Positions 1 to 52,205 of a stretch of 52,205 nucleotides of DNA are shown piece after piece; the first letter of the stretch is position 1, and the number at the start of each line of letters is the position of its first letter. Below the pieces are notes generated by a model. The model saw only the letters and a list, made by a program, of their open reading frames with translations, made no database searches and was not told the origin of the DNA. The stretch is from Akkermansia muciniphila (GTDB lineage: Bacteria > Verrucomicrobiota > Verrucomicrobiia > Limisphaerales > BJHT01), in assembly GCA_945861535.1 (NCBI GenBank), contig CAMAUZ010000059.1:1-52205 (forward strand), in the 5' to 3' direction. The translations under genes were made by a program, and so were the position numbers.

Positions 1-385
1 CAAGCCACTCCGCCAGGAGCGATGCGCCTAAAAACGGAGAATTTGGGTGATTTATCCGTCGCCGGAGGAAAAATCCGTCGCGCACCGCCTGCGCACCCCC
101 TCGTCGTCGCGCCCCGGTTCCAAAAACGCGCGTTTTCGGCCAGACACTAATTACATGGCGCGGTGGCTGCATCCCCGCTCCGGCGCGCGGGGGCTCCCCG
201 GTACCGCAGGCGTCCCCGCCTGCGAGTTCGGGCGGCGTCTCGCCGCCCGTTCCAACTCCCGCGTCTCGCCGCACGCTGAAGCCGCATTAATGCCGCGCTC
301 CGACGGCATGGATTCGGTTTAGACCGGAGCCGCGAACCGCCCTGCCTATCCATTCAAAGCCGGTTGCCCATGTGATCCCACGCGC
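1..385. repeat. Gene-free left edge with palindromic repeat element
   Basis: No convincing gene is visible here. Around 201-249 lie two adjacent hairpins, a GC-rich one at 206-223 and one at 229-249, in the order GTACCGCAGG, loop, then GGGCGGCGTCTCGCCGCCC. The same arrangement recurs at 17489-17594, so this is a copy of a dispersed palindromic repeat family. The stretch before it (about 162-200) also resembles 9757-9797 next to another repeat, suggesting the elements were copied with flanking sequence. The stretch lies downstream of the helicase gene stop. Confidence 0.6.
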
Positions 386-3300
386 TCAACCCCGCAACGC
401 ACGGAGCACCCTCTCGACACACCGCGGCAAATCCTCGCGCAGCTCATAGACCCAAAACCGACAGACCTGCCAGCCGAGGCTCCTGAGTTGCAGGTCGCGC
501 CAATAGTCGTCGTCCTTGCGGCCACCACCAGCGGTCCGGTGAACCGACTCACCGTCCACTTCCACATCAATCTTCCGGGGACTCAGGATGGCCAGGTCAA
601 GATAGCGGCCCGCGATGGGATACTGTGGGACCACCGTGAGGCCCGCCTGTTGCAGCGCCTCGGCCAGGATTTTTTCCCACGGAGACTGATAGGGTTCCGT
701 TCGCACGGCCCGCCGGGCGCCTGCATCCGGCAGGGTTCGCCGCGCCAGTTTTTCGATGAACGGGACGCGGCTATGCAGCGCCCACTCCCGATTTCCCACG
801 ATATGCAGCACGGCACGGGCACGGGAGACGGCGACGTTGAACAGGTTCGGATTCTCACGCAGAAAAATCGTCGCTCCTTCCGGCATGTCAGGGCCGCCGC
901 ACAGGCTGAACAGTATCAAGTCACGTTCATTGCCTTGGAACCCATGCGCGGTGGCGGCGAGGAAGCGCACCCGTTCCATGAAATCCGCCGGAACCACGTC
1001 CCCGGTTTCCAACGCATCCTTGAGCCGGATCATCTGCTGCCGGAACGGCGTCACGACGCCGATGGTTCCGCGATAGCCATCAGCGGCGAGGCGGGCCAAC
1101 TCACTCAGGATGACTTTGATTTCATCCGCGCACCACACCCCGGTCTGGCCCGGTTCCAATCTTCCGGCCACCGGCGTCCAGTGAATGCCCGGTTGCATCC
1201 CGCGCGGGATGTTCAGGCGCTCGGTCGCGGTGACAACGTGGAGCGTGTTGTTGTAAAACGCCTCATTGCCGTAATCCGCAATCAGGTCATGCGAGCGGAA
1301 ATGCAGGTTCAGCCGGGTGCGGGCGGTCTCAGGCACGGCTGCATTCGCGTCGGCCAGGCTAAACGCACTGTTGACGCGATAGGTCAACCGCTGAACCTGC
1401 CCGTCCGTCAGTCCGTGTTGCTCCAGCAATGACTGGTCAACGGCAGCGTCCAGCGTGCTGATATGTTGAAGCTGCATCGGATCGCCAGCAAAGACCACCC
1501 GTTTGCCACGAGCGAGCAGTGGCACCACCGAAGGGATGTCGCATTGGCTGGCCTCGTCAACGATCACCAGGTCAAACAATCCCGGCACAAGCGGCAACGC
1601 ACTGCGGGCCGAGAGATTGGACACCGACCAGAGCGGGAAGGCCCGCAGGATCAGCGGGAAATGCAGTTTGAGTTCCTTGGCGAAGCGGCTGGCACCCCAA
1701 TTCTGAATGCCGGCCCGCAGGTTTGCCAGGGCTTCCCTATCCGTGGGAGCGAGCGAACTCGGCAGCCCACCGGCGGCCCATGCCATCCATTCTCCCGTCA
1801 GGGTTTCAATGCCCTGTTGCGCACCGGCCAGCCGCCGATTGCATTCCTCGACGCCGGTTAGTTGTGCGATGCGTTGCTCGCAACTCCGCACCAATGCTGC
1901 GATGCGCGCAGCCTCGGCCCAAGTTTTCCAAGTCTTGAAAAAATCGTCCCACGCAGCCATCGACGCTGCGGCGGACGGCAAGCTCCGGTCGGCAAACGGC
2001 AGCGGGAGCGCAAGCAACGGCTCGCGTGCCGCGTTGCGTCGCGCTTCCATCTGGCTTCTACGGAGCCAGTGCCAAAGCCTTTGAAAAACACCTGCGGGCT
2101 GGATTAACGCCCGCCGTAGTTCCGCCTCCAAAGCTTCCACCTTTTCGGGGGTTATCTCGCGCGGCCAGCCTGCCAGTGCATCATCGGATTGAGTAGGAAG
2201 GGGCAAAGCCTGCCGCAATTCCTCAAGCTGCCCATTCAACGCCCCGTATTCGGCACGGGCAGCTTCCGAAATTGAAATGTCCGATAAGGCGCGCCGCTGC
2301 TGCTCGAAGAGTGCGGCGAACTGCCGCCGATACTCGTCTCCCTGTGCGCCGTCCGGTCGGGGCGGACGGGCAAGAAGGCTCTGTAACTTGCCAAGATAGT
2401 TTTGGCGCTGCGCGAGTTCGCGGCTGGACGCTTGGATGATGAGGTCGCCCCCGTCCTCCGCCCGGTTGAGCCGTGGCAACACCGCTTCCAATGCTTGATG
2501 GTTCTTGCTGGCGAACAGCGTCGTTTGGCCCCGTAGCAACTGGTTCAGCAGCATCGCCGCCACGACCTCTGATTTTCCCGTGCCCGGCGGCCCCGTCACA
2601 ACCGAAACCGGCTCGGCCAATGAATTAACGACGGCCCCGCGTTGGCTCGGATGTAACAGCCGCATCTGAGCAAGATGGTCAGCGGCAAAGACAGGTGAAG
2701 GCGCGGGAGCCTTGTCGGGCGGCAGGGGTGTTGCGTTCGGCTTGGAAGTGGGTTCGTCGTGCGGGAACAATCCGACCAAGGCAGTCCGGTCGAGATCGTC
2801 GTCGGAGAACTTCTCGGTGATGTCCCGGAGGTCGCGCAGCAAACTCCGCGTGTAGCGCAAGCGCGGGCCAAGGGTTAGAACAGCGGTGTTGTGCAGTCCC
2901 GGCTCGGCTTTCTTCCAATTGGCTATCGTGCTCAAAACCAGCGGTTCAATGGGTTCAGCGAACCTGTCCGGGTCATGCACGTAATGGGCGGCGTCCTGTG
3001 CGAGTCGGGCGAAGTCTCTCGGCTCGGGAGTGGTCCGCTCACCGTCATCATCCTCACCATTGGCTTCGCCCAGAAAACCCATTGCCCGTAGAAACGCCAC
3101 GCGCTCGTCGCGCTGGCGGAAACGGTATTCGAGCCACGCGCCGTTCACAGCGATGGGGCCGTCCGGCTCAAGCTGCAAAACTCCGGCGCGCCAATCCGCC
3201 GTCATGGGCTGGACAAAGAGCGGCACGACAAAACCGGAAACATCCTTCGGCTTCACGAACACCAGCGGGTAGCAGAGATAAACACATTCGTCCTCCCCGC

Positions 3301-3643
3301 GTCGGACACGATTGCGGTGGAATGGCGCTTGGTCTCGGGCCAGGGAAACAGCGAAGTCGCCACCCGCAGCCAACCGCGCCCACGGAATTTGCTGAACCGC
3401 TATCCAAGTGTCGTCCTCGTTGTCCACATAGGCGCGCAACTGCGGAGCCTCGTCCTGCAAGAGGCAATCCATGTAGTAGCGGCAGAGCCGACGAAAGAGC
3501 GCCCAACGGCCAGTTGCGCGTCGTGGGCACGGAGCGGAACGACGAAATTCTCGCTCAATCAGTGGGACGAACACTTTGGCATGAGGTGTTCTTCGATACC
3601 TCGAGCCTCGTGGCCTCCCCGCTGGCCAGCCGCGCTCGAACAT
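386..3643 (-). CDS. SF1 helicase/ATPase with C-terminal DUF559/Vsr-like nuclease domain
   Basis: This is a 1085-residue protein with a UPF1/Dna2-like superfamily 1 helicase core. Visible motifs are Walker A GPPGTGKS (351-358), motif II DEAS (696-699), the following FAGDPMQLQHI (motif III, 718-728), and C-terminal motifs HGFQGNERD and NVAVSRAR. Between Walker A and DEAS is a long, partly helical insertion of about 330 residues. The last 90 residues resemble a DUF559/Vsr-type endonuclease: D1016, then E1028-V-D1030 and H1035, followed by WRDLQLRSLGW. Such helicase-nuclease fusions are common in defence islands, and an antiphage or plasmid-restriction role is inference. The first 57 residues are arginine-rich and unlike the rest, so translation may start at Met58 (codon 3472-3470), just before MDCLLQDE. 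It is the last gene of a minus-strand series. Confidence 0.85.
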   Translation of the reverse strand: MFERGWPAGRPRGSRYRRTPHAKVFVPLIEREFRRSAPCPRRATGRWALFRRLCRYYMDCLLQDEAPQLRAYVDNEDDTWIAVQQIPWARLAAGGDFAVSLARDQAPFHRNRVRRGEDECVYLCYPLVFVKPKDVSGFVVPLFVQPMTADWRAGVLQLEPDGPIAVNGAWLEYRFRQRDERVAFLRAMGFLGEANGEDDDGERTTPEPRDFARLAQDAAHYVHDPDRFAEPIEPLVLSTIANWKKAEPGLHNTAVLTLGPRLRYTRSLLRDLRDITEKFSDDDLDRTALVGLFPHDEPTSKPNATPLPPDKAPAPSPVFAADHLAQMRLLHPSQRGAVVNSLAEPVSVVTGPPGTGKSEVVAAMLLNQLLRGQTTLFASKNHQALEAVLPRLNRAEDGGDLIIQASSRELAQRQNYLGKLQSLLARPPRPDGAQGDEYRRQFAALFEQQRRALSDISISEAARAEYGALNGQLEELRQALPLPTQSDDALAGWPREITPEKVEALEAELRRALIQPAGVFQRLWHWLRRSQMEARRNAAREPLLALPLPFADRSLPSAAASMAAWDDFFKTWKTWAEAARIAALVRSCEQRIAQLTGVEECNRRLAGAQQGIETLTGEWMAWAAGGLPSSLAPTDREALANLRAGIQNWGASRFAKELKLHFPLILRAFPLWSVSNLSARSALPLVPGLFDLVIVDEASQCDIPSVVPLLARGKRVVFAGDPMQLQHISTLDAAVDQSLLEQHGLTDGQVQRLTYRVNSAFSLADANAAVPETARTRLNLHFRSHDLIADYGNEAFYNNTLHVVTATERLNIPRGMQPGIHWTPVAGRLEPGQTGVWCADEIKVILSELARLAADGYRGTIGVVTPFRQQMIRLKDALETGDVVPADFMERVRFLAATAHGFQGNERDLILFSLCGGPDMPEGATIFLRENPNLFNVAVSRARAVLHIVGNREWALHSRVPFIEKLARRTLPDAGARRAVRTEPYQSPWEKILAEALQQAGLTVVPQYPIAGRYLDLAILSPRKIDVEVDGESVHRTAGGGRKDDDYWRDLQLRSLGWQVCRFWVYELREDLPRCVERVLRALRG

Positions 3644-3919
3644 CAGCGTAAAGCGGCGCTGCGGCGCGGCCCACGGAACCTGGATTGGCTTGACTCCGTG
3701 CTCCGGCGTTCACCTTGGTGGAATACCAAGCCCATCCGCCCGTCCAGACCCGCCGTAGGCCGAGCCAACCGGTTTCACTTTCAATGCGTGTTTCCTATAG
3801 TCTGGTCGGACAGGGCCATTAAATGTCAGGAATCCTCCCGGGTCTGAAGCCTCGATGTCAATTCAGCCGACAATGCAACCTTTCGGAAATGCTCTACCTG
3901 AATCCTTTTGCACTTGAAT

Positions 3920-4219
3920 TCAGTAATCATTCGCCTCCTCCTCGTGTTTGGGATTTTTCTCCGTGACTGTGAACCGACCGTCCTCGATGCTGAAGTCCAA
4001 TGTTCTTGGAAACAGTCCACGGACGAACTCCTTTATCTCGTTTCCATTAGGATCAATGGTTGTTTGCTCCTCAATCACCACGTCCAAATCCGCCCACAAA
4101 GCCAAGGCCAGCATTTCATCGTGCGTGAGCGGTTTGAACGTGATTGGTGACGTGATCTTTTTGCGTGCGTTGCCAAGCATCTTGGGGATGTAGCAACAAT
4201 AGAATTCAGTGAGTGTCAT
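3920..4219 (-). CDS. Small acidic hypothetical protein
   Basis: This is a 99-residue ORF that I do not recognise. Its composition looks like a real soluble protein: mixed alpha/beta, acidic C-terminal half, phrases such as DPNGNEIKEFVRGLFPRTL. It lies on the same strand between the HSP90-like/DUF3883 gene and the helicase-nuclease gene, in AT-richer DNA. No Shine-Dalgarno sequence is evident, but few genes in this window have one. It could be a small accessory or immunity protein of the surrounding defence-like cluster, which is inference from position. The 276 bases between it and the helicase hold no obvious gene. Confidence 0.5.
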   Translation of the reverse strand: MTLTEFYCCYIPKMLGNARKKITSPITFKPLTHDEMLALALWADLDVVIEEQTTIDPNGNEIKEFVRGLFPRTLDFSIEDGRFTVTEKNPKHEEEANDY

Positions 4220-4309
4220 AGGTTTTTAGAAATCTTCACAGTCCGACGGAACTCGTAAAGCAATATAATGCGGAAAACGCACCTGGCACGTCCGAAAAAT
4301 CCACCAAAT

Positions 4310-4666
4310 TTAGTTCCCAAGAATCCTGAACGGTAAGAGTGGCGATGCTGGAGGGAACGGAAAGTCTGTGACGTTTTGACCCACGGGGTATTCCCTGTTT
4401 GCCCAACTGTCGCCAACTTGGCGGCCAATACCTGAAAAGTGCAAAAGGGAAACCACACAGCATCGGCGTCGGTTCGCCTGATCAATCTCGCCGACGATTT
4501 CGGCGAGCAGCAGTTCCTCACTCCAACGGCGAGGCTGACCGAGATCGGTCTGCAAAATCAAATCGCTAGTCATGTTCGCGGCAACGAATCCGCCCCTGCC
4601 GCCGATGCCGTTGGTCGCCAAGATAACATCAAATCCAAAGGTGACCACAAAATCTGCCGTCGGCAT
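4310..4666 (-). CDS. Possible small hypothetical protein or gene remnant
   Basis: This 118-residue ORF starts 53 bases after the stop of the HSP90-like/DUF3883 gene. The first 68 residues have protein-like composition (FGFDVILATNGIGGRG, then WSEELLLAEIVGEID). The remainder, from about residue 69, is low in recognisable pattern, and the reading frame may be shifted there. No family is recognised. It may be a truncated gene or a real operon member. The DNA is AT-richer than the window average, like its neighbours. Confidence 0.3.
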   Translation of the reverse strand: MPTADFVVTFGFDVILATNGIGGRGGFVAANMTSDLILQTDLGQPRRWSEELLLAEIVGEIDQANRRRCCVVSLLHFSGIGRQVGDSWANREYPVGQNVTDFPFPPASPLLPFRILGN

Positions 4667-4719
4667 TTAGCCCAGTTTCATCGAGTAGCCCGAATTGAGG
4701 GTTTAAACCTCTTTGCCAC

Positions 4720-7700
4720 TCATTGCACTGACTCCGAGTGACAAGCCGTCAAGTCAACCCAGTAGCCTGACTCGCGTGTGCGGGCTTCTTCAGGCAAATA
4801 CCTGTATCGAGTAATGCAAACTTTGCCCGCGTCAGCAGCAAGGTTCTCTACGTTCCAGAGTTCCCATCTGTCATCCTTTGAAAGACCGTCCCGCAGCCTC
4901 GACTGGTGCCATTCCTTCTGTGTCACAAAAACCGACTTGGCCTCGCCGAGATGCGACTTGATTTCTATTCGGAGCGCATGGCCAGTTTTGGCTGCAAAAA
5001 GATCATAGCCGAGGTTGCGCTTTCGCACATCGAGAAGTCTGAACTCGCGGAGAGCAGCAACTCGCTCGAATTGCCGCCTGATGACTTGCACGGCTCTTTC
5101 CTCGAGCTCCGCTTTCGTCGCCTGAGAAATGCTAGCCATCGCGTGCTCCTCCTGTTTAGCGATCTCACCGGCCTGGGTGTGGCGACGATCTCTAGTAGGA
5201 CGTTGCCTTGTGTGGGCTACAACATGAACAAACTCAGCCTCCGAATCAGCCGGTTTCAGAGCGCGAGCGGGTTTGCCCTCGTTGCTGTGGTCTTCGCGGT
5301 CTTCCACATTCGTCTGTTGATTCTCTACTGCTTGGTTTTCTCCCTCTTCGCTAGCTTGCCATGCCGGAGTTGCCAAAGTTTCGGAATCCGTTTGGGCGAC
5401 TCCAAGGGTCTGCGCGGTTTCGGAAGAATCCGGTGAGTTGTCCTCGTCCGTTTTTTGAGATTCTCCAGTGCCTGACAACCCCATTAATACTTTTCCTACA
5501 TTCTTATCTTGCGTAATGGCAGGACGCGCCTCGCGGGTTTTCGGTCCCAAAGCTTCAACTGAGACATCTACAACCGCAAAGCCGTCGAAAAATTTTGAAA
5601 ACCAGTGTTTTTGCTCCGGCGCCAGTTCCCACTTTCGGTCGGCCATTTCCCGGCGGGCGTCCGCAACTTCAAGGCCCAAGAGTCGATAGACAGTGTCCTC
5701 GTCCTGCTTGCTAGGGTATTCAAGGAGTTTCGCTAGTGATTTTGCGGTCGCGGCCTGCCACGCCTTCTCTGTTGCCCCGTGCCGCAGGTACAGGTGTTTG
5801 TCTTCGTTGTCCCAATAGGCGTCTGCTTCACAAGTCGATGGCAGCACATCAATCCCTTCCAAAGAGTACTCGACGTGAAGTTCGGTTACCGCCGTTTCAA
5901 CGGTCGTCATCAATTGCTCAAGATGTAGGCGTCTTTTTCGCCAGCCCTCGGTGGCGCAGACCCAGCAAACCAGCAGTTCCTTGGTCGCTCTTGTGAGGAA
6001 TCGCGATTGACCGCTCGACTGCACGTTCGCCGGGATTTTGGCGCGACTTCGAAGATTTTCGGTGAGGGATTGGCATCCCAAATCGCGAAGAAGTCGGATT
6101 AAGCGCGCCGAGAGGTGCGACTTTGGTGCCCACGCGATCGGTGCGGAATTGGCAAACAGACCCTCGGCAAATGAGTCATCGGGAGCATAAACGCTCTTCG
6201 GGTTTCCAAACAGCCTTGCCGTTGTCCAGACCTTGACTCGTCGGCAAACACGCACCCACCAATCCGGTGGTTCGGAGGGATCAATCACTGCCGCAAGTTT
6301 TGGTAAAATCTTATTGAGCCGCTTTTCTACAATGTCAGGCGGTGGTAAAACTCCTCCAGACATTTTGCCCCAGACTTCGGCCAGTTGCTCTTCCGATACT
6401 TCGTCATTGATTTCGAGCATCTCGGTGAAAAATCCGTGGAGTTCCTCCTTACCGTAGGTTAGTTCAGCGTATCCGAATTCATCGTCAAAGACATCGCCTG
6501 CATCTTTCCAGAATATTTTCTCTGTAACCATCCATCGAATAGTTGGTTGGGAGAGAAAAACCAGCGGCTCCGTGCGAAATATATCAGCCTCGAATTCCAT
6601 TGTGTGCAGTCGGCGATAGATCCGTACGAAAAGACCCTCATCCACTTCGCCGCTGTCTCGCTTCTGGCGAAGCAAGTCGAGAAGCGCGCTTGCGGACAAC
6701 CGAAGATGGACACCCAGTTCACAAAGAATCTCGGAAGACAATTTCGCCTCAACATAGGGAACGGAGTCACCCATGAATTCCTTAATCTCTGGGTTGGCGA
6801 CGAATGCTGAAGTCGGCGGCACAAAACCTTTGGTCGTGGGGAGCCATGGGCGGTTGCGAAGTGCGGAGCCGAGTTCCGACAAATCTATTCCCCGATTTCC
6901 AGGCCAATCCCCATCATTTTCAGAAGCCATCAAAAACTTGGCGAAATCGATCCTGAAGCGACCGATCCAGCGCTCCAGCGCGGCAACCTTGCGCACGAGA
7001 TTTTGGGGCGGGGTAGCCAAACACAAGTCGCGGAGCCAACGCGGGCAGTCCCAATCAATTTGCCCATTCGGATGCTGGCGCTTCGCGGGGTCCGGGTGGT
7101 CGATGGCCCCGAAACTCTTCATCATTTTGGAAATCGAATCCCTTACGGTTGCTGTTTGGCTCGCAATGTAGGCATCACTCAGCACCCAAAAATGCTGTCG
7201 GTCGTGGTCGCTGATAAACACCCAGTTCCAACCGGCATGGCCCTCGATGCACTCCGGGGTAATTAATTCCTTGTTGCCACGGACCTCAGGGAGCAGCACT
7301 CGTTTGTTAGCCAGTAGCCACGGCATCTTCTCACGGAGCGTTTTGTGGGCCGATTCATCGAGATGTGGAAGGTTTGCCGCGATGAAACAGGTGGCTTGAA
7401 CAAGTCTTTCGGCACCGCGATCGCCAGTTTGTTCACGCATCCAATCGAGTAGGCTGGCAGTGATATAAGCCTGAACCGAGAAAGGTTGCAGGCCGGCAAC
7501 TTGTGAGAGCCAAGCCCACGCCGCTGGTTTTTGTAGCAGATGATTTTGAAGCCTGGGATCGAAAATGTGAGCGGATGGCCAATCCGATGGCAGCGACAGT
7601 GCCGTTTGCCGCATGTCGGCTTGAACGAAAACCCTCGTTTCAGATGGACAACGGCAAACGCCGTCCTGACACCGGAGCAAAGGAAACAAAGCGACCGTCT

Positions 7701-9153
7701 CTGGCCCAATGTCATGGCGGGAGAGAAGATCAAACAGTGTCTCCCACCATTCAGCTTTTCGGTCACGGAGCCAATCGGCGTCAGCACAGATTTCGAGCAC
7801 CTGGTGGATTGTAAGGGATTGAACGCCAAGCGGCTCAAGCCGCTTCCGGTAATCCTCCAAAGCGGGATGTACGAGCCGGAAAGTGGCAAGCCTTGGTGGC
7901 CCCTCGGCCAGCAGGTTTCGGGACAAAGGACCTGCGAAGTGGGCCTCTGCGGGTAGAACGTAGTCGTCGCCTTCGGTGAGGATGCACTTTTCGCCTTTAA
8001 GTTGCGCCTGCACAAAATCCACAAGCGGCGCAAAAAGACTCGCACCTGGAAGCAAGTCGGTTTTCGTCGGGATATAGCGGTAAGCAGCGGTCTGAAACTT
8101 CAAATTGCCACGCAATTTATCGAACGCCTCGACAAAAGCTACCGCAGCAAATTTGACCAACTGTTTGTTCCATTCCGGTTTGTCCAAAATGCGCTCGCGG
8201 CTGGCCGGCAAAAGAAAGTCCGCATTGATGAGGAACGGGAATCCAGTCCGTGCCTCGGTCGGAAGAAACGCGAACACTCGCCCATCCGTCGCTTCCGGCG
8301 CGGTCAGCGGAAGCGCGACCGTGACCTCGGTTGAACCGACCCCTTTTCTCTTGTCCTCACGGATGTGAGCGCAGGAGTGCTCTGTCCGATGAACAAAGTA
8401 TTTTGATCGGTTGCCGTCAGCCTCAAGATTGAAAAAGCCACGATCACTACTGCATTGCACTACACGATTTAGTCCAGACTTGCCCGCCACCAACTCGATT
8501 CGGCGGAGTCGTCGCAAAAACAAGATGCACTCGGACTCAATGTCGGCAAGTTGCCTGGCGACCTCCACACAGGATCCTCCTCGCAGCGGAAGGAGAATGG
8601 CTGTCGAAATGCCCTTCGCGATGGCTGGGCCTGTTCCGTCCCAGTGCGGCACGATGAAACCAAGGCCGGCGTCGCAATCGTGCCGCCGAAAGTGAAAGCT
8701 GTAACCGTTGGACACGATGTGCGGGCGGTCAGAGATGAGAAAAACTGACTTAAATCCAAGACCTTTCTCTCCGGTGTAGCGCTCTCGATTGCCCTTTTTT
8801 GTGGAGTCGCAAATGTCGCACAGGCTCTCGACATGCCTCTTCTCGAATCCCGTTTCGTCATTCAGCACACAGAGACAGCCCTGACTTCCCGGCGTGCCCG
8901 TCGGGTCGTCCTGAAGCAAGACAAACTTCAGGAAATGCTCGGCGTTGGCTGGGTAGCTGTTGTCATCGGCGTTCTGTGTCAGTTCGAAAATATAATGGTG
9001 CGCGTGCTCGAAAATGCCTGTTGCAATTTCATTCAGGGAGCGCCGCAGCATTCCAAGCAGCGGATTGAGGCTTGGCTGGCGGTTCGGATCGTCGAGCCAA
9101 AACTTTTCTTGGCGGATTTGTGCAATGTGCTGTTTGGCTTCCTTCGGCGTCAT
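4720..9153 (-). CDS. Sacsin/HSP90-type ATPase with C-terminal DUF3883 nuclease-like domain
   Basis: The 1477-residue protein opens with a GHKL ATPase of the sacsin N-terminal type. The N-box is ELTQNADDN (57-65), followed by VLNDETGF (96-103) and the glycine motif TGEKGLGFKSVF (127-138). The C-terminal 130 residues match DUF3883, a PD-(D/E)XK-like fold, with GYDLF (D1384) and IEIK (E1397-x-K1399) as the candidate catalytic set. The middle is long and mostly without named domains. A hydrophilic Glu/Gln-rich linker at about 1240-1320 precedes the nuclease-like domain. A purine-rich GGAGGGA lies about 10 bases before the ATG and supports this start. The family recurs in bacterial defence islands, where ATP-dependent sensing coupled to nucleic-acid cleavage is a reasonable inference. 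Composition is clearly AT-richer than the downstream 10-50 kb. Confidence 0.88.
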   Translation of the reverse strand: MTPKEAKQHIAQIRQEKFWLDDPNRQPSLNPLLGMLRRSLNEIATGIFEHAHHYIFELTQNADDNSYPANAEHFLKFVLLQDDPTGTPGSQGCLCVLNDETGFEKRHVESLCDICDSTKKGNRERYTGEKGLGFKSVFLISDRPHIVSNGYSFHFRRHDCDAGLGFIVPHWDGTGPAIAKGISTAILLPLRGGSCVEVARQLADIESECILFLRRLRRIELVAGKSGLNRVVQCSSDRGFFNLEADGNRSKYFVHRTEHSCAHIREDKRKGVGSTEVTVALPLTAPEATDGRVFAFLPTEARTGFPFLINADFLLPASRERILDKPEWNKQLVKFAAVAFVEAFDKLRGNLKFQTAAYRYIPTKTDLLPGASLFAPLVDFVQAQLKGEKCILTEGDDYVLPAEAHFAGPLSRNLLAEGPPRLATFRLVHPALEDYRKRLEPLGVQSLTIHQVLEICADADWLRDRKAEWWETLFDLLSRHDIGPETVALFPLLRCQDGVCRCPSETRVFVQADMRQTALSLPSDWPSAHIFDPRLQNHLLQKPAAWAWLSQVAGLQPFSVQAYITASLLDWMREQTGDRGAERLVQATCFIAANLPHLDESAHKTLREKMPWLLANKRVLLPEVRGNKELITPECIEGHAGWNWVFISDHDRQHFWVLSDAYIASQTATVRDSISKMMKSFGAIDHPDPAKRQHPNGQIDWDCPRWLRDLCLATPPQNLVRKVAALERWIGRFRIDFAKFLMASENDGDWPGNRGIDLSELGSALRNRPWLPTTKGFVPPTSAFVANPEIKEFMGDSVPYVEAKLSSEILCELGVHLRLSASALLDLLRQKRDSGEVDEGLFVRIYRRLHTMEFEADIFRTEPLVFLSQPTIRWMVTEKIFWKDAGDVFDDEFGYAELTYGKEELHGFFTEMLEINDEVSEEQLAEVWGKMSGGVLPPPDIVEKRLNKILPKLAAVIDPSEPPDWWVRVCRRVKVWTTARLFGNPKSVYAPDDSFAEGLFANSAPIAWAPKSHLSARLIRLLRDLGCQSLTENLRSRAKIPANVQSSGQSRFLTRATKELLVCWVCATEGWRKRRLHLEQLMTTVETAVTELHVEYSLEGIDVLPSTCEADAYWDNEDKHLYLRHGATEKAWQAATAKSLAKLLEYPSKQDEDTVYRLLGLEVADARREMADRKWELAPEQKHWFSKFFDGFAVVDVSVEALGPKTREARPAITQDKNVGKVLMGLSGTGESQKTDEDNSPDSSETAQTLGVAQTDSETLATPAWQASEEGENQAVENQQTNVEDREDHSNEGKPARALKPADSEAEFVHVVAHTRQRPTRDRRHTQAGEIAKQEEHAMASISQATKAELEERAVQVIRRQFERVAALREFRLLDVRKRNLGYDLFAAKTGHALRIEIKSHLGEAKSVFVTQKEWHQSRLRDGLSKDDRWELWNVENLAADAGKVCITRYRYLPEEARTRESGYWVDLTACHSESVQ

Positions 9154-9195
9154 CTTAATATGTCCCTCCGTGATGCTTTTCCGTTGTGGCGAACC

Positions 9196-9645
9196 TCACC
9201 TTTGCGACTTGTGGGCAGCAATTTCCGCCTTGAGCCGTTTGACATTCGCGGCGAGGTCGGACTTCTGCTTCTCCGCGTCGAGCATGATGCGGTTCGCCTC
9301 CTCAAGGCGTTTGTTCGCGCGGGTGTGGTCGGTCTCGGCCTGCCGCTGCTTTGCCTCCACGGCAACGAGGGCGGCCTCCGCAGCGGCCTTGTCCTTGAGG
9401 CGCTCCTGCCAGTCGGCAATCTGCGGCAGGAGGGTGTCTTTCTGCCGGGTAAGGGATTCGATCTCGGTCTTCAGCTTCGCGAGTTCGGTGGTGTGCGTGG
9501 CGGTCCGGGATTCCGCCTCGTCGGCCTTCAGCCTGGCGTCATCGAAACGCCCCAGCTTCACAATGAGCACGCCCGAAAGCAGCGCGCTGGCGGCGAGCGC
9601 CCCGACCAGTCCAACGACCAGCGACGGTTTGATGACGGGATTCAT
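9196..9645 (-). CDS. Membrane-anchored coiled-coil protein
   Basis: The product is 149 residues. A single N-terminal hydrophobic segment (about 8-30, rich in V, G, A and L) is followed by an almost continuous heptad-like helix rich in A, E, K and Q to the C-terminus. This predicts a membrane-tethered coiled coil with a short cytoplasmic N-terminus. The gene ends 42 bases before the start of the HSP90-like/DUF3883 gene on the same strand, so the two are probably co-transcribed. No enzymatic motif is present. A scaffold or sensor role for the downstream ATPase is inference; it could equally be an unrelated housekeeping envelope protein whose transcription reads into the island. Confidence 0.65.
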   Translation of the reverse strand: MNPVIKPSLVVGLVGALAASALLSGVLIVKLGRFDDARLKADEAESRTATHTTELAKLKTEIESLTRQKDTLLPQIADWQERLKDKAAAEAALVAVEAKQRQAETDHTRANKRLEEANRIMLDAEKQKSDLAANVKRLKAEIAAHKSQR

Positions 9646-10088
9646 GGTTGCGGGTGGTTCCCTGCTTTTGGTTCGACTTCGGTTCTTGGTTGCGCGCGTT
9701 TATGGCATTTGCGGGGCCGGTTGGGCAAGCGGGCATATAAAAAAGGCGGTGTGGTGCGGTGGAAGCATTCGCTCCGCCCCGGCGCGCGGGCCGTCCCAGT
9801 AGCGCAGACTTCCATGTCTGCTGTGTCGCGGGTTTCCAAACCCGCGGGTCGGCCAGCCACCCGCGACGCCTCGGCTCGCCGCACCCGCCAGAAACTCCGC
9901 GGCCCCTGCCGATTTGGAAATCGGCGACACAGCAGGTTTGGAAACCTGCGCTACAGGGCGGTGCGCGGACGCCCCACCATCTCGCCATCCCCGAAATCCC
10001 CATTGTCGCCAGGCCCTCAGTCCGCTACCACCGGGCACCGCAGAAATCCGAAAAACGCAGAGATCATTCGCGACACCCAAACAAAAAA
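9646..10088. repeat. Divergent intergenic region with a dispersed palindromic element (9799-9955)
   Basis: This is the divergent region between the coiled-coil gene (minus) and the alpha/beta hydrolase gene (plus). Positions 9799-9955 hold one copy of the window's main dispersed element. It begins GTAGCGCAGACTTCC, has hairpins GCGGGTTTCCAAACCCGC and CCGATTTGGAAATCGG, and ends CCTGCGCTAC. Related copies are at 20188-20334, 23255-23437, 29999-30140 and 51695-51891. The flanks of this copy are degenerate. Promoters for both neighbours should lie here, but no convincing -35/-10 boxes were identified. Confidence 0.75.
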
Positions 10089-12206
10089 ATGAACTCCCAT
10101 CCCCGCCCTCCCGCCGCGCTCACGCCCGCCTTCGCCCTCACCCCGTCCCTCCGTCACCCCGTCCCTCCGTCCCTCCGTCTCACCATCCCCGCCCGCATCG
10201 CCCGCCTGCTCCTCTTGCCTATCGCCTATTGCCTATTGGCTATTGCCTCCGCCGCACCCGCCCCCAGCCCGCTCACCGACGCCGAGCGCGCCGCCATTCT
10301 CTCGGAATTCCAACCCCTCCAAACCCGCCTCACCGCCCTGCGCACCGCACCCGGCGTCTCGCCCGACCGCTGGGCCGATGCTCAGATTTTTCTCAAAGGC
10401 GTCACGTGGGCGCTCGACTTCGGCCCCGTCACCGACGCCAAAAATCGCGACCTTGTGCAGAAAGGCCTGCGCCGCGCGCGCGAACGCAGCGACGCCCTCG
10501 CCGCCGGCCGTCACCCGTGGACCGACAAACGCGGCCGCACCGTCCGCGGCTTCGTCTCCGCCATCGACGACTCCGTGCAACCCTACGGCCTCGTCGTCCC
10601 TGCGAGCTACGACCCCGCCAAACCCGCGCGCCTCGATGTCGTCCTCCACGGCAGCCGGGCCGCGACGGGCATTGGCGAATTGCTCTTCCTCTTCACCCAC
10701 GACACCGGCGACGCGCCCGCTGCCGCCGCCGGCACCAACAATTTCCTCGAAGTCCACCCGATGGGCCGCCTTGGCGAAAACGCCTACCGCTTCGAGGGCG
10801 AGACCGACGTGGACGAAGCCATCGAAGCCGTCTGCCGCGATTACCGCATCGACCGCTCGCGCATCGTCCTGCGCGGCAGTTCGCTTGGTGGCGTGGGTGC
10901 GTGGCAACTCGGACTCAAGCGCCCCGATCGCTGGGCTGCCGTCGGACCCGCCGCCGGCCCGGTGGACACCTACGAATTCGCCAACTCCCCGTGGAAACAT
11001 TTCGTCCGCCTCGATCCCCTCACGCCGTGGCAGAAAACCATGCTCCACCTGGTGGACGCCATCGATTACACCGCCAACGCCCGCCTCGTCCCCGTCGTCG
11101 CCGCGATGGGCGACAAAGACGCCTACTACTCCTCGCATCTCCTCATCGAGAAAGCGTTCGCGCAGGAAGGCATTCCCTTCACCGGCCTCGTCGATCGCGG
11201 CGCGGGCCACAGCATCACCGCCAAGGTTTATCAGGAACAACTCCGCCTCCTCGGCGAACACGCCGCCAGGGGCGTCGATCCCGCTCCGAAGCACCTGCGC
11301 TTCGTGACCTGGACCCTCAAGTTCAGCCGCTGCCACTGGCTCGAAATCCTCGGTCTCGGCGAACATTACCAACGCGCTGAAATCGACGCCCGCATCGCCC
11401 CCGACGGCGCGCTCACCATCGCCGAGCCGCGCAACATCACCCGCTTCGCCGTCCACCCGCCGGCCATTTCCTCCCGCGCCAGTGCCACCACCATTACCGT
11501 CGGCGAAACCAAACTCACCCTGCCCGCCCAACCCGCCGCCACCGATATCCGCCCCATCATTATCGGAAAACAAAACGGCCGCTGGGAACTCCAAGGCCCG
11601 CTCACCCCCGCCGCACTCACCGGCAAACGCCCCGGTCTCCAAGGCCCGCTCGACGACGCCTTTGCGCGCCCCTTCCTCTGCGTCCGCGGCACCGGCCAAC
11701 CCTGGCACCCCGCCGTCGCCGCGTGGGCCGATGCCAACCTGAAACGCTTCACCAACGAATGGCGTCGCCACTACCGCGGCTATCTCCCCATCAAGAACGA
11801 CACCGACGTCACCGACGCCGACGTGCGCGACCGCAACCTCATCCTCTTCGGCGACCCCGGCAGCAATCCGTGGATCAGCAAAGTCCTCCCGCAACTCCCG
11901 CTCCAGTGGACCCGCGAGACGCTCCAACTCGGGAAAGAACGCCACCCCGCCGCCGACCACGGCGTGCAACTCATCTGCCCCAATCCCTTGCCCGGCGCGA
12001 CCGGCCGCTACGTCGTCCTCAACAGCGGCCACACCTACCACGACTCCGAACTGCGCTTCAGCTACATGGTCTTCCCGCGCCTCGGCGACTGGGCCATCTT
12101 CAAAACCGGCGACAACCCGCCCACCGCCCCCGCCCCCAATGTTTCCGAAACCCTCCTCACCTCCGGCTTCTTCGATGAAGCGTGGGGCGCACCGGGCGGG
12201 CGGTGA
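10089..12206 (+). CDS. Exported alpha/beta hydrolase (esterase/peptidase-like)
   Basis: A 705-residue protein with an N-terminal signal peptide whose hydrophobic core is at about 36-53 (LLLLPIAYCLLAIASAAPA). The alpha/beta-hydrolase domain has the nucleophile elbow G-S-S-L-G-G with Ser265, a likely acidic residue in GDKDAYY (D342 or D344) and the catalytic His374 in GHSI. An oxyanion-type VVLHGS precedes them. The C-terminal half (about 400-705) is a separate beta-rich domain without a clear name. PVC genomes hold many such secreted PHB-depolymerase/prolyl-oligopeptidase-like proteins of unknown substrate; ester or peptide cleavage in the periplasm is expected. An upstream reading frame exists but is made of the repeat element, so I chose the ATG at 10089. 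Even from there, the first 50 codons contain simple repeats (CCGTCCCTC and CCTATTGCC units). Confidence 0.8.
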   Translation: MNSHPRPPAALTPAFALTPSLRHPVPPSLRLTIPARIARLLLLPIAYCLLAIASAAPAPSPLTDAERAAILSEFQPLQTRLTALRTAPGVSPDRWADAQIFLKGVTWALDFGPVTDAKNRDLVQKGLRRARERSDALAAGRHPWTDKRGRTVRGFVSAIDDSVQPYGLVVPASYDPAKPARLDVVLHGSRAATGIGELLFLFTHDTGDAPAAAAGTNNFLEVHPMGRLGENAYRFEGETDVDEAIEAVCRDYRIDRSRIVLRGSSLGGVGAWQLGLKRPDRWAAVGPAAGPVDTYEFANSPWKHFVRLDPLTPWQKTMLHLVDAIDYTANARLVPVVAAMGDKDAYYSSHLLIEKAFAQEGIPFTGLVDRGAGHSITAKVYQEQLRLLGEHAARGVDPAPKHLRFVTWTLKFSRCHWLEILGLGEHYQRAEIDARIAPDGALTIAEPRNITRFAVHPPAISSRASATTITVGETKLTLPAQPAATDIRPIIIGKQNGRWELQGPLTPAALTGKRPGLQGPLDDAFARPFLCVRGTGQPWHPAVAAWADANLKRFTNEWRRHYRGYLPIKNDTDVTDADVRDRNLILFGDPGSNPWISKVLPQLPLQWTRETLQLGKERHPAADHGVQLICPNPLPGATGRYVVLNSGHTYHDSELRFSYMVFPRLGDWAIFKTGDNPPTAPAPNVSETLLTSGFFDEAWGAPGGR

Positions 12207-12523
12207 GCACGCACTCTCCGCACGCCCCGCGACACCAAAATCCACTTCCCCATGATTCTGCCTCTAATGATTTTGTTAAATTCCGTCCTGCCCCCACACA
12301 GCGAAGCCCCGAATGCACAGATTCATTAGAGGCAGAATCATGGGGAAATCCGCCGCCCCAAACCCGGATGATTCTGCAACACCTCCGCAGCGTGCCGCGG
12401 CCACTCATCCCCTGACGGGTGCTGCGTGACACTGCGCCATCGCGTTCCGCAGATCGTCACTGGCTGCGAGGCGGTGGTTTCTTCCCATCCAGCCCTCGCG
12501 CCGTTCGCGCAGCAGGGCCGAAG
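12207..12523. repeat. Convergent intergenic region with a 25-bp perfect inverted repeat
   Basis: This lies between the convergent hydrolase and toxin genes. Arms at 12246-12270 and 12323-12347 are perfect 25-base inverted copies (core CATGATTCTGCCTCTAATGA) separated by 52 bases. A partial third copy of the core, GGATGATTCTGC, occurs near 12366-12377. The arrangement resembles REP/REPIN-type mobile palindromes. It could also act as a bidirectional terminator because of its convergent position, but the spacer is long and no U-tract is obvious. The rest, to 12523, shows nothing recognisable. Confidence 0.75.
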
Positions 12524-12856
12524 TTACGCTGACAGCACGGCGGCGAGCCGGGCGGGTAAATCCTGGGCAGTGTGCTCCACCGTGATAACCGCGAGGGTTT
12601 GTCCATCCCAACGATAGAACAGGGCGAACACGGCAAAACCCGGCACTGCAACCCGGCGGATGTCAGCCAGATCATGCGCTTCAAAACGCGCTGCATGGCC
12701 GCGCCCTGGATTCTCCAGGAGCCGGGGCACCAACTCGCGCACGGCATGCACAAACCGGAGGGCGGTTTGCGGACGGGCCTCCTGAACGCCAATGCGGTCG
12801 CGGTAATGGCGCACCCGCCGATAAAATGCTGGATGGACAACCAGTCTAGCGGCCAT
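12524..12856 (-). CDS. ParE/RelE-family toxin
   Basis: A 110-residue basic protein with the ParE/RelE plasmid-stabilisation layout: N-terminal VVHPAFYRRVRHY, central ENPGRGHAARF, then RRVAVPGFAVFALFYRWDGQTLAVITVEHTA in the terminal beta-hairpin (order seen directly, given in part). Family members poison DNA gyrase (ParE) or cleave mRNA on ribosomes (RelE). The sequence alone does not decide which, although the length and the central FEAHDLADIRR are more ParE-like. The ATG overlaps the 3' end of the upstream antitoxin gene by 11 bases, typical of translational coupling within a toxin-antitoxin operon. Confidence 0.8.
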   Translation of the reverse strand: MAARLVVHPAFYRRVRHYRDRIGVQEARPQTALRFVHAVRELVPRLLENPGRGHAARFEAHDLADIRRVAVPGFAVFALFYRWDGQTLAVITVEHTAQDLPARLAAVLSA

Positions 12857-13112
12857 CGGCGATCGCTTTCATGGTTCGGTCAAATTGCCGCGCGGTCACC
12901 GGCTCGGCGGGTTCGGCCAGGGCCTCGCGGATGCGTTCCTCCAGCCAGAGCGGTGCGGGCTGAAACCGGGCCGCCAACTGCGGCAAGCCAATCTTCAGCG
13001 CCTGTCGCACGACATCCGATTTGCACAAATCCGAAATCTCCATGCCTTGAGCGATTTGCGTATCGAGGTCCTCGCTGATCTCCATTTTCGGCAGTGTTTT
13101 CATTTGCGTCAT
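12846..13112 (-). CDS. Antitoxin of the ParE-type module, probable ribbon-helix-helix protein
   Basis: An 88-residue protein with the pattern of small CopG/ribbon-helix-helix antitoxins. A short N-terminal beta segment (KMEISEDLDTQI) is followed by SDVVRQALKIGLPQL, and then by an amphipathic C-terminal tail (about 50-88) that would bind the toxin. It precedes and overlaps the toxin gene by 11 bases, the usual antitoxin-first order, and such antitoxins normally repress their own promoter. The divergent region 13113-13445 upstream contains an inverted repeat that could be the operator or a mobile REP. Family assignment is by pattern only. Confidence 0.72.
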   Translation of the reverse strand: MTQMKTLPKMEISEDLDTQIAQGMEISDLCKSDVVRQALKIGLPQLAARFQPAPLWLEERIREALAEPAEPVTARQFDRTMKAIADGR

Positions 13113-13445
13113 TTTAACGTCGTTTCGCCACGAGGCAACGGCAGTCTTGGCCCGTTTGGAGTTCGCGTTTACGCGGCTCGTTCAATTCACCGGCTGGGAC
13201 CGCGTAAACGCGGAACTCCAAACGAAGATCGTCCGATGCTTGAGGGAACTCTCAAGCTGCGCCCCTCCCCATCGGCACGGGCGGACTCAGTTGGTTCCAA
13301 TGCGGCGTTGTCCGGTGCCCCAAATTCCCCTGCCAAAAAATTCCCCTGCCGCGCCGCCCCCTTCGCCCACCTGCAATGAAGCCCCCCCTTGCCCACTCCG
13401 TCAGGCTCCCGCTTTTCGCACCCTGAAATAACCGACACGACCCGC
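13113..13445. repeat. Divergent intergenic region with REP-like inverted repeats
   Basis: This lies between the antitoxin (minus) and the DUF4175-like gene (plus). Arms at 13154-13176 and 13200-13223 are inverted copies (TTTGGAGTTCGCGTTTACG and its complement) differing by a single inserted C, with a 23-base spacer. Further right, 13318-13352 holds two copies of ATTCCCCTGCC, a motif found again at 27434-27460 and 30496-30523. Promoters for both flanking genes must be here, but none can be pinned down by eye. Confidence 0.7.
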
Positions 13446-16400
13446 ATGCCCAACGACCCAACCCCGCGCGCCCCGCAGCCCGCTCCCTCCCCTGCCCCAC
13501 CGGCGCAGCCGCCCTCGGCGCTCCTCCTCGAATTGCAGCGCCTCGTCGAGCGCAACACCCGCCACTGGAAACGCCTCATCGTCCTCGAACTCCTCGCCGT
13601 CCTCATCGCCGCGCCCCTCGCGTATCTGTGGATCGTCTTCGCGCTCGACATTCTCCTGCACCTCCCGCGCTGGGGCCGCGTGGCGACCAGCGCCGTGTTC
13701 CTCCTCGTCGTCGCCGGACTGCTCCGCTGGATCTGGCACCGCTGGCGCGCCGTCCGCCTCACGCAAGACCAGGTCGCCCTCGCCATCGAACAGCAATCCC
13801 CCGGCACCACCAACCAACTGATCAACAGCCTCCAGCTCGCCCGCGAAACCAACACCGCGGCGACCGACCACGGCCAGGCTGTGCTCCGCGAAAACCACGC
13901 GTCCCTCCAGCGCCTCCACCTCCGCCAAGCCGCCAACCTGCGCCCCGCTGCGATCCGGCTTGGCTTCGCCGGCGTGGCCATCGCCATCGGCGTCGGCTTC
14001 TACTGCTTCAAACAAGATCAATTCACCAACAGCGCCGCGCGCCTCTTCCAACCCTTTGCGAAAATCGCCCCGCTCTACCGCACCACGCTTCAGGTTGAAC
14101 CCGGCGACATCCAGGCCGTGCCCGGCCGCGCCGTCACCATTCGCATCGCCATCCAGGGCCAGCGCCCGGCCAAGCTCGCCGTCGTGCAATTCGCCGGCGA
14201 CACCCGCAGCGTCGAGCACGTCCCGGTGCCCGCGGGCACGGGACCGGTGAACTTCACCTTCCGCAACCTCCAACGCTCCCTCACCTACACCGTCACCGGC
14301 GGCGACTACACCACGCCCGTTTACAACATCGACGTGCCCCTGCCGCCGCAGGTGAACCTCGTCCGCGCCCTCCTCCACCTCCCCGCCTACACGCGCCTCG
14401 CGCCGCAAAAAATCGAGACCCACGGCGGCGACCTCGAAGCCCTCCACGGCACACGCGCCGAAGTGACCTTCGTCCTCGATCAACCCGCCGACACCGCGAC
14501 GCTCCTGCTCGAAGGCTCTGCGGAAAGAAACGCGCCAGAACGAAACGCGCCGGAAAAATCCGCCTCCGAAACTGCCGCGCCAAAAACCGCCGCCGCCGCC
14601 CCGTCCGCCCCGTCTGCCGCCAGCGCCCCGCGCCCCATCGAACTCCGCCGCCTCAGCCCCACCGAGTTCGGCGGCGAGATCACTTTCAGAAATGTCACCG
14701 GCTACCAAGTCCGCGCCCAACGCGGCAACCAATCGCCCGGCGCGAGTTTGAAATACAATCTGCGCGCGCTGCCCGATCAACCGCCGCAACCCACGCTCAC
14801 CGGCCCCGACAAACAGGCCGAAGTCCAGCTCGGCGGCGAACTCCGCCTCAAGCTCGCCGCGACCGACGACTACGGCCTCGTCGAGACCGGCCTTTTCGCG
14901 CGCAAACTCGGCGTCACCGCGAAAGCCGGCACCAACGCCCCAACCTCCGACGACGGCTGGCAGGTCGTCGCGCACTGGCCGCAACCCGAGCTGAAGCGCC
15001 AATGGCAGCTCGATCATTCCCTCAGCATCGCCGCGCTCGGCGCGATCGAAGGCGACCGCATCGAACTCGCCCTGCGAGCCCGCGACGCCGATCCCGCCAA
15101 GGGCCAGACCTGGACCACGAGCGACACCTGCACGCTGCTCGTCGGCGGCGAAGGCACCGTGTTTCAAGTGCTCTACGAGCAGATTCTCCAATCCGAGGCC
15201 GATCTCGTGCGCCTCGTCACGCGCCAGCAGGACGGCGTTCGCGAGACCGCCCGCTGGATTCAAAAGCTCGATCCCGCGTCCGGCCTGCGCCTCGACGACC
15301 AGAAAAATCTCACCGCCCTCGCCACCGCGATGCGCGACCAGGCGAAGCAGCAGGAGCAACTGCGCCTGTCCGCCGGCGGTGTCGCGCGCGACTTCGTTTC
15401 CGCCGCGGGCAATCTCCGCTTCTCCGTCGCCATGCTCGCCGACACCGAGATGGTCCGCGCCATCCGCATCCTCGAGGGCGTCGCCACCAAAGATGACCCG
15501 CAGGGAAAGCGCGCCGGCCTCGCCGAAGCCCGCGTCACGCAGGAGCGCACCATTCGCAGCCTCAACGAGATTCTCGAACAATACGTGCGCTTCCGCCAAA
15601 ACTGGGAACTCGCGAACATGACGCCCTTCGTGAAAATGCTCGCCGACCGCCAGGCCACCCTGCGCGACGAATCCACCGCCCACGCCGCCCCCGCCTCGCC
15701 ACCCGCCACGCCCCTCGCCCTCAAGTCCGCCGGCCTGCGCCAGGCCAAGATCGCCACCCTCACCGGCCTCGCGCAGACCGCCATCGCCGGCGTCGCCGAA
15801 CGCACCGCGCCCGTCGATGCCCTGCTCAGCAAAGCCTTCAGCGACGCCGCCGTCGCCTTCGATTCCAGCGGCGCAAAAACCGCGATGCAACAGGCCGCCA
15901 CGCACACCGCCGCGAGCCAGTGGACCGCCGCCGCCACCGCGCAAACCAAGGCCGCCGCCGCGCTCACCGCGATTCACGCGCGCCTCAAACAAGCCGGTGC
16001 CGAAGCCATCGCCCGCGCGATGAAAGACGCCGAGTTGAAGGAAAGCCTGCTCGCCGCGCAAAAGGCCCTTGAGAAAATGATGCCCGGTTCCGGCGACAAA
16101 TCCGTCCTCTTCCGCCAGGACCTCGCGAGCCTCAGCGACGTCGTGCAAATGCGCGAAACCGTCGCCGGCAAAAACGGCGACAAAGACAAGGACAAGGAGC
16201 GCGGCACCCAGCCCGCCATCCCGCCCGATCTCGGCAGCAAACTCAAAACCATGGAGAGCGACGCGCGGCCCGACTTGAGCACCATGTTCCTCGGCACCCG
16301 CGCGGAGAAAACGGCGAAGATTCCCGGCCTCGAAGGCCTGACACCCAACCAAATCACCGCGCCGCTCGTGCCCGACAAACTCGAGGACCTCGTCGGCAAA

Positions 16401-17264
16401 CTCCTCGAGGAAGCGGACGAAATGGAAGAGAAGTTCGACACCCTCGCACTCAACTCCGGCGCGGTGGCCGTGGACCCCGGCGAGGTCAGCAAGATGGGCG
16501 GACGCCTGAACTCGAACGCCGCCACCTCGACCACCGGCAACAAAAAGCCCCCGACCGCCAACGTCGGCGGCATGTCCGGCACGGGCCGACAAGGCGCGCG
16601 CTCTTACGGCAAAGTCGCGGGCAGCGAGTCGCCCAACATGCGTGGTCGCGACAAGGTGCAAGAGGGACAATTCGAGGCGCCCGATCAGGAAGGCGTGCTC
16701 AAGGAAAAGAAAACCGACGACATGCAGAAGGACCAATCCACCGGCATCGGCGGCAAGCGCGTCGAGTCCGACGACACCAAATTCAGCACGGCAAACAAAG
16801 GCGAGTGGCAGGACAAATTCGCCGACCGGATGCAAAAACCGCAGGCCATCAATCACATCGTCGAACGCCAGGGCAAACCCCTTGATCCCAAAGTCGCCGC
16901 CCTCCTCCGCGACCTCGACGGCGATCAAAAGCAGCTCATCGAACGCGCCAACGCCCTGCGCAAAGAACTGAAAAATCTCTACCTCCCCACCGACCACCTC
17001 GACGACCTCATCGCCAAACTGAACCAGAACCTCGAGCGACTCCGCGAAGCCCCGAACGCCGAAACCTTCCGCACCCAGCAGGAACTCCTCGACCGTCTCC
17101 GCGCCGAAGCCCGCGTCTTCCACCGCGCCGGCATGGGCTTCCAACCCAGCCTCCCCCGCAACCAGCAAGTCCGCGGCCGCATCCTCGACGAACCCGCCAC
17201 CCCGCCCCTCCCCGCCTACACCCGCGCCGTGAAAGACTACTTCCGCAAACTCGCCTCGCCATGA
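13446..17264 (+). CDS. DUF4175-like large membrane protein
   Basis: The 1272-residue product has a Pro/Ala-rich N-terminus, then two close membrane segments (about 44-71 and 78-97) and a third at about 176-194 ending FYCFKQDQF. A large extracytoplasmic part follows: beta-rich sections to about residue 580, then long helical/coiled-coil regions with Gly/Lys-rich linkers and a C-terminal helix bundle (EALRKELKNLYLPTDHLDDL-type pattern). The layout matches the DUF4175 group of proteobacterial and PVC membrane proteins, whose function is not established. In PVC genomes they often sit near von Willebrand/BatA-type and envelope genes; none is seen here. The in-frame ATG at 13446 was preferred over an upstream alternative at 13389 because the extra residues come from repeat-containing DNA. 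The stop overlaps the next potential ATG as ATGA. Confidence 0.75.
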   Translation: MPNDPTPRAPQPAPSPAPPAQPPSALLLELQRLVERNTRHWKRLIVLELLAVLIAAPLAYLWIVFALDILLHLPRWGRVATSAVFLLVVAGLLRWIWHRWRAVRLTQDQVALAIEQQSPGTTNQLINSLQLARETNTAATDHGQAVLRENHASLQRLHLRQAANLRPAAIRLGFAGVAIAIGVGFYCFKQDQFTNSAARLFQPFAKIAPLYRTTLQVEPGDIQAVPGRAVTIRIAIQGQRPAKLAVVQFAGDTRSVEHVPVPAGTGPVNFTFRNLQRSLTYTVTGGDYTTPVYNIDVPLPPQVNLVRALLHLPAYTRLAPQKIETHGGDLEALHGTRAEVTFVLDQPADTATLLLEGSAERNAPERNAPEKSASETAAPKTAAAAPSAPSAASAPRPIELRRLSPTEFGGEITFRNVTGYQVRAQRGNQSPGASLKYNLRALPDQPPQPTLTGPDKQAEVQLGGELRLKLAATDDYGLVETGLFARKLGVTAKAGTNAPTSDDGWQVVAHWPQPELKRQWQLDHSLSIAALGAIEGDRIELALRARDADPAKGQTWTTSDTCTLLVGGEGTVFQVLYEQILQSEADLVRLVTRQQDGVRETARWIQKLDPASGLRLDDQKNLTALATAMRDQAKQQEQLRLSAGGVARDFVSAAGNLRFSVAMLADTEMVRAIRILEGVATKDDPQGKRAGLAEARVTQERTIRSLNEILEQYVRFRQNWELANMTPFVKMLADRQATLRDESTAHAAPASPPATPLALKSAGLRQAKIATLTGLAQTAIAGVAERTAPVDALLSKAFSDAAVAFDSSGAKTAMQQAATHTAASQWTAAATAQTKAAAALTAIHARLKQAGAEAIARAMKDAELKESLLAAQKALEKMMPGSGDKSVLFRQDLASLSDVVQMRETVAGKNGDKDKDKERGTQPAIPPDLGSKLKTMESDARPDLSTMFLGTRAEKTAKIPGLEGLTPNQITAPLVPDKLEDLVGKLLEEADEMEEKFDTLALNSGAVAVDPGEVSKMGGRLNSNAATSTTGNKKPPTANVGGMSGTGRQGARSYGKVAGSESPNMRGRDKVQEGQFEAPDQEGVLKEKKTDDMQKDQSTGIGGKRVESDDTKFSTANKGEWQDKFADRMQKPQAINHIVERQGKPLDPKVAALLRDLDGDQKQLIERANALRKELKNLYLPTDHLDDLIAKLNQNLERLREAPNAETFRTQQELLDRLRAEARVFHRAGMGFQPSLPRNQQVRGRILDEPATPPLPAYTRAVKDYFRKLASP

Positions 17265-19135
17265 TCCGCCCGCGTAGCCGCCGACGTGAGGAGGCGGACT
17301 CCCATCCCGGTAGGGACGCGTTGCCGCGCGTCCCTAACTTTTCCCCGAACCGTCCCCCCACCCGACGCTCGCTTCCAAGCGTTCGGCCCGACCCATCCAC
17401 CGCTGGTAGGGCGCGTCTGTCCCCAGCGCGCCGCTTCCGCGTCCGCACGTCCCGCGGCGCGCTGCGGACAGACGCGCCCTACCACCCCGTACCGCAGGCG
17501 TCCTCGCCGGCGCGTTCGCGGGGCGTCTCGCCCCGAGTACCAACGCGCGGCGAGACGCCGCCCGGACTCGCAGGCGAGGACGCCCGCGCTACCAGTCTTC
17601 GGCAAAGTTCGTGCAGTCTGCACCGAGACCTCCGCCTCCCTCTCCTCCGTTCAGAACGGAGGAGAGGGTCGGGGAGAGGAGGCGCTCCGCAAGGCTGGAC
17701 CGCTCGCAATGGTGAAGCACCCCTCTCCCCGGCCCTCTCCCCGTTCGTGCCTCACGGGGCGAGGGAGGCAGACGCGCTTCTTGTTAGAACGGTCCCGGTA
17801 CGAGCATACGCAACGATCAATACCCGCGCCCACCGCGCCCCACATCGCACACTCAAAATTCCTTCCCTCCCCTCCTCTCCCCATTTTTCTGTCCCCATTT
17901 TTCTGCCTAAGATTTTTCTGTCGCTCCTGTTTCTGCTCCTCCTCGTCTGCCGCGCCCCCGCCGCCGATCTCCCGCGTGAGTTCGAGGTGACGCCCACCAT
18001 CCTCACCAACCCGCCCCCGTTCCTCACCCAGATCCACGTCCCCGACGCCCTCTGCGCCGCCGTCAACGACACCGCCTCGCTCCTCGTCGTCGGCCACCGA
18101 TCCACCAGCAACCAGCACCTCGCCGTCTTCCGCCTCGACGCCACCGGCCGCCCCGGCACGAACCCGACGTGGCTCACCCTCCCGAAACCCGCCGTCCTCG
18201 CCACCAACGCCAACTATCCCCTCGGCCTCCTCTTTCATCCGCGTCTCCCGCTCCTCTACGTGTGGCAGGACATCAACGGCCCGCCCGCCGACAAACAGGA
18301 AAAAAATCCAGCGTTCACCAACTACCTCGAGTTCGATCACCTCCTCATCTACGCGATCAAAAACGGCGCGCTCGAACTGATCGAAACCGCCGCGCACGGC
18401 CCCAGCTTCCACGTCGGCCTCCTCGGCGGCACCATCGGCCTCGACCACACCGCGACCACCCTCTTCGTCCCCAACTCTCTCGGCGGCACCTGGGACGAAG
18501 CCGGCATCGGCTACTACGCGCTCGACGACCAAGGCCTTCCACAAGACCCCGACCAAGCCACCGTACAAGCCCGCCCGAAAACGAGCGCGCGCCTGCCCCT
18601 GCCAATCACCAAAGCCGCCCGCACGCTGGCCGCCGTCCAGCGCAAACGCACCCACCGCTACTATCCCTCCGGCGCGGGCTGGTTCGCCGGCAGCCAGGCC
18701 ATGGTCATGGGCGGCTACTCCGGCTGCATGGTCGCGGATTTCAATCAAGGCAGCCTGCGCCAGTCGTGGTTCAATCTCCCCGACCACCTCGGCAACTGCT
18801 TCATCGCCGGCCACCCGCAGCTCCCCGCGATCTACCTCGCGCTGCAAAACTCGCCGCGCCTCTTCCAAATCGCCCACGCCGACGGCTTCGTCTCGCTCCT
18901 CCCGCAAGTCGCCACCGTGACCAACGCGCACTTCCTCGGCACCCCCGTCGTCCTCCCCAAACTCGCGCGCGTCGCCGTCGGCGGCGTGCGCTCCCTCCAC
19001 CTCTTCGGCCTCCAACCCGACGGCCGCCTCGACGGCCGCGTCGAGCAACTCGCGCTCCCCAGCACCGCCGTCAAAGGCCTCGCCTGGTCGGAAAAACACA
19101 CCCGCCTCTACGTCGCCGTGGACAAACCGAACTGA
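17261..19135 (+). CDS. Exported beta-propeller (YncE-like) protein with repeat-derived 5' end
   Basis: The functional part begins with a signal peptide at about 17906-17965 (KIFLSLLFLLLLVCRAPAA) and continues as a roughly 390-residue beta-propeller with repeated phrases such as GLLFHPRLPLLYVWQ, HLLIYAIKNGALELI, MGGYSGCMVADF and GLAWSEKHTRLYVAVD. The nearest relatives by pattern are lactonase/YncE-type seven-bladed propellers, with no catalytic residues identifiable. The only in-frame ATG upstream is at 17261, overlapping the DUF4175-like stop (ATGA). The 210 codons from there run through three palindromic repeat elements and are very unlikely to be native protein. No ATG, GTG or TTG was found immediately before the signal peptide; an in-frame CTG at 17903 is the best local candidate. 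The start is therefore unresolved. Confidence 0.62.
   Translation: MIRPRSRRREEADSHPGRDALPRVPNFSPNRPPTRRSLPSVRPDPSTAGRARLSPARRFRVRTSRGALRTDAPYHPVPQASSPARSRGVSPRVPTRGETPPGLAGEDARATSLRQSSCSLHRDLRLPLLRSERRRGSGRGGAPQGWTARNGEAPLSPALSPFVPHGAREADALLVRTVPVRAYATINTRAHRAPHRTLKIPSLPSSPHFSVPIFLPKIFLSLLFLLLLVCRAPAADLPREFEVTPTILTNPPPFLTQIHVPDALCAAVNDTASLLVVGHRSTSNQHLAVFRLDATGRPGTNPTWLTLPKPAVLATNANYPLGLLFHPRLPLLYVWQDINGPPADKQEKNPAFTNYLEFDHLLIYAIKNGALELIETAAHGPSFHVGLLGGTIGLDHTATTLFVPNSLGGTWDEAGIGYYALDDQGLPQDPDQATVQARPKTSARLPLPITKAARTLAAVQRKRTHRYYPSGAGWFAGSQAMVMGGYSGCMVADFNQGSLRQSWFNLPDHLGNCFIAGHPQLPAIYLALQNSPRLFQIAHADGFVSLLPQVATVTNAHFLGTPVVLPKLARVAVGGVRSLHLFGLQPDGRLDGRVEQLALPSTAVKGLAWSEKHTRLYVAVDKPN
17265..17815. 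repeat. Cluster of palindromic repeat elements at the 5' edge of the propeller gene
   Basis: Four repeat units sit side by side. First is a short hairpin with GTAGGGACGCGTTGCCG near 17310-17333. Second, 19-base perfect inverted arms TGGTAGGGCGCGTCTGTCC lie at 17404-17422 and 17466-17484, and a related copy is at 51436-51517. Third, 17489-17594 is an element starting GTACCGCAGGCG, related to 201-249. Fourth, 17638-17790 starts with a long palindrome centred on CCGTTCAGAACGG, and its relative is at 50487-50635. They lie between the DUF4175-like gene and the propeller signal peptide. Confidence 0.8.
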
Positions 19136-20113
19136 ATGAGAACCACCGCGAATCCCACCACCCGGGGACCACACGCGCCCTCGCGTGTCGCCGGATGCGC
19201 CCTCGCATCCGGCGTCGGGGACCGCACACCGCTCGCAAAATCTCCGCACGCTCCCGTGCCACCCATGTTTGCCGCGAGGGCGCGGAAAACCGCACGCGAG
19301 GGCGCGTGCGCTCCCCGGGGACCACACGCGCCCCCGCGTGTCGCCGGATGCGCCCTCGCATCCGGCGTCGGGGGCCGCACTCCGCTCGCAGAATTTCCGC
19401 ACCCGCCCGTTGCACGCCGGTTTTCCGCGAGGGCGCGGAAAACTGCACCCGAGGGCGGGTGCGCTCCCCACCTGACTTCACCTCTCCATTTCCCCCCGCT
19501 CCTCACCGCATTCCTCCTCCTCTGCCTCGCCGCCACCCTCGCCCCCGCCCGCACCATCACCCTCAAACCCGACGCCCTCGACGCCTTCGCCGTCCTCGCC
19601 GAAAACCACCCGCGCAACGGCTGGGCCGCGCAACCCATCGACGCCTCCCTCTACCTCTCCAACCCGCCGCTCGCAGCGCCCAACACCAGCTTCATCGTCC
19701 GCTACTCCTTCGCTCAACTTCCGCCGGGCCAGCGCATCACCCACGCCGAATGGATCATCCCCGGCGGAGCCGCCGCCGCCGGCACCGTGACCGTCTGGCG
19801 TGTCATCGCCGACTGGGGCATCGGCGTGAGCCACCAATTTCGCATGGCGTATCCCAAGCCCCTCCCGTGGTCCGTCCCCGGCGCGCGCGGCAAATCCATC
19901 GACCGCGCCACCAAACCCACCGGCACCGGCAAATTCAGCACCGCCTCCCCGCAAGTCACCGTCAACGTCACCCAAGACGTCGAACTCTGGCACACCGGCG
20001 CCGCCCCCAATCGCGGCTGGCTCCTCACCTTCGACAGCGCCTCGCTCCTCGTCTCCCCCACCCACGGCGGCCGCAGCCAGTGGCAGCTCCGCATCACGTA
20101 TGAGCCGGAGTGA
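19136..20113 (+). CDS. Exported DNRLRE-like beta-sandwich protein with repeat-derived 5' end
   Basis: The recognisable part starts with a signal peptide at about 19495-19548 (LLTAFLLLCLAATLAPA). It continues with about 190 residues that resemble the DNRLRE/CBM-like beta-sandwich of secreted PVC proteins: FIVRYSFAQLPPGQRITHAEWII, TVTVWRVIADWG (given in parts), and the terminal WLLTFDSASLLVSP. Likely role: binding or structural module of an exported complex; no enzyme motif is present. The in-frame ATG at 19136 follows the previous stop directly, but the first 110 codons translate the two 153-base direct repeats and are not believable as native N-terminus. No standard start codon exists between repeats and signal peptide; an in-frame CTG near 19472 is the only close candidate. 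Confidence 0.55.
   Translation: MRTTANPTTRGPHAPSRVAGCALASGVGDRTPLAKSPHAPVPPMFAARARKTAREGACAPRGPHAPPRVAGCALASGVGGRTPLAEFPHPPVARRFSARARKTAPEGGCAPHLTSPLHFPPLLTAFLLLCLAATLAPARTITLKPDALDAFAVLAENHPRNGWAAQPIDASLYLSNPPLAAPNTSFIVRYSFAQLPPGQRITHAEWIIPGGAAAAGTVTVWRVIADWGIGVSHQFRMAYPKPLPWSVPGARGKSIDRATKPTGTGKFSTASPQVTVNVTQDVELWHTGAAPNRGWLLTFDSASLLVSPTHGGRSQWQLRITYEPE
19161..19468 (+). repeat. Two tandem direct repeats of about 153 bp
   Basis: Unit A (19161-19313) and unit B (19314-19468) align over their whole length. Both begin CCCGGGGACCACACGCGCCC, contain the hairpin GGATGCGCCCTCGCATCC, then CGCTCGCA, and end with a second hairpin built on GAGGGCGCGGAAAA and TGCGCTC. Differences are scattered substitutions. 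They are placed exactly between the stop of the propeller gene and the signal peptide of the next gene. Confidence 0.85.
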
Positions 20114-20371
20114 GCGGCAGGAGACAGGAGGCAGGAGACAGGAGACAGAAGTCAGAAATCAGGAGTCAGAACAAGCCGCCCGCCATTGTAGCGCAGGTTT
20201 CCAAACCTGCTGTGTCGCCGACTTCCAAGTCGGCAGGGTGTCGGCCTCGCCGAACGCGCTGCGGGTTTAGAAACCCGCGATACAGCAGGCTTGGAAGCCT
20301 GCGCTACAAAATGAGCATGAAATATCTTGGTTAGAAGTCAGAACTCAGAACACGCCAGCGCCAAAACAGAA
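20114..20371. repeat. Dispersed palindromic element inside an AGTCAGAA simple repeat
   Basis: Positions 20188-20334 hold a copy of the main element: it begins GTAGCGCAGGTTTCCAAACC, has hairpins on CCGACTTCCAAGTCGG and GCGGGTTTAGAAACCCGC, and its right end is ATGAGCATGAAATATC. Degenerate AGTCAGAA/ACAGGAG units lie on both sides (20115-20172 and 20335-20350), as if the element had inserted into a simple-sequence tract. There is no gene here apart from the start region of the next ORF. Confidence 0.8.
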
Positions 20372-23257
20372 ATGAAACCCAGCTTCCACCCCAATTTCCC
20401 TCCCACCAAAAATCTCCCACCCCGCCCCTCTTTGCGTCTCTTTGCGTTTTTTGCGGCCATCGCCTCCCCGAAAACCCCTCGCGCTCTCCCGCTCCTCGCC
20501 CTCCTCCTGTGGCTCCCATCCCCTCCCACCGTCGCCGCCGAAGTTCTCCCCAACGGCATCACCCTCCCCACGCCCTGGCCCCCGCAGCGCACTGCGGCCG
20601 ACATGCAATCCCTCGCCCCCATGCCCGTCCCCTACCTCACGAACCCACCCGCCGTCATCCCCGTGAACCTCGGCCGCCAGTTGTTCGTGGACGATTTCCT
20701 CATCGAATCCACCACCCTCCGCCGCCGCTTTCATCGCCCCGAGTACCACGCGCTTTCCCCCGTCCTCCGACCGGAGAAATCCTGGGAGACCAACAAAACT
20801 TCCGCCTTCGCCGCACCCTTCAGCGACGGCGTGTGGTGGGACCCGCAGGACCGCACGTTCAAACTCTGGTACCGCGCCGCCTCCGTGCGCACCTGCCTCG
20901 CGCTCTCCCGCGACGGCCTCACCTGGACGCGTCCCGCGCTCGATCTCAACGGCACCAACGTCGTCCACAAATCCAACCGCGACGCCGCCACGGTCTGGCT
21001 CGACCACGACGCGACCAACCCCGCCGAGCGCTTCAAACTCTTCGAGGCCCGCACGGCAAAATCGCCCTTCCACCTCGCCCTCCGCGTCTCGCCCGACGGC
21101 CGCCACTGGTCCGACGAACTCGCCGTCTCCGGCCCGTCCTGGGATCGCACCACCGTGTTTTGGAATCCCTTCCTCCACGTCTGGGTCGCCAGCGTGCGCG
21201 GCCACGACCGCATGATCCCCGACCCCGTCCATCGCCTCCGCAATTATCACGAAGGCAAAACCGCCGCCGCCGCCCTCGCGTGGACGCAACACACCGACCA
21301 AGTCGCCCGCGGCAACTACACCCCCGGCGACCTCCAGCCCTGGGTCGCCGCCGACCGCCTTGATCCCCGCCATCCCGACCTGCGCTTCAGCCACCACGAG
21401 CCGCAGCTCTACAACCTCGACGTCTTCCCCTACGAAAGCCTGCTAGTCGGTCTCTTCACCATCTGGCAAGGCCCCGACAACGAAACCTGCGCCAAACTCG
21501 GCATCCACAAACGCAACGAAGTCCTCGCCGGCTTCACGCGCGACGGCTTCCACTGGGACCGCACCAATCGCGAACGCTTCCTCGCCGTCAGCGACGATCC
21601 GAAAGCCTGGAGCGCCGGCAACGTGCAATCCGTCGGCGGCGGCTGCGTCATCGTCGGCGACCAACTGTATTTCTACTGCTCCGGCCGCACCATGCACCCT
21701 TCCGACATCGGCGCCACCGGCCTCGCCACCCTGCGCCGCGACGGCTTCGCCTCACTCGACGCTGATGCCACCGGCGGCACCCTCACCACGCGCCCGCTGA
21801 AATTTTCCGGCCGCCACCTTTTCGTAAATCTCGCCGCCCCCCACGGCGAACTCCGCGTCGAAGCCCTCGACGCCACCGGCAAACCCATCGCCCCCTTCAC
21901 CTTGGAAAACTGCCTCCCCCTCACCGCCGACAAAACTTTGCTCGAAGTAAAATGGCGCACTGCCCGGGGTGGCGACAGCTTGTCGCCACTCGACCTCTCC
22001 CCCCTCACCACCCAACCCGTGCGCCTCCGCTTCCACCTCCGCAACGGCTCCCTCTACTCCTTCTGGCTCAGCCCCACCACCACCGGTGCCAGCCACGGCT
22101 ACGTCGCCGCCGGCGGCCCCGGCTACACCAGCAACGTGGACACCGTCGGCACCGCCGCCCTGCGCCCCGCGCCCGCGCCACCGCGTGCCCGCCGCGTACT
22201 CTACAACTTCGATGGCGACTCCTGTTTCTCCACGAAAGCCAACGCCCAAGGCCCGGTGCCCGTGACCACCAACGACGTGCTGCGCCTGCTCGAAGAGGTC
22301 GCCTTTCCCGGCAGCCAGGTGGACACCGTCCTCGTCTGCATCAACGCGCAGGCCCTTTATTTTCCCACGACTGTCGGCACCCTGCGCGGCACGCTCTCCA
22401 CGCCCGAGGAACGCGCAAAATGGCCGCCGTCTGAAACCCAACGCTTCGCAAACATGAAGGCCTTCTTCGACGCCGGCGTGGATCCCTACGCGCTCCTGCT
22501 CGCCGAAACCAAACGCCGCGGCCGCGAGGCGCTGCTCTCCTTCCGCATGAACGACGATCACGGCAACGACTTTCTCCGCACGCAGTTCGGACAGGATCAT
22601 CCCGAGTGCCGGCTGGGCAAAGGCGCGCTCGATTTCGGCCGCGCCGAGGTGCGCGACTACACGGTCCGCCTGATCGAGGAAGCCGTGCGCCGCTACGACT
22701 GCGACGGCCTCGAACTGGACTTCAACCGCTTCCCCACCTTCTTCCGCGACGGCTCGACCGACGAGCGGATCGCCAAGCTCACCGCGCTCGTCCACCGCGT
22801 GCGCACGGTGCTCGATGACCTCGGCCGCGAGCGCGGACGCCCGCTCGTCCTCGTCGTCCGCGTGCCCTCGAATTACGGGCGCACCCCGCCCACGCCCGCG
22901 TCCGCCCGACTGCTCGGCTGCGACGTCGCAGCGTGGGTCCGCCACGGCTGGGTGGACTTCGTCACCGTTGCCAAATTTTTCCACACCCGCTTTGATCTCC
23001 CGCTCCAGCCGTGGAAAGCCGCCCTCGCCAACGTGCCCGTCTATGGCGGCATCGAGGCCGTGGACCCCACGGGAAAAATGAACACCCCGGCCAGCGTCAT
23101 GACCGCCGAGAAATACCAACGCGCCGCCCGACACCTCTGGCGCGACGGTGCCGACGGCATCTACCTCTTCAACTTTTTCATCCCGCGCGAAAAAGGCCCC
23201 AACGCCTTCGAACCGCCCTTCACCGTCCTGCGCGACCTGGGCCGCAGCGGGAACTAA
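20372..23257 (+). CDS. Exported two-domain glycosidase-like protein (GH43/GH32-like propeller plus TIM barrel)
   Basis: The 961-residue protein has a long N-terminal region with a hydrophobic core (about 47-62, ALPLLALLLWLPSPP) typical of export. Residues about 95-480 look like a five-bladed propeller of the GH43/GH32/GH68 type: LFVDDFLIES, repeated short blades with DGLTW and SPDGRHWSDE, then NLDVFPYESLLVGLF. A beta-sandwich linker (about 480-600) precedes a TIM-barrel-like domain (about 610-955) with the strand DGLELDFNRFP (E781, D783) and LVLVVRVPSNYG, as in GHL10/DUF4015-like barrels. Both parts suggest hydrolysis of extracellular glycans; the substrate is unknown. The ATG at 20372 was chosen over an upstream in-frame start that lies in repeat DNA. 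The stop codon TAA is part of the next repeat element's end. Confidence 0.75.
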   Translation: MKPSFHPNFPPTKNLPPRPSLRLFAFFAAIASPKTPRALPLLALLLWLPSPPTVAAEVLPNGITLPTPWPPQRTAADMQSLAPMPVPYLTNPPAVIPVNLGRQLFVDDFLIESTTLRRRFHRPEYHALSPVLRPEKSWETNKTSAFAAPFSDGVWWDPQDRTFKLWYRAASVRTCLALSRDGLTWTRPALDLNGTNVVHKSNRDAATVWLDHDATNPAERFKLFEARTAKSPFHLALRVSPDGRHWSDELAVSGPSWDRTTVFWNPFLHVWVASVRGHDRMIPDPVHRLRNYHEGKTAAAALAWTQHTDQVARGNYTPGDLQPWVAADRLDPRHPDLRFSHHEPQLYNLDVFPYESLLVGLFTIWQGPDNETCAKLGIHKRNEVLAGFTRDGFHWDRTNRERFLAVSDDPKAWSAGNVQSVGGGCVIVGDQLYFYCSGRTMHPSDIGATGLATLRRDGFASLDADATGGTLTTRPLKFSGRHLFVNLAAPHGELRVEALDATGKPIAPFTLENCLPLTADKTLLEVKWRTARGGDSLSPLDLSPLTTQPVRLRFHLRNGSLYSFWLSPTTTGASHGYVAAGGPGYTSNVDTVGTAALRPAPAPPRARRVLYNFDGDSCFSTKANAQGPVPVTTNDVLRLLEEVAFPGSQVDTVLVCINAQALYFPTTVGTLRGTLSTPEERAKWPPSETQRFANMKAFFDAGVDPYALLLAETKRRGREALLSFRMNDDHGNDFLRTQFGQDHPECRLGKGALDFGRAEVRDYTVRLIEEAVRRYDCDGLELDFNRFPTFFRDGSTDERIAKLTALVHRVRTVLDDLGRERGRPLVLVVRVPSNYGRTPPTPASARLLGCDVAAWVRHGWVDFVTVAKFFHTRFDLPLQPWKAALANVPVYGGIEAVDPTGKMNTPASVMTAEKYQRAARHLWRDGADGIYLFNFFIPREKGPNAFEPPFTVLRDLGRSGN

Positions 23258-23437
23258 CCGGGATACTTCCCGCCCACTTTGTAGCGCAGACTTCCAAGTC
23301 TGCTGTGTCGCGGGTTTCCAAACCCGCGAGCGATCCAACTACCCGCCAGGCCTCGGCTTGTCGCACACCCCCGAAACCCCGCGGCCGCAGCCGATTTAGA
23401 AATCGGCGATACAGCAGGTTTGGAAACCTGCGCTACG
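23255..23437. repeat. Dispersed palindromic element overlapping a stop codon
   Basis: This copy of the main element has left end TAACCGGGATACTTC, then TTGTAGCGCAGACTTCC and hairpins GCGGGTTTCCAAACCCGC and CCGATTTAGAAATCGG, ending CCTGCGCTACG. Its first three bases are the TAA stop of the preceding glycosidase-like gene. The right terminal sequence matching the left end is missing. The remaining bases to about 23515 hold no clear signal apart from possible starts of the next gene. Confidence 0.8.
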
Positions 23438-23515
23438 CGGGCGCAGCGCGCGCCTGCGCTCGCTGGTTTCCAAAGTCGTTGCAAATCCGCGCGCGCACCG
23501 GGACGGTTTGCCACC

Positions 23516-26500
23516 GTGTTCACCAAAGCATCCGCTGCCATTTTCAACGTGATCAACCCGCGCCTAGCCTGGTCCGCCGCTCACACCCGCGCCCTGCGCC
23601 ACCGGGTATTCGCCGCCCTCTCGAACCCGTCGCGCGCCCGCGTGGCCACATTCCTGACCGCCGCGCTCTGGCTCTTAACCGCATCTCCTCTCGCCGCCAA
23701 ACTCCCACCCACCGCCAAAACCATCGCCGAAAACAAGGACGTGCTCTTCGACGTGTTCGAGGACAAGGACGGCGAATCCATCGCCACCGCGCGCGCCAAG
23801 GTGCAGCTCGCGATCCCGCCCGAAGCCACGAGCATTTTCTTCCAATGGCGCGCCAGCACCGTTTCCGCGTCGCGCCCCAACACGCCGGATTTCAAGGCGA
23901 CCGAACCCGCGCTCGGCAAGCGCCCTGTCGCCAACGCCGGCTCGGCCACCGACGAACGCAGTTCCTTCGCCGAAATCATCTGGGCCAACCGCGCCATCGA
24001 ACGCATCAACATCACGCCGTCCGATGCCAACGCCTTCCCCGATGCGTATCTCCAACTGCCGTGGGCGCTGAAGCTCTACACAAGGCCCAACGTGGAGTTC
24101 TACCGCGACGACCAGAAAACCAAGGCCCGCGCCATCTGGGAATCCTTCCCCGCCGCCTCGACGCATCTGCTGGCGATGGAACTGCGCCGCGTACCGGACG
24201 GCACCGAGCTGTGGGCGGACGGCCGCCTCGTCCGCCAGTGGACCAACCAAACCAGCATCACGCAGCTCTCCCTCAGCGTTCCACGCGGCGGGGCCATCCG
24301 CGAAATCCGCTGGACCACCAACGCGCCGTCCCTTTTCCAGGCGCTGTCCGTCGAGTCATTCGCACGCTCGACACCCGCCTTCACGAACGCCCTCCCGTCC
24401 CTCGCGCCCGGCGAAACCAACGTCGCCGGCATTCCCCTCCGCATCGCGCCCGCCGGCCAATCACTCGCCGTCGCGGGCCTCGGCCGACTCGCGTGCCCCT
24501 CCGACGACCTCGTGAGTTTCTACTGGCGACGCACGGCGTTCGACGGCCTGCCGGAGTCGCGCATCGTGTCCGTACCGCTGGCGGACTACGCCTTCGCCCA
24601 CGTCCTCTGCGCGGCGGAGGCCGAGGGCGAGCGCACGCCCGCCTTCACGCTGCGGCTCACGCGTTACTCGAACGGCCGCGGCAACGCCCTGGCCGACACG
24701 CTCGTGCGCCTGCCCGCCGCGGGCGCGCCCGCGACCGACGATTGCAAACCCGTCGGCACCCTCGCTTACGGCTCCGGTGCGACGCGCCGCACGGTGCCGC
24801 TCTGGCTCGTGCGCGTGCCGCTCAAGTCCGGGCTGATCCAGGATTTGCTGCGCGAAGACGAAACCAAATACGGCTTCCGCGGACCCTTTCCCGCGAAGCG
24901 TTACCTCGATTTTGAAATCCTCGACCCCGTCGCCGGCGTCGAGGCGAACGACGCCTTTCCGCCCTCGCTCAAGCCCACCGGGCGCACCTACACGCCGAGC
25001 GGCCCGCTCAGTTCCGTGGTCATCTGCGGCCTCACGCTCGAGGCCGCGCCCGCCTCGCTCACCGTGCGCAACAGCACAAAAATCGCCGCCGCCTACGCCG
25101 CGGAAAAACCGGAACTCCTCGCCAGCGTCGCGGGCGCGCCGGGAAATTATTCCGTCACCTGGGACCTCGCCGACGTGGACGGCCGGCTCGCGCTCACGGG
25201 AAAACAATCCGCGACCCTCACCGCCGCCGAACCCACCGCCGTCTTCTCCGTGCCCACCGCCGCGCTCGCCAACGGCTGGTACGCCGTGCGCCTCCGACTC
25301 CTCGACGCGACGGGCCGCGAACTCGCCGACAACCGCTCCACGTTCGTCCTGCTCCCGCCCGACACGCGCAAAGCCGGCTTCGAATCGCCGCACGGCACCT
25401 GGTGGTTTCACTGGGCACACGGCGGCGCGCCGGACCTCGAACGCGTCGGCCCGCTGTATCAGCGCGCCGGCATGCGCCACGCGAATTTGCCGCCCGTCAC
25501 CGAGGCGCAGACCAAAGTTCACGACCTCTACTCGTGGTGCGTTTATTGGAAAGGCAGCCTGCTCACCAACGGCACCACCGCCGAGAAAGTCGCCGCCTAC
25601 GAAGGCTACATCCGCGACACACTCAAGGCGCATCCGAGCGTGAACACCGTGATGTTCTGGCACGAATCCTCGTCCAGCGGCGCGCCGGTGCCCTCTGAAT
25701 TGTGGGGCCAGAAACCGCCGCCGCTGAAGGCCGACGACGAGAAGGCCTGGACGACGCGCGTGGAAATTCTCACCGGTCTCGCCCGCATGGTGCGCGAGAA
25801 ATTCCCGACCTTGAAAACGCAGTTCGGCAATTCCGGCGACGGCTGCTCGATGGTCGGCGAACTCTTCCGCCGCGGCTTCCCGCGCGACCTCGTGGACTAC
25901 GTCGCCGTCGAGGACCTCGGGCAGACCTTCATCCCCGAGCGGCCCATCTCCGGCGGAATGCAATCCGCGTGGCTGCTGCGCCAGACCGCGCGCGTCACCG
26001 GCGCGACCAACGCCGCCATCACCGCCTGCTACGAATGGGTCGGACGCCGCGACGCCGCGCTCGGCCTCGGCGGCCAGGCCGAGTGGCTCGTGCGCGACGC
26101 GTTGCAGGCGCGCGCCTACGGCTTCCACACGATTCCCCTCGGCCTCATCCACGACGCGGGCAAGGGCTACTACCACACCATCTGGGGCTCGGGCGGCCTG
26201 TGCTCGCGCTATCCCTACATGTATCCGAAACCCTCCTACGCCGCGCTCGCCACGCTCACGCGCGTGCTCGACGGCGCCACCTGCGAACGCGTCGTGCCCA
26301 CCGGCTCGCTCACGCTTTGCGCGCTGGAATTCCGCCGCCCCGCCGACCGCCTCTACGCGCTCTGGTCGCCACGCGGCAAACGCGAAGCCACCTTCACCTT
26401 CGCCACCGACACCGAAGCGACCGTCACCGACCTCTACGGTCGAGAGCGCCAGCACCGCGGCCGCGAGATCACCATCGAAGCCGGCGAAGGCGCCTGCTAC

Positions 26501-27130
26501 GTGACCGCTCCCGCCAGGCTCGAACGCATCACCACCGGCCGCTCCTCGTTTCCCGATGAACCCCCGCCCGCCAAAACCCAGGTCGTCGAGCCACTCACCG
26601 ACCTCGCGCGCGTCGAGCTTTCCCCTGCAAAAGAGCCGCGCCTCGAACGCACCGCCGGCTGGAACCTCCCACACCGCACTCAAGGCGAGTTTGCCCTCCG
26701 CACCGTCGAGGACGCCGAGAAAGGCCGCTGTCTCGAAATCGAACTGAAGCCGACGCAACCCGTGTCATGGGACCTCCTGCACGAATACGCGTTCCTGAAA
26801 TTCCGCGAACCCGTCGTCGCCTCGGGCACGCACACCAGCGTCGGCGTCTGGGTGCGCGGCAACTCCGGCTGGGGCGACGTGATGTGGGAAGTGGCCAACG
26901 CGAAAGGCGAGAAATGGCTGACCACCGGCGTGTACTGGGACTGGCCCGGCAAGCTCGCCATCAACTTCGATGGCTGGCATTTCTTGCGGCTCGAACTCGC
27001 CGAGAAATGGCGCCCCGGCCTGCGCATCACCGGCCTCGCCCTCACCCTCCCCCGTCGCACCCTGCTCATTACCGACATGGCGCCCGTGTCCGAGACCAAG
27101 GTGCGGTTGAAATCTGTGAGCGTATTTTGA
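23516..27130 (+). CDS. Large exported glycosidase-like protein
   Basis: No in-frame ATG exists at the 5' end. In-frame GTG codons occur at 23516, 23549 and 23642; I chose 23516 because GGGACGG lies about nine bases upstream. The signal peptide core is VATFLTAALWLLTASPLAA, so a start at 23642 is also possible. From 23516 the protein is 1204 residues. The N-terminal third is beta-rich. A barrel-like region at about 640-930 has WWFHWAHGGAPDLERVG, YVAVEDLGQTF, ACYEWVGRRDAALG and YHTIWGSGG, resembling clan-A-type glycoside hydrolases (GH39/GH5-like) without a confident family. The C-terminal 170 residues form a beta-sandwich that could bind carbohydrate (VGVWVRGNSGWGDVMWEV). Catalytic acids cannot be assigned by eye. 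Confidence 0.66.
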   Translation: MFTKASAAIFNVINPRLAWSAAHTRALRHRVFAALSNPSRARVATFLTAALWLLTASPLAAKLPPTAKTIAENKDVLFDVFEDKDGESIATARAKVQLAIPPEATSIFFQWRASTVSASRPNTPDFKATEPALGKRPVANAGSATDERSSFAEIIWANRAIERINITPSDANAFPDAYLQLPWALKLYTRPNVEFYRDDQKTKARAIWESFPAASTHLLAMELRRVPDGTELWADGRLVRQWTNQTSITQLSLSVPRGGAIREIRWTTNAPSLFQALSVESFARSTPAFTNALPSLAPGETNVAGIPLRIAPAGQSLAVAGLGRLACPSDDLVSFYWRRTAFDGLPESRIVSVPLADYAFAHVLCAAEAEGERTPAFTLRLTRYSNGRGNALADTLVRLPAAGAPATDDCKPVGTLAYGSGATRRTVPLWLVRVPLKSGLIQDLLREDETKYGFRGPFPAKRYLDFEILDPVAGVEANDAFPPSLKPTGRTYTPSGPLSSVVICGLTLEAAPASLTVRNSTKIAAAYAAEKPELLASVAGAPGNYSVTWDLADVDGRLALTGKQSATLTAAEPTAVFSVPTAALANGWYAVRLRLLDATGRELADNRSTFVLLPPDTRKAGFESPHGTWWFHWAHGGAPDLERVGPLYQRAGMRHANLPPVTEAQTKVHDLYSWCVYWKGSLLTNGTTAEKVAAYEGYIRDTLKAHPSVNTVMFWHESSSSGAPVPSELWGQKPPPLKADDEKAWTTRVEILTGLARMVREKFPTLKTQFGNSGDGCSMVGELFRRGFPRDLVDYVAVEDLGQTFIPERPISGGMQSAWLLRQTARVTGATNAAITACYEWVGRRDAALGLGGQAEWLVRDALQARAYGFHTIPLGLIHDAGKGYYHTIWGSGGLCSRYPYMYPKPSYAALATLTRVLDGATCERVVPTGSLTLCALEFRRPADRLYALWSPRGKREATFTFATDTEATVTDLYGRERQHRGREITIEAGEGACYVTAPARLERITTGRSSFPDEPPPAKTQVVEPLTDLARVELSPAKEPRLERTAGWNLPHRTQGEFALRTVEDAEKGRCLEIELKPTQPVSWDLLHEYAFLKFREPVVASGTHTSVGVWVRGNSGWGDVMWEVANAKGEKWLTTGVYWDWPGKLAINFDGWHFLRLELAEKWRPGLRITGLALTLPRRTLLITDMAPVSETKVRLKSVSVF

Positions 27131-27935
27131 ACCGAAGCCACGCCGCCGGAGCGCGGGCGGCCGACCCCGGACCGCCTCTGCCGCAAACATTCAGTCGAAC
27201 CGAATTGTCTGACCACCGAGACGCGAGGAACCCAGAGCGGCGGGGCCGCAACCAAACCGGAGCGCGGCCGTCCCGGCCGCAGCGGCACCAGCGGAGCCGG
27301 GACGCTGAGAATTGCTGGCGTCGTCGCAGGTGCGGAGCCGCAGCGGGCGGGGACCGCCCGCGCGCCAAAATCCTCGCAGCGCGCGAGGATTTTGCATGCC
27401 ACGCTCCCCCCGTCCCAGTTCGTCACCTTCCCATTCCCCTGCCCCAAATTCCCCTGCCAAACTCGGCTGTGTCCCCCGAAGACGGCGGCGCGCGCCGGCC
27501 CCCAGCGCATCCGTATCCATTTGCGCCCACCGCACAAAAGCGGCCCGAAAATTCCGCGCGCTGCTCCCGCTTCCCCCGCTGCGACCGCGGACCGGTCGCG
27601 CTCTTTGGGCTGCGGCTCCGTCGCCTTGTACTACAACCCTGCAAAATCCTCGCGCGCCCCGAGGATTTCTCCCGGAGCTCGGCTGTGTGCGCGGAGCACC
27701 AGCCGCAGCGGGTTGGCCGCACGGGAAGCGTCCGATTTCACCGGGTGCCCACGACGTTTCGGGGCCGCTGCGGCTGGTCCTCGACAGACACAGCCGCGCC
27801 CCTTGGGTTGCGACTCGGCCGGTCGATAACAGTCCCCGCTCGTGCGAGTTCGTCTCCTTTCGTGCCTTTCGTGTCTTTCGTGGTTCCACCTGCTTTTTAT
27901 GGGCTTAACCGCCGCAACCCCGTAGCCTCCCCGCC
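27131..27935. repeat. Long gene-free region of palindromic repeats
   Basis: There is no believable gene in these 805 bases. A stem-loop with arms AAAATCCTCG/CGAGGATTTT lies at 27367-27393, and a second copy of the motif at about 27644-27670. The ATTCCCCTGCC double motif is at 27434-27460. Positions 27677-27807 hold an element with outer arms GGCTGTGT/ACACAGCC and inner arms ACCAGCCGCAGC/GCTGCGGCTGGT; a close copy is at 30573-30708. The last 90 bases before the next gene contain a CTTTCGTG-rich simple sequence (about 27857-27885). Confidence 0.75.
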
Positions 27936-29945
27936 ATGATCTTCAACACCCTTACCCGCCGCCATTTTCTCCGCACCACGGGCGCCGCTCTGGCGCTGCC
28001 GCTCGCGGAGTTTCCCGCCCACGCCGCCGGTGTCCCGCAGACGCTCGCAGAACTCTGGGCCGGCTTCGATCCGCGCGCGGAGCCACTGGACATCGAAGTC
28101 CTCAAGGCGTGGGAGCAGGAGGGCGTGGTCTGTCGGCTCATCCGTTTTCAGGTCGGCATTTTCAAAGGCGCACCCTCGCGAGTCGCCGCCTTCTACGCGT
28201 TTCCGAAAGGCGGCACGAAACTCCCGGCCCTCGTCGAGCTGCACGGCGGCGGACAGTCGGCTTCGCTCAACAGCGTGGTGACGTACGCCAAGCGCGGGTA
28301 TGCGGGCATTTCGCTCAACTGGGGCGGCAACAAGCTGAACTTCGGCGGCGCGCCGGTGACGTACGACGGGCCGCAAACCGATTGGGGAAAACTCGACGCC
28401 ACGCATCCGCCGCAGCGGAACAAAGCGAACCACTTCGCCGGCCCGCTCACGCCGGACGCCTACACGCTCGACACCGTGGAATCGCCGCGGAACAGCAACT
28501 GGTTTCTCGTGCTCATGGCCGCGCGCCGCGCCATCACCTTTCTGGAACAGCAGCCGGAAGTGGACGCCACGCGCATCGGGGCGCACGGGCACTCCATGGG
28601 CGGCAAGCTCACGACCAATCTCGCGGGGATCGACCCGCGAATCAAAGCCGCCGTGCCATCATGCGGCGGCTCGGGCGACCTGGTGGAAAGCGAAGCCGTG
28701 GTGCCCGGCGGGAGCAGAACCAAGCGCAACGCCATGGAACTGGCCAGCATCTCCGACAACGCCTATCTCCCGCGCATCACCTGCCCGATCCTCTGGCTGT
28801 CGCCGACCAACGACTTCCACGGGCACCTCGACAACATGGCTTGGAATTGGCGTCACCTGCCCGATGCCCGCACGCGCTTCAGCATCGCCCCGCACCTGAA
28901 CCACCGCCACACCGCCGAGCACGCCCTCACCGAGTATCTGTGGTTCGAGGAGCACCTGAAGGGCGTGCCCTTCAAGATGCCGCAGACGCCGCGGATCGCA
29001 CTCGAGCTCCAGACCGCCGATGGCGTGCCGCAACTCACCGTCACGCCGGACGACTCGCAGCCCATCCGGCGCGTGGACATCTACTACTCGCTCGATCCGC
29101 ACGCGCTGACCCGTTTCTGGCGCGATGCAAGGGCCGTGAAGACCGGCGGGCACTGGCAGGCCCAGTGCCCAATCATGAATCTCGCCCAACCGATCTTTGC
29201 CTACGCCAATGTGATTTATGAAACCCCCGCGCCCTATCGCACCGGGCCGCAGCCGGCGGGCCGGGAGAACTCGGACACCTTTGCCATCAGCTCCCGGGTG
29301 CTCTCCGCCGGCCCCGCGCAATTGCAGGCGGCTAAGGTGAAAGCCACCGATCAACCCACGCGCCTGATCGACGACGGCGCGCGCGGCTGGCACGACTGGT
29401 ATCTCCTCAACTGGGGTCATCCGCCCTTGTGGACCGCCACGACCCGCAAGCTGAAAGATGCCAAATGGCGCGGCCCCAACGGCGCGACGCTGCACTTTGA
29501 AATCAAATGTGAAACCGACAACCAGCTCGTGCTCACCTTCAACAGCAACGCGTGGGGCTCCATGATTCCCGGCAAACCCGCGGTGGACTACACGACTGTC
29601 AAACCGCTGAAAGGCTCCCCCGACTGGCAGCCCGTCTCCGTGCAACTGAACGAACTCCTCGCCACCGATCCCAAAATCACGGCCCCGCTCGCCAACTGGC
29701 AGACCGTAACCGAATTCAGCCTCAGCCCCAGCGGCACGACGGTGAAAGACGGCCAGAAAATAAAAGTCGATGGCCAGCCGTGGCGTGGTCCGCGCGCCAT
29801 CCGCAACCTGCGCTGGGAAGGCGGCGAATATGCGCAGCGCACTGCGCCCGACGCCGCGCTACGCCCGGAGGAGTTCCAAAAGAATTTCAACGAAGCCATC
29901 AAGAAGTCGCTGGAGCAGGAACGGCTCAACCCGACGCCAAAGTAG
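27936..29945 (+). CDS. Tat-exported acetyl-xylan-esterase-like alpha/beta hydrolase
   Basis: The 669-residue protein starts with a twin-arginine-type signal (TRRHFLRTTGAALALPLAEF). The alpha/beta-hydrolase domain (about 45-400) has VELHGGGQSA (oxyanion region), the nucleophile elbow GHSMGG with Ser220, a likely acid in WLSPTNDFHG and the catalytic His region APHLNHRHTAEH. This agrees with the acetyl xylan esterase/dienelactone-hydrolase-like group common in PVC secretomes. Residues about 400-660 form additional beta-rich domains, the last resembling a carbohydrate-binding jelly roll (NQLVLTFNSNAWGSMIPG). It probably deacetylates or cleaves esters on extracellular polysaccharide; the substrate is not shown. 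The 3' end is followed after 53 bases by a repeat element. Confidence 0.82.
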   Translation: MIFNTLTRRHFLRTTGAALALPLAEFPAHAAGVPQTLAELWAGFDPRAEPLDIEVLKAWEQEGVVCRLIRFQVGIFKGAPSRVAAFYAFPKGGTKLPALVELHGGGQSASLNSVVTYAKRGYAGISLNWGGNKLNFGGAPVTYDGPQTDWGKLDATHPPQRNKANHFAGPLTPDAYTLDTVESPRNSNWFLVLMAARRAITFLEQQPEVDATRIGAHGHSMGGKLTTNLAGIDPRIKAAVPSCGGSGDLVESEAVVPGGSRTKRNAMELASISDNAYLPRITCPILWLSPTNDFHGHLDNMAWNWRHLPDARTRFSIAPHLNHRHTAEHALTEYLWFEEHLKGVPFKMPQTPRIALELQTADGVPQLTVTPDDSQPIRRVDIYYSLDPHALTRFWRDARAVKTGGHWQAQCPIMNLAQPIFAYANVIYETPAPYRTGPQPAGRENSDTFAISSRVLSAGPAQLQAAKVKATDQPTRLIDDGARGWHDWYLLNWGHPPLWTATTRKLKDAKWRGPNGATLHFEIKCETDNQLVLTFNSNAWGSMIPGKPAVDYTTVKPLKGSPDWQPVSVQLNELLATDPKITAPLANWQTVTEFSLSPSGTTVKDGQKIKVDGQPWRGPRAIRNLRWEGGEYAQRTAPDAALRPEEFQKNFNEAIKKSLEQERLNPTPK

Positions 29946-30871
29946 TGTTGGATTGGAAACTTCGCAGTGCCATCGCAGCCGCGGGACGCGCCCCCCTTGT
30001 AGCGCAGGTTTCCAAACCTGCTGTGTCGCCGACTTCCAAGTCGCCAGGGTGCCGGCCTCGCCGGACGCGCCGCGGGTTTTGAAACCCGCGATACAGCAGG
30101 CTTGGAAGCCTGCGCTACAAAGTGAGTGTGAAATACCCGGGGCAGCAACAGCTTTGATCCCCGAACTTTTCTCGCCAAAAAAACAGCCTCCTCGTCCCGG
30201 AGGGACGCCGCAGGAAATTAGCCGGGGGCAAGCCCGCGAGAGCGGGCGCGGCGCCCGGTTTCGCCGCCGAACAGGCCATGCCCCAACGGGGCATCGAAGA
30301 AGTTTTTGCTGCGTCCGCCCCGCAGGAATTCCCCCAACACTCGCCGCCTCGGGCGCTTTTCTTCGATGCCCCGCTGGGGCACCGGGATCTTTGCGTTCGC
30401 TTCCGGGGGCGGCGTCCGCTGCCGCGGACTTGCCCCCGGCTAATCTCCTCCGGCGTCCCTCCGGGACTGCAACCACCGCCAATTCCTCCCTTCCCATTCC
30501 CCTGCCCCAAATTCCCCTGCCAACTCGGCCCTGCGCACGTGCGGCACCGCCCCACTGCACACGCTCTGCCCACGGAGCGCGGCTGTGTGCGCGGGGCACC
30601 AGCCGCAGCAGTTTGGCCGCACTGGTCGCCTCTGATTTCACCGGGTGCCTGCGGGGATTCGGGGCCGCTGCGGCTGGTCCTCGGCGGACACAGCCGCGCT
30701 CCTTGGGGGGCGGCTTCGCCGCTCGCTCTTCATCATCCCAATGCGCTCCACCAAGACCGTCCCCCCCACCTCGTTGCCACCACGCCCGCCGGAAAGGCTG
30801 GCCACCCGGCGCGGCGGCACCCTATTTTCCCGCCACCTGATTTCAGAACACGGTCAATTCATACGCCACCC
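29946..30871. repeat. Gene-free repeat cluster upstream of the first giant cytochrome gene
   Basis: Three families are stacked. Positions 29999-30140 are a copy of the main element (GTAGCGCAGGTTTCC, right end GTGTGAAATACCCGG). Positions 30196-30475 form a 280-base element with long imperfect inverted ends (CCCGGAGGGACGCCG, TTAGCCGGGGGCAAG and their complements) and nested hairpins on ATGCCCCAACGGGGCAT. Positions 30496-30523 carry the ATTCCCCTGCC double motif. Positions 30573-30708 repeat the element seen at 27677-27807. The open frame across this region is accidental. A promoter for the next gene should lie in about 30710-30871, but none was identified. Confidence 0.78.
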
Positions 30872-33800
30872 ATGAAACACACCCTCCTCGCTGTCCTCTC
30901 GTTCGTCGCGCTGGCGACGATGTCCACCCACGCCGCCCCGCTGGTCTTCCAAGGCACCGACGGTCCCGGCAACGGCAAACACATCGTCTTCCTCGCCGGC
31001 GATCACGAGTATCGCTCGGAAGAGTCGCTGCCCGCGCTCGCGCGGTTGCTGGCGAAGCATCACGGGTTCAAGTGCACCGTGCTGTTCAACATTGACCCGG
31101 CCACGGGCGAAATCGTCGCGGGCAACTCGAACATGCCCGGCCTCGAGGCGCTCGCCACGGCGGACCTCGCGGTGGTGTTCCTGCGCTTCCAGGCCTTCCC
31201 GGCGGAGCAGATGAAGCACTTCGATGCCTACCTCCAGCGCGGCGGCCCGGTCATCGGCCTGCGCACCGCGACGCACGCCTTCAGCGGGAACAAGGAGCCG
31301 TACACCAAATACAATCACAACGCGAAGGAAGCGGGCTACGAGCTCGGCTTCGGCCATCAGGTGCTTGGGCAAACGTGGGTCGGGCACTACGGCCGCAACC
31401 ACCAGCAGAGCACGCGCATCAGCATCGTGGCGGAGAAGGCGTCGCATCCCATCCTGCGCGGCGTGAAGGACATCTGGGTGCAGGCCGGCGGCTACGTGGG
31501 CAAGCCCACCGACGGCGAAATCCTCACGCTGGCCCAGCCGCTCAACGGCATGGCTCCCGATTCACCCGCCGACGCGACGAAGCCGCCGCAGCCCTCCGAG
31601 TGGACACGCAGTTACAAAACCGCCGCCGGCAAAACCGCGCGCGTTTTCACCACGCTCTACGGCACCTCCGAAGACATCACGAACGACGGCTATCGCCGCA
31701 TGATCATGAACAGTTGCTTCTGGGCGCTGGGGTTGGAGGACGCGATCAAGGCTGATCTCAACATCGCGTTTGTCGGCCCCTTCAAGCCGAACACCTTCAA
31801 CGGCGGCGGTTACGCGCGCGGCATCAAGCCGGAGATGTACGCGGGTTTCGAGAGCCCAATTCCGGCCAACGACAACACCAAGAATCCCAACCCGCCGGCG
31901 AAGAAGGGCGAGGGCAAGAAGGCTGAACCAAAGAAAGCCGACAAGAAGCCGTCCGACGCCAAGCCCGCGCCCGCGCCCGCCAAGTCCGACGCGGCGGACC
32001 CGACTTGCGGGACCAAGGCGGCCGCGGTGGCTTCGCCTGGCACCGTGGCGACGGGCAAGCCCGCGCGTTTCGTCCGCGTCGAGTTGCCCGGCGACAAGCG
32101 GGTACTGACACTCGCCGAAGTCGAGGTTTTCGCCGGCGGCAAGAACGTTGCCCGCACGGGCAAGGCCAGGCAGTCGAGCGAAGGCCCCGGCGCGCCCGAA
32201 CGCGGCATTGACGGCAACAAGTCGTCCGATTGGGGCAGTGGCGGGCAGACGCACACCGATAACAAAGGCACTGCCAATCCGTGGTGGGAACTCGACCTTG
32301 GCGCGGCGCAGGACATTGAGAAGGTCGCCGTGTGGAATCGCAGCGGCTTAGAGAACCGGCTCGACGGCTTCACGCTCACGCTGCTCGACGCGGAACGGAA
32401 GGAAGTCTTCCGCGCTGCGGGCATCGCCGCGCCAGAAACACTGGAGATTGATGTGAAGGCCGGCGGCAAGCTGGCGTATCGGGATTACGCCGGCAAACCG
32501 GGCCAGCCCGTCGGCAAGGGTGTCACGCTGCTCGCCGCCGCCAAGGGCGACGCGAAGAAGAACGACGGCAAGAAAGCCGCGCCCGCCGGCCCCACGCTCG
32601 CCGACGTGCCCGCCGACTACCGCGACCCGCTGCCGTTCAAGTTCACCGCGGGCGACACCGTGGCCATCCTCGGCAATGGCCTGCCCGACCGCATGCAGCA
32701 CGACGGCTGGTTCGAGACGCTGCTCCAGAGCCAGCTCGGCGAGCAGCAGGTGCGCTTCCGTAACCTGAGCGCGAGCGGCGACCGGCCCAATTCCTACCCG
32801 CGCAGCAGCGGCGTGCCGTCCATCACGACTTACCTGCAGCACGTGAAGGCCGACGTGGTCTTCGCGTTCTTCGGCTACAGCGAGTCCTTCGACAACAAGC
32901 CGGACGACCACCAGAAGCAGCTCGTGGACTTCGTGCGTCGCACGCGCGGCTCGAAGGCCAACAGCAAGTCCTTCCCGCGCATCGTCCTCTTCAGCCCCAT
33001 CGCGCACGAGGACACCCGCAATCCGAACGTCCCCGACGGCAAGGCGCACAACGTCCAGCTCGAGGCTTACACGAAGGCCACCGAAGCCGCCGCGAAGGAA
33101 GCAGGCGTGGCGTTCGTGGACTTGTTCCATCCGTCGCTTGCGCTGTTCAAGTCCGCCGCCGCGCCACTCACCATCAACGGCATTCACCTCACCGAGGAAG
33201 GCAACCGCCAGCTCGCCGAGGTCATCGCCAAGGCGCTGCTCAACAAGTCCGTCAGCGCGTCCGGCTCGATGGAATCACTGCGCACCGCCGTGCTCGACAA
33301 GGACACCCACTGGCACGCCCGCTACCGCTCCCGTGACGCCAACGACGTGTTCGGCGGCCGCTCGACGCTTTCCTTTGTGGACGGTCAGAACAACGCGGTG
33401 GTCCTCCAGCACGAGTTGGCGATGTTCGACGTTTTGACCGCCAACCGCGACGAGCGCGTCTGGGCGCGCGCGGTCGGCAAGGACAAGAACATTGACGACG
33501 GCAACGTGCCCAAGCCGGTGCCGGTGATCTCCAACGTTGGCGGCAAGAGCAAGAGTTCGAACGCGGGCAAGGAAGGCGCGCTCCGCTACATCAGCGGCGA
33601 GGAGGGCCTCAAGCACATGGCCGTGGCGAAGGGTTTTGAGGCGAATCTCTTCGCCGACGAGAAGCAATTCCCGCAGCTCATCAACCCCGTGCAGATGCAG
33701 GTGGACGCGAAGGGCCGGTTGTGGGCTTCCGTGTGGCCGACCTACCCGATGTGGGAGCCGCTCAAGCCGATGAACGACGCGCTGCTCATTTTCCACGATG

Positions 33801-36034
33801 ACAACAACGACGGCAAAGCCGACCGCGTGACGGAGTTCGCCAAAATTCAAAATCCGCTGGGCTTCGAGTTCTGGGGCGGCGGCGTGCTCGTGACGTGCCC
33901 GCCGGAAATCATCTTCCTCAAGGACACCGACGGCGACGACAAGGCCGATGTCCGCATCGTGATGCTGCAAGGCCTCGATTCCTCCGACACGCACCACGGC
34001 GCGAACAATCTCATCATGGGACCGGACGGCGGCATCTACTGGCAGAGCGGCGTCTTCATGGTGCACAACCACGAGCATCCGTGGGGGCCGTCGCTCCAGA
34101 CCGGCGCGAGCGCGATGTATCGCTTCGACCCGCGCCGCTTCACCATCGCCATGCACGCGGGCAACTCGCCGAACCCGCACGGGATTTCGTTCGATGGCTG
34201 GGGCTATCACTTCGCCACCGACGGCACCGGCGGACGGGCGTATCAGGTGCGGCCCGACGCGAAGGGCTTCAAGATGGCTGAGTTGCTGAAGAAGGAGGTT
34301 CGCCCCGTGACCGCGAACGAAGTCGTCTCCAGCACGCACTTTCCCGAGTCGATGCAGGGCGACTTCCTCATCTGCAACGTCATCGGTTTCCTTGGCATCA
34401 AGCACTACCACCTCACGCGCAATCCCGAGACCGGCGCGGTCTGGGGCGAACCGGCCGGCGACGAGCTGACCGTGACGAAGGAAAACGCCGACGGCACCAA
34501 GACCGAGGACAAGTCGCGCGGCTTCCTCATGAGCGGCGACAAGAACTTCCGTCCGTCCGACGCCATCTTCGGCTCCGACGGCGCGCTCTACGTCGCCGAC
34601 TGGCACAACGTCATCATCGGCCACATGCAGCACAACGTCCGCGACCCGAACCGTGACCACCAACACGGCCGCATCTACCGCGTCACGGCGAAGGGCCGCC
34701 CGCTGCAACAGCCCGTGGCCATCGCGGGCCAGCCCATTCCCGCCCTGCTCGAAAACTTGAAGAACCCCGCCGACAGCGTGCGCCATCGCACCCGCGTGGA
34801 GTTGAGCGGGCGCGACACCAAGGAAGTCATCGCCGCCACGCAAAGCTGGCTGAAGCAGTTCGACCCGACGAAGGCCGAGCACGCGCATCACTTGCTCGAA
34901 GCCCTGTGGCTCCACCAGCAGCACAACGTGCAGAACGCCGCGTTGCTGGACCAGGTGCTGAAGTCCCCCGAGCCGCACGCTCGCATTGCGGCGAACACCG
35001 TGAAGCACCTGTGGTTCAACGTGGAGGCCTCCACGCGCGGCGGCGTCATCGCCGGCCTTGCCGAAGTCGCCGCGCAGAAGTCCGGCATCCTGTCCGACAC
35101 GCCGACGCTCACGACCATCCGCATCGCGACCATCCCCGAGCGCATGATGTATGACGTGAAGCAGCTCGCGGTGAAGCCCGGCAAGAAAATCAAGCTGACC
35201 TTTGCCAACCCCGACTTCATGCCGCACAACATGCTGCTGGTGAAACCCGGCAAGGCTGACGAAATCGGTCTCAAGGCAATGGCCCTCGGCGCGAAAGGTT
35301 TCGATGTCGGCTTCGTCCCCGAAAGCCCCGACATCCTTTGGGCCAGCAAGCTCCTCGACCACGGCAAGGAACAGGTCATCGAGTTTACCGCGCCACAGAC
35401 CGAAGGCGCCTATCCCTACGTCTGCACGTTTCCCGGCCACCACCTCATCATGCGCGGCACGCTCATCGTAGCGAACAACCCGGCCGAGTTCCTCGCGAAG
35501 AATCCCGAGACCGCACCGAAAATGACCGAGTGGAAGCTCGCCGACTTCGCCGACGATCTGAAGCGGGTCGGCACGCACCGAAACTTCGCGCGCGGCCAGC
35601 AGCAGTTCACCGCGCTCGCCTGCGCCCAATGCCACCAACTCGGCAAGGAAGGCGTCGCCTTCGGCCCGAGCCTCAGCGACGTGGTGAAGAAATACAAAGG
35701 CGACGCCAAGCTCGTGTTGCAGGAAATCCTCGAACCCTCGAAGACCATCGAAGACAAGTATCGCAACGTGACGCTGGAGCTGGGAGACGAGAATTCCCTC
35801 AGCGGCCTCATCCTTGCCGAAGATGCCGCCAGTGTGACCATCCAGACCGGCCCGGCGGCGAACCAAATCCAGAAGGTCGCCAAGTCCGCCATCAAGTCAC
35901 GCAAAGCCTCCGCGCTCTCGCTGATGCCTGCCGGCCTGGTCAACTCGCTGGATAAGGAGCAAATCCTCGACCTCCTAGCCTACTTGCTGGCCGGCGGCAG
36001 CCCCGACCACGCCGCGTTCAAGCACGTCCACTGA
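30872..36034 (+). CDS. Giant exported ThuA-CBM-SGNH-propeller-cupredoxin-cytochrome c fusion
   Basis: A 1720-residue protein with a clear signal peptide (MKHTLLAVLSFVALATM) and this domain order: ThuA (about 35-330, HIVFLAGDHEYRSEESLP); a Lys/Pro/Ala linker (about 340-375); an F5/8-type C discoidin module (about 397-535, NPWWELDLGAAQDIEKVAVW); an SGNH-like domain (about 590-795) whose usual Ser position reads GNGL; a PVC-type beta-propeller (about 905-1275) with calcium-type loops DNNDGKAD and DTDGDDKAD; helical HEAT-like repeats (about 1283-1400); a cupredoxin with H1452, C1518, H1523 and M1527 in azurin-like spacing; and a cytochrome c with CAQCH (C1584, C1587, H1588). It probably oxidises a sugar-related substrate and passes electrons through copper to heme; this role is inference. 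The ATG at 30872 directly precedes the signal peptide. Confidence 0.85.
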   Translation: MKHTLLAVLSFVALATMSTHAAPLVFQGTDGPGNGKHIVFLAGDHEYRSEESLPALARLLAKHHGFKCTVLFNIDPATGEIVAGNSNMPGLEALATADLAVVFLRFQAFPAEQMKHFDAYLQRGGPVIGLRTATHAFSGNKEPYTKYNHNAKEAGYELGFGHQVLGQTWVGHYGRNHQQSTRISIVAEKASHPILRGVKDIWVQAGGYVGKPTDGEILTLAQPLNGMAPDSPADATKPPQPSEWTRSYKTAAGKTARVFTTLYGTSEDITNDGYRRMIMNSCFWALGLEDAIKADLNIAFVGPFKPNTFNGGGYARGIKPEMYAGFESPIPANDNTKNPNPPAKKGEGKKAEPKKADKKPSDAKPAPAPAKSDAADPTCGTKAAAVASPGTVATGKPARFVRVELPGDKRVLTLAEVEVFAGGKNVARTGKARQSSEGPGAPERGIDGNKSSDWGSGGQTHTDNKGTANPWWELDLGAAQDIEKVAVWNRSGLENRLDGFTLTLLDAERKEVFRAAGIAAPETLEIDVKAGGKLAYRDYAGKPGQPVGKGVTLLAAAKGDAKKNDGKKAAPAGPTLADVPADYRDPLPFKFTAGDTVAILGNGLPDRMQHDGWFETLLQSQLGEQQVRFRNLSASGDRPNSYPRSSGVPSITTYLQHVKADVVFAFFGYSESFDNKPDDHQKQLVDFVRRTRGSKANSKSFPRIVLFSPIAHEDTRNPNVPDGKAHNVQLEAYTKATEAAAKEAGVAFVDLFHPSLALFKSAAAPLTINGIHLTEEGNRQLAEVIAKALLNKSVSASGSMESLRTAVLDKDTHWHARYRSRDANDVFGGRSTLSFVDGQNNAVVLQHELAMFDVLTANRDERVWARAVGKDKNIDDGNVPKPVPVISNVGGKSKSSNAGKEGALRYISGEEGLKHMAVAKGFEANLFADEKQFPQLINPVQMQVDAKGRLWASVWPTYPMWEPLKPMNDALLIFHDDNNDGKADRVTEFAKIQNPLGFEFWGGGVLVTCPPEIIFLKDTDGDDKADVRIVMLQGLDSSDTHHGANNLIMGPDGGIYWQSGVFMVHNHEHPWGPSLQTGASAMYRFDPRRFTIAMHAGNSPNPHGISFDGWGYHFATDGTGGRAYQVRPDAKGFKMAELLKKEVRPVTANEVVSSTHFPESMQGDFLICNVIGFLGIKHYHLTRNPETGAVWGEPAGDELTVTKENADGTKTEDKSRGFLMSGDKNFRPSDAIFGSDGALYVADWHNVIIGHMQHNVRDPNRDHQHGRIYRVTAKGRPLQQPVAIAGQPIPALLENLKNPADSVRHRTRVELSGRDTKEVIAATQSWLKQFDPTKAEHAHHLLEALWLHQQHNVQNAALLDQVLKSPEPHARIAANTVKHLWFNVEASTRGGVIAGLAEVAAQKSGILSDTPTLTTIRIATIPERMMYDVKQLAVKPGKKIKLTFANPDFMPHNMLLVKPGKADEIGLKAMALGAKGFDVGFVPESPDILWASKLLDHGKEQVIEFTAPQTEGAYPYVCTFPGHHLIMRGTLIVANNPAEFLAKNPETAPKMTEWKLADFADDLKRVGTHRNFARGQQQFTALACAQCHQLGKEGVAFGPSLSDVVKKYKGDAKLVLQEILEPSKTIEDKYRNVTLELGDENSLSGLILAEDAASVTIQTGPAANQIQKVAKSAIKSRKASALSLMPAGLVNSLDKEQILDLLAYLLAGGSPDHAAFKHVH

Positions 36035-36352
36035 CGCGGAATAATCGAGGCTCCGATTTCCAGAAGCTCCGGGCCTGCCACCAGCGGCTCGTGCTCCTTG
36101 AACCCTCGTGGCACGTTGTCATCCGCAGCACGGACAAGCCCCGAAAGCTACTGAACCGTTTCAGGGGCCGTCCCCTGGCACGGCGGCAAAGGCGAGCCAG
36201 CGCAGGAAGCCTCCCGCACCATGCCCACCGCTGACCGCGCGGCGCTGGTGAAGTTCCTGAAATCGCTGTGCCGTGCGAAGCCGGTGGCGCTTGCCGGTGC
36301 GGCATGGAAAAACGCTGTTGCGGGGCGGCACGGTCCTATACGATTTGGCCCA
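36035..36352 (+). pseudogene. Intergenic region with remnant of a di-heme cytochrome/oxidoreductase C-terminus (36167-36275)
   Basis: From 36167 one frame reads AVPWHGGKGEPAQEASRT and then MPTADRAALVKFLKSL. This is the usual ending of di-heme oxidoreductase/cytochrome c peroxidase-like proteins (pattern: A-I-x-x-HGG, short helix, then L-x-x-x-x-R-x-A-L-x-x-F-L-x-S-L). Nothing upstream supplies heme motifs, and the frame continues without stop into the next gene, so this is read as a truncated remnant. The preceding bases 36035-36166 show no gene. The family assignment rests on about 34 residues. Confidence 0.45.
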
Positions 36353-38998
36353 ATGTCCGCTGAAACTGAAACACCCTCGGTCCCGTTCCCACGGGGCGCG
36401 GAGTGGGTGCGTGCGGATTTCCATCTGCACACCATCGCGGAGCGAGACCCGAGCCGGACTTTTCCAAAGGAGTTTCCTGGAGCGACGCAGCGGCGGGAGT
36501 GCGCCGAGGCGTGGGTTGAGAAGCTGGCCGCAGCGGGGGTTCGCGTCGCTGTGGTAACGAATCACAACATGTTCGACGCCGAGGACTATCGGCACCACGC
36601 GAAGCTGGCAGCCAAGCAGGACATTCTGGTTCTGCCGGGCGTGGAGTTGAACGTGTTTTCCGGGAGCGGGGTCCACACGCTCCTGGTGTTTCATCCGGAT
36701 TGGGCGCGCAAGGAGGAGGGCGGGACTTCGATTGAGCGCTTTCTGAGCGGGCAATTTCCCGCCGTCCCCGAGGTTGGAACCCGGACCCAAGATGCACTTG
36801 GACCGTGTCTGGCCAAGCTCGAGCAGTTTGCAAAGGAGTATTTTGTCGTCTTCGCGCACGTTCAGTCGAGCAACGGGCTGATGAGTGAGTTGGAGGGAAA
36901 TGCGCTGGCGGAGACCATCCAGCAATGCGGCAGGCTTTGGTCACAACGGGTGCTTGGGTTGCAGCGGGTCGAGGATGTGGAGGCACTCAGACGACGCTGG
37001 CCGAAGGAAGTGACCTTGCCGGCTTTGGTGGAGGGTTCTGACCCGATGGGCATGGCGGATGTGGCCCGGGAACCCGCCTGCTTCCTGAAAATTGGCGAGC
37101 TGTCGTTCGATGCGGTGCGCTTCGCGCTCCACGACCATGTGGAACGTGTGCGGTCCAAAGTTCCGCCGTCCGGTCGCGGTCCCCGGCTCGCGAGTATCCG
37201 CTTTGCGGGGGGCGCATTGCATGGAGTGCAGTTCTCGTTTTCGCCGGAGATGACCTCGCTCATCGGTTCGCGCGGCAGCGGCAAGTCGGCCGTCATCGAA
37301 TGCCTCCGCTACGGTCTCGACCTGCCGGTGGGCGAGGACGACCGCTACAAGAACAAACTGGTGGAGGTCATGCTCGCCAATGGCGGAGAGCTGACCATCA
37401 CCGGCACGAACATTCACGGGCAGGCCGTGGACATCCGACGGCCGTTGGGCTTCAACCCGAAGGTGTATCTGGAGGGCAAGGAGACGAAACTTCGCCCGCA
37501 GGATGTCTTTCCCGATGTGCTCTATTTCGGCCAGAAGGACCTCGGGCATCGGGGCGAAGAGGGCGATGCGGAATTCTTCGGGAAACTTTTCGGCCCGGCC
37601 AGCCCGGAGGAGCGCGCGGAGGAGGAACGTCGCCGCACCTTGGTGCAGCAGGCCGTGCAGGAACATGTCTCCGTGCTGCGGGCGCGGGAGAAGGACGACG
37701 AGTTTGCGCTGGAAGAGGAGCGGTTGAAGCACGAGCTGTTGCTGTATCACGAACGGGGGGTCGAACAGCGCTTGCAGGCGCTGACTTCGTTTGACACGGA
37801 CAAGCGCAGCTTGACGGACTTCACCGAACGACTGCGCGCATTCCGGGAAGAATTGGGGCTGCCGCTGCCGGGCTGGCAGGACTTGCAGGCCGAGTTTCCT
37901 CGTCTCCAGAGCGAAGTTTTCACCGTCATCAACGAACGCCTGGGTGCGCTCTCGTCGGAGCTGGGTGCTCTGGCGCGCGACAGCGCCGCCCTGCTGCAAC
38001 GGGTGGATGCTTTGCTTGGCAAGCTGGACGGCGAATTGCAGGCCATCGCGGACAAGGAGCGGGAGTTGCAGGAGCAGTTCGCCGCCCTGCAGCGGGAAAT
38101 CAACGCGCCCGACCTCGACCTCCAGCAATACCGCCAAAAGCGGTCGCGCTTCGAGCAGCTCGGCAAGCTCCGTCAGGCTGCCAGCAATCGCACCGTCGCC
38201 TCGCGGCAAGCGCTCGACCGGGCCATCAGTGCCGCGCGGAGCCTGCATGAGCTCTGGCGCACGCAGCACCACCGCGAACTGAGTTCACTGGAAGAACGCC
38301 GCCCGACGATCCCGGAATCGCTGACGCTCCGCAGCGAATTCGAGGCCGACCGGGAGGCGTTCAAGAACTTTCTCAAGGCGAAGCTGAAGGGCACCGGCTT
38401 TCGCGAGACTTCCTACGACCGGGTGGTCGAGGAATTCCGCAACGGACTGGTCCTGCATGAACAACGGGCGAAAATCGCCCCCGTGCTTGGGGCCAGTGCG
38501 GATGTGCAGAAGCTCGAGCAAGCGTTGGCGGCTCATCTGGCCGACTTCCTCACGTTCCGTGTGCCAGCGCGGCAGGAAATCCTGTTCGATGGCACCCCCA
38601 TTCAGACGCTTTCCCTCGGCAAACGGGCGACCGCCTTGCTCACGCTCGTGATGTCGCTCGAGAGCCATCCCATCATCCTCCTTGACCAGCCCGAGGACGA
38701 CTTGGACAACGAAACCATCTTCAAGCAGGTCGTCGCCCCGCTCCTCCGGCGGAAAGCGGACCGCCAGTTCATCATTGCGACGCACAACCCGAACATTCCC
38801 GTGCTCGGCGACGCGGAACTGGTGCATGCCTGCCACGAAGAGGCCAAGGGCACCTACCGGCAGGCCTCCGGCAGCATTGATTCCCAGCCCACGCGGGACA
38901 GCATCGTGAAAATCATGGAGGGCGGCGAACTGGCCTTCCAGCAACGTCAGAAAATCTACCGGCAATGGACGAACTCTCCCTGCGCGAAGAACTCCTGA
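36353..38998 (+). CDS. TrlF-type PHP-domain plus SMC/ABC-like ATPase
   Basis: This 881-residue protein fuses a PHP phosphoesterase domain (about 16-260) to an SMC/ABC ATPase. PHP motifs: ADFHLHT (H24, H26), TNHNMFD (H71), LPGVELN (E98), FAHVQ (H169) and GSD (D230); the last is followed by PM where many PHP enzymes have AH. ATPase motifs: Walker A GSRGSGKS (305-312), a central coiled coil (about 415-690), signature TLSLGKRATALLTL, Walker B/D-loop IILLDQPEDDLDNE and switch His in IIATHNPNI. The architecture matches the TrlF family of AAA-like ATPases, found in bacterial conflict loci. Nucleic-acid or nucleotide cleavage gated by ATP is inference. An upstream ATG (36221) lies in the cytochrome remnant; the ATG at 36353 starts the conserved part. 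The next gene overlaps by 34 bases. Confidence 0.85.
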   Translation: MSAETETPSVPFPRGAEWVRADFHLHTIAERDPSRTFPKEFPGATQRRECAEAWVEKLAAAGVRVAVVTNHNMFDAEDYRHHAKLAAKQDILVLPGVELNVFSGSGVHTLLVFHPDWARKEEGGTSIERFLSGQFPAVPEVGTRTQDALGPCLAKLEQFAKEYFVVFAHVQSSNGLMSELEGNALAETIQQCGRLWSQRVLGLQRVEDVEALRRRWPKEVTLPALVEGSDPMGMADVAREPACFLKIGELSFDAVRFALHDHVERVRSKVPPSGRGPRLASIRFAGGALHGVQFSFSPEMTSLIGSRGSGKSAVIECLRYGLDLPVGEDDRYKNKLVEVMLANGGELTITGTNIHGQAVDIRRPLGFNPKVYLEGKETKLRPQDVFPDVLYFGQKDLGHRGEEGDAEFFGKLFGPASPEERAEEERRRTLVQQAVQEHVSVLRAREKDDEFALEEERLKHELLLYHERGVEQRLQALTSFDTDKRSLTDFTERLRAFREELGLPLPGWQDLQAEFPRLQSEVFTVINERLGALSSELGALARDSAALLQRVDALLGKLDGELQAIADKERELQEQFAALQREINAPDLDLQQYRQKRSRFEQLGKLRQAASNRTVASRQALDRAISAARSLHELWRTQHHRELSSLEERRPTIPESLTLRSEFEADREAFKNFLKAKLKGTGFRETSYDRVVEEFRNGLVLHEQRAKIAPVLGASADVQKLEQALAAHLADFLTFRVPARQEILFDGTPIQTLSLGKRATALLTLVMSLESHPIILLDQPEDDLDNETIFKQVVAPLLRRKADRQFIIATHNPNIPVLGDAELVHACHEEAKGTYRQASGSIDSQPTRDSIVKIMEGGELAFQQRQKIYRQWTNSPCAKNS

Positions 38999-40110
38999 AA
39001 GGCGAGGACAGCACCCGTCAATTCAAGCGCGAGCTGCCCAGCGCTGCGGCCTTTGCCGCCGAGGCGGTGGCGTTCCTCAACTCCAGCGGCGGGCGCATCT
39101 TCGTCGGGGTTGATGACGATGGCAGCATCCGCGGCGTCCCGGCGGAAAGGCGGGATGCCCAGACCCAATTGATTGCGAACGCCTGCACGCACAACCTCAC
39201 GCCGCCCAGCGGGGTGCTCACGGAGAACGTCGCGACCAGCGACGGGCTGGTCATCGTCGTGACGGTGCCCGAGGGAGCCGACAAGCCGTATCAAACTGCG
39301 GACGGCTCGTTCTACGTGAAGCGCGGAGCCGACAAGCGGCGCGTCAGCAACCGCTCGGAGCTGCAGCGGATGTTTCAGGCGGCGCACGCGGTCTATGCCG
39401 AGGCCCGCCCGAGAGCAGGCAGTTCCACCGCCGACCTCGACACGGCCGCCTTCGCCAGTTTCTACCGGACCAAATACGGCGGCGAACCGCCGGGCGACGA
39501 ACCCTCCCTGCTGCGGGAACTCAACGCCTCCCGGCTGGCAAGGCAGGCATTGCTCACCCTCGCGGGCTTGCTGCTCTTCGGCCACCAGCCGCAAAAGCTG
39601 CTGCCTGAATTCACGGTCAAAGCCGTGTGGTTCGTGGGCAACGACCGCAGCGCCACCGCCTACCGGGATAGTCGGCGATTCGAAGGCAACCTTGCCGCGC
39701 TCTACGAGCAGTCCATGGCCTTTCTGCGTCGGTGGAACGGCCGGGTTGCCACCAGCGGCTCTTTTAACACGCCGGCCCAGGCGGAGATTCCCGACATCGT
39801 CTTCGAGGAGCTTGTCACCAACGCGCTCGTCCATCGGGACTACTTCATCGCTGACAGCGTGAAGCTCTTCATCTTCGACGACCGTATCGAAATCAGGAGT
39901 CCCGGCCGCCTGCCCAACAGCCTCACGGTGGAAGAAATGCTGCGCGGCATCCGCCGTGACCGCAACCCGGTCATCCAGAGCTTTGCTTACGACGTTCTGA
40001 ATTATCGCGGACTGGGCAGCGGCATCTTGCGGGCGTTGAAGGCCAAACCCGACCTCTCATTTGCGGAGGAGAGCGGTGAGGAACTGGTTGCGACCATCCC
40101 CATCGCTTGA
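38965..40110 (+). CDS. AlbA/Schlafen-domain and RecG-like C-terminal protein
   Basis: The 381-residue protein begins with an AlbA_2/Schlafen-type domain (about 1-130; FLNSSGGRIFVGVDDDGSI, then SFYVKRGADKRR). Its C-terminal half contains a GHKL-like HATPase fold as in RecG-like transcription/defence proteins (EELVTNALVHRDYF, DDRIEIRSPGRLPN, LGSGILRAL). The family is annotated as putative DNA binding or transcription regulation; Schlafen-like domains also occur in tRNA nucleases and antiphage proteins. The start ATG overlaps the TrlF-type gene by 34 bases in another frame, so the two are translationally coupled and probably act together. Composition is lower in C than the 10-24 kb genes. No catalytic residues can be assigned with confidence. 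Confidence 0.85.
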   Translation: MDELSLREELLKGEDSTRQFKRELPSAAAFAAEAVAFLNSSGGRIFVGVDDDGSIRGVPAERRDAQTQLIANACTHNLTPPSGVLTENVATSDGLVIVVTVPEGADKPYQTADGSFYVKRGADKRRVSNRSELQRMFQAAHAVYAEARPRAGSSTADLDTAAFASFYRTKYGGEPPGDEPSLLRELNASRLARQALLTLAGLLLFGHQPQKLLPEFTVKAVWFVGNDRSATAYRDSRRFEGNLAALYEQSMAFLRRWNGRVATSGSFNTPAQAEIPDIVFEELVTNALVHRDYFIADSVKLFIFDDRIEIRSPGRLPNSLTVEEMLRGIRRDRNPVIQSFAYDVLNYRGLGSGILRALKAKPDLSFAEESGEELVATIPIA

Positions 40111-40492
40111 AGCGAGCGTTGGAGCCGGCAGGCACGCTTATTCCGCTCGTGCATGGGGCCTGCGACAGAAGGCGACGCAATGTCACGAACTCAGCACGGA
40201 ATGCGTCGCCCTCGCCCCTGACCTTCCAACGGCAGCGAGGAAAAATATCGCAACGTGACGTTCAATCTCAGCGACAAGAACACCCACGCCGGCCTGCTCA
40301 GCGCGCTGGACGAAGAGCAAATCCTCGCTCCCCCCCGCCCACCTCCTCGCGAGTGGCAGCCCCGACCACCCGGCTTTCCAGCACGTCCATTGACGCATCA
40401 TCATCCCAAATCCGGCTCTGGCATTTTCGTCATCGCTGCGCTGTATTGCTCCGTGCCCAATTCAAAACTTGGTTCCGCTGCCACGACATTCC
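40111..40492 (+). pseudogene. Intergenic region with decayed C-terminal remnant of a PVC-type cytochrome c protein (40237-40393)
   Basis: Positions 40237-40324 read EEKYRNVTFNLSDKN, then HAGLLSALDEEQIL. After a one-base frame shift, 40337-40393 read AHLLASGSPDHPAFQHVH and a stop. The intact paralogues at 30872 and 46206 have EDKYRNVTLELGDEN and, about 50 residues later, LDKEQILDLLAYLLAGGSPDHAAFKHVH in pieces. So this is a fragment of a third family member with an internal deletion and a frameshift, and it no longer codes for heme binding. Bases 40111-40236 and 40394-40492 show nothing recognisable. Confidence 0.85.
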
Positions 40493-41779
<1,287 letters not shown>

Positions 41780-41813
41780 GTCTCATGCACACGCTCCGAC
41801 GAATTCGCACGCC

Positions 41814-44090
41814 ATGAAAATGCTCCGTCTTCTTCTCGTCTCGCTTTGCCTCGCGGCTTTTCCCTTACACGCCCGCGCCGCGCTCACGCTCGAGCAGACG
41901 CAAAAGGCCGCCACGGGGATCGACTCCCTCCTCGCCGCGCACTGGAAGACCTCCGGCGTCACGCCCAACGCGTCCATCAGCGACGAGACCTTCGTGCGCC
42001 GTATCTATCTGGACCTCGCGGGGCGCATTCCGACCGCAGCAGAGGCACGCGCTTTTCTCTACTCGAAGCAGTCGGACAAGCGCGCGGCGTTGATCTACGA
42101 CCTGCTCGGTCGCGAGAGCTACGTGTCGCATTTCTACAACTTCTGGGCGGACATCCTGCGGCTGAAGTCGCACTTCGTGAACACAGCGAACGTCGTGCCC
42201 GCCGCCTACGCGAAGTTCATCAAGGAGAGCCTCCGCAGCAACAAGCCCTACGACCAGTTCGTGCGCGAGCTGCTCTCGGCGCGCGGCTACGCATGGGACA
42301 ACGGCGCGGTCGGCTACTACGGCCGCGACCCGGAGATGCCCCTCGACAACATGGCGCTCACCACGCGCATTTTCCTCGGCACGCGCATCGAGTGCGCGCA
42401 GTGCCACGACCATCCCTTCGACAAGTGGAAGCAGACGGAGTTCTACCACCTCGCGGCTTACACCTATGGCAACAAACTGGTGCATGAGGCGTTCAGCGGC
42501 GCGCGCGACGCCATTCGCGCCCGTCAGGATGCGATCAACAATGATTTCAAAAAGGAAAAGGCCGCGTCCACCGATGGCGGCAAGGCGGCGGAAAAGCGCA
42601 AGCAGGAGCGGCTCGACGCCATGGAGTATCGGAAAGTCGTCGGCATCATCAAAGGCCCGGTCGGCCAGCTCTTCAGCCCCATCGGCCTCGAACGCAAGGC
42701 CGACGCCGTGCTCAAACTGCCGTTCGATTTCCACCAGGACGACGGCAAGCCCGGCGACGTGATGCGGCCCCGGCCCATCTTCGGCACCGTGCCGGAATTG
42801 CAGTCCGCCGACGATTCCGCCGCAGCCTTCGCGCGCTGGGTGAAATCACCCGAAAACCCCCGCTTCACCCGCGTCATCGTAAACCGCCTTTGGCGAAAGC
42901 TCTTCGGCGTCGCGCTCACCGAGCCGCTCGATGATCTGCGCGACGGCGCAAACGCAATGGTGCCCGCCATCGAGCAGCACCTGACGAAGCTTCTCATCGA
43001 GCAGCGCTACGATTTGAAAGCGTTTCTCGCCGTCGTGGCGAACACGCGCGCCTACCAGTCCGCCGTTACGCCCGGCGAGTTCAACCGCGGCGAGGAGACC
43101 TATCACTTCACCGGCCCGCTGCTCCGCCGGATGACCGCCGAGCAGATTTGGGATTCCATGGTTGCACTGGCGAACCACGAACCCGACGCCCGCGACCTCG
43201 CCCGCGAGGGCCGCGACGACCGCCGCATCGCCGTCTCGCACATGGCCTGCGACGCCTACCTGAACTTCGCCGGCACCCAGCTCGTGGACATGGCCTACGC
43301 GCGCTTGCAGGCGGAACTGGACCTGCAAAAGCGCGACGCTGCCGTGAAGGAAGCCCTCATCGTCGCCAAGCGCGCCGGCGACAAACAGAAGGAACTCGAA
43401 TTGCGCCGCAAGGAAGGCGCCCTCGACCGCGAGCGCGGCGAGACCTTCGTGAAGGATTTCATCCTGCCCATCCTCACGAACCTCGCGCAGAAAAAAGCCG
43501 GACCGGACGCGAAAGTCACCGTGGACGAAACCTATAAGATGAACCCCAACCCGCGCGTGCTGCCGACCGAGACCTGGAAGCGCCTGCACGTCCCCGGCTA
43601 CGGGCCCGCGCCCAAGACCGCCGCGCAACTCGCAGCCGAAGCGCAGGCGGAAAAAGCGCGCCTCGTCACGCTGGCCTTGAGGCTCGGCTATACCGAGAAG
43701 GATTGCACCGGGTTCGTTGCCTACTGCGAGAGAACCGCCGCCGAATGGCGACGCGCCTCCGAACTCGACAGCCCCGCGCCGCGCGGTCATTTCCTGCGCA
43801 CCATGGGCCAGAGCGACCGCGACTTCGTCGAGAAGGCGAACCCGAACGCCGGCATCCCGCAGGCGCTGGCGCTGATGAACGGTGAACTCCTATCCCCGCG
43901 CGGCCTCCTCTCGCCCTACTCGCCCCTGCTGCACGGCGTCGATCGCGCAGCCGACAAAGTGGACGCTGTCTTCCTCGCGCTTCTCTCGCGCGCGCCCACC
44001 ACAGCGGAGCGCACCCGCCTCGCCAACACCGCCCTGACCGATCTCATCCACGGGATGCTGAACACGAAGCAGTTTCTTTTCATCCAGTGA
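41814..44090 (+). CDS. DUF1549/DUF1553 exported heme-type protein
   Basis: A 758-residue protein with a signal peptide (MKMLRLLLVSLCLAAFPLHARA). The N-terminal DUF1549 region has DETFVRRIYLDLAGRIPT and the heme c-type motif ECAQCHDHPFDKW (C194, C197, H198). The C-terminal DUF1553 region has FTRVIVNRLWRKLFGV, LRRMTAEQIWDSMVAL and the terminal LLSRAPTTAERTRLANT. These proteins are a hallmark of PVC secretomes and are paired with DUF1501 partners; they may take part in extracytoplasmic redox or glycan-related complexes. A Lys/Ala/Glu-rich helical insertion at about 500-560 contains a coiled-coil-like stretch (RAGDKQKELELRRKEG). The start ATG at 41814 directly precedes the signal; an earlier frame start overlaps the DUF1501 gene. 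Confidence 0.92.
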   Translation: MKMLRLLLVSLCLAAFPLHARAALTLEQTQKAATGIDSLLAAHWKTSGVTPNASISDETFVRRIYLDLAGRIPTAAEARAFLYSKQSDKRAALIYDLLGRESYVSHFYNFWADILRLKSHFVNTANVVPAAYAKFIKESLRSNKPYDQFVRELLSARGYAWDNGAVGYYGRDPEMPLDNMALTTRIFLGTRIECAQCHDHPFDKWKQTEFYHLAAYTYGNKLVHEAFSGARDAIRARQDAINNDFKKEKAASTDGGKAAEKRKQERLDAMEYRKVVGIIKGPVGQLFSPIGLERKADAVLKLPFDFHQDDGKPGDVMRPRPIFGTVPELQSADDSAAAFARWVKSPENPRFTRVIVNRLWRKLFGVALTEPLDDLRDGANAMVPAIEQHLTKLLIEQRYDLKAFLAVVANTRAYQSAVTPGEFNRGEETYHFTGPLLRRMTAEQIWDSMVALANHEPDARDLAREGRDDRRIAVSHMACDAYLNFAGTQLVDMAYARLQAELDLQKRDAAVKEALIVAKRAGDKQKELELRRKEGALDRERGETFVKDFILPILTNLAQKKAGPDAKVTVDETYKMNPNPRVLPTETWKRLHVPGYGPAPKTAAQLAAEAQAEKARLVTLALRLGYTEKDCTGFVAYCERTAAEWRRASELDSPAPRGHFLRTMGQSDRDFVEKANPNAGIPQALALMNGELLSPRGLLSPYSPLLHGVDRAADKVDAVFLALLSRAPTTAERTRLANTALTDLIHGMLNTKQFLFIQ

Positions 44091-44189
44091 ATCATCCCCG
44101 CTATGCAGGTTTGCCCCGCCGTCTGCCGACTGGTGAGTATCGCGCAGGCTTGAGCCGGGCAAACCGCCATCTCACGCTCTCCTGAAATT

Positions 44190-45407
44190 ATGACACGACC
44201 GCGCCTCACCCCGCTCATGCTTCTGTCCGCAGTGTTCAGTGTCGCCGGTTCGATCCTCGCGGCCACCTACGACCCGAACGTCCTGCCCAAGGGCCACGAA
44301 TACTTCGAACTGCGCGACGGCATCGCGAACGCGCAACTGAAGTTCGAGCGCGAGAAGACGGGGCGCATCGCCTTTCTCGGCGGCTCCATCACCGCCGGCG
44401 GCGGCTGGCGGGATCACACGATGAAATACTTCCAGGCGAAGTTCCCGCAGACGAAGTTCGAGTTCATCGGGGCGGGCATCAGCTCGATGGGCTCGGTGCC
44501 GCATTCGTTCCGGCTCGAGCGCGATGTGTTGTCGAAGGGGCCGGTGGACCTGCTCTTCGTCGAGGCAGCGGTGAATGACACCTCCAACATCCCGGACCAG
44601 CCCGACCAGATGCTCCGCGGCATGGAGGGCGTGGTGCGCCACGCGCGCGCGGCGAATCCGCTGACGGACATCATTCATCTGCACTTCGTCATGCCGCCGC
44701 ACATGGACGACTACAACCAAGGCCGCGTGCCCACATCCATCGCCCAGCACGAAAAGGTCGCCGTCGCTTATGGCAATCCGTCGCTGAATCTCGCCCGCGA
44801 AGTCACCGACCGCATCAACGCGGGTGAGTTCACTTGGGAGAAGGATTTCAAGGGCCTGCATCCGTCGGCCTTCGGTCATCAGCTCTACGCGAACAGCATC
44901 GCGCGGATGTTGAATGCAGCCTTCGCCAAGCCGGCAGCCACCACTGCCAAACCCCACGCCTTGCCCGCGCTCGTGGATGCCCGCAGCTACGTTCGCGGAC
45001 GGCTCGGCAACATCGCGCAGGCGCGTATCGTGAAGGGCTTCACCTTGGAGCCCGCGTGGAAGCCGACGGACAAGAAGGGCACGCGCGAGGGTTTTGTCGC
45101 GGTGCCCGCGCTGGTCGGCACGGAGCCGGGCGCGGAGTTTGAGTTTAGCTTCACCGGCACGGGCGCGGGGCTGTTCATCGCCTCCGGGCCGGACGCTGGC
45201 CGCATCGAGCACAGCGTGGACGGCGGAGCCTGGCGCGCCACGGACACCTTCACGCACTGGAGCGCCGGGCTGCATCTGCCGTGGGCCGTGATCCTCGATG
45301 ACGGACTGAAGGACGGTCCGCACACGGTGAAGGTCCGCATCGCCGCCGGCCACGACGCCAAAGGCACGGGCACCGCGCTGCGCGTATTCCATCTGCTGCT
45401 CAACTGA
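44190..45407 (+). CDS. Exported SGNH/GDSL-type hydrolase with C-terminal beta domain
   Basis: A 405-residue protein with a signal peptide (LTPLMLLSAVFSVAGSILA). The SGNH fold is shown by block I GGSITAGGGW (nucleophile Ser), block III EAAVNDT (Asn) and block V FKGLHPSAFGH (catalytic His preceded by D). Members deacetylate or de-esterify carbohydrates such as acetylated xylan or sialic acids. The C-terminal about 130 residues form a beta-sandwich (GTEPGAEFEFSFTGTGAGLF) like the jelly roll of CtCE2-type esterases. The 99-base gap upstream contains no gene. The gap to the next gene is 18 bases. Confidence 0.88.
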   Translation: MTRPRLTPLMLLSAVFSVAGSILAATYDPNVLPKGHEYFELRDGIANAQLKFEREKTGRIAFLGGSITAGGGWRDHTMKYFQAKFPQTKFEFIGAGISSMGSVPHSFRLERDVLSKGPVDLLFVEAAVNDTSNIPDQPDQMLRGMEGVVRHARAANPLTDIIHLHFVMPPHMDDYNQGRVPTSIAQHEKVAVAYGNPSLNLAREVTDRINAGEFTWEKDFKGLHPSAFGHQLYANSIARMLNAAFAKPAATTAKPHALPALVDARSYVRGRLGNIAQARIVKGFTLEPAWKPTDKKGTREGFVAVPALVGTEPGAEFEFSFTGTGAGLFIASGPDAGRIEHSVDGGAWRATDTFTHWSAGLHLPWAVILDDGLKDGPHTVKVRIAAGHDAKGTGTALRVFHLLLN

Positions 45408-45425
45408 CTTCCACCCAAGGCCCCC

Positions 45426-46175
45426 GTGCTCCGGTTAATCCTCACCCTGCTGCTCGCGACATCCCCCGCCGCTCTGCGCGCTGCCGATGCGGCCTGGCTG
45501 CGCGAGAAGGGCACGCTGATTTTCCACGACGCTTTCGAGCGCGAGGAGGATGGCAATCTCGCCAAGGCCATCGGCAAAGGCTGGAACAGCGCGACCGCCG
45601 ACCGCGTGCCGCACATCAAGATGGCCGACCTCGATGGCGGCATTCTCAAAATCAACAGTGCGTCGAAAGAGGCGGGGCACGCCGCACACATTCACCACGA
45701 GGCCGGTTTTACGGACGGCGGTGCGGTTGTGCGCTTCAAGTTTCCGGGCTTGAACAAGGGCGAATCGCTCCAACTCGGCTTCGTGGACCGCGAGACCAAA
45801 GGTGTTCACGCCGGACATCTCGGCTACGGCATTCTCTCGCCGTCGAGCGTCACGCTGATTGACCACAAGACCGGCATTATGAACTTGGAGAACCGCAAGC
45901 GCCGCGATGACGCCGTCGCCCGAAAGGAGAAGCTGCCGGCGGACCTCGAGGCGCTCCTGAAGTCGAAACACACCACCGTGCCGTGGAAGTCCGACACCGA
46001 ATGGCACGAGCTCATCCTTGTGACCGAAGGCGACGAGATGCGCTTGAGTCTGGATGGCAAACTCGTGGCGAAGCATCGCTCCGAAGGCTTCGCGCACCCG
46101 ATGAAACGATGGTTCAGTTTCCTCGTTCCGAACACGGTGTGGATTGACGACGTGAAGATTTGGAAAGTCCGCTGA
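45426..46175 (+). CDS. Exported DUF1080/LamG-like protein
   Basis: A 249-residue protein starting at GTG (45426) with AAGG eight bases upstream. The signal peptide is LRLILTLLLATSPAALRA. The rest is a concanavalin-like beta-jelly roll similar to DUF1080 (3-keto-disaccharide hydrolase-like) domains: IFHDAFEREEDGN, VVRFKFPGLNKGESLQLGF, DEMRLSLDGKLVAKH and the terminal NTVWIDDVKIWKV. Catalytic activity in the DUF1080 family has been described for 3-keto-glycosides, but the residues are not discernible here, so a carbohydrate-binding role is equally possible. It lies within the operon between the GDSL hydrolase and the second giant cytochrome. Confidence 0.8.
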   Translation: MLRLILTLLLATSPAALRAADAAWLREKGTLIFHDAFEREEDGNLAKAIGKGWNSATADRVPHIKMADLDGGILKINSASKEAGHAAHIHHEAGFTDGGAVVRFKFPGLNKGESLQLGFVDRETKGVHAGHLGYGILSPSSVTLIDHKTGIMNLENRKRRDDAVARKEKLPADLEALLKSKHTTVPWKSDTEWHELILVTEGDEMRLSLDGKLVAKHRSEGFAHPMKRWFSFLVPNTVWIDDVKIWKVR

Positions 46176-46205
46176 CCTGCCAGGCCCCAGCCAAACTGCC
46201 GACCT

Positions 46206-49200
46206 ATGATGCCCTCCTTGCTAAGCCGTCTCTTGATCCAATGCGCGATAGTGGGCTTCGGTTGCTCGCTGCTCGCCATGCCCGCTTGTGCCGCCATCCC
46301 TTTCGCCAAGAACGACACGATTCTCTTCTACGGCAACTCGATGGTGGAGCGGTTGCTGGAGTCCGGGCATCTGGAGGCGCAGATGCAGCTCGCCCATCCG
46401 GAGAAGAATCTCCGCCTGCGCAGCCTCGCTTGGACCGGCGATGAAGTCGGCCACCGGCTCCGCGCCGAGGGGTATGTCGAGCACTTGAAGACGTTGCTGG
46501 CGAAGTGGCCGGCGAATGTCGTCGTGCTCGGCTACGGCATGAATGAGTCCTTCGGCGGCCCGGCGGGGCTGGCCGCGTTTCGGGCGCAGTTCGAGGCGCA
46601 TTTGCGGGAGGTCGGTCGGCTGCATCCCAACGCCAAGCTCGTGCTGCTCTCGCCCATCGCGGTTCCCAACGACGGGCCGCGCAATGCCGAAGTCGCCGCT
46701 TATTCCGCAGTGATTGCGGATTTGGCGAAAGCCCGCGGCGCGCTGTTCGTGGAGCTGTTCACGGCCAGTCAGGCGGCGCACGCCAAGAGTCCGGTTCCGC
46801 TCGTGAGCCAGGGCATTCACCTCACCGACGCGGGCAATCGCGAAATGGGCAACGCCATCGCGCGTGCTTTGCTGGGGGAGGCGGCGGTGGCTCGCGTGCC
46901 CACCTGGCGCGTGGAGGATGTGGCCTTGGCCGCCGCGCAGAAGGCCCGCGCCGTCGCCGACCTCGTGCGGCCGAAAAACGGCGTGGTCTATTACGGCGTG
47001 CGCAAACGGCCCGAGGAATACGCCGCCGAGATGCCGCGTTATCACCAGCTCATCGAGCAGGCAGAGCGGATTTTGCACGAATTGGTTAGCAAGCCGTCCG
47101 GGCACTTCGCCGACTTTCCCGCGCCTTCCCTGCCGCCGATGCCGGAGGGCAAGAGCAAAACCGACCGCTTCGGTGGCGGCGTGGTGAAATCCCCGGCGGA
47201 GCAGCAGAAGGATTTGAAAGTCGCCGATGGCTACACGCTCAACCTCTTCGCGTCGGAGGCGGAGTTCCCCGATTTGAAAAGCCCGGTGCAGATGGCCTTC
47301 GACGCGCGCGGTCGCCTGTGGGTCGTGACGATGCCGTCCTTCCCCCACACCGTCCCCGGTGCGCCGCCCCGGGACAAGATTCTGATTCTCGAAGACACCA
47401 ACCGCGACGGGAAGGCGGACAAGAGCACGGTGTTTGCAGACGGCTTTGACGCGCTGGACGGCGTCGCCTTCCACGAGCGCGGCGTCATCGTCTCCGCGCA
47501 GCCGCGGCTGCTGCTGCTCACGGACCGCGATGGCGATGGCCGGGCGGATGCCCAGACCGAGCTCCTGCGCGGCGTGGACGTGACCGACTCGCATCACGGC
47601 GGCATGGTCGCGAGCGACCCGCTGGGCCATGTGATTTTTTGCGATGGCGTGTTTCACCGGTCACAATTCGAGACGCCGTTCGGCGTGGTGCGCGGCGTTG
47701 ATTCCACCACGTATCGCCTGGAGCCCGGCACCGGTCGCATCACCGCCGAGTGGCAAAGCATGACGCCCAACCCGTGGAAAGTTTCCTTCGACCGCTACGG
47801 CAACATTTTCCAACGCTACGGTGGCGGCCATGTGCTCGATGGGTTGCCGCTCACCTGGACGCCGCTAGGGGCCTATCATCCTTACGGCCACGGCACGGTG
47901 GTGAACTACGGGAAAGGCTCCGCGCTCAGTGTCATTTCGAGTCCGAACTTCCCGGCCGAGTATCAGCAAGGCATCGCGTCCGCCACGCTGCTGGGCAACT
48001 ACTTCGTCTCGCTCTCGAAGCCCAACGCCACCGCCGGGCCCATTGTCGGCACGGACCGGCTTGATGTGCTCAGTTCCACCAACGCCGCGTTCCGGCCGGT
48101 GGACTGCGAGTTTGGCTTCGATGGGGCGCTCTACATCTCCGACTTCTCCAGCCGCATCATCGGTCACGCACAGCATCCGATGCGCGACCCGCAATGGAAC
48201 CACGAGAAGGGCCGCATCTGGCGCGTGGTTTACAACGGGAAGCCGGTCGTCACGGACTGGCCGAACATCGAAGGCGCAAGCGTGCCGCAACTGCTAGCGC
48301 TGCTTACCCATCCGCAAGACATCGTGCGCCATCACGCGCGCATCCGCTTGCGCGGACTCGGTAGCGAAGTCGTCCCCGCGCTGGACGCCTGGCTGGCCGC
48401 GCTGAATCGTGCCCAGCCCTCGTTCGCCCCGTCCGCGCTCGAAGCCCTGTGGGTCCTGCACGCCCGGGGCGAGGTTCGCCCGTCCGTCCTTGGCGAACTG
48501 CTGCGCGCCACGGACCCACTGCTGCGCGCCGCCGCCGTGCAGCTCATCCGCTTTCAATCTGAGCGATTGCCCGACGCGCTCAACTGGCTCACCGCCGCCG
48601 CACAAGACACGCACCCGCGCGTGCGCATGGCCGTCATCAGCGTCGTCGCGCACCTGCGACAGCGGCAGCCGCAGTTGGAATCGGCCCTTGCCCGGCGCAA
48701 GCCCGCCGAGCCGCCGGTGCAGCAGATGCTCGCCGATTTGAAACTGGGGTCCAAACCCGTCCGGGGCCGCTCAATTCCCGTGCTGGAGGTTTCCCCCGAA
48801 ACGAAAGTGAGCCAGTGGCTCTCCCTCGGCGAAAGCAGCGCCCCCGAGCCCAGCCCAGCTCCGAGCACCGCCGCTCAAAAGAAAGGCAAGGCTGCTCCGC
48901 TCAAAACGTTGACCTACCGCACCTTCCTCGAAGCCGATACCAGCCAGACCGCGCTGTTGAGCGTCAGGCACGGCTACCTCGACATCTCGGCCAACGGCGT
49001 GCAACTCCTCACCGCCGACAGCCAGTGGAGCTCCGAGCAGCAAGTGCAAGTCGAGTTGCAGCGCGGGCTCAACAGCATCGAAATCGCCTTCCGCCGGGCC
49101 AAACCTGCGATGCCGCCGGTATTCCTCTACGACTTGCTCGGCCAACCACTCAGCGGCGCACGCCTCGCCACCACTGCCGCCGGTTTGAAGACTTTCGCCG

Positions 49201-50162
49201 CTGCGTGGGACCTGGCCCACGCTGCCGACGCCAACTCGCTCCGCGTGCAAGCCGTGCCGAACCTCATGCAGTTCGCGCCGCGCCAGCTCCACGCCAAGCC
49301 CGGTGCGCAGGTCCGCATCATTTTTGAAAACCCCGACTTGATGCAGCACAACTTCGTGCTCGTCGCCGCCGGAGCGGATGAAGAAATCGGCCTGCTCGCC
49401 GACCAGATGGCCACCCAGCCCGACGCGCTGGCCAAGCAATACCTGCCTGCCTCAAAGAAAATTCTCCACGCCACGGCGCTGGTGAATCCCAACGGTCGCG
49501 CGGAGTTGAACTTCACCGCACCCAACGAACCGGGCCGCTACCCCTACCTCTGCACCTTCCCCGGCCACTGGCGCGTGATGCGCGGCGTCCTCATCGTGGC
49601 GGACAATCTTCAGGACTTCCTCGCGAAGAACCCCGAGCCGGTGACCAAGCTCACCGAGTGGAAGCTCGCTGACTTCGCCGACGACCTGAAGCGTGTGGGC
49701 CAGCACCGCAACTTCACGCGCGGCCAGCAGCAGTTCACCGCCCTCGCCTGCGCCCAGTGCCATCAACTCAGCAAGGAAGGCGTCGCCTTCGGCCCGAGCC
49801 TCAGCGACGTGGTGAAGAAATATAAAGGCGACGCCAAGCTCGTGTTGCAGGAAATCCTCGAACCCTCGAAAGCCATCGAGGAGAAGTATCGCAGCGTGAC
49901 GCTCGAACTCGGCGACGAAAACTCGCCCTCCGGCCTCATCCTCGCCGAGGACAAAGATACCGTGACCATCCAGACCGGCCCGACCGCCGCGCAGGTGCAG
50001 AAGGTCGCCAAGACCGCCATCAAGTCGCGCAAAGCCTCCGCGCTCTCGCTCATGCCCGCCGGTCTGTTGAGCTCACTGGACAAGGAACAAATCCTTGACC
50101 TCCTCGCCTACCTCCTCGCCGGCGGCAGCCCCGACCACGCGGCCTTCAAGCACGGTCACTAG
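46206..50162 (+). CDS. Giant exported SGNH-propeller-cupredoxin-cytochrome c fusion
   Basis: A 1318-residue paralogue of the protein at 30872, without ThuA and discoidin modules. Order: signal peptide (about 1-30); SGNH domain (about 34-225; block I GNSMVERL with Ser retained, GYGMNES, QGIHLTDAGN); linker; PVC-type propeller (about 335-678) with loops DTNRDGKAD and DRDGDGRAD; HEAT-like helices (about 690-825); a beta-rich domain (about 898-985); cupredoxin with H1048, C1116, H1121 and M1125; cytochrome c CAQCH (C1182, C1185, H1186). The last 155 residues are almost identical to those of the 30872 protein, down to a 98-base stretch with one mismatch. It closes the operon begun by DUF1501, suggesting that DUF1501/1549 partners, esterase and oxidoreductase work on one substrate; this is inference. 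Confidence 0.86.
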   Translation: MMPSLLSRLLIQCAIVGFGCSLLAMPACAAIPFAKNDTILFYGNSMVERLLESGHLEAQMQLAHPEKNLRLRSLAWTGDEVGHRLRAEGYVEHLKTLLAKWPANVVVLGYGMNESFGGPAGLAAFRAQFEAHLREVGRLHPNAKLVLLSPIAVPNDGPRNAEVAAYSAVIADLAKARGALFVELFTASQAAHAKSPVPLVSQGIHLTDAGNREMGNAIARALLGEAAVARVPTWRVEDVALAAAQKARAVADLVRPKNGVVYYGVRKRPEEYAAEMPRYHQLIEQAERILHELVSKPSGHFADFPAPSLPPMPEGKSKTDRFGGGVVKSPAEQQKDLKVADGYTLNLFASEAEFPDLKSPVQMAFDARGRLWVVTMPSFPHTVPGAPPRDKILILEDTNRDGKADKSTVFADGFDALDGVAFHERGVIVSAQPRLLLLTDRDGDGRADAQTELLRGVDVTDSHHGGMVASDPLGHVIFCDGVFHRSQFETPFGVVRGVDSTTYRLEPGTGRITAEWQSMTPNPWKVSFDRYGNIFQRYGGGHVLDGLPLTWTPLGAYHPYGHGTVVNYGKGSALSVISSPNFPAEYQQGIASATLLGNYFVSLSKPNATAGPIVGTDRLDVLSSTNAAFRPVDCEFGFDGALYISDFSSRIIGHAQHPMRDPQWNHEKGRIWRVVYNGKPVVTDWPNIEGASVPQLLALLTHPQDIVRHHARIRLRGLGSEVVPALDAWLAALNRAQPSFAPSALEALWVLHARGEVRPSVLGELLRATDPLLRAAAVQLIRFQSERLPDALNWLTAAAQDTHPRVRMAVISVVAHLRQRQPQLESALARRKPAEPPVQQMLADLKLGSKPVRGRSIPVLEVSPETKVSQWLSLGESSAPEPSPAPSTAAQKKGKAAPLKTLTYRTFLEADTSQTALLSVRHGYLDISANGVQLLTADSQWSSEQQVQVELQRGLNSIEIAFRRAKPAMPPVFLYDLLGQPLSGARLATTAAGLKTFAAAWDLAHAADANSLRVQAVPNLMQFAPRQLHAKPGAQVRIIFENPDLMQHNFVLVAAGADEEIGLLADQMATQPDALAKQYLPASKKILHATALVNPNGRAELNFTAPNEPGRYPYLCTFPGHWRVMRGVLIVADNLQDFLAKNPEPVTKLTEWKLADFADDLKRVGQHRNFTRGQQQFTALACAQCHQLSKEGVAFGPSLSDVVKKYKGDAKLVLQEILEPSKAIEEKYRSVTLELGDENSPSGLILAEDKDTVTIQTGPTAAQVQKVAKTAIKSRKASALSLMPAGLLSSLDKEQILDLLAYLLAGGSPDHAAFKHGH

Positions 50163-50480
50163 CCCTAATGCCTTTCGGTAATTCCGCTCCGCTGAACGCA
50201 GGGCCGCCAAGCGCGCGTTCCGCAATTCTCGGCAACCCCAACAAGGTTGTGTCCTCCAGCCCAGGGTTGCGAGGAACGAGCCACCCTGAGTAGGCATCGG
50301 AACGTTTTTCAACCCCAACGGGGTTGCGGACCGCCCCCACCGTCGGGCCACAGCCCCGTTGGGGTTGTTAAGTCGGGGACGGGTCACCCAGGGTAGCTCG
50401 TTCCTCGCAACCTTGGGTTGAAGGCCGGAATCCCGTTGGAATTTTTCGTTGGAATTACTGAAGGGCATTAGCGCTACAGC
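50163..50480. repeat. Large imperfect palindrome of about 300 bp
   Basis: The left end CTAATGCCTTTCGGTAATTCC (near 50166-50189) pairs with the right end near 50451-50473 with two mismatches. Nested inside, CAGCCCAGGGTTGCGAGGAA with GAGC(C)ACCCTG near 50259-50290 pairs with 50388-50418, and the centre has CAACCCCAACGGGGTTG facing CAGCCCCGTTGGGGTTG. This is one dispersed-type palindromic element directly after the last gene. It could serve as its terminator, which is inference. Confidence 0.78.
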
Positions 50481-50960
50481 CTTTGTCCCCCTCTCCTTCG
50501 TTCGGAACGAAGGAGAGGGTTGGGGAGAGGAGGCGCTTAGCAGAGTCAGGCGGCTTGCAACTGTGAAGCACCCCTCTCCCCGCCCCCCCTCCCCGCTCGT
50601 GCCTCACGGGGAGAGGGAGACCGACGCGCTGCTTGTTACCGCAGCCCCAGCACGAAATTTCGCGACAATTGATGCGCGCTTCCTGCCGGGTGCGATTAGC
50701 GGGCCGCTTAAACGCAAAACTTCCCACTCTGTTTCTAGTCATTCGAGGGAGTTTCCCCACTCACTCCAACCTATCCGAGCGCTGTCCCATTCTCATCCTG
50801 CGGCTTTCCGCCCCGGGGGAGAGCGCGCCCCAATTCCGGACGCTCCTTTTCCGCTATTGCCAGCAAGCTTCCAGTATCCAGCAGCGTCGGGTGGGGTCGC
50901 CGCAGGCATTTCCCCATATCACCCCGCCGCGTCCCGTGTTCACGGAGGCATTTGCTCACT
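50481..50960. repeat. Gene-free region with a second copy of the 17638-17790 element
   Basis: 50487-50635 begins with a long palindrome centred on TTCGTTCGGAACGAA, followed by TTGGGGAGAGGAGGCGCT and ending with CCTCACGGGGAGAGGGAG. It is a clear relative of 17638-17790 and shares the inner phrase GTGAAGCACCCCTCTCCCC. Bases 50640-50960 show no gene, no repeat copy and no RNA that I can recognise. Confidence 0.75.
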
Positions 50961-50961
50961 T

Positions 50962-51270
50962 GTGAAAGCCAGTTTCGTACCTTGAGAAACTATTTTTGCA
51001 CCTTGGGAAGCCGCTTCCGTACCTTGGGAAAGCGTTTCCTGATATTGTCCGGGGTTTTGGCCCTTCCTACAAGAACTCGGCAAACGGTGCCAAACCCTTG
51101 CCAATATTAAAAAGTTGTTTCCAAAGATACCAAAACCACTTCCCGACACTGCAAAGTCTCTGCTCAGGGTACGGAAACCATTTTCCCTTATCAGGAAACG
51201 CCTTCCTGAATACGGAAAGCTCACGCCGGATACTGCCGGGCGGCTTCCCGATCCCTGAACCCCGGGCAAA
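50962..51270. repeat. Degenerate array of about 21-bp palindromic units
   Basis: Starting at about 50966 the sequence repeats a unit near 21 bases: TTTCGTACCTTGAGAAAC, then TTTGCACCTTGGGAAGC, then CTTCCGTACCTTGGGAAAG, then more divergent versions built on TTCC...GGAA to about 51260. Each unit is itself an imperfect palindrome, so both strands look alike. On the minus strand the better units would encode seven-residue repeats of the type SQGTxxx, but the frame decays and no start or domain is seen. I call it a repeat array rather than a gene. Confidence 0.7.
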
Positions 51271-51694
51271 AATCGCCGCTTGTCCCCGGCAAAACCATCC
51301 TACCCTGAGACAATTGCCTGGCCCCGTCGCGTAAAAAACTTTGCCTCACATGGTCGGCATGGCCGCGCGGCGCGCAGTACTTTACCCGGCGTCTTTTCTG
51401 CTCTTTCCGTGCCGCACGAACGAAGAGAGCAAGACGGTAGGGCGCGTCTGTCCCCTGCGCGCCGCCGGAGCGTAGGCACACCCTTGGCGGCGCGGTGAGG
51501 ACACCGCGCCCGACCAGACTGAATCTCGCTCCCCCTCTGCTCGTGAGGCTCCAACGGAGAGCGGGCCGGGGAGCGGGGTGCTCCACCATGCGTATCTCAG
51601 TTTATTGCAACGATCAGTGCGTGTTGACGCAGTCCCGTAGGGACGATCGACAATAGCCCAGCACTTGAGTGCTGGGTATGCGGCGATTTAACCC
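51271..51694. repeat. Gene-free region with the GTAGGGCGCGTC element and short hairpins
   Basis: 51436-51517 starts GGTAGGGCGCGTCTGTCCCC, as in the element at 17404-17484, with the right arm diverged. CCCAGCACTTGAGTGCTGGG is a perfect 20-base hairpin at 51657-51676, and a partial copy (CCCAGCACTGAAGTGCTG) is near 51968-51985. Nothing else is recognised. Confidence 0.65.
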
Positions 51695-51891
51695 TTAACC
51701 CGGATATTTCATGCTCATTCTGTAGCGCAGGCTTCCAAGCCTGCTGTGTCCCGGGTTTCTAAACCCGCCGCGCGTTCGGCGAGGCCGACACCCTGCCGAC
51801 TTGGAAGTCGGCGACACAGCAGGTTTGGAAACCTGCGCTACAATGGCGGACGCCTCCGGCTCCGAAGGGACTATGAAATATCCGGGTTAAG
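51695..51891. mobile_element. Complete copy of the main dispersed element with 19-bp terminal inverted repeats
   Basis: The ends CTTAACCCGGATATTTCAT (51695-51713) and its exact complement (51873-51891) enclose TGTAGCGCAGGCTTCC, hairpins on CGGGTTTCTAAACCCG and GCCGACTTGGAAGTCGGC, and CCTGCGCTACA. The interior is in the opposite orientation to the copy at 20188-20334. No transposase is encoded, so this resembles a MITE or REPIN-like non-autonomous element. Other copies in the window have lost one or both ends. Confidence 0.8.
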
Positions 51892-52205
51892 GCCCGCAGG
51901 GACGACCGAGTCAGCGATAAGCCGGGTCTGCCGTCCCGTTCGGGACTTGGTTCTTCCCCATCGCTACCCCAGCACTGAAGTGCTGTATGTATTTAGCGCC
52001 AAAGGCGCGGCTCATACCAGCCTGGGGCAACGCCCAAGGTCAGATGCCAGCCAATAAATTCAGGGCTGAAAGCCCGTTCTATCGTTCTTATGAAGGATGA
52101 TATTTCCCCGCGATGGACCGCGCTTTCAGCGCTCAAATGGTAAATGGCTCGCGTCCTGGGGCGTTGCCCCAGGCTGGTATGAGTCCGCGCCTTTGGCGCT
52201 AAACA
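51892..52205. repeat. Palindromic element with 44-bp inverted ends at the right edge
   Basis: 51992-52035 begins TTTAGCGCCAAAGGCGCGG and continues through CTCATACCAGCCTGGGGCAA; 52159-52203 is its inverted copy with a one-base difference. The interior (52036-52158) carries GGGCTGAAAGCCC and CGCTTTCAGCG hairpins. There is no gene. The element may continue beyond the window. Confidence 0.75.

Follow-up and report, generated by a model that had tools for sequence, protein, structure and literature searches.

In soluble glucose dehydrogenase (sGDH), His144 acts as the base and an Arg/Asx pair surrounds the ketones of PQQ (PMC6881810). Fungal pyranose dehydrogenase provides a precedent for joining such chemistry to a redox partner, since a sugar-oxidizing propeller is fused there to a cytochrome b domain (PMC6881789). 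Glycosides can also be oxidized in the periplasm: the lactose 3-dehydrogenase LacABC works there with DUF1080 3-ketoglycoside hydrolases, whose proposed periplasmic substrate is the 3'-ketolactose that LacABC makes, and BT2157, a member of this hydrolase family, is a characterized 3-ketotrehalose hydrolase (PMC9007349). A thuAB-like operon has been tied to 3-keto-maltose in Paenibacillus (PMC4765114). The related planctomycete-specific cytochromes have, according to published work, no known function (PMC5615132). A published azurin survey left out proteins longer than 200 aa (PMC8779525), and because such hits were excluded it could not have detected the fusion proteins described here. The propeller-cytochrome architecture already has a named NCBI family, and both cupredoxins and ThuA proteins are known; the combination of these is conserved yet undescribed in the open-access literature that we searched, in which we found no paper on the seven-module architecture below.

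We analyzed a single stretch of DNA of 52,205 nucleotides (the window), which carries two related multi-domain genes, paralogs A and B. Domains were called with Pfam and NCBIfam profiles that passed their curated cut-offs, and the layout of paralog A was as follows.

30872–36034, + strand: whole gene, paralog A, a 1720-aa multi-domain exported protein (translation; relatives align from residue 1)
30872–30937, + strand: Sec signal peptide, residues 1–22, without a lipobox (sequence reading)
31019–31726, + strand: ThuA domain, residues 50–285 (Pfam PF06283, 3.4e-9)
32171–32392, + strand: F5/8 discoidin, fucolectin-like carbohydrate-binding domain, residues 434–507 (PF22633/PF00754; phmmer to FBP32 and fucolectins)
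32702–33208, + strand: SGNH-fold domain, Lipase_GDSL_2, residues 611–779 (PF13472, 3.1e-10)
33599–34693, + strand: beta-propeller DUF7133/TIGR02604, residues 910–1274 (DUF7133 4.9e-60; TIGR02604 6e-54; PQQ sugar dehydrogenase fold)
34736–35032, + strand: six-helix HEAT-like segment, residues ~1289–1387 (model DSSP; HEAT_2 in paralogs)
35111–35470, + strand: type 1 cupredoxin, residues 1414–1533, auracyanin nearest (Copper-bind 1423–1533, 2.1e-9; structure search)
35585–35986, + strand: TIGR02603 cytochrome c domain, residues 1572–1705 (TIGR02603 5e-27; two-domain model)

The reading frame was uninterrupted by stop codons, and its translation begins with the Sec-type signal peptide MKHTLLAVLSFVALATMSTHA-AP; the protein is probably periplasmic or at the cell surface. 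The ATG at 30872 was favored over a longer frame from 30278 because four relatives (L017, L022, L030, and L090) could be aligned to paralog A from residue 1. The ThuA domain scored 37.7 bits against the PF06283 cut-off of 33.4, the F5/8 discoidin Pfam match covered residues 446–507 (1.7e-8), and the Cytochrom_C Pfam match covered residues 1573–1629. TIGR02604 (183.8 bits, cut-off 122.2) and TIGR02603 (94.4 bits, cut-off 68.15) matched the same chain, and with both models paralog A is a PVC-type heme-binding CxxCH protein. The preliminary description had placed ThuA, discoidin, propeller, cupredoxin, and cytochrome c domains on one chain, and profile matches above curated cut-offs bear this out. 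It had also named a HEAT-like part, for which no HEAT profile in Pfam matched within the paralog A ORF; the structural model gives six helices at this place, where the paralogs do match HEAT_2. An assembly artifact joining separate genes was ruled out as the source of the layout, as assemblies made independently, and a sister genome (88% identity), show the same order.

The copper site has four ligands.

35225–35227, + strand: copper ligand H1452 (conservation, spacing)
35423–35452, + strand: copper-ligand loop C1518-T-F-P-G-H1523-H-L-I-M1527 (conservation, spacing)

Residues H1452, C1518, H1523, and M1527 had been put forward as ligands with azurin spacing (66, 5, and 4 residues), and both the residues and the spacing were exactly as claimed. 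This spacing pattern appeared in 3 of 20,000 composition shuffles of paralog A, and the ligand columns did not vary where present (H in 73/73; C, H, and M each in 70/70; 12/12 in the paralog group); shuffles and conservation together rule out a chance origin. The ligands were not placed apart in the predicted structure, in which the cupredoxin overlaid auracyanin A (Z 19.0, rmsd 1.2 Å, 119 residues). Sequence, conservation, and modeled fold all back a type 1 copper site, and with its His-Cys-His-Met ligand set in a cupredoxin fold the domain is predicted to belong to the type 1 class. The label 'azurin-like' was right for the fold and the ligands, but auracyanin is nearer than azurin: the domain is 38% identical to Roseiflexus auracyanin, and the TIGR02695 'azurin' equivalog gave 31.6 bits on paralog A, below its cut-off of 105.1, with auracyanins scoring better.

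The cytochrome c domain follows the cupredoxin.

35621–35635, + strand: heme c motif C1584-A-Q-C1587-H1588 (CAQCH) (motif, conservation)
35924–35926, + strand: M1685, likely distal heme ligand (conservation)

Both the CxxCH motif and the distal Met were kept in every full-length cytochrome-fused member. The domain fits the c-type pattern of CxxCH plus a distal axial ligand, and heme attachment is predicted. Residues 1405–1720 modeled alone reached a pLDDT of 91 and a pTM of 0.83, the latter indicating a predicted packing of cupredoxin against cytochrome, and in this model a copper-to-heme hop within one chain is plausible. The same genome has the copper-heme unit in a third gene (L007, 157–2427 on contig C66); it encodes a 757-aa protein that is ~45% identical to the C-terminus of paralog A, in which only cupredoxin and cytochrome c were recognized, behind an N-terminal part of 450 residues.

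A single scan over the contigs of GTDB genomes gave 78 loci, mostly from Verrucomicrobiota and Planctomycetota with a few labeled Rhodothermales/Bacteroidetes. Most of these loci are from MAGs, and labels like 'Proteobacteria', 'Akkermansia muciniphila', and 'Kuenenia' are unreliable. Orthologs sharing 50–93% identity kept the order ThuA-discoidin-SGNH-propeller-helices-cupredoxin, some without ThuA and/or discoidin. In L085, L086, L088, and L082 the discoidin domain, instead of being near the N-terminus, comes after the helical part and before the cupredoxin. In Prosthecobacter-type loci (L023, L024, L026, L032, L048, L057, L074, L083, and others) the ortholog is in tandem with a 1072-aa SGNH-propeller-HEAT-cupredoxin paralog, both proteins being without a cytochrome. 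A full-length search at E 1e-250 of 195 genomes, an even sample of the phylum, matched only the genome of origin; judged by these sequences, either the family is patchy or that threshold was too strict.

The fused cytochrome was the minority state, found in 18 of 86 rows, as opposed to 62 complete rows without it and six that run off the contig. In the tree, the cytochrome-bearing orthologs formed one group inside the cupredoxin-ending ones (SH-aLRT 96); the cytochrome-less rows within this group were two cut contigs and L084, and L082 and paralog B were placed apart. By this phylogeny, the fused heme is a later, derived addition, and from the nesting of the cytochrome group among cupredoxin-ending orthologs the ancestral electron exit would therefore have been copper. 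The fusion presumably internalized a formerly separate partner. The electron path from propeller to copper to heme in the preliminary description needs qualifying in this respect: a copper site and a c-type heme occur in one chain with a propeller fold and its catalytic His, but the relatives that are complete without a cytochrome make clear that the family is not built on the seven-module chain, and in most members the path would leave the protein at copper.

Paralog B is encoded 10 kb from paralog A and shares its C-terminal module.

46206–50162, + strand: paralog B, 1318 aa, SGNH-DUF7133-HEAT_2-cupredoxin-cytochrome c, without ThuA or discoidin (profiles, comparison with A)
35410–36026, + strand: C-terminal segment of A, cupredoxin end plus cytochrome (84.5% DNA identity to 49538–50154 in B)

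The two proteins were only ~31% identical over the SGNH-propeller body, in contrast to the 84.5% DNA identity of their last ~620 bp. The DNA identity of the A and B cytochromes within a genome was 94.8% in L027 and 90.5% in the sister genome G001, while the A copies of the two genomes were 85.1% identical. Higher identity within than between genomes points to concerted evolution, by gene conversion or repeated copying. The comparison suggests that the A and B proteins may share one electron acceptor. Upstream of paralog B (40469–46175) are a DUF1501 gene, a PSCyt2-PSD1 (DUF1549/DUF1553) gene, a GDSL lipase gene, and a 249-aa ORF without a Pfam match; the DUF1501/PSCyt pair also adjoins several orthologs elsewhere. 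Between paralogs A and B are genes for an SMC-type ATPase (36221–38998; PADLOC Ppl model match) and an overlapping Schlafen AlbA_2 protein (38965–40110). Defense-like genes elsewhere in the window are a superfamily 1 helicase with an MTES_1575/DUF559 nuclease end (389–3643, − strand; by PADLOC, MkoC/MkoA-like) and a Sacsin-NOV_C protein with matches to TmtA models (4720–9153, − strand). Three successive large ORFs (1291, 624, and 325 aa) at 13389–20113 had no Pfam match, and the first two also had no PADLOC match.

Any catalysis by paralog A as an oxidoreductase would be expected in the propeller, whose pocket has two positions that can be placed on sGDH.

33995–33997, + strand: H1042, position of catalytic His144 of soluble glucose dehydrogenase, invariant (bridged alignment)
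34172–34174, + strand: N1101, invariant, at the position of sGDH Asn229 (bridged alignment)

In an AlphaFold2 model of residues 585–1720 (pLDDT 84.9, pTM 0.72), the nine top-ranked VIA-align rows of the propeller were all PQQ-type sugar/glucose dehydrogenases (Z 24.0–26.8, 267–287 residues). The best was 3a9g (Z 26.8, 2.5 Å, 276 residues), and the nine also included 6i1q/6h7t/6i1t (AA12, T. reesei), 2ism, 7cgz/7cdy, 6jt5, and 2g8s; the CcPDH PQQ domain and E. coli Asd belong to these best rows as well. Diels-Alderases, lactonases, HHIP, and others came next at Z 22–24, non-redox proteins included, and because the whole superfamily scores closely the fold by itself is no proof of function. The structure-search lists for the model were dominated by the propeller and the cupredoxin and barely covered the SGNH and cytochrome folds.

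Mapping of sGDH residues was bridged via GSDH proteins and the GSDH-like TIGR02604 proteins of the same genome, some of which, as sister proteins, also pass the GSDH Pfam cut-off. Direct routes were not informative: hhalign of the propeller profile with the GSDH profile gave no useful alignment, the blades sliding against each other; the propeller profile found generic propeller matches only among PDB sequences; and the GSDH family PF07995 had zero matches in paralog A. The position of Arg228 is Pro, Ala, or Val in this propeller subfamily. Among the features of PQQ sugar dehydrogenases, the fold and the catalytic His were present, whereas the Arg/Asx pair was incomplete, with the Asn kept, and a PF07995 match was absent. 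All 25 propellers compared, down to 34% identity, keep H1041, H1042, E1068, R1084, N1101, and D1243, and H1251, R1257, D1258, R1267, and R1270 are also fixed in them. PqqE was not found above the cut-off in the genome (best 49.7 bits vs 381), so PQQ would need to be imported or another cofactor used. From alignment and model, the pocket appears sugar-dehydrogenase-like, with an uncertain cofactor.

The SGNH domain called in the preliminary description stands as a fold and fails as an enzyme. The catalytic Ser is replaced by Gly in paralog A (G603 in GNG, just before the Pfam match), and the nucleophile column of 70 relatives contains Gly in 58, Ala in seven, Ser in four, and Thr in one. The block-III Asn, present in 70/70 relatives, is Ser in paralog A (S670, 32879–32881). 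An active esterase was rejected given the lost nucleophile, and with the block-III Asn lost as well in this copy the domain is best read as a binding fold. In the ThuA domain and just before its Pfam match, D44-H45-E46-Y47-R48, R131, T134, H135, Q167, H172, and H177 are fixed in 46/46 relatives, and because these pocket residues do not vary the ThuA domain of paralog A is probably active.

The DUF7133 proteins of the genome are built from interchangeable sugar modules. On contig C86, a 3-keto-disaccharide hydrolase stands in the place of ThuA (3-keto-disaccharide hydrolase-SGNH-DUF7133-HEAT-CytC), and other contigs encode ThuA-DUF7133-CBM4_9-CytC (C85), LamG-DUF7133-HEAT-CytC (C2), and F5/8-DUF7133-HEAT (C14). 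Contig C5 has consecutive co-oriented genes for a 3-keto-disaccharide hydrolase, two ThuA proteins, and a DUF7133+HEAT protein, the last of which also matches GSDH. The genome has about 29 TIGR02604 loci, and 4/13 ThuA genes were <4 kb from one, with 0.43 expected (P 7e-4; 3/12 when counted as loci, P 0.006). The same proximity was not significant for 3-keto-disaccharide hydrolases in the genome (2/28, P 0.24), whose association rests on the fusion and the operon, not on proximity statistics. Orthologs have sulfatases and PSCyt/DUF1501 pairs among their neighbors, and one neighbor gene cluster, the tested members of which are sulfatases, occurs in 27 loci.

From the fold, the conserved pocket, the modules, and the genomic context, we therefore favor, tentatively and as something short of probable, an exported respiratory dehydrogenase that oxidizes sugars in a 3-ketoglycoside route and carries a copper-heme relay. 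The observed basis of this reading is the domains, the copper and heme ligands, the propeller fold, the ThuA pocket, the loss of the SGNH nucleophile, and the ThuA/3-keto-hydrolase association; propeller oxidation, the direction of electron flow, the 3-keto chemistry, the role of ThuA, and the location of the protein are what we infer. The discoidin domain and the catalytically dead SGNH fold would hold a glycan or glycoside, which the propeller would oxidize in its sGDH-like pocket with H1042 as base. The cofactor may be a PQQ-like quinone, imported if used. The type 1 copper would receive the propeller's electrons, which in this clade would go on to the fused heme c and then to the respiratory chain, and ThuA would act on the keto-sugar product.

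The loss of the PQQ-activating Arg and the absence of detected PQQ synthesis also suit a propeller that is a non-catalytic glycan-binding scaffold, leaving ThuA as the sole enzyme and the copper and heme as a relay between other proteins, e.g., a separate dehydrogenase and oxidase. That the chain already contains one inactivated enzyme, the SGNH domain, is consistent with this alternative, as is a propeller fold class that holds binding proteins such as HHIP. The set of polar residues that is invariant over 25 propellers to 34% identity is unusual for a plain scaffold, however, and we consider this explanation unlikely.

Less likely still is a propeller acting as a glycoside hydrolase or lyase, with the copper/heme tail serving another purpose, e.g., docking to the electron transport chain. 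This alternative, the principal one with experimental backing, draws on Lac161_ORF7, which comes from a Chthoniobacter-type cosmid and has a TIGR02604-HEAT-cytochrome c architecture; the purified protein is reported to free glucose from lactose with a Km of 1.8 mM (PMC5342196). The carbohydrate-binding modules and neighboring sulfatases would likewise suit polysaccharide breakdown. Glucose release alone does not exclude an oxidative role because the proposed 3'-ketolactose route also frees glucose, and the available part of that report describes Lac161_ORF7 without a cupredoxin or ThuA and mentions no active-site mutant (PMC5342196). By fold, the propeller is closest to sugar dehydrogenases rather than to GH propellers, and redox ligands that hydrolysis does not need are fixed in all members, which makes a hydrolase improbable. 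Reverse flow, with heme and copper reducing a propeller metal or cofactor as in nitrous oxide reductase or feeding an oxygen-activating glycan oxidase, is very improbable: Foldseek placed N2O reductase just under auracyanin and sGDH and the His pair H1041-H1042 is invariant, but the N2OR matches had an rmsd of ~24 Å with only fold order in common, three invariant His in the propeller are too few for a CuZ-type cluster, and the copper is of type 1 where nitrous oxide reductase has CuA.

The sugar dehydrogenase reading can be taken further, to single-chain glycoside oxidases of a new, respiratory class, in which a non-PQQ or altered-quinone propeller makes a keto-sugar and reduces its own copper (in one clade also its own heme), and its own ThuA processes the product. 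By extension, the many uncharacterized TIGR02604 proteins found in Planctomycetota and Verrucomicrobiota would act as sugar dehydrogenases that deliver electrons, in an oxidative route for polysaccharides that is widespread. We regard this wider proposal as doubtful. PVC-group bacteria each have dozens of genes for TIGR02604 proteins and planctomycete-type cytochromes, and having a propeller, ThuA, and spectroscopically visible copper and heme on one chain reduces the question of sugar oxidation to one absorbance experiment. If true, the proposal would mean that abundant bacteria of soil and fresh water also break down glycans by an oxidative, respiratory route, and it would supply a ready-made copper-heme electrode enzyme.

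Auracyanin (Chloroflexus, Roseiflexus) and azurin have the whole cupredoxin fold, the four ligands, and the CxxxxHxxxM loop in common with paralog A, but they are free shuttles, whereas the cupredoxin here is a covalent part of a 1500–1720-residue protein. Nitrous oxide reductase has a CuA site and a seven-His CuZ site. It also joins a propeller and a cupredoxin in one chain; paralog A differs in its other arrangement, its four-ligand, one-Cys type 1 site in place of CuA, and its lack of a CuZ-type His set. LacABC with DUF1080 (Caulobacter) and ThuAB have in common with the proposed route the extracytoplasmic oxidation of glycosides and enzymes for a 3-keto product. LacABC is a separate three-component membrane enzyme, in contrast to a propeller-copper fusion with ThuA, not DUF1080. 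PVC-type CxxCH proteins have the propeller, the helical/HEAT part, and the C-terminal cytochrome of paralog A, which unlike them also contains ThuA, discoidin, and a dead SGNH domain, with a cupredoxin between helices and cytochrome; most close relatives, again unlike PVC-type CxxCH proteins, have the cupredoxin and no cytochrome. The propeller fold and the catalytic His are common to sGDH, Asd, AA12, and paralog A, which differs from these enzymes in the missing Arg228 and the missing PF07995 match, and which goes beyond them in having two redox domains, copper and then heme, together with ThuA, SGNH, and discoidin.
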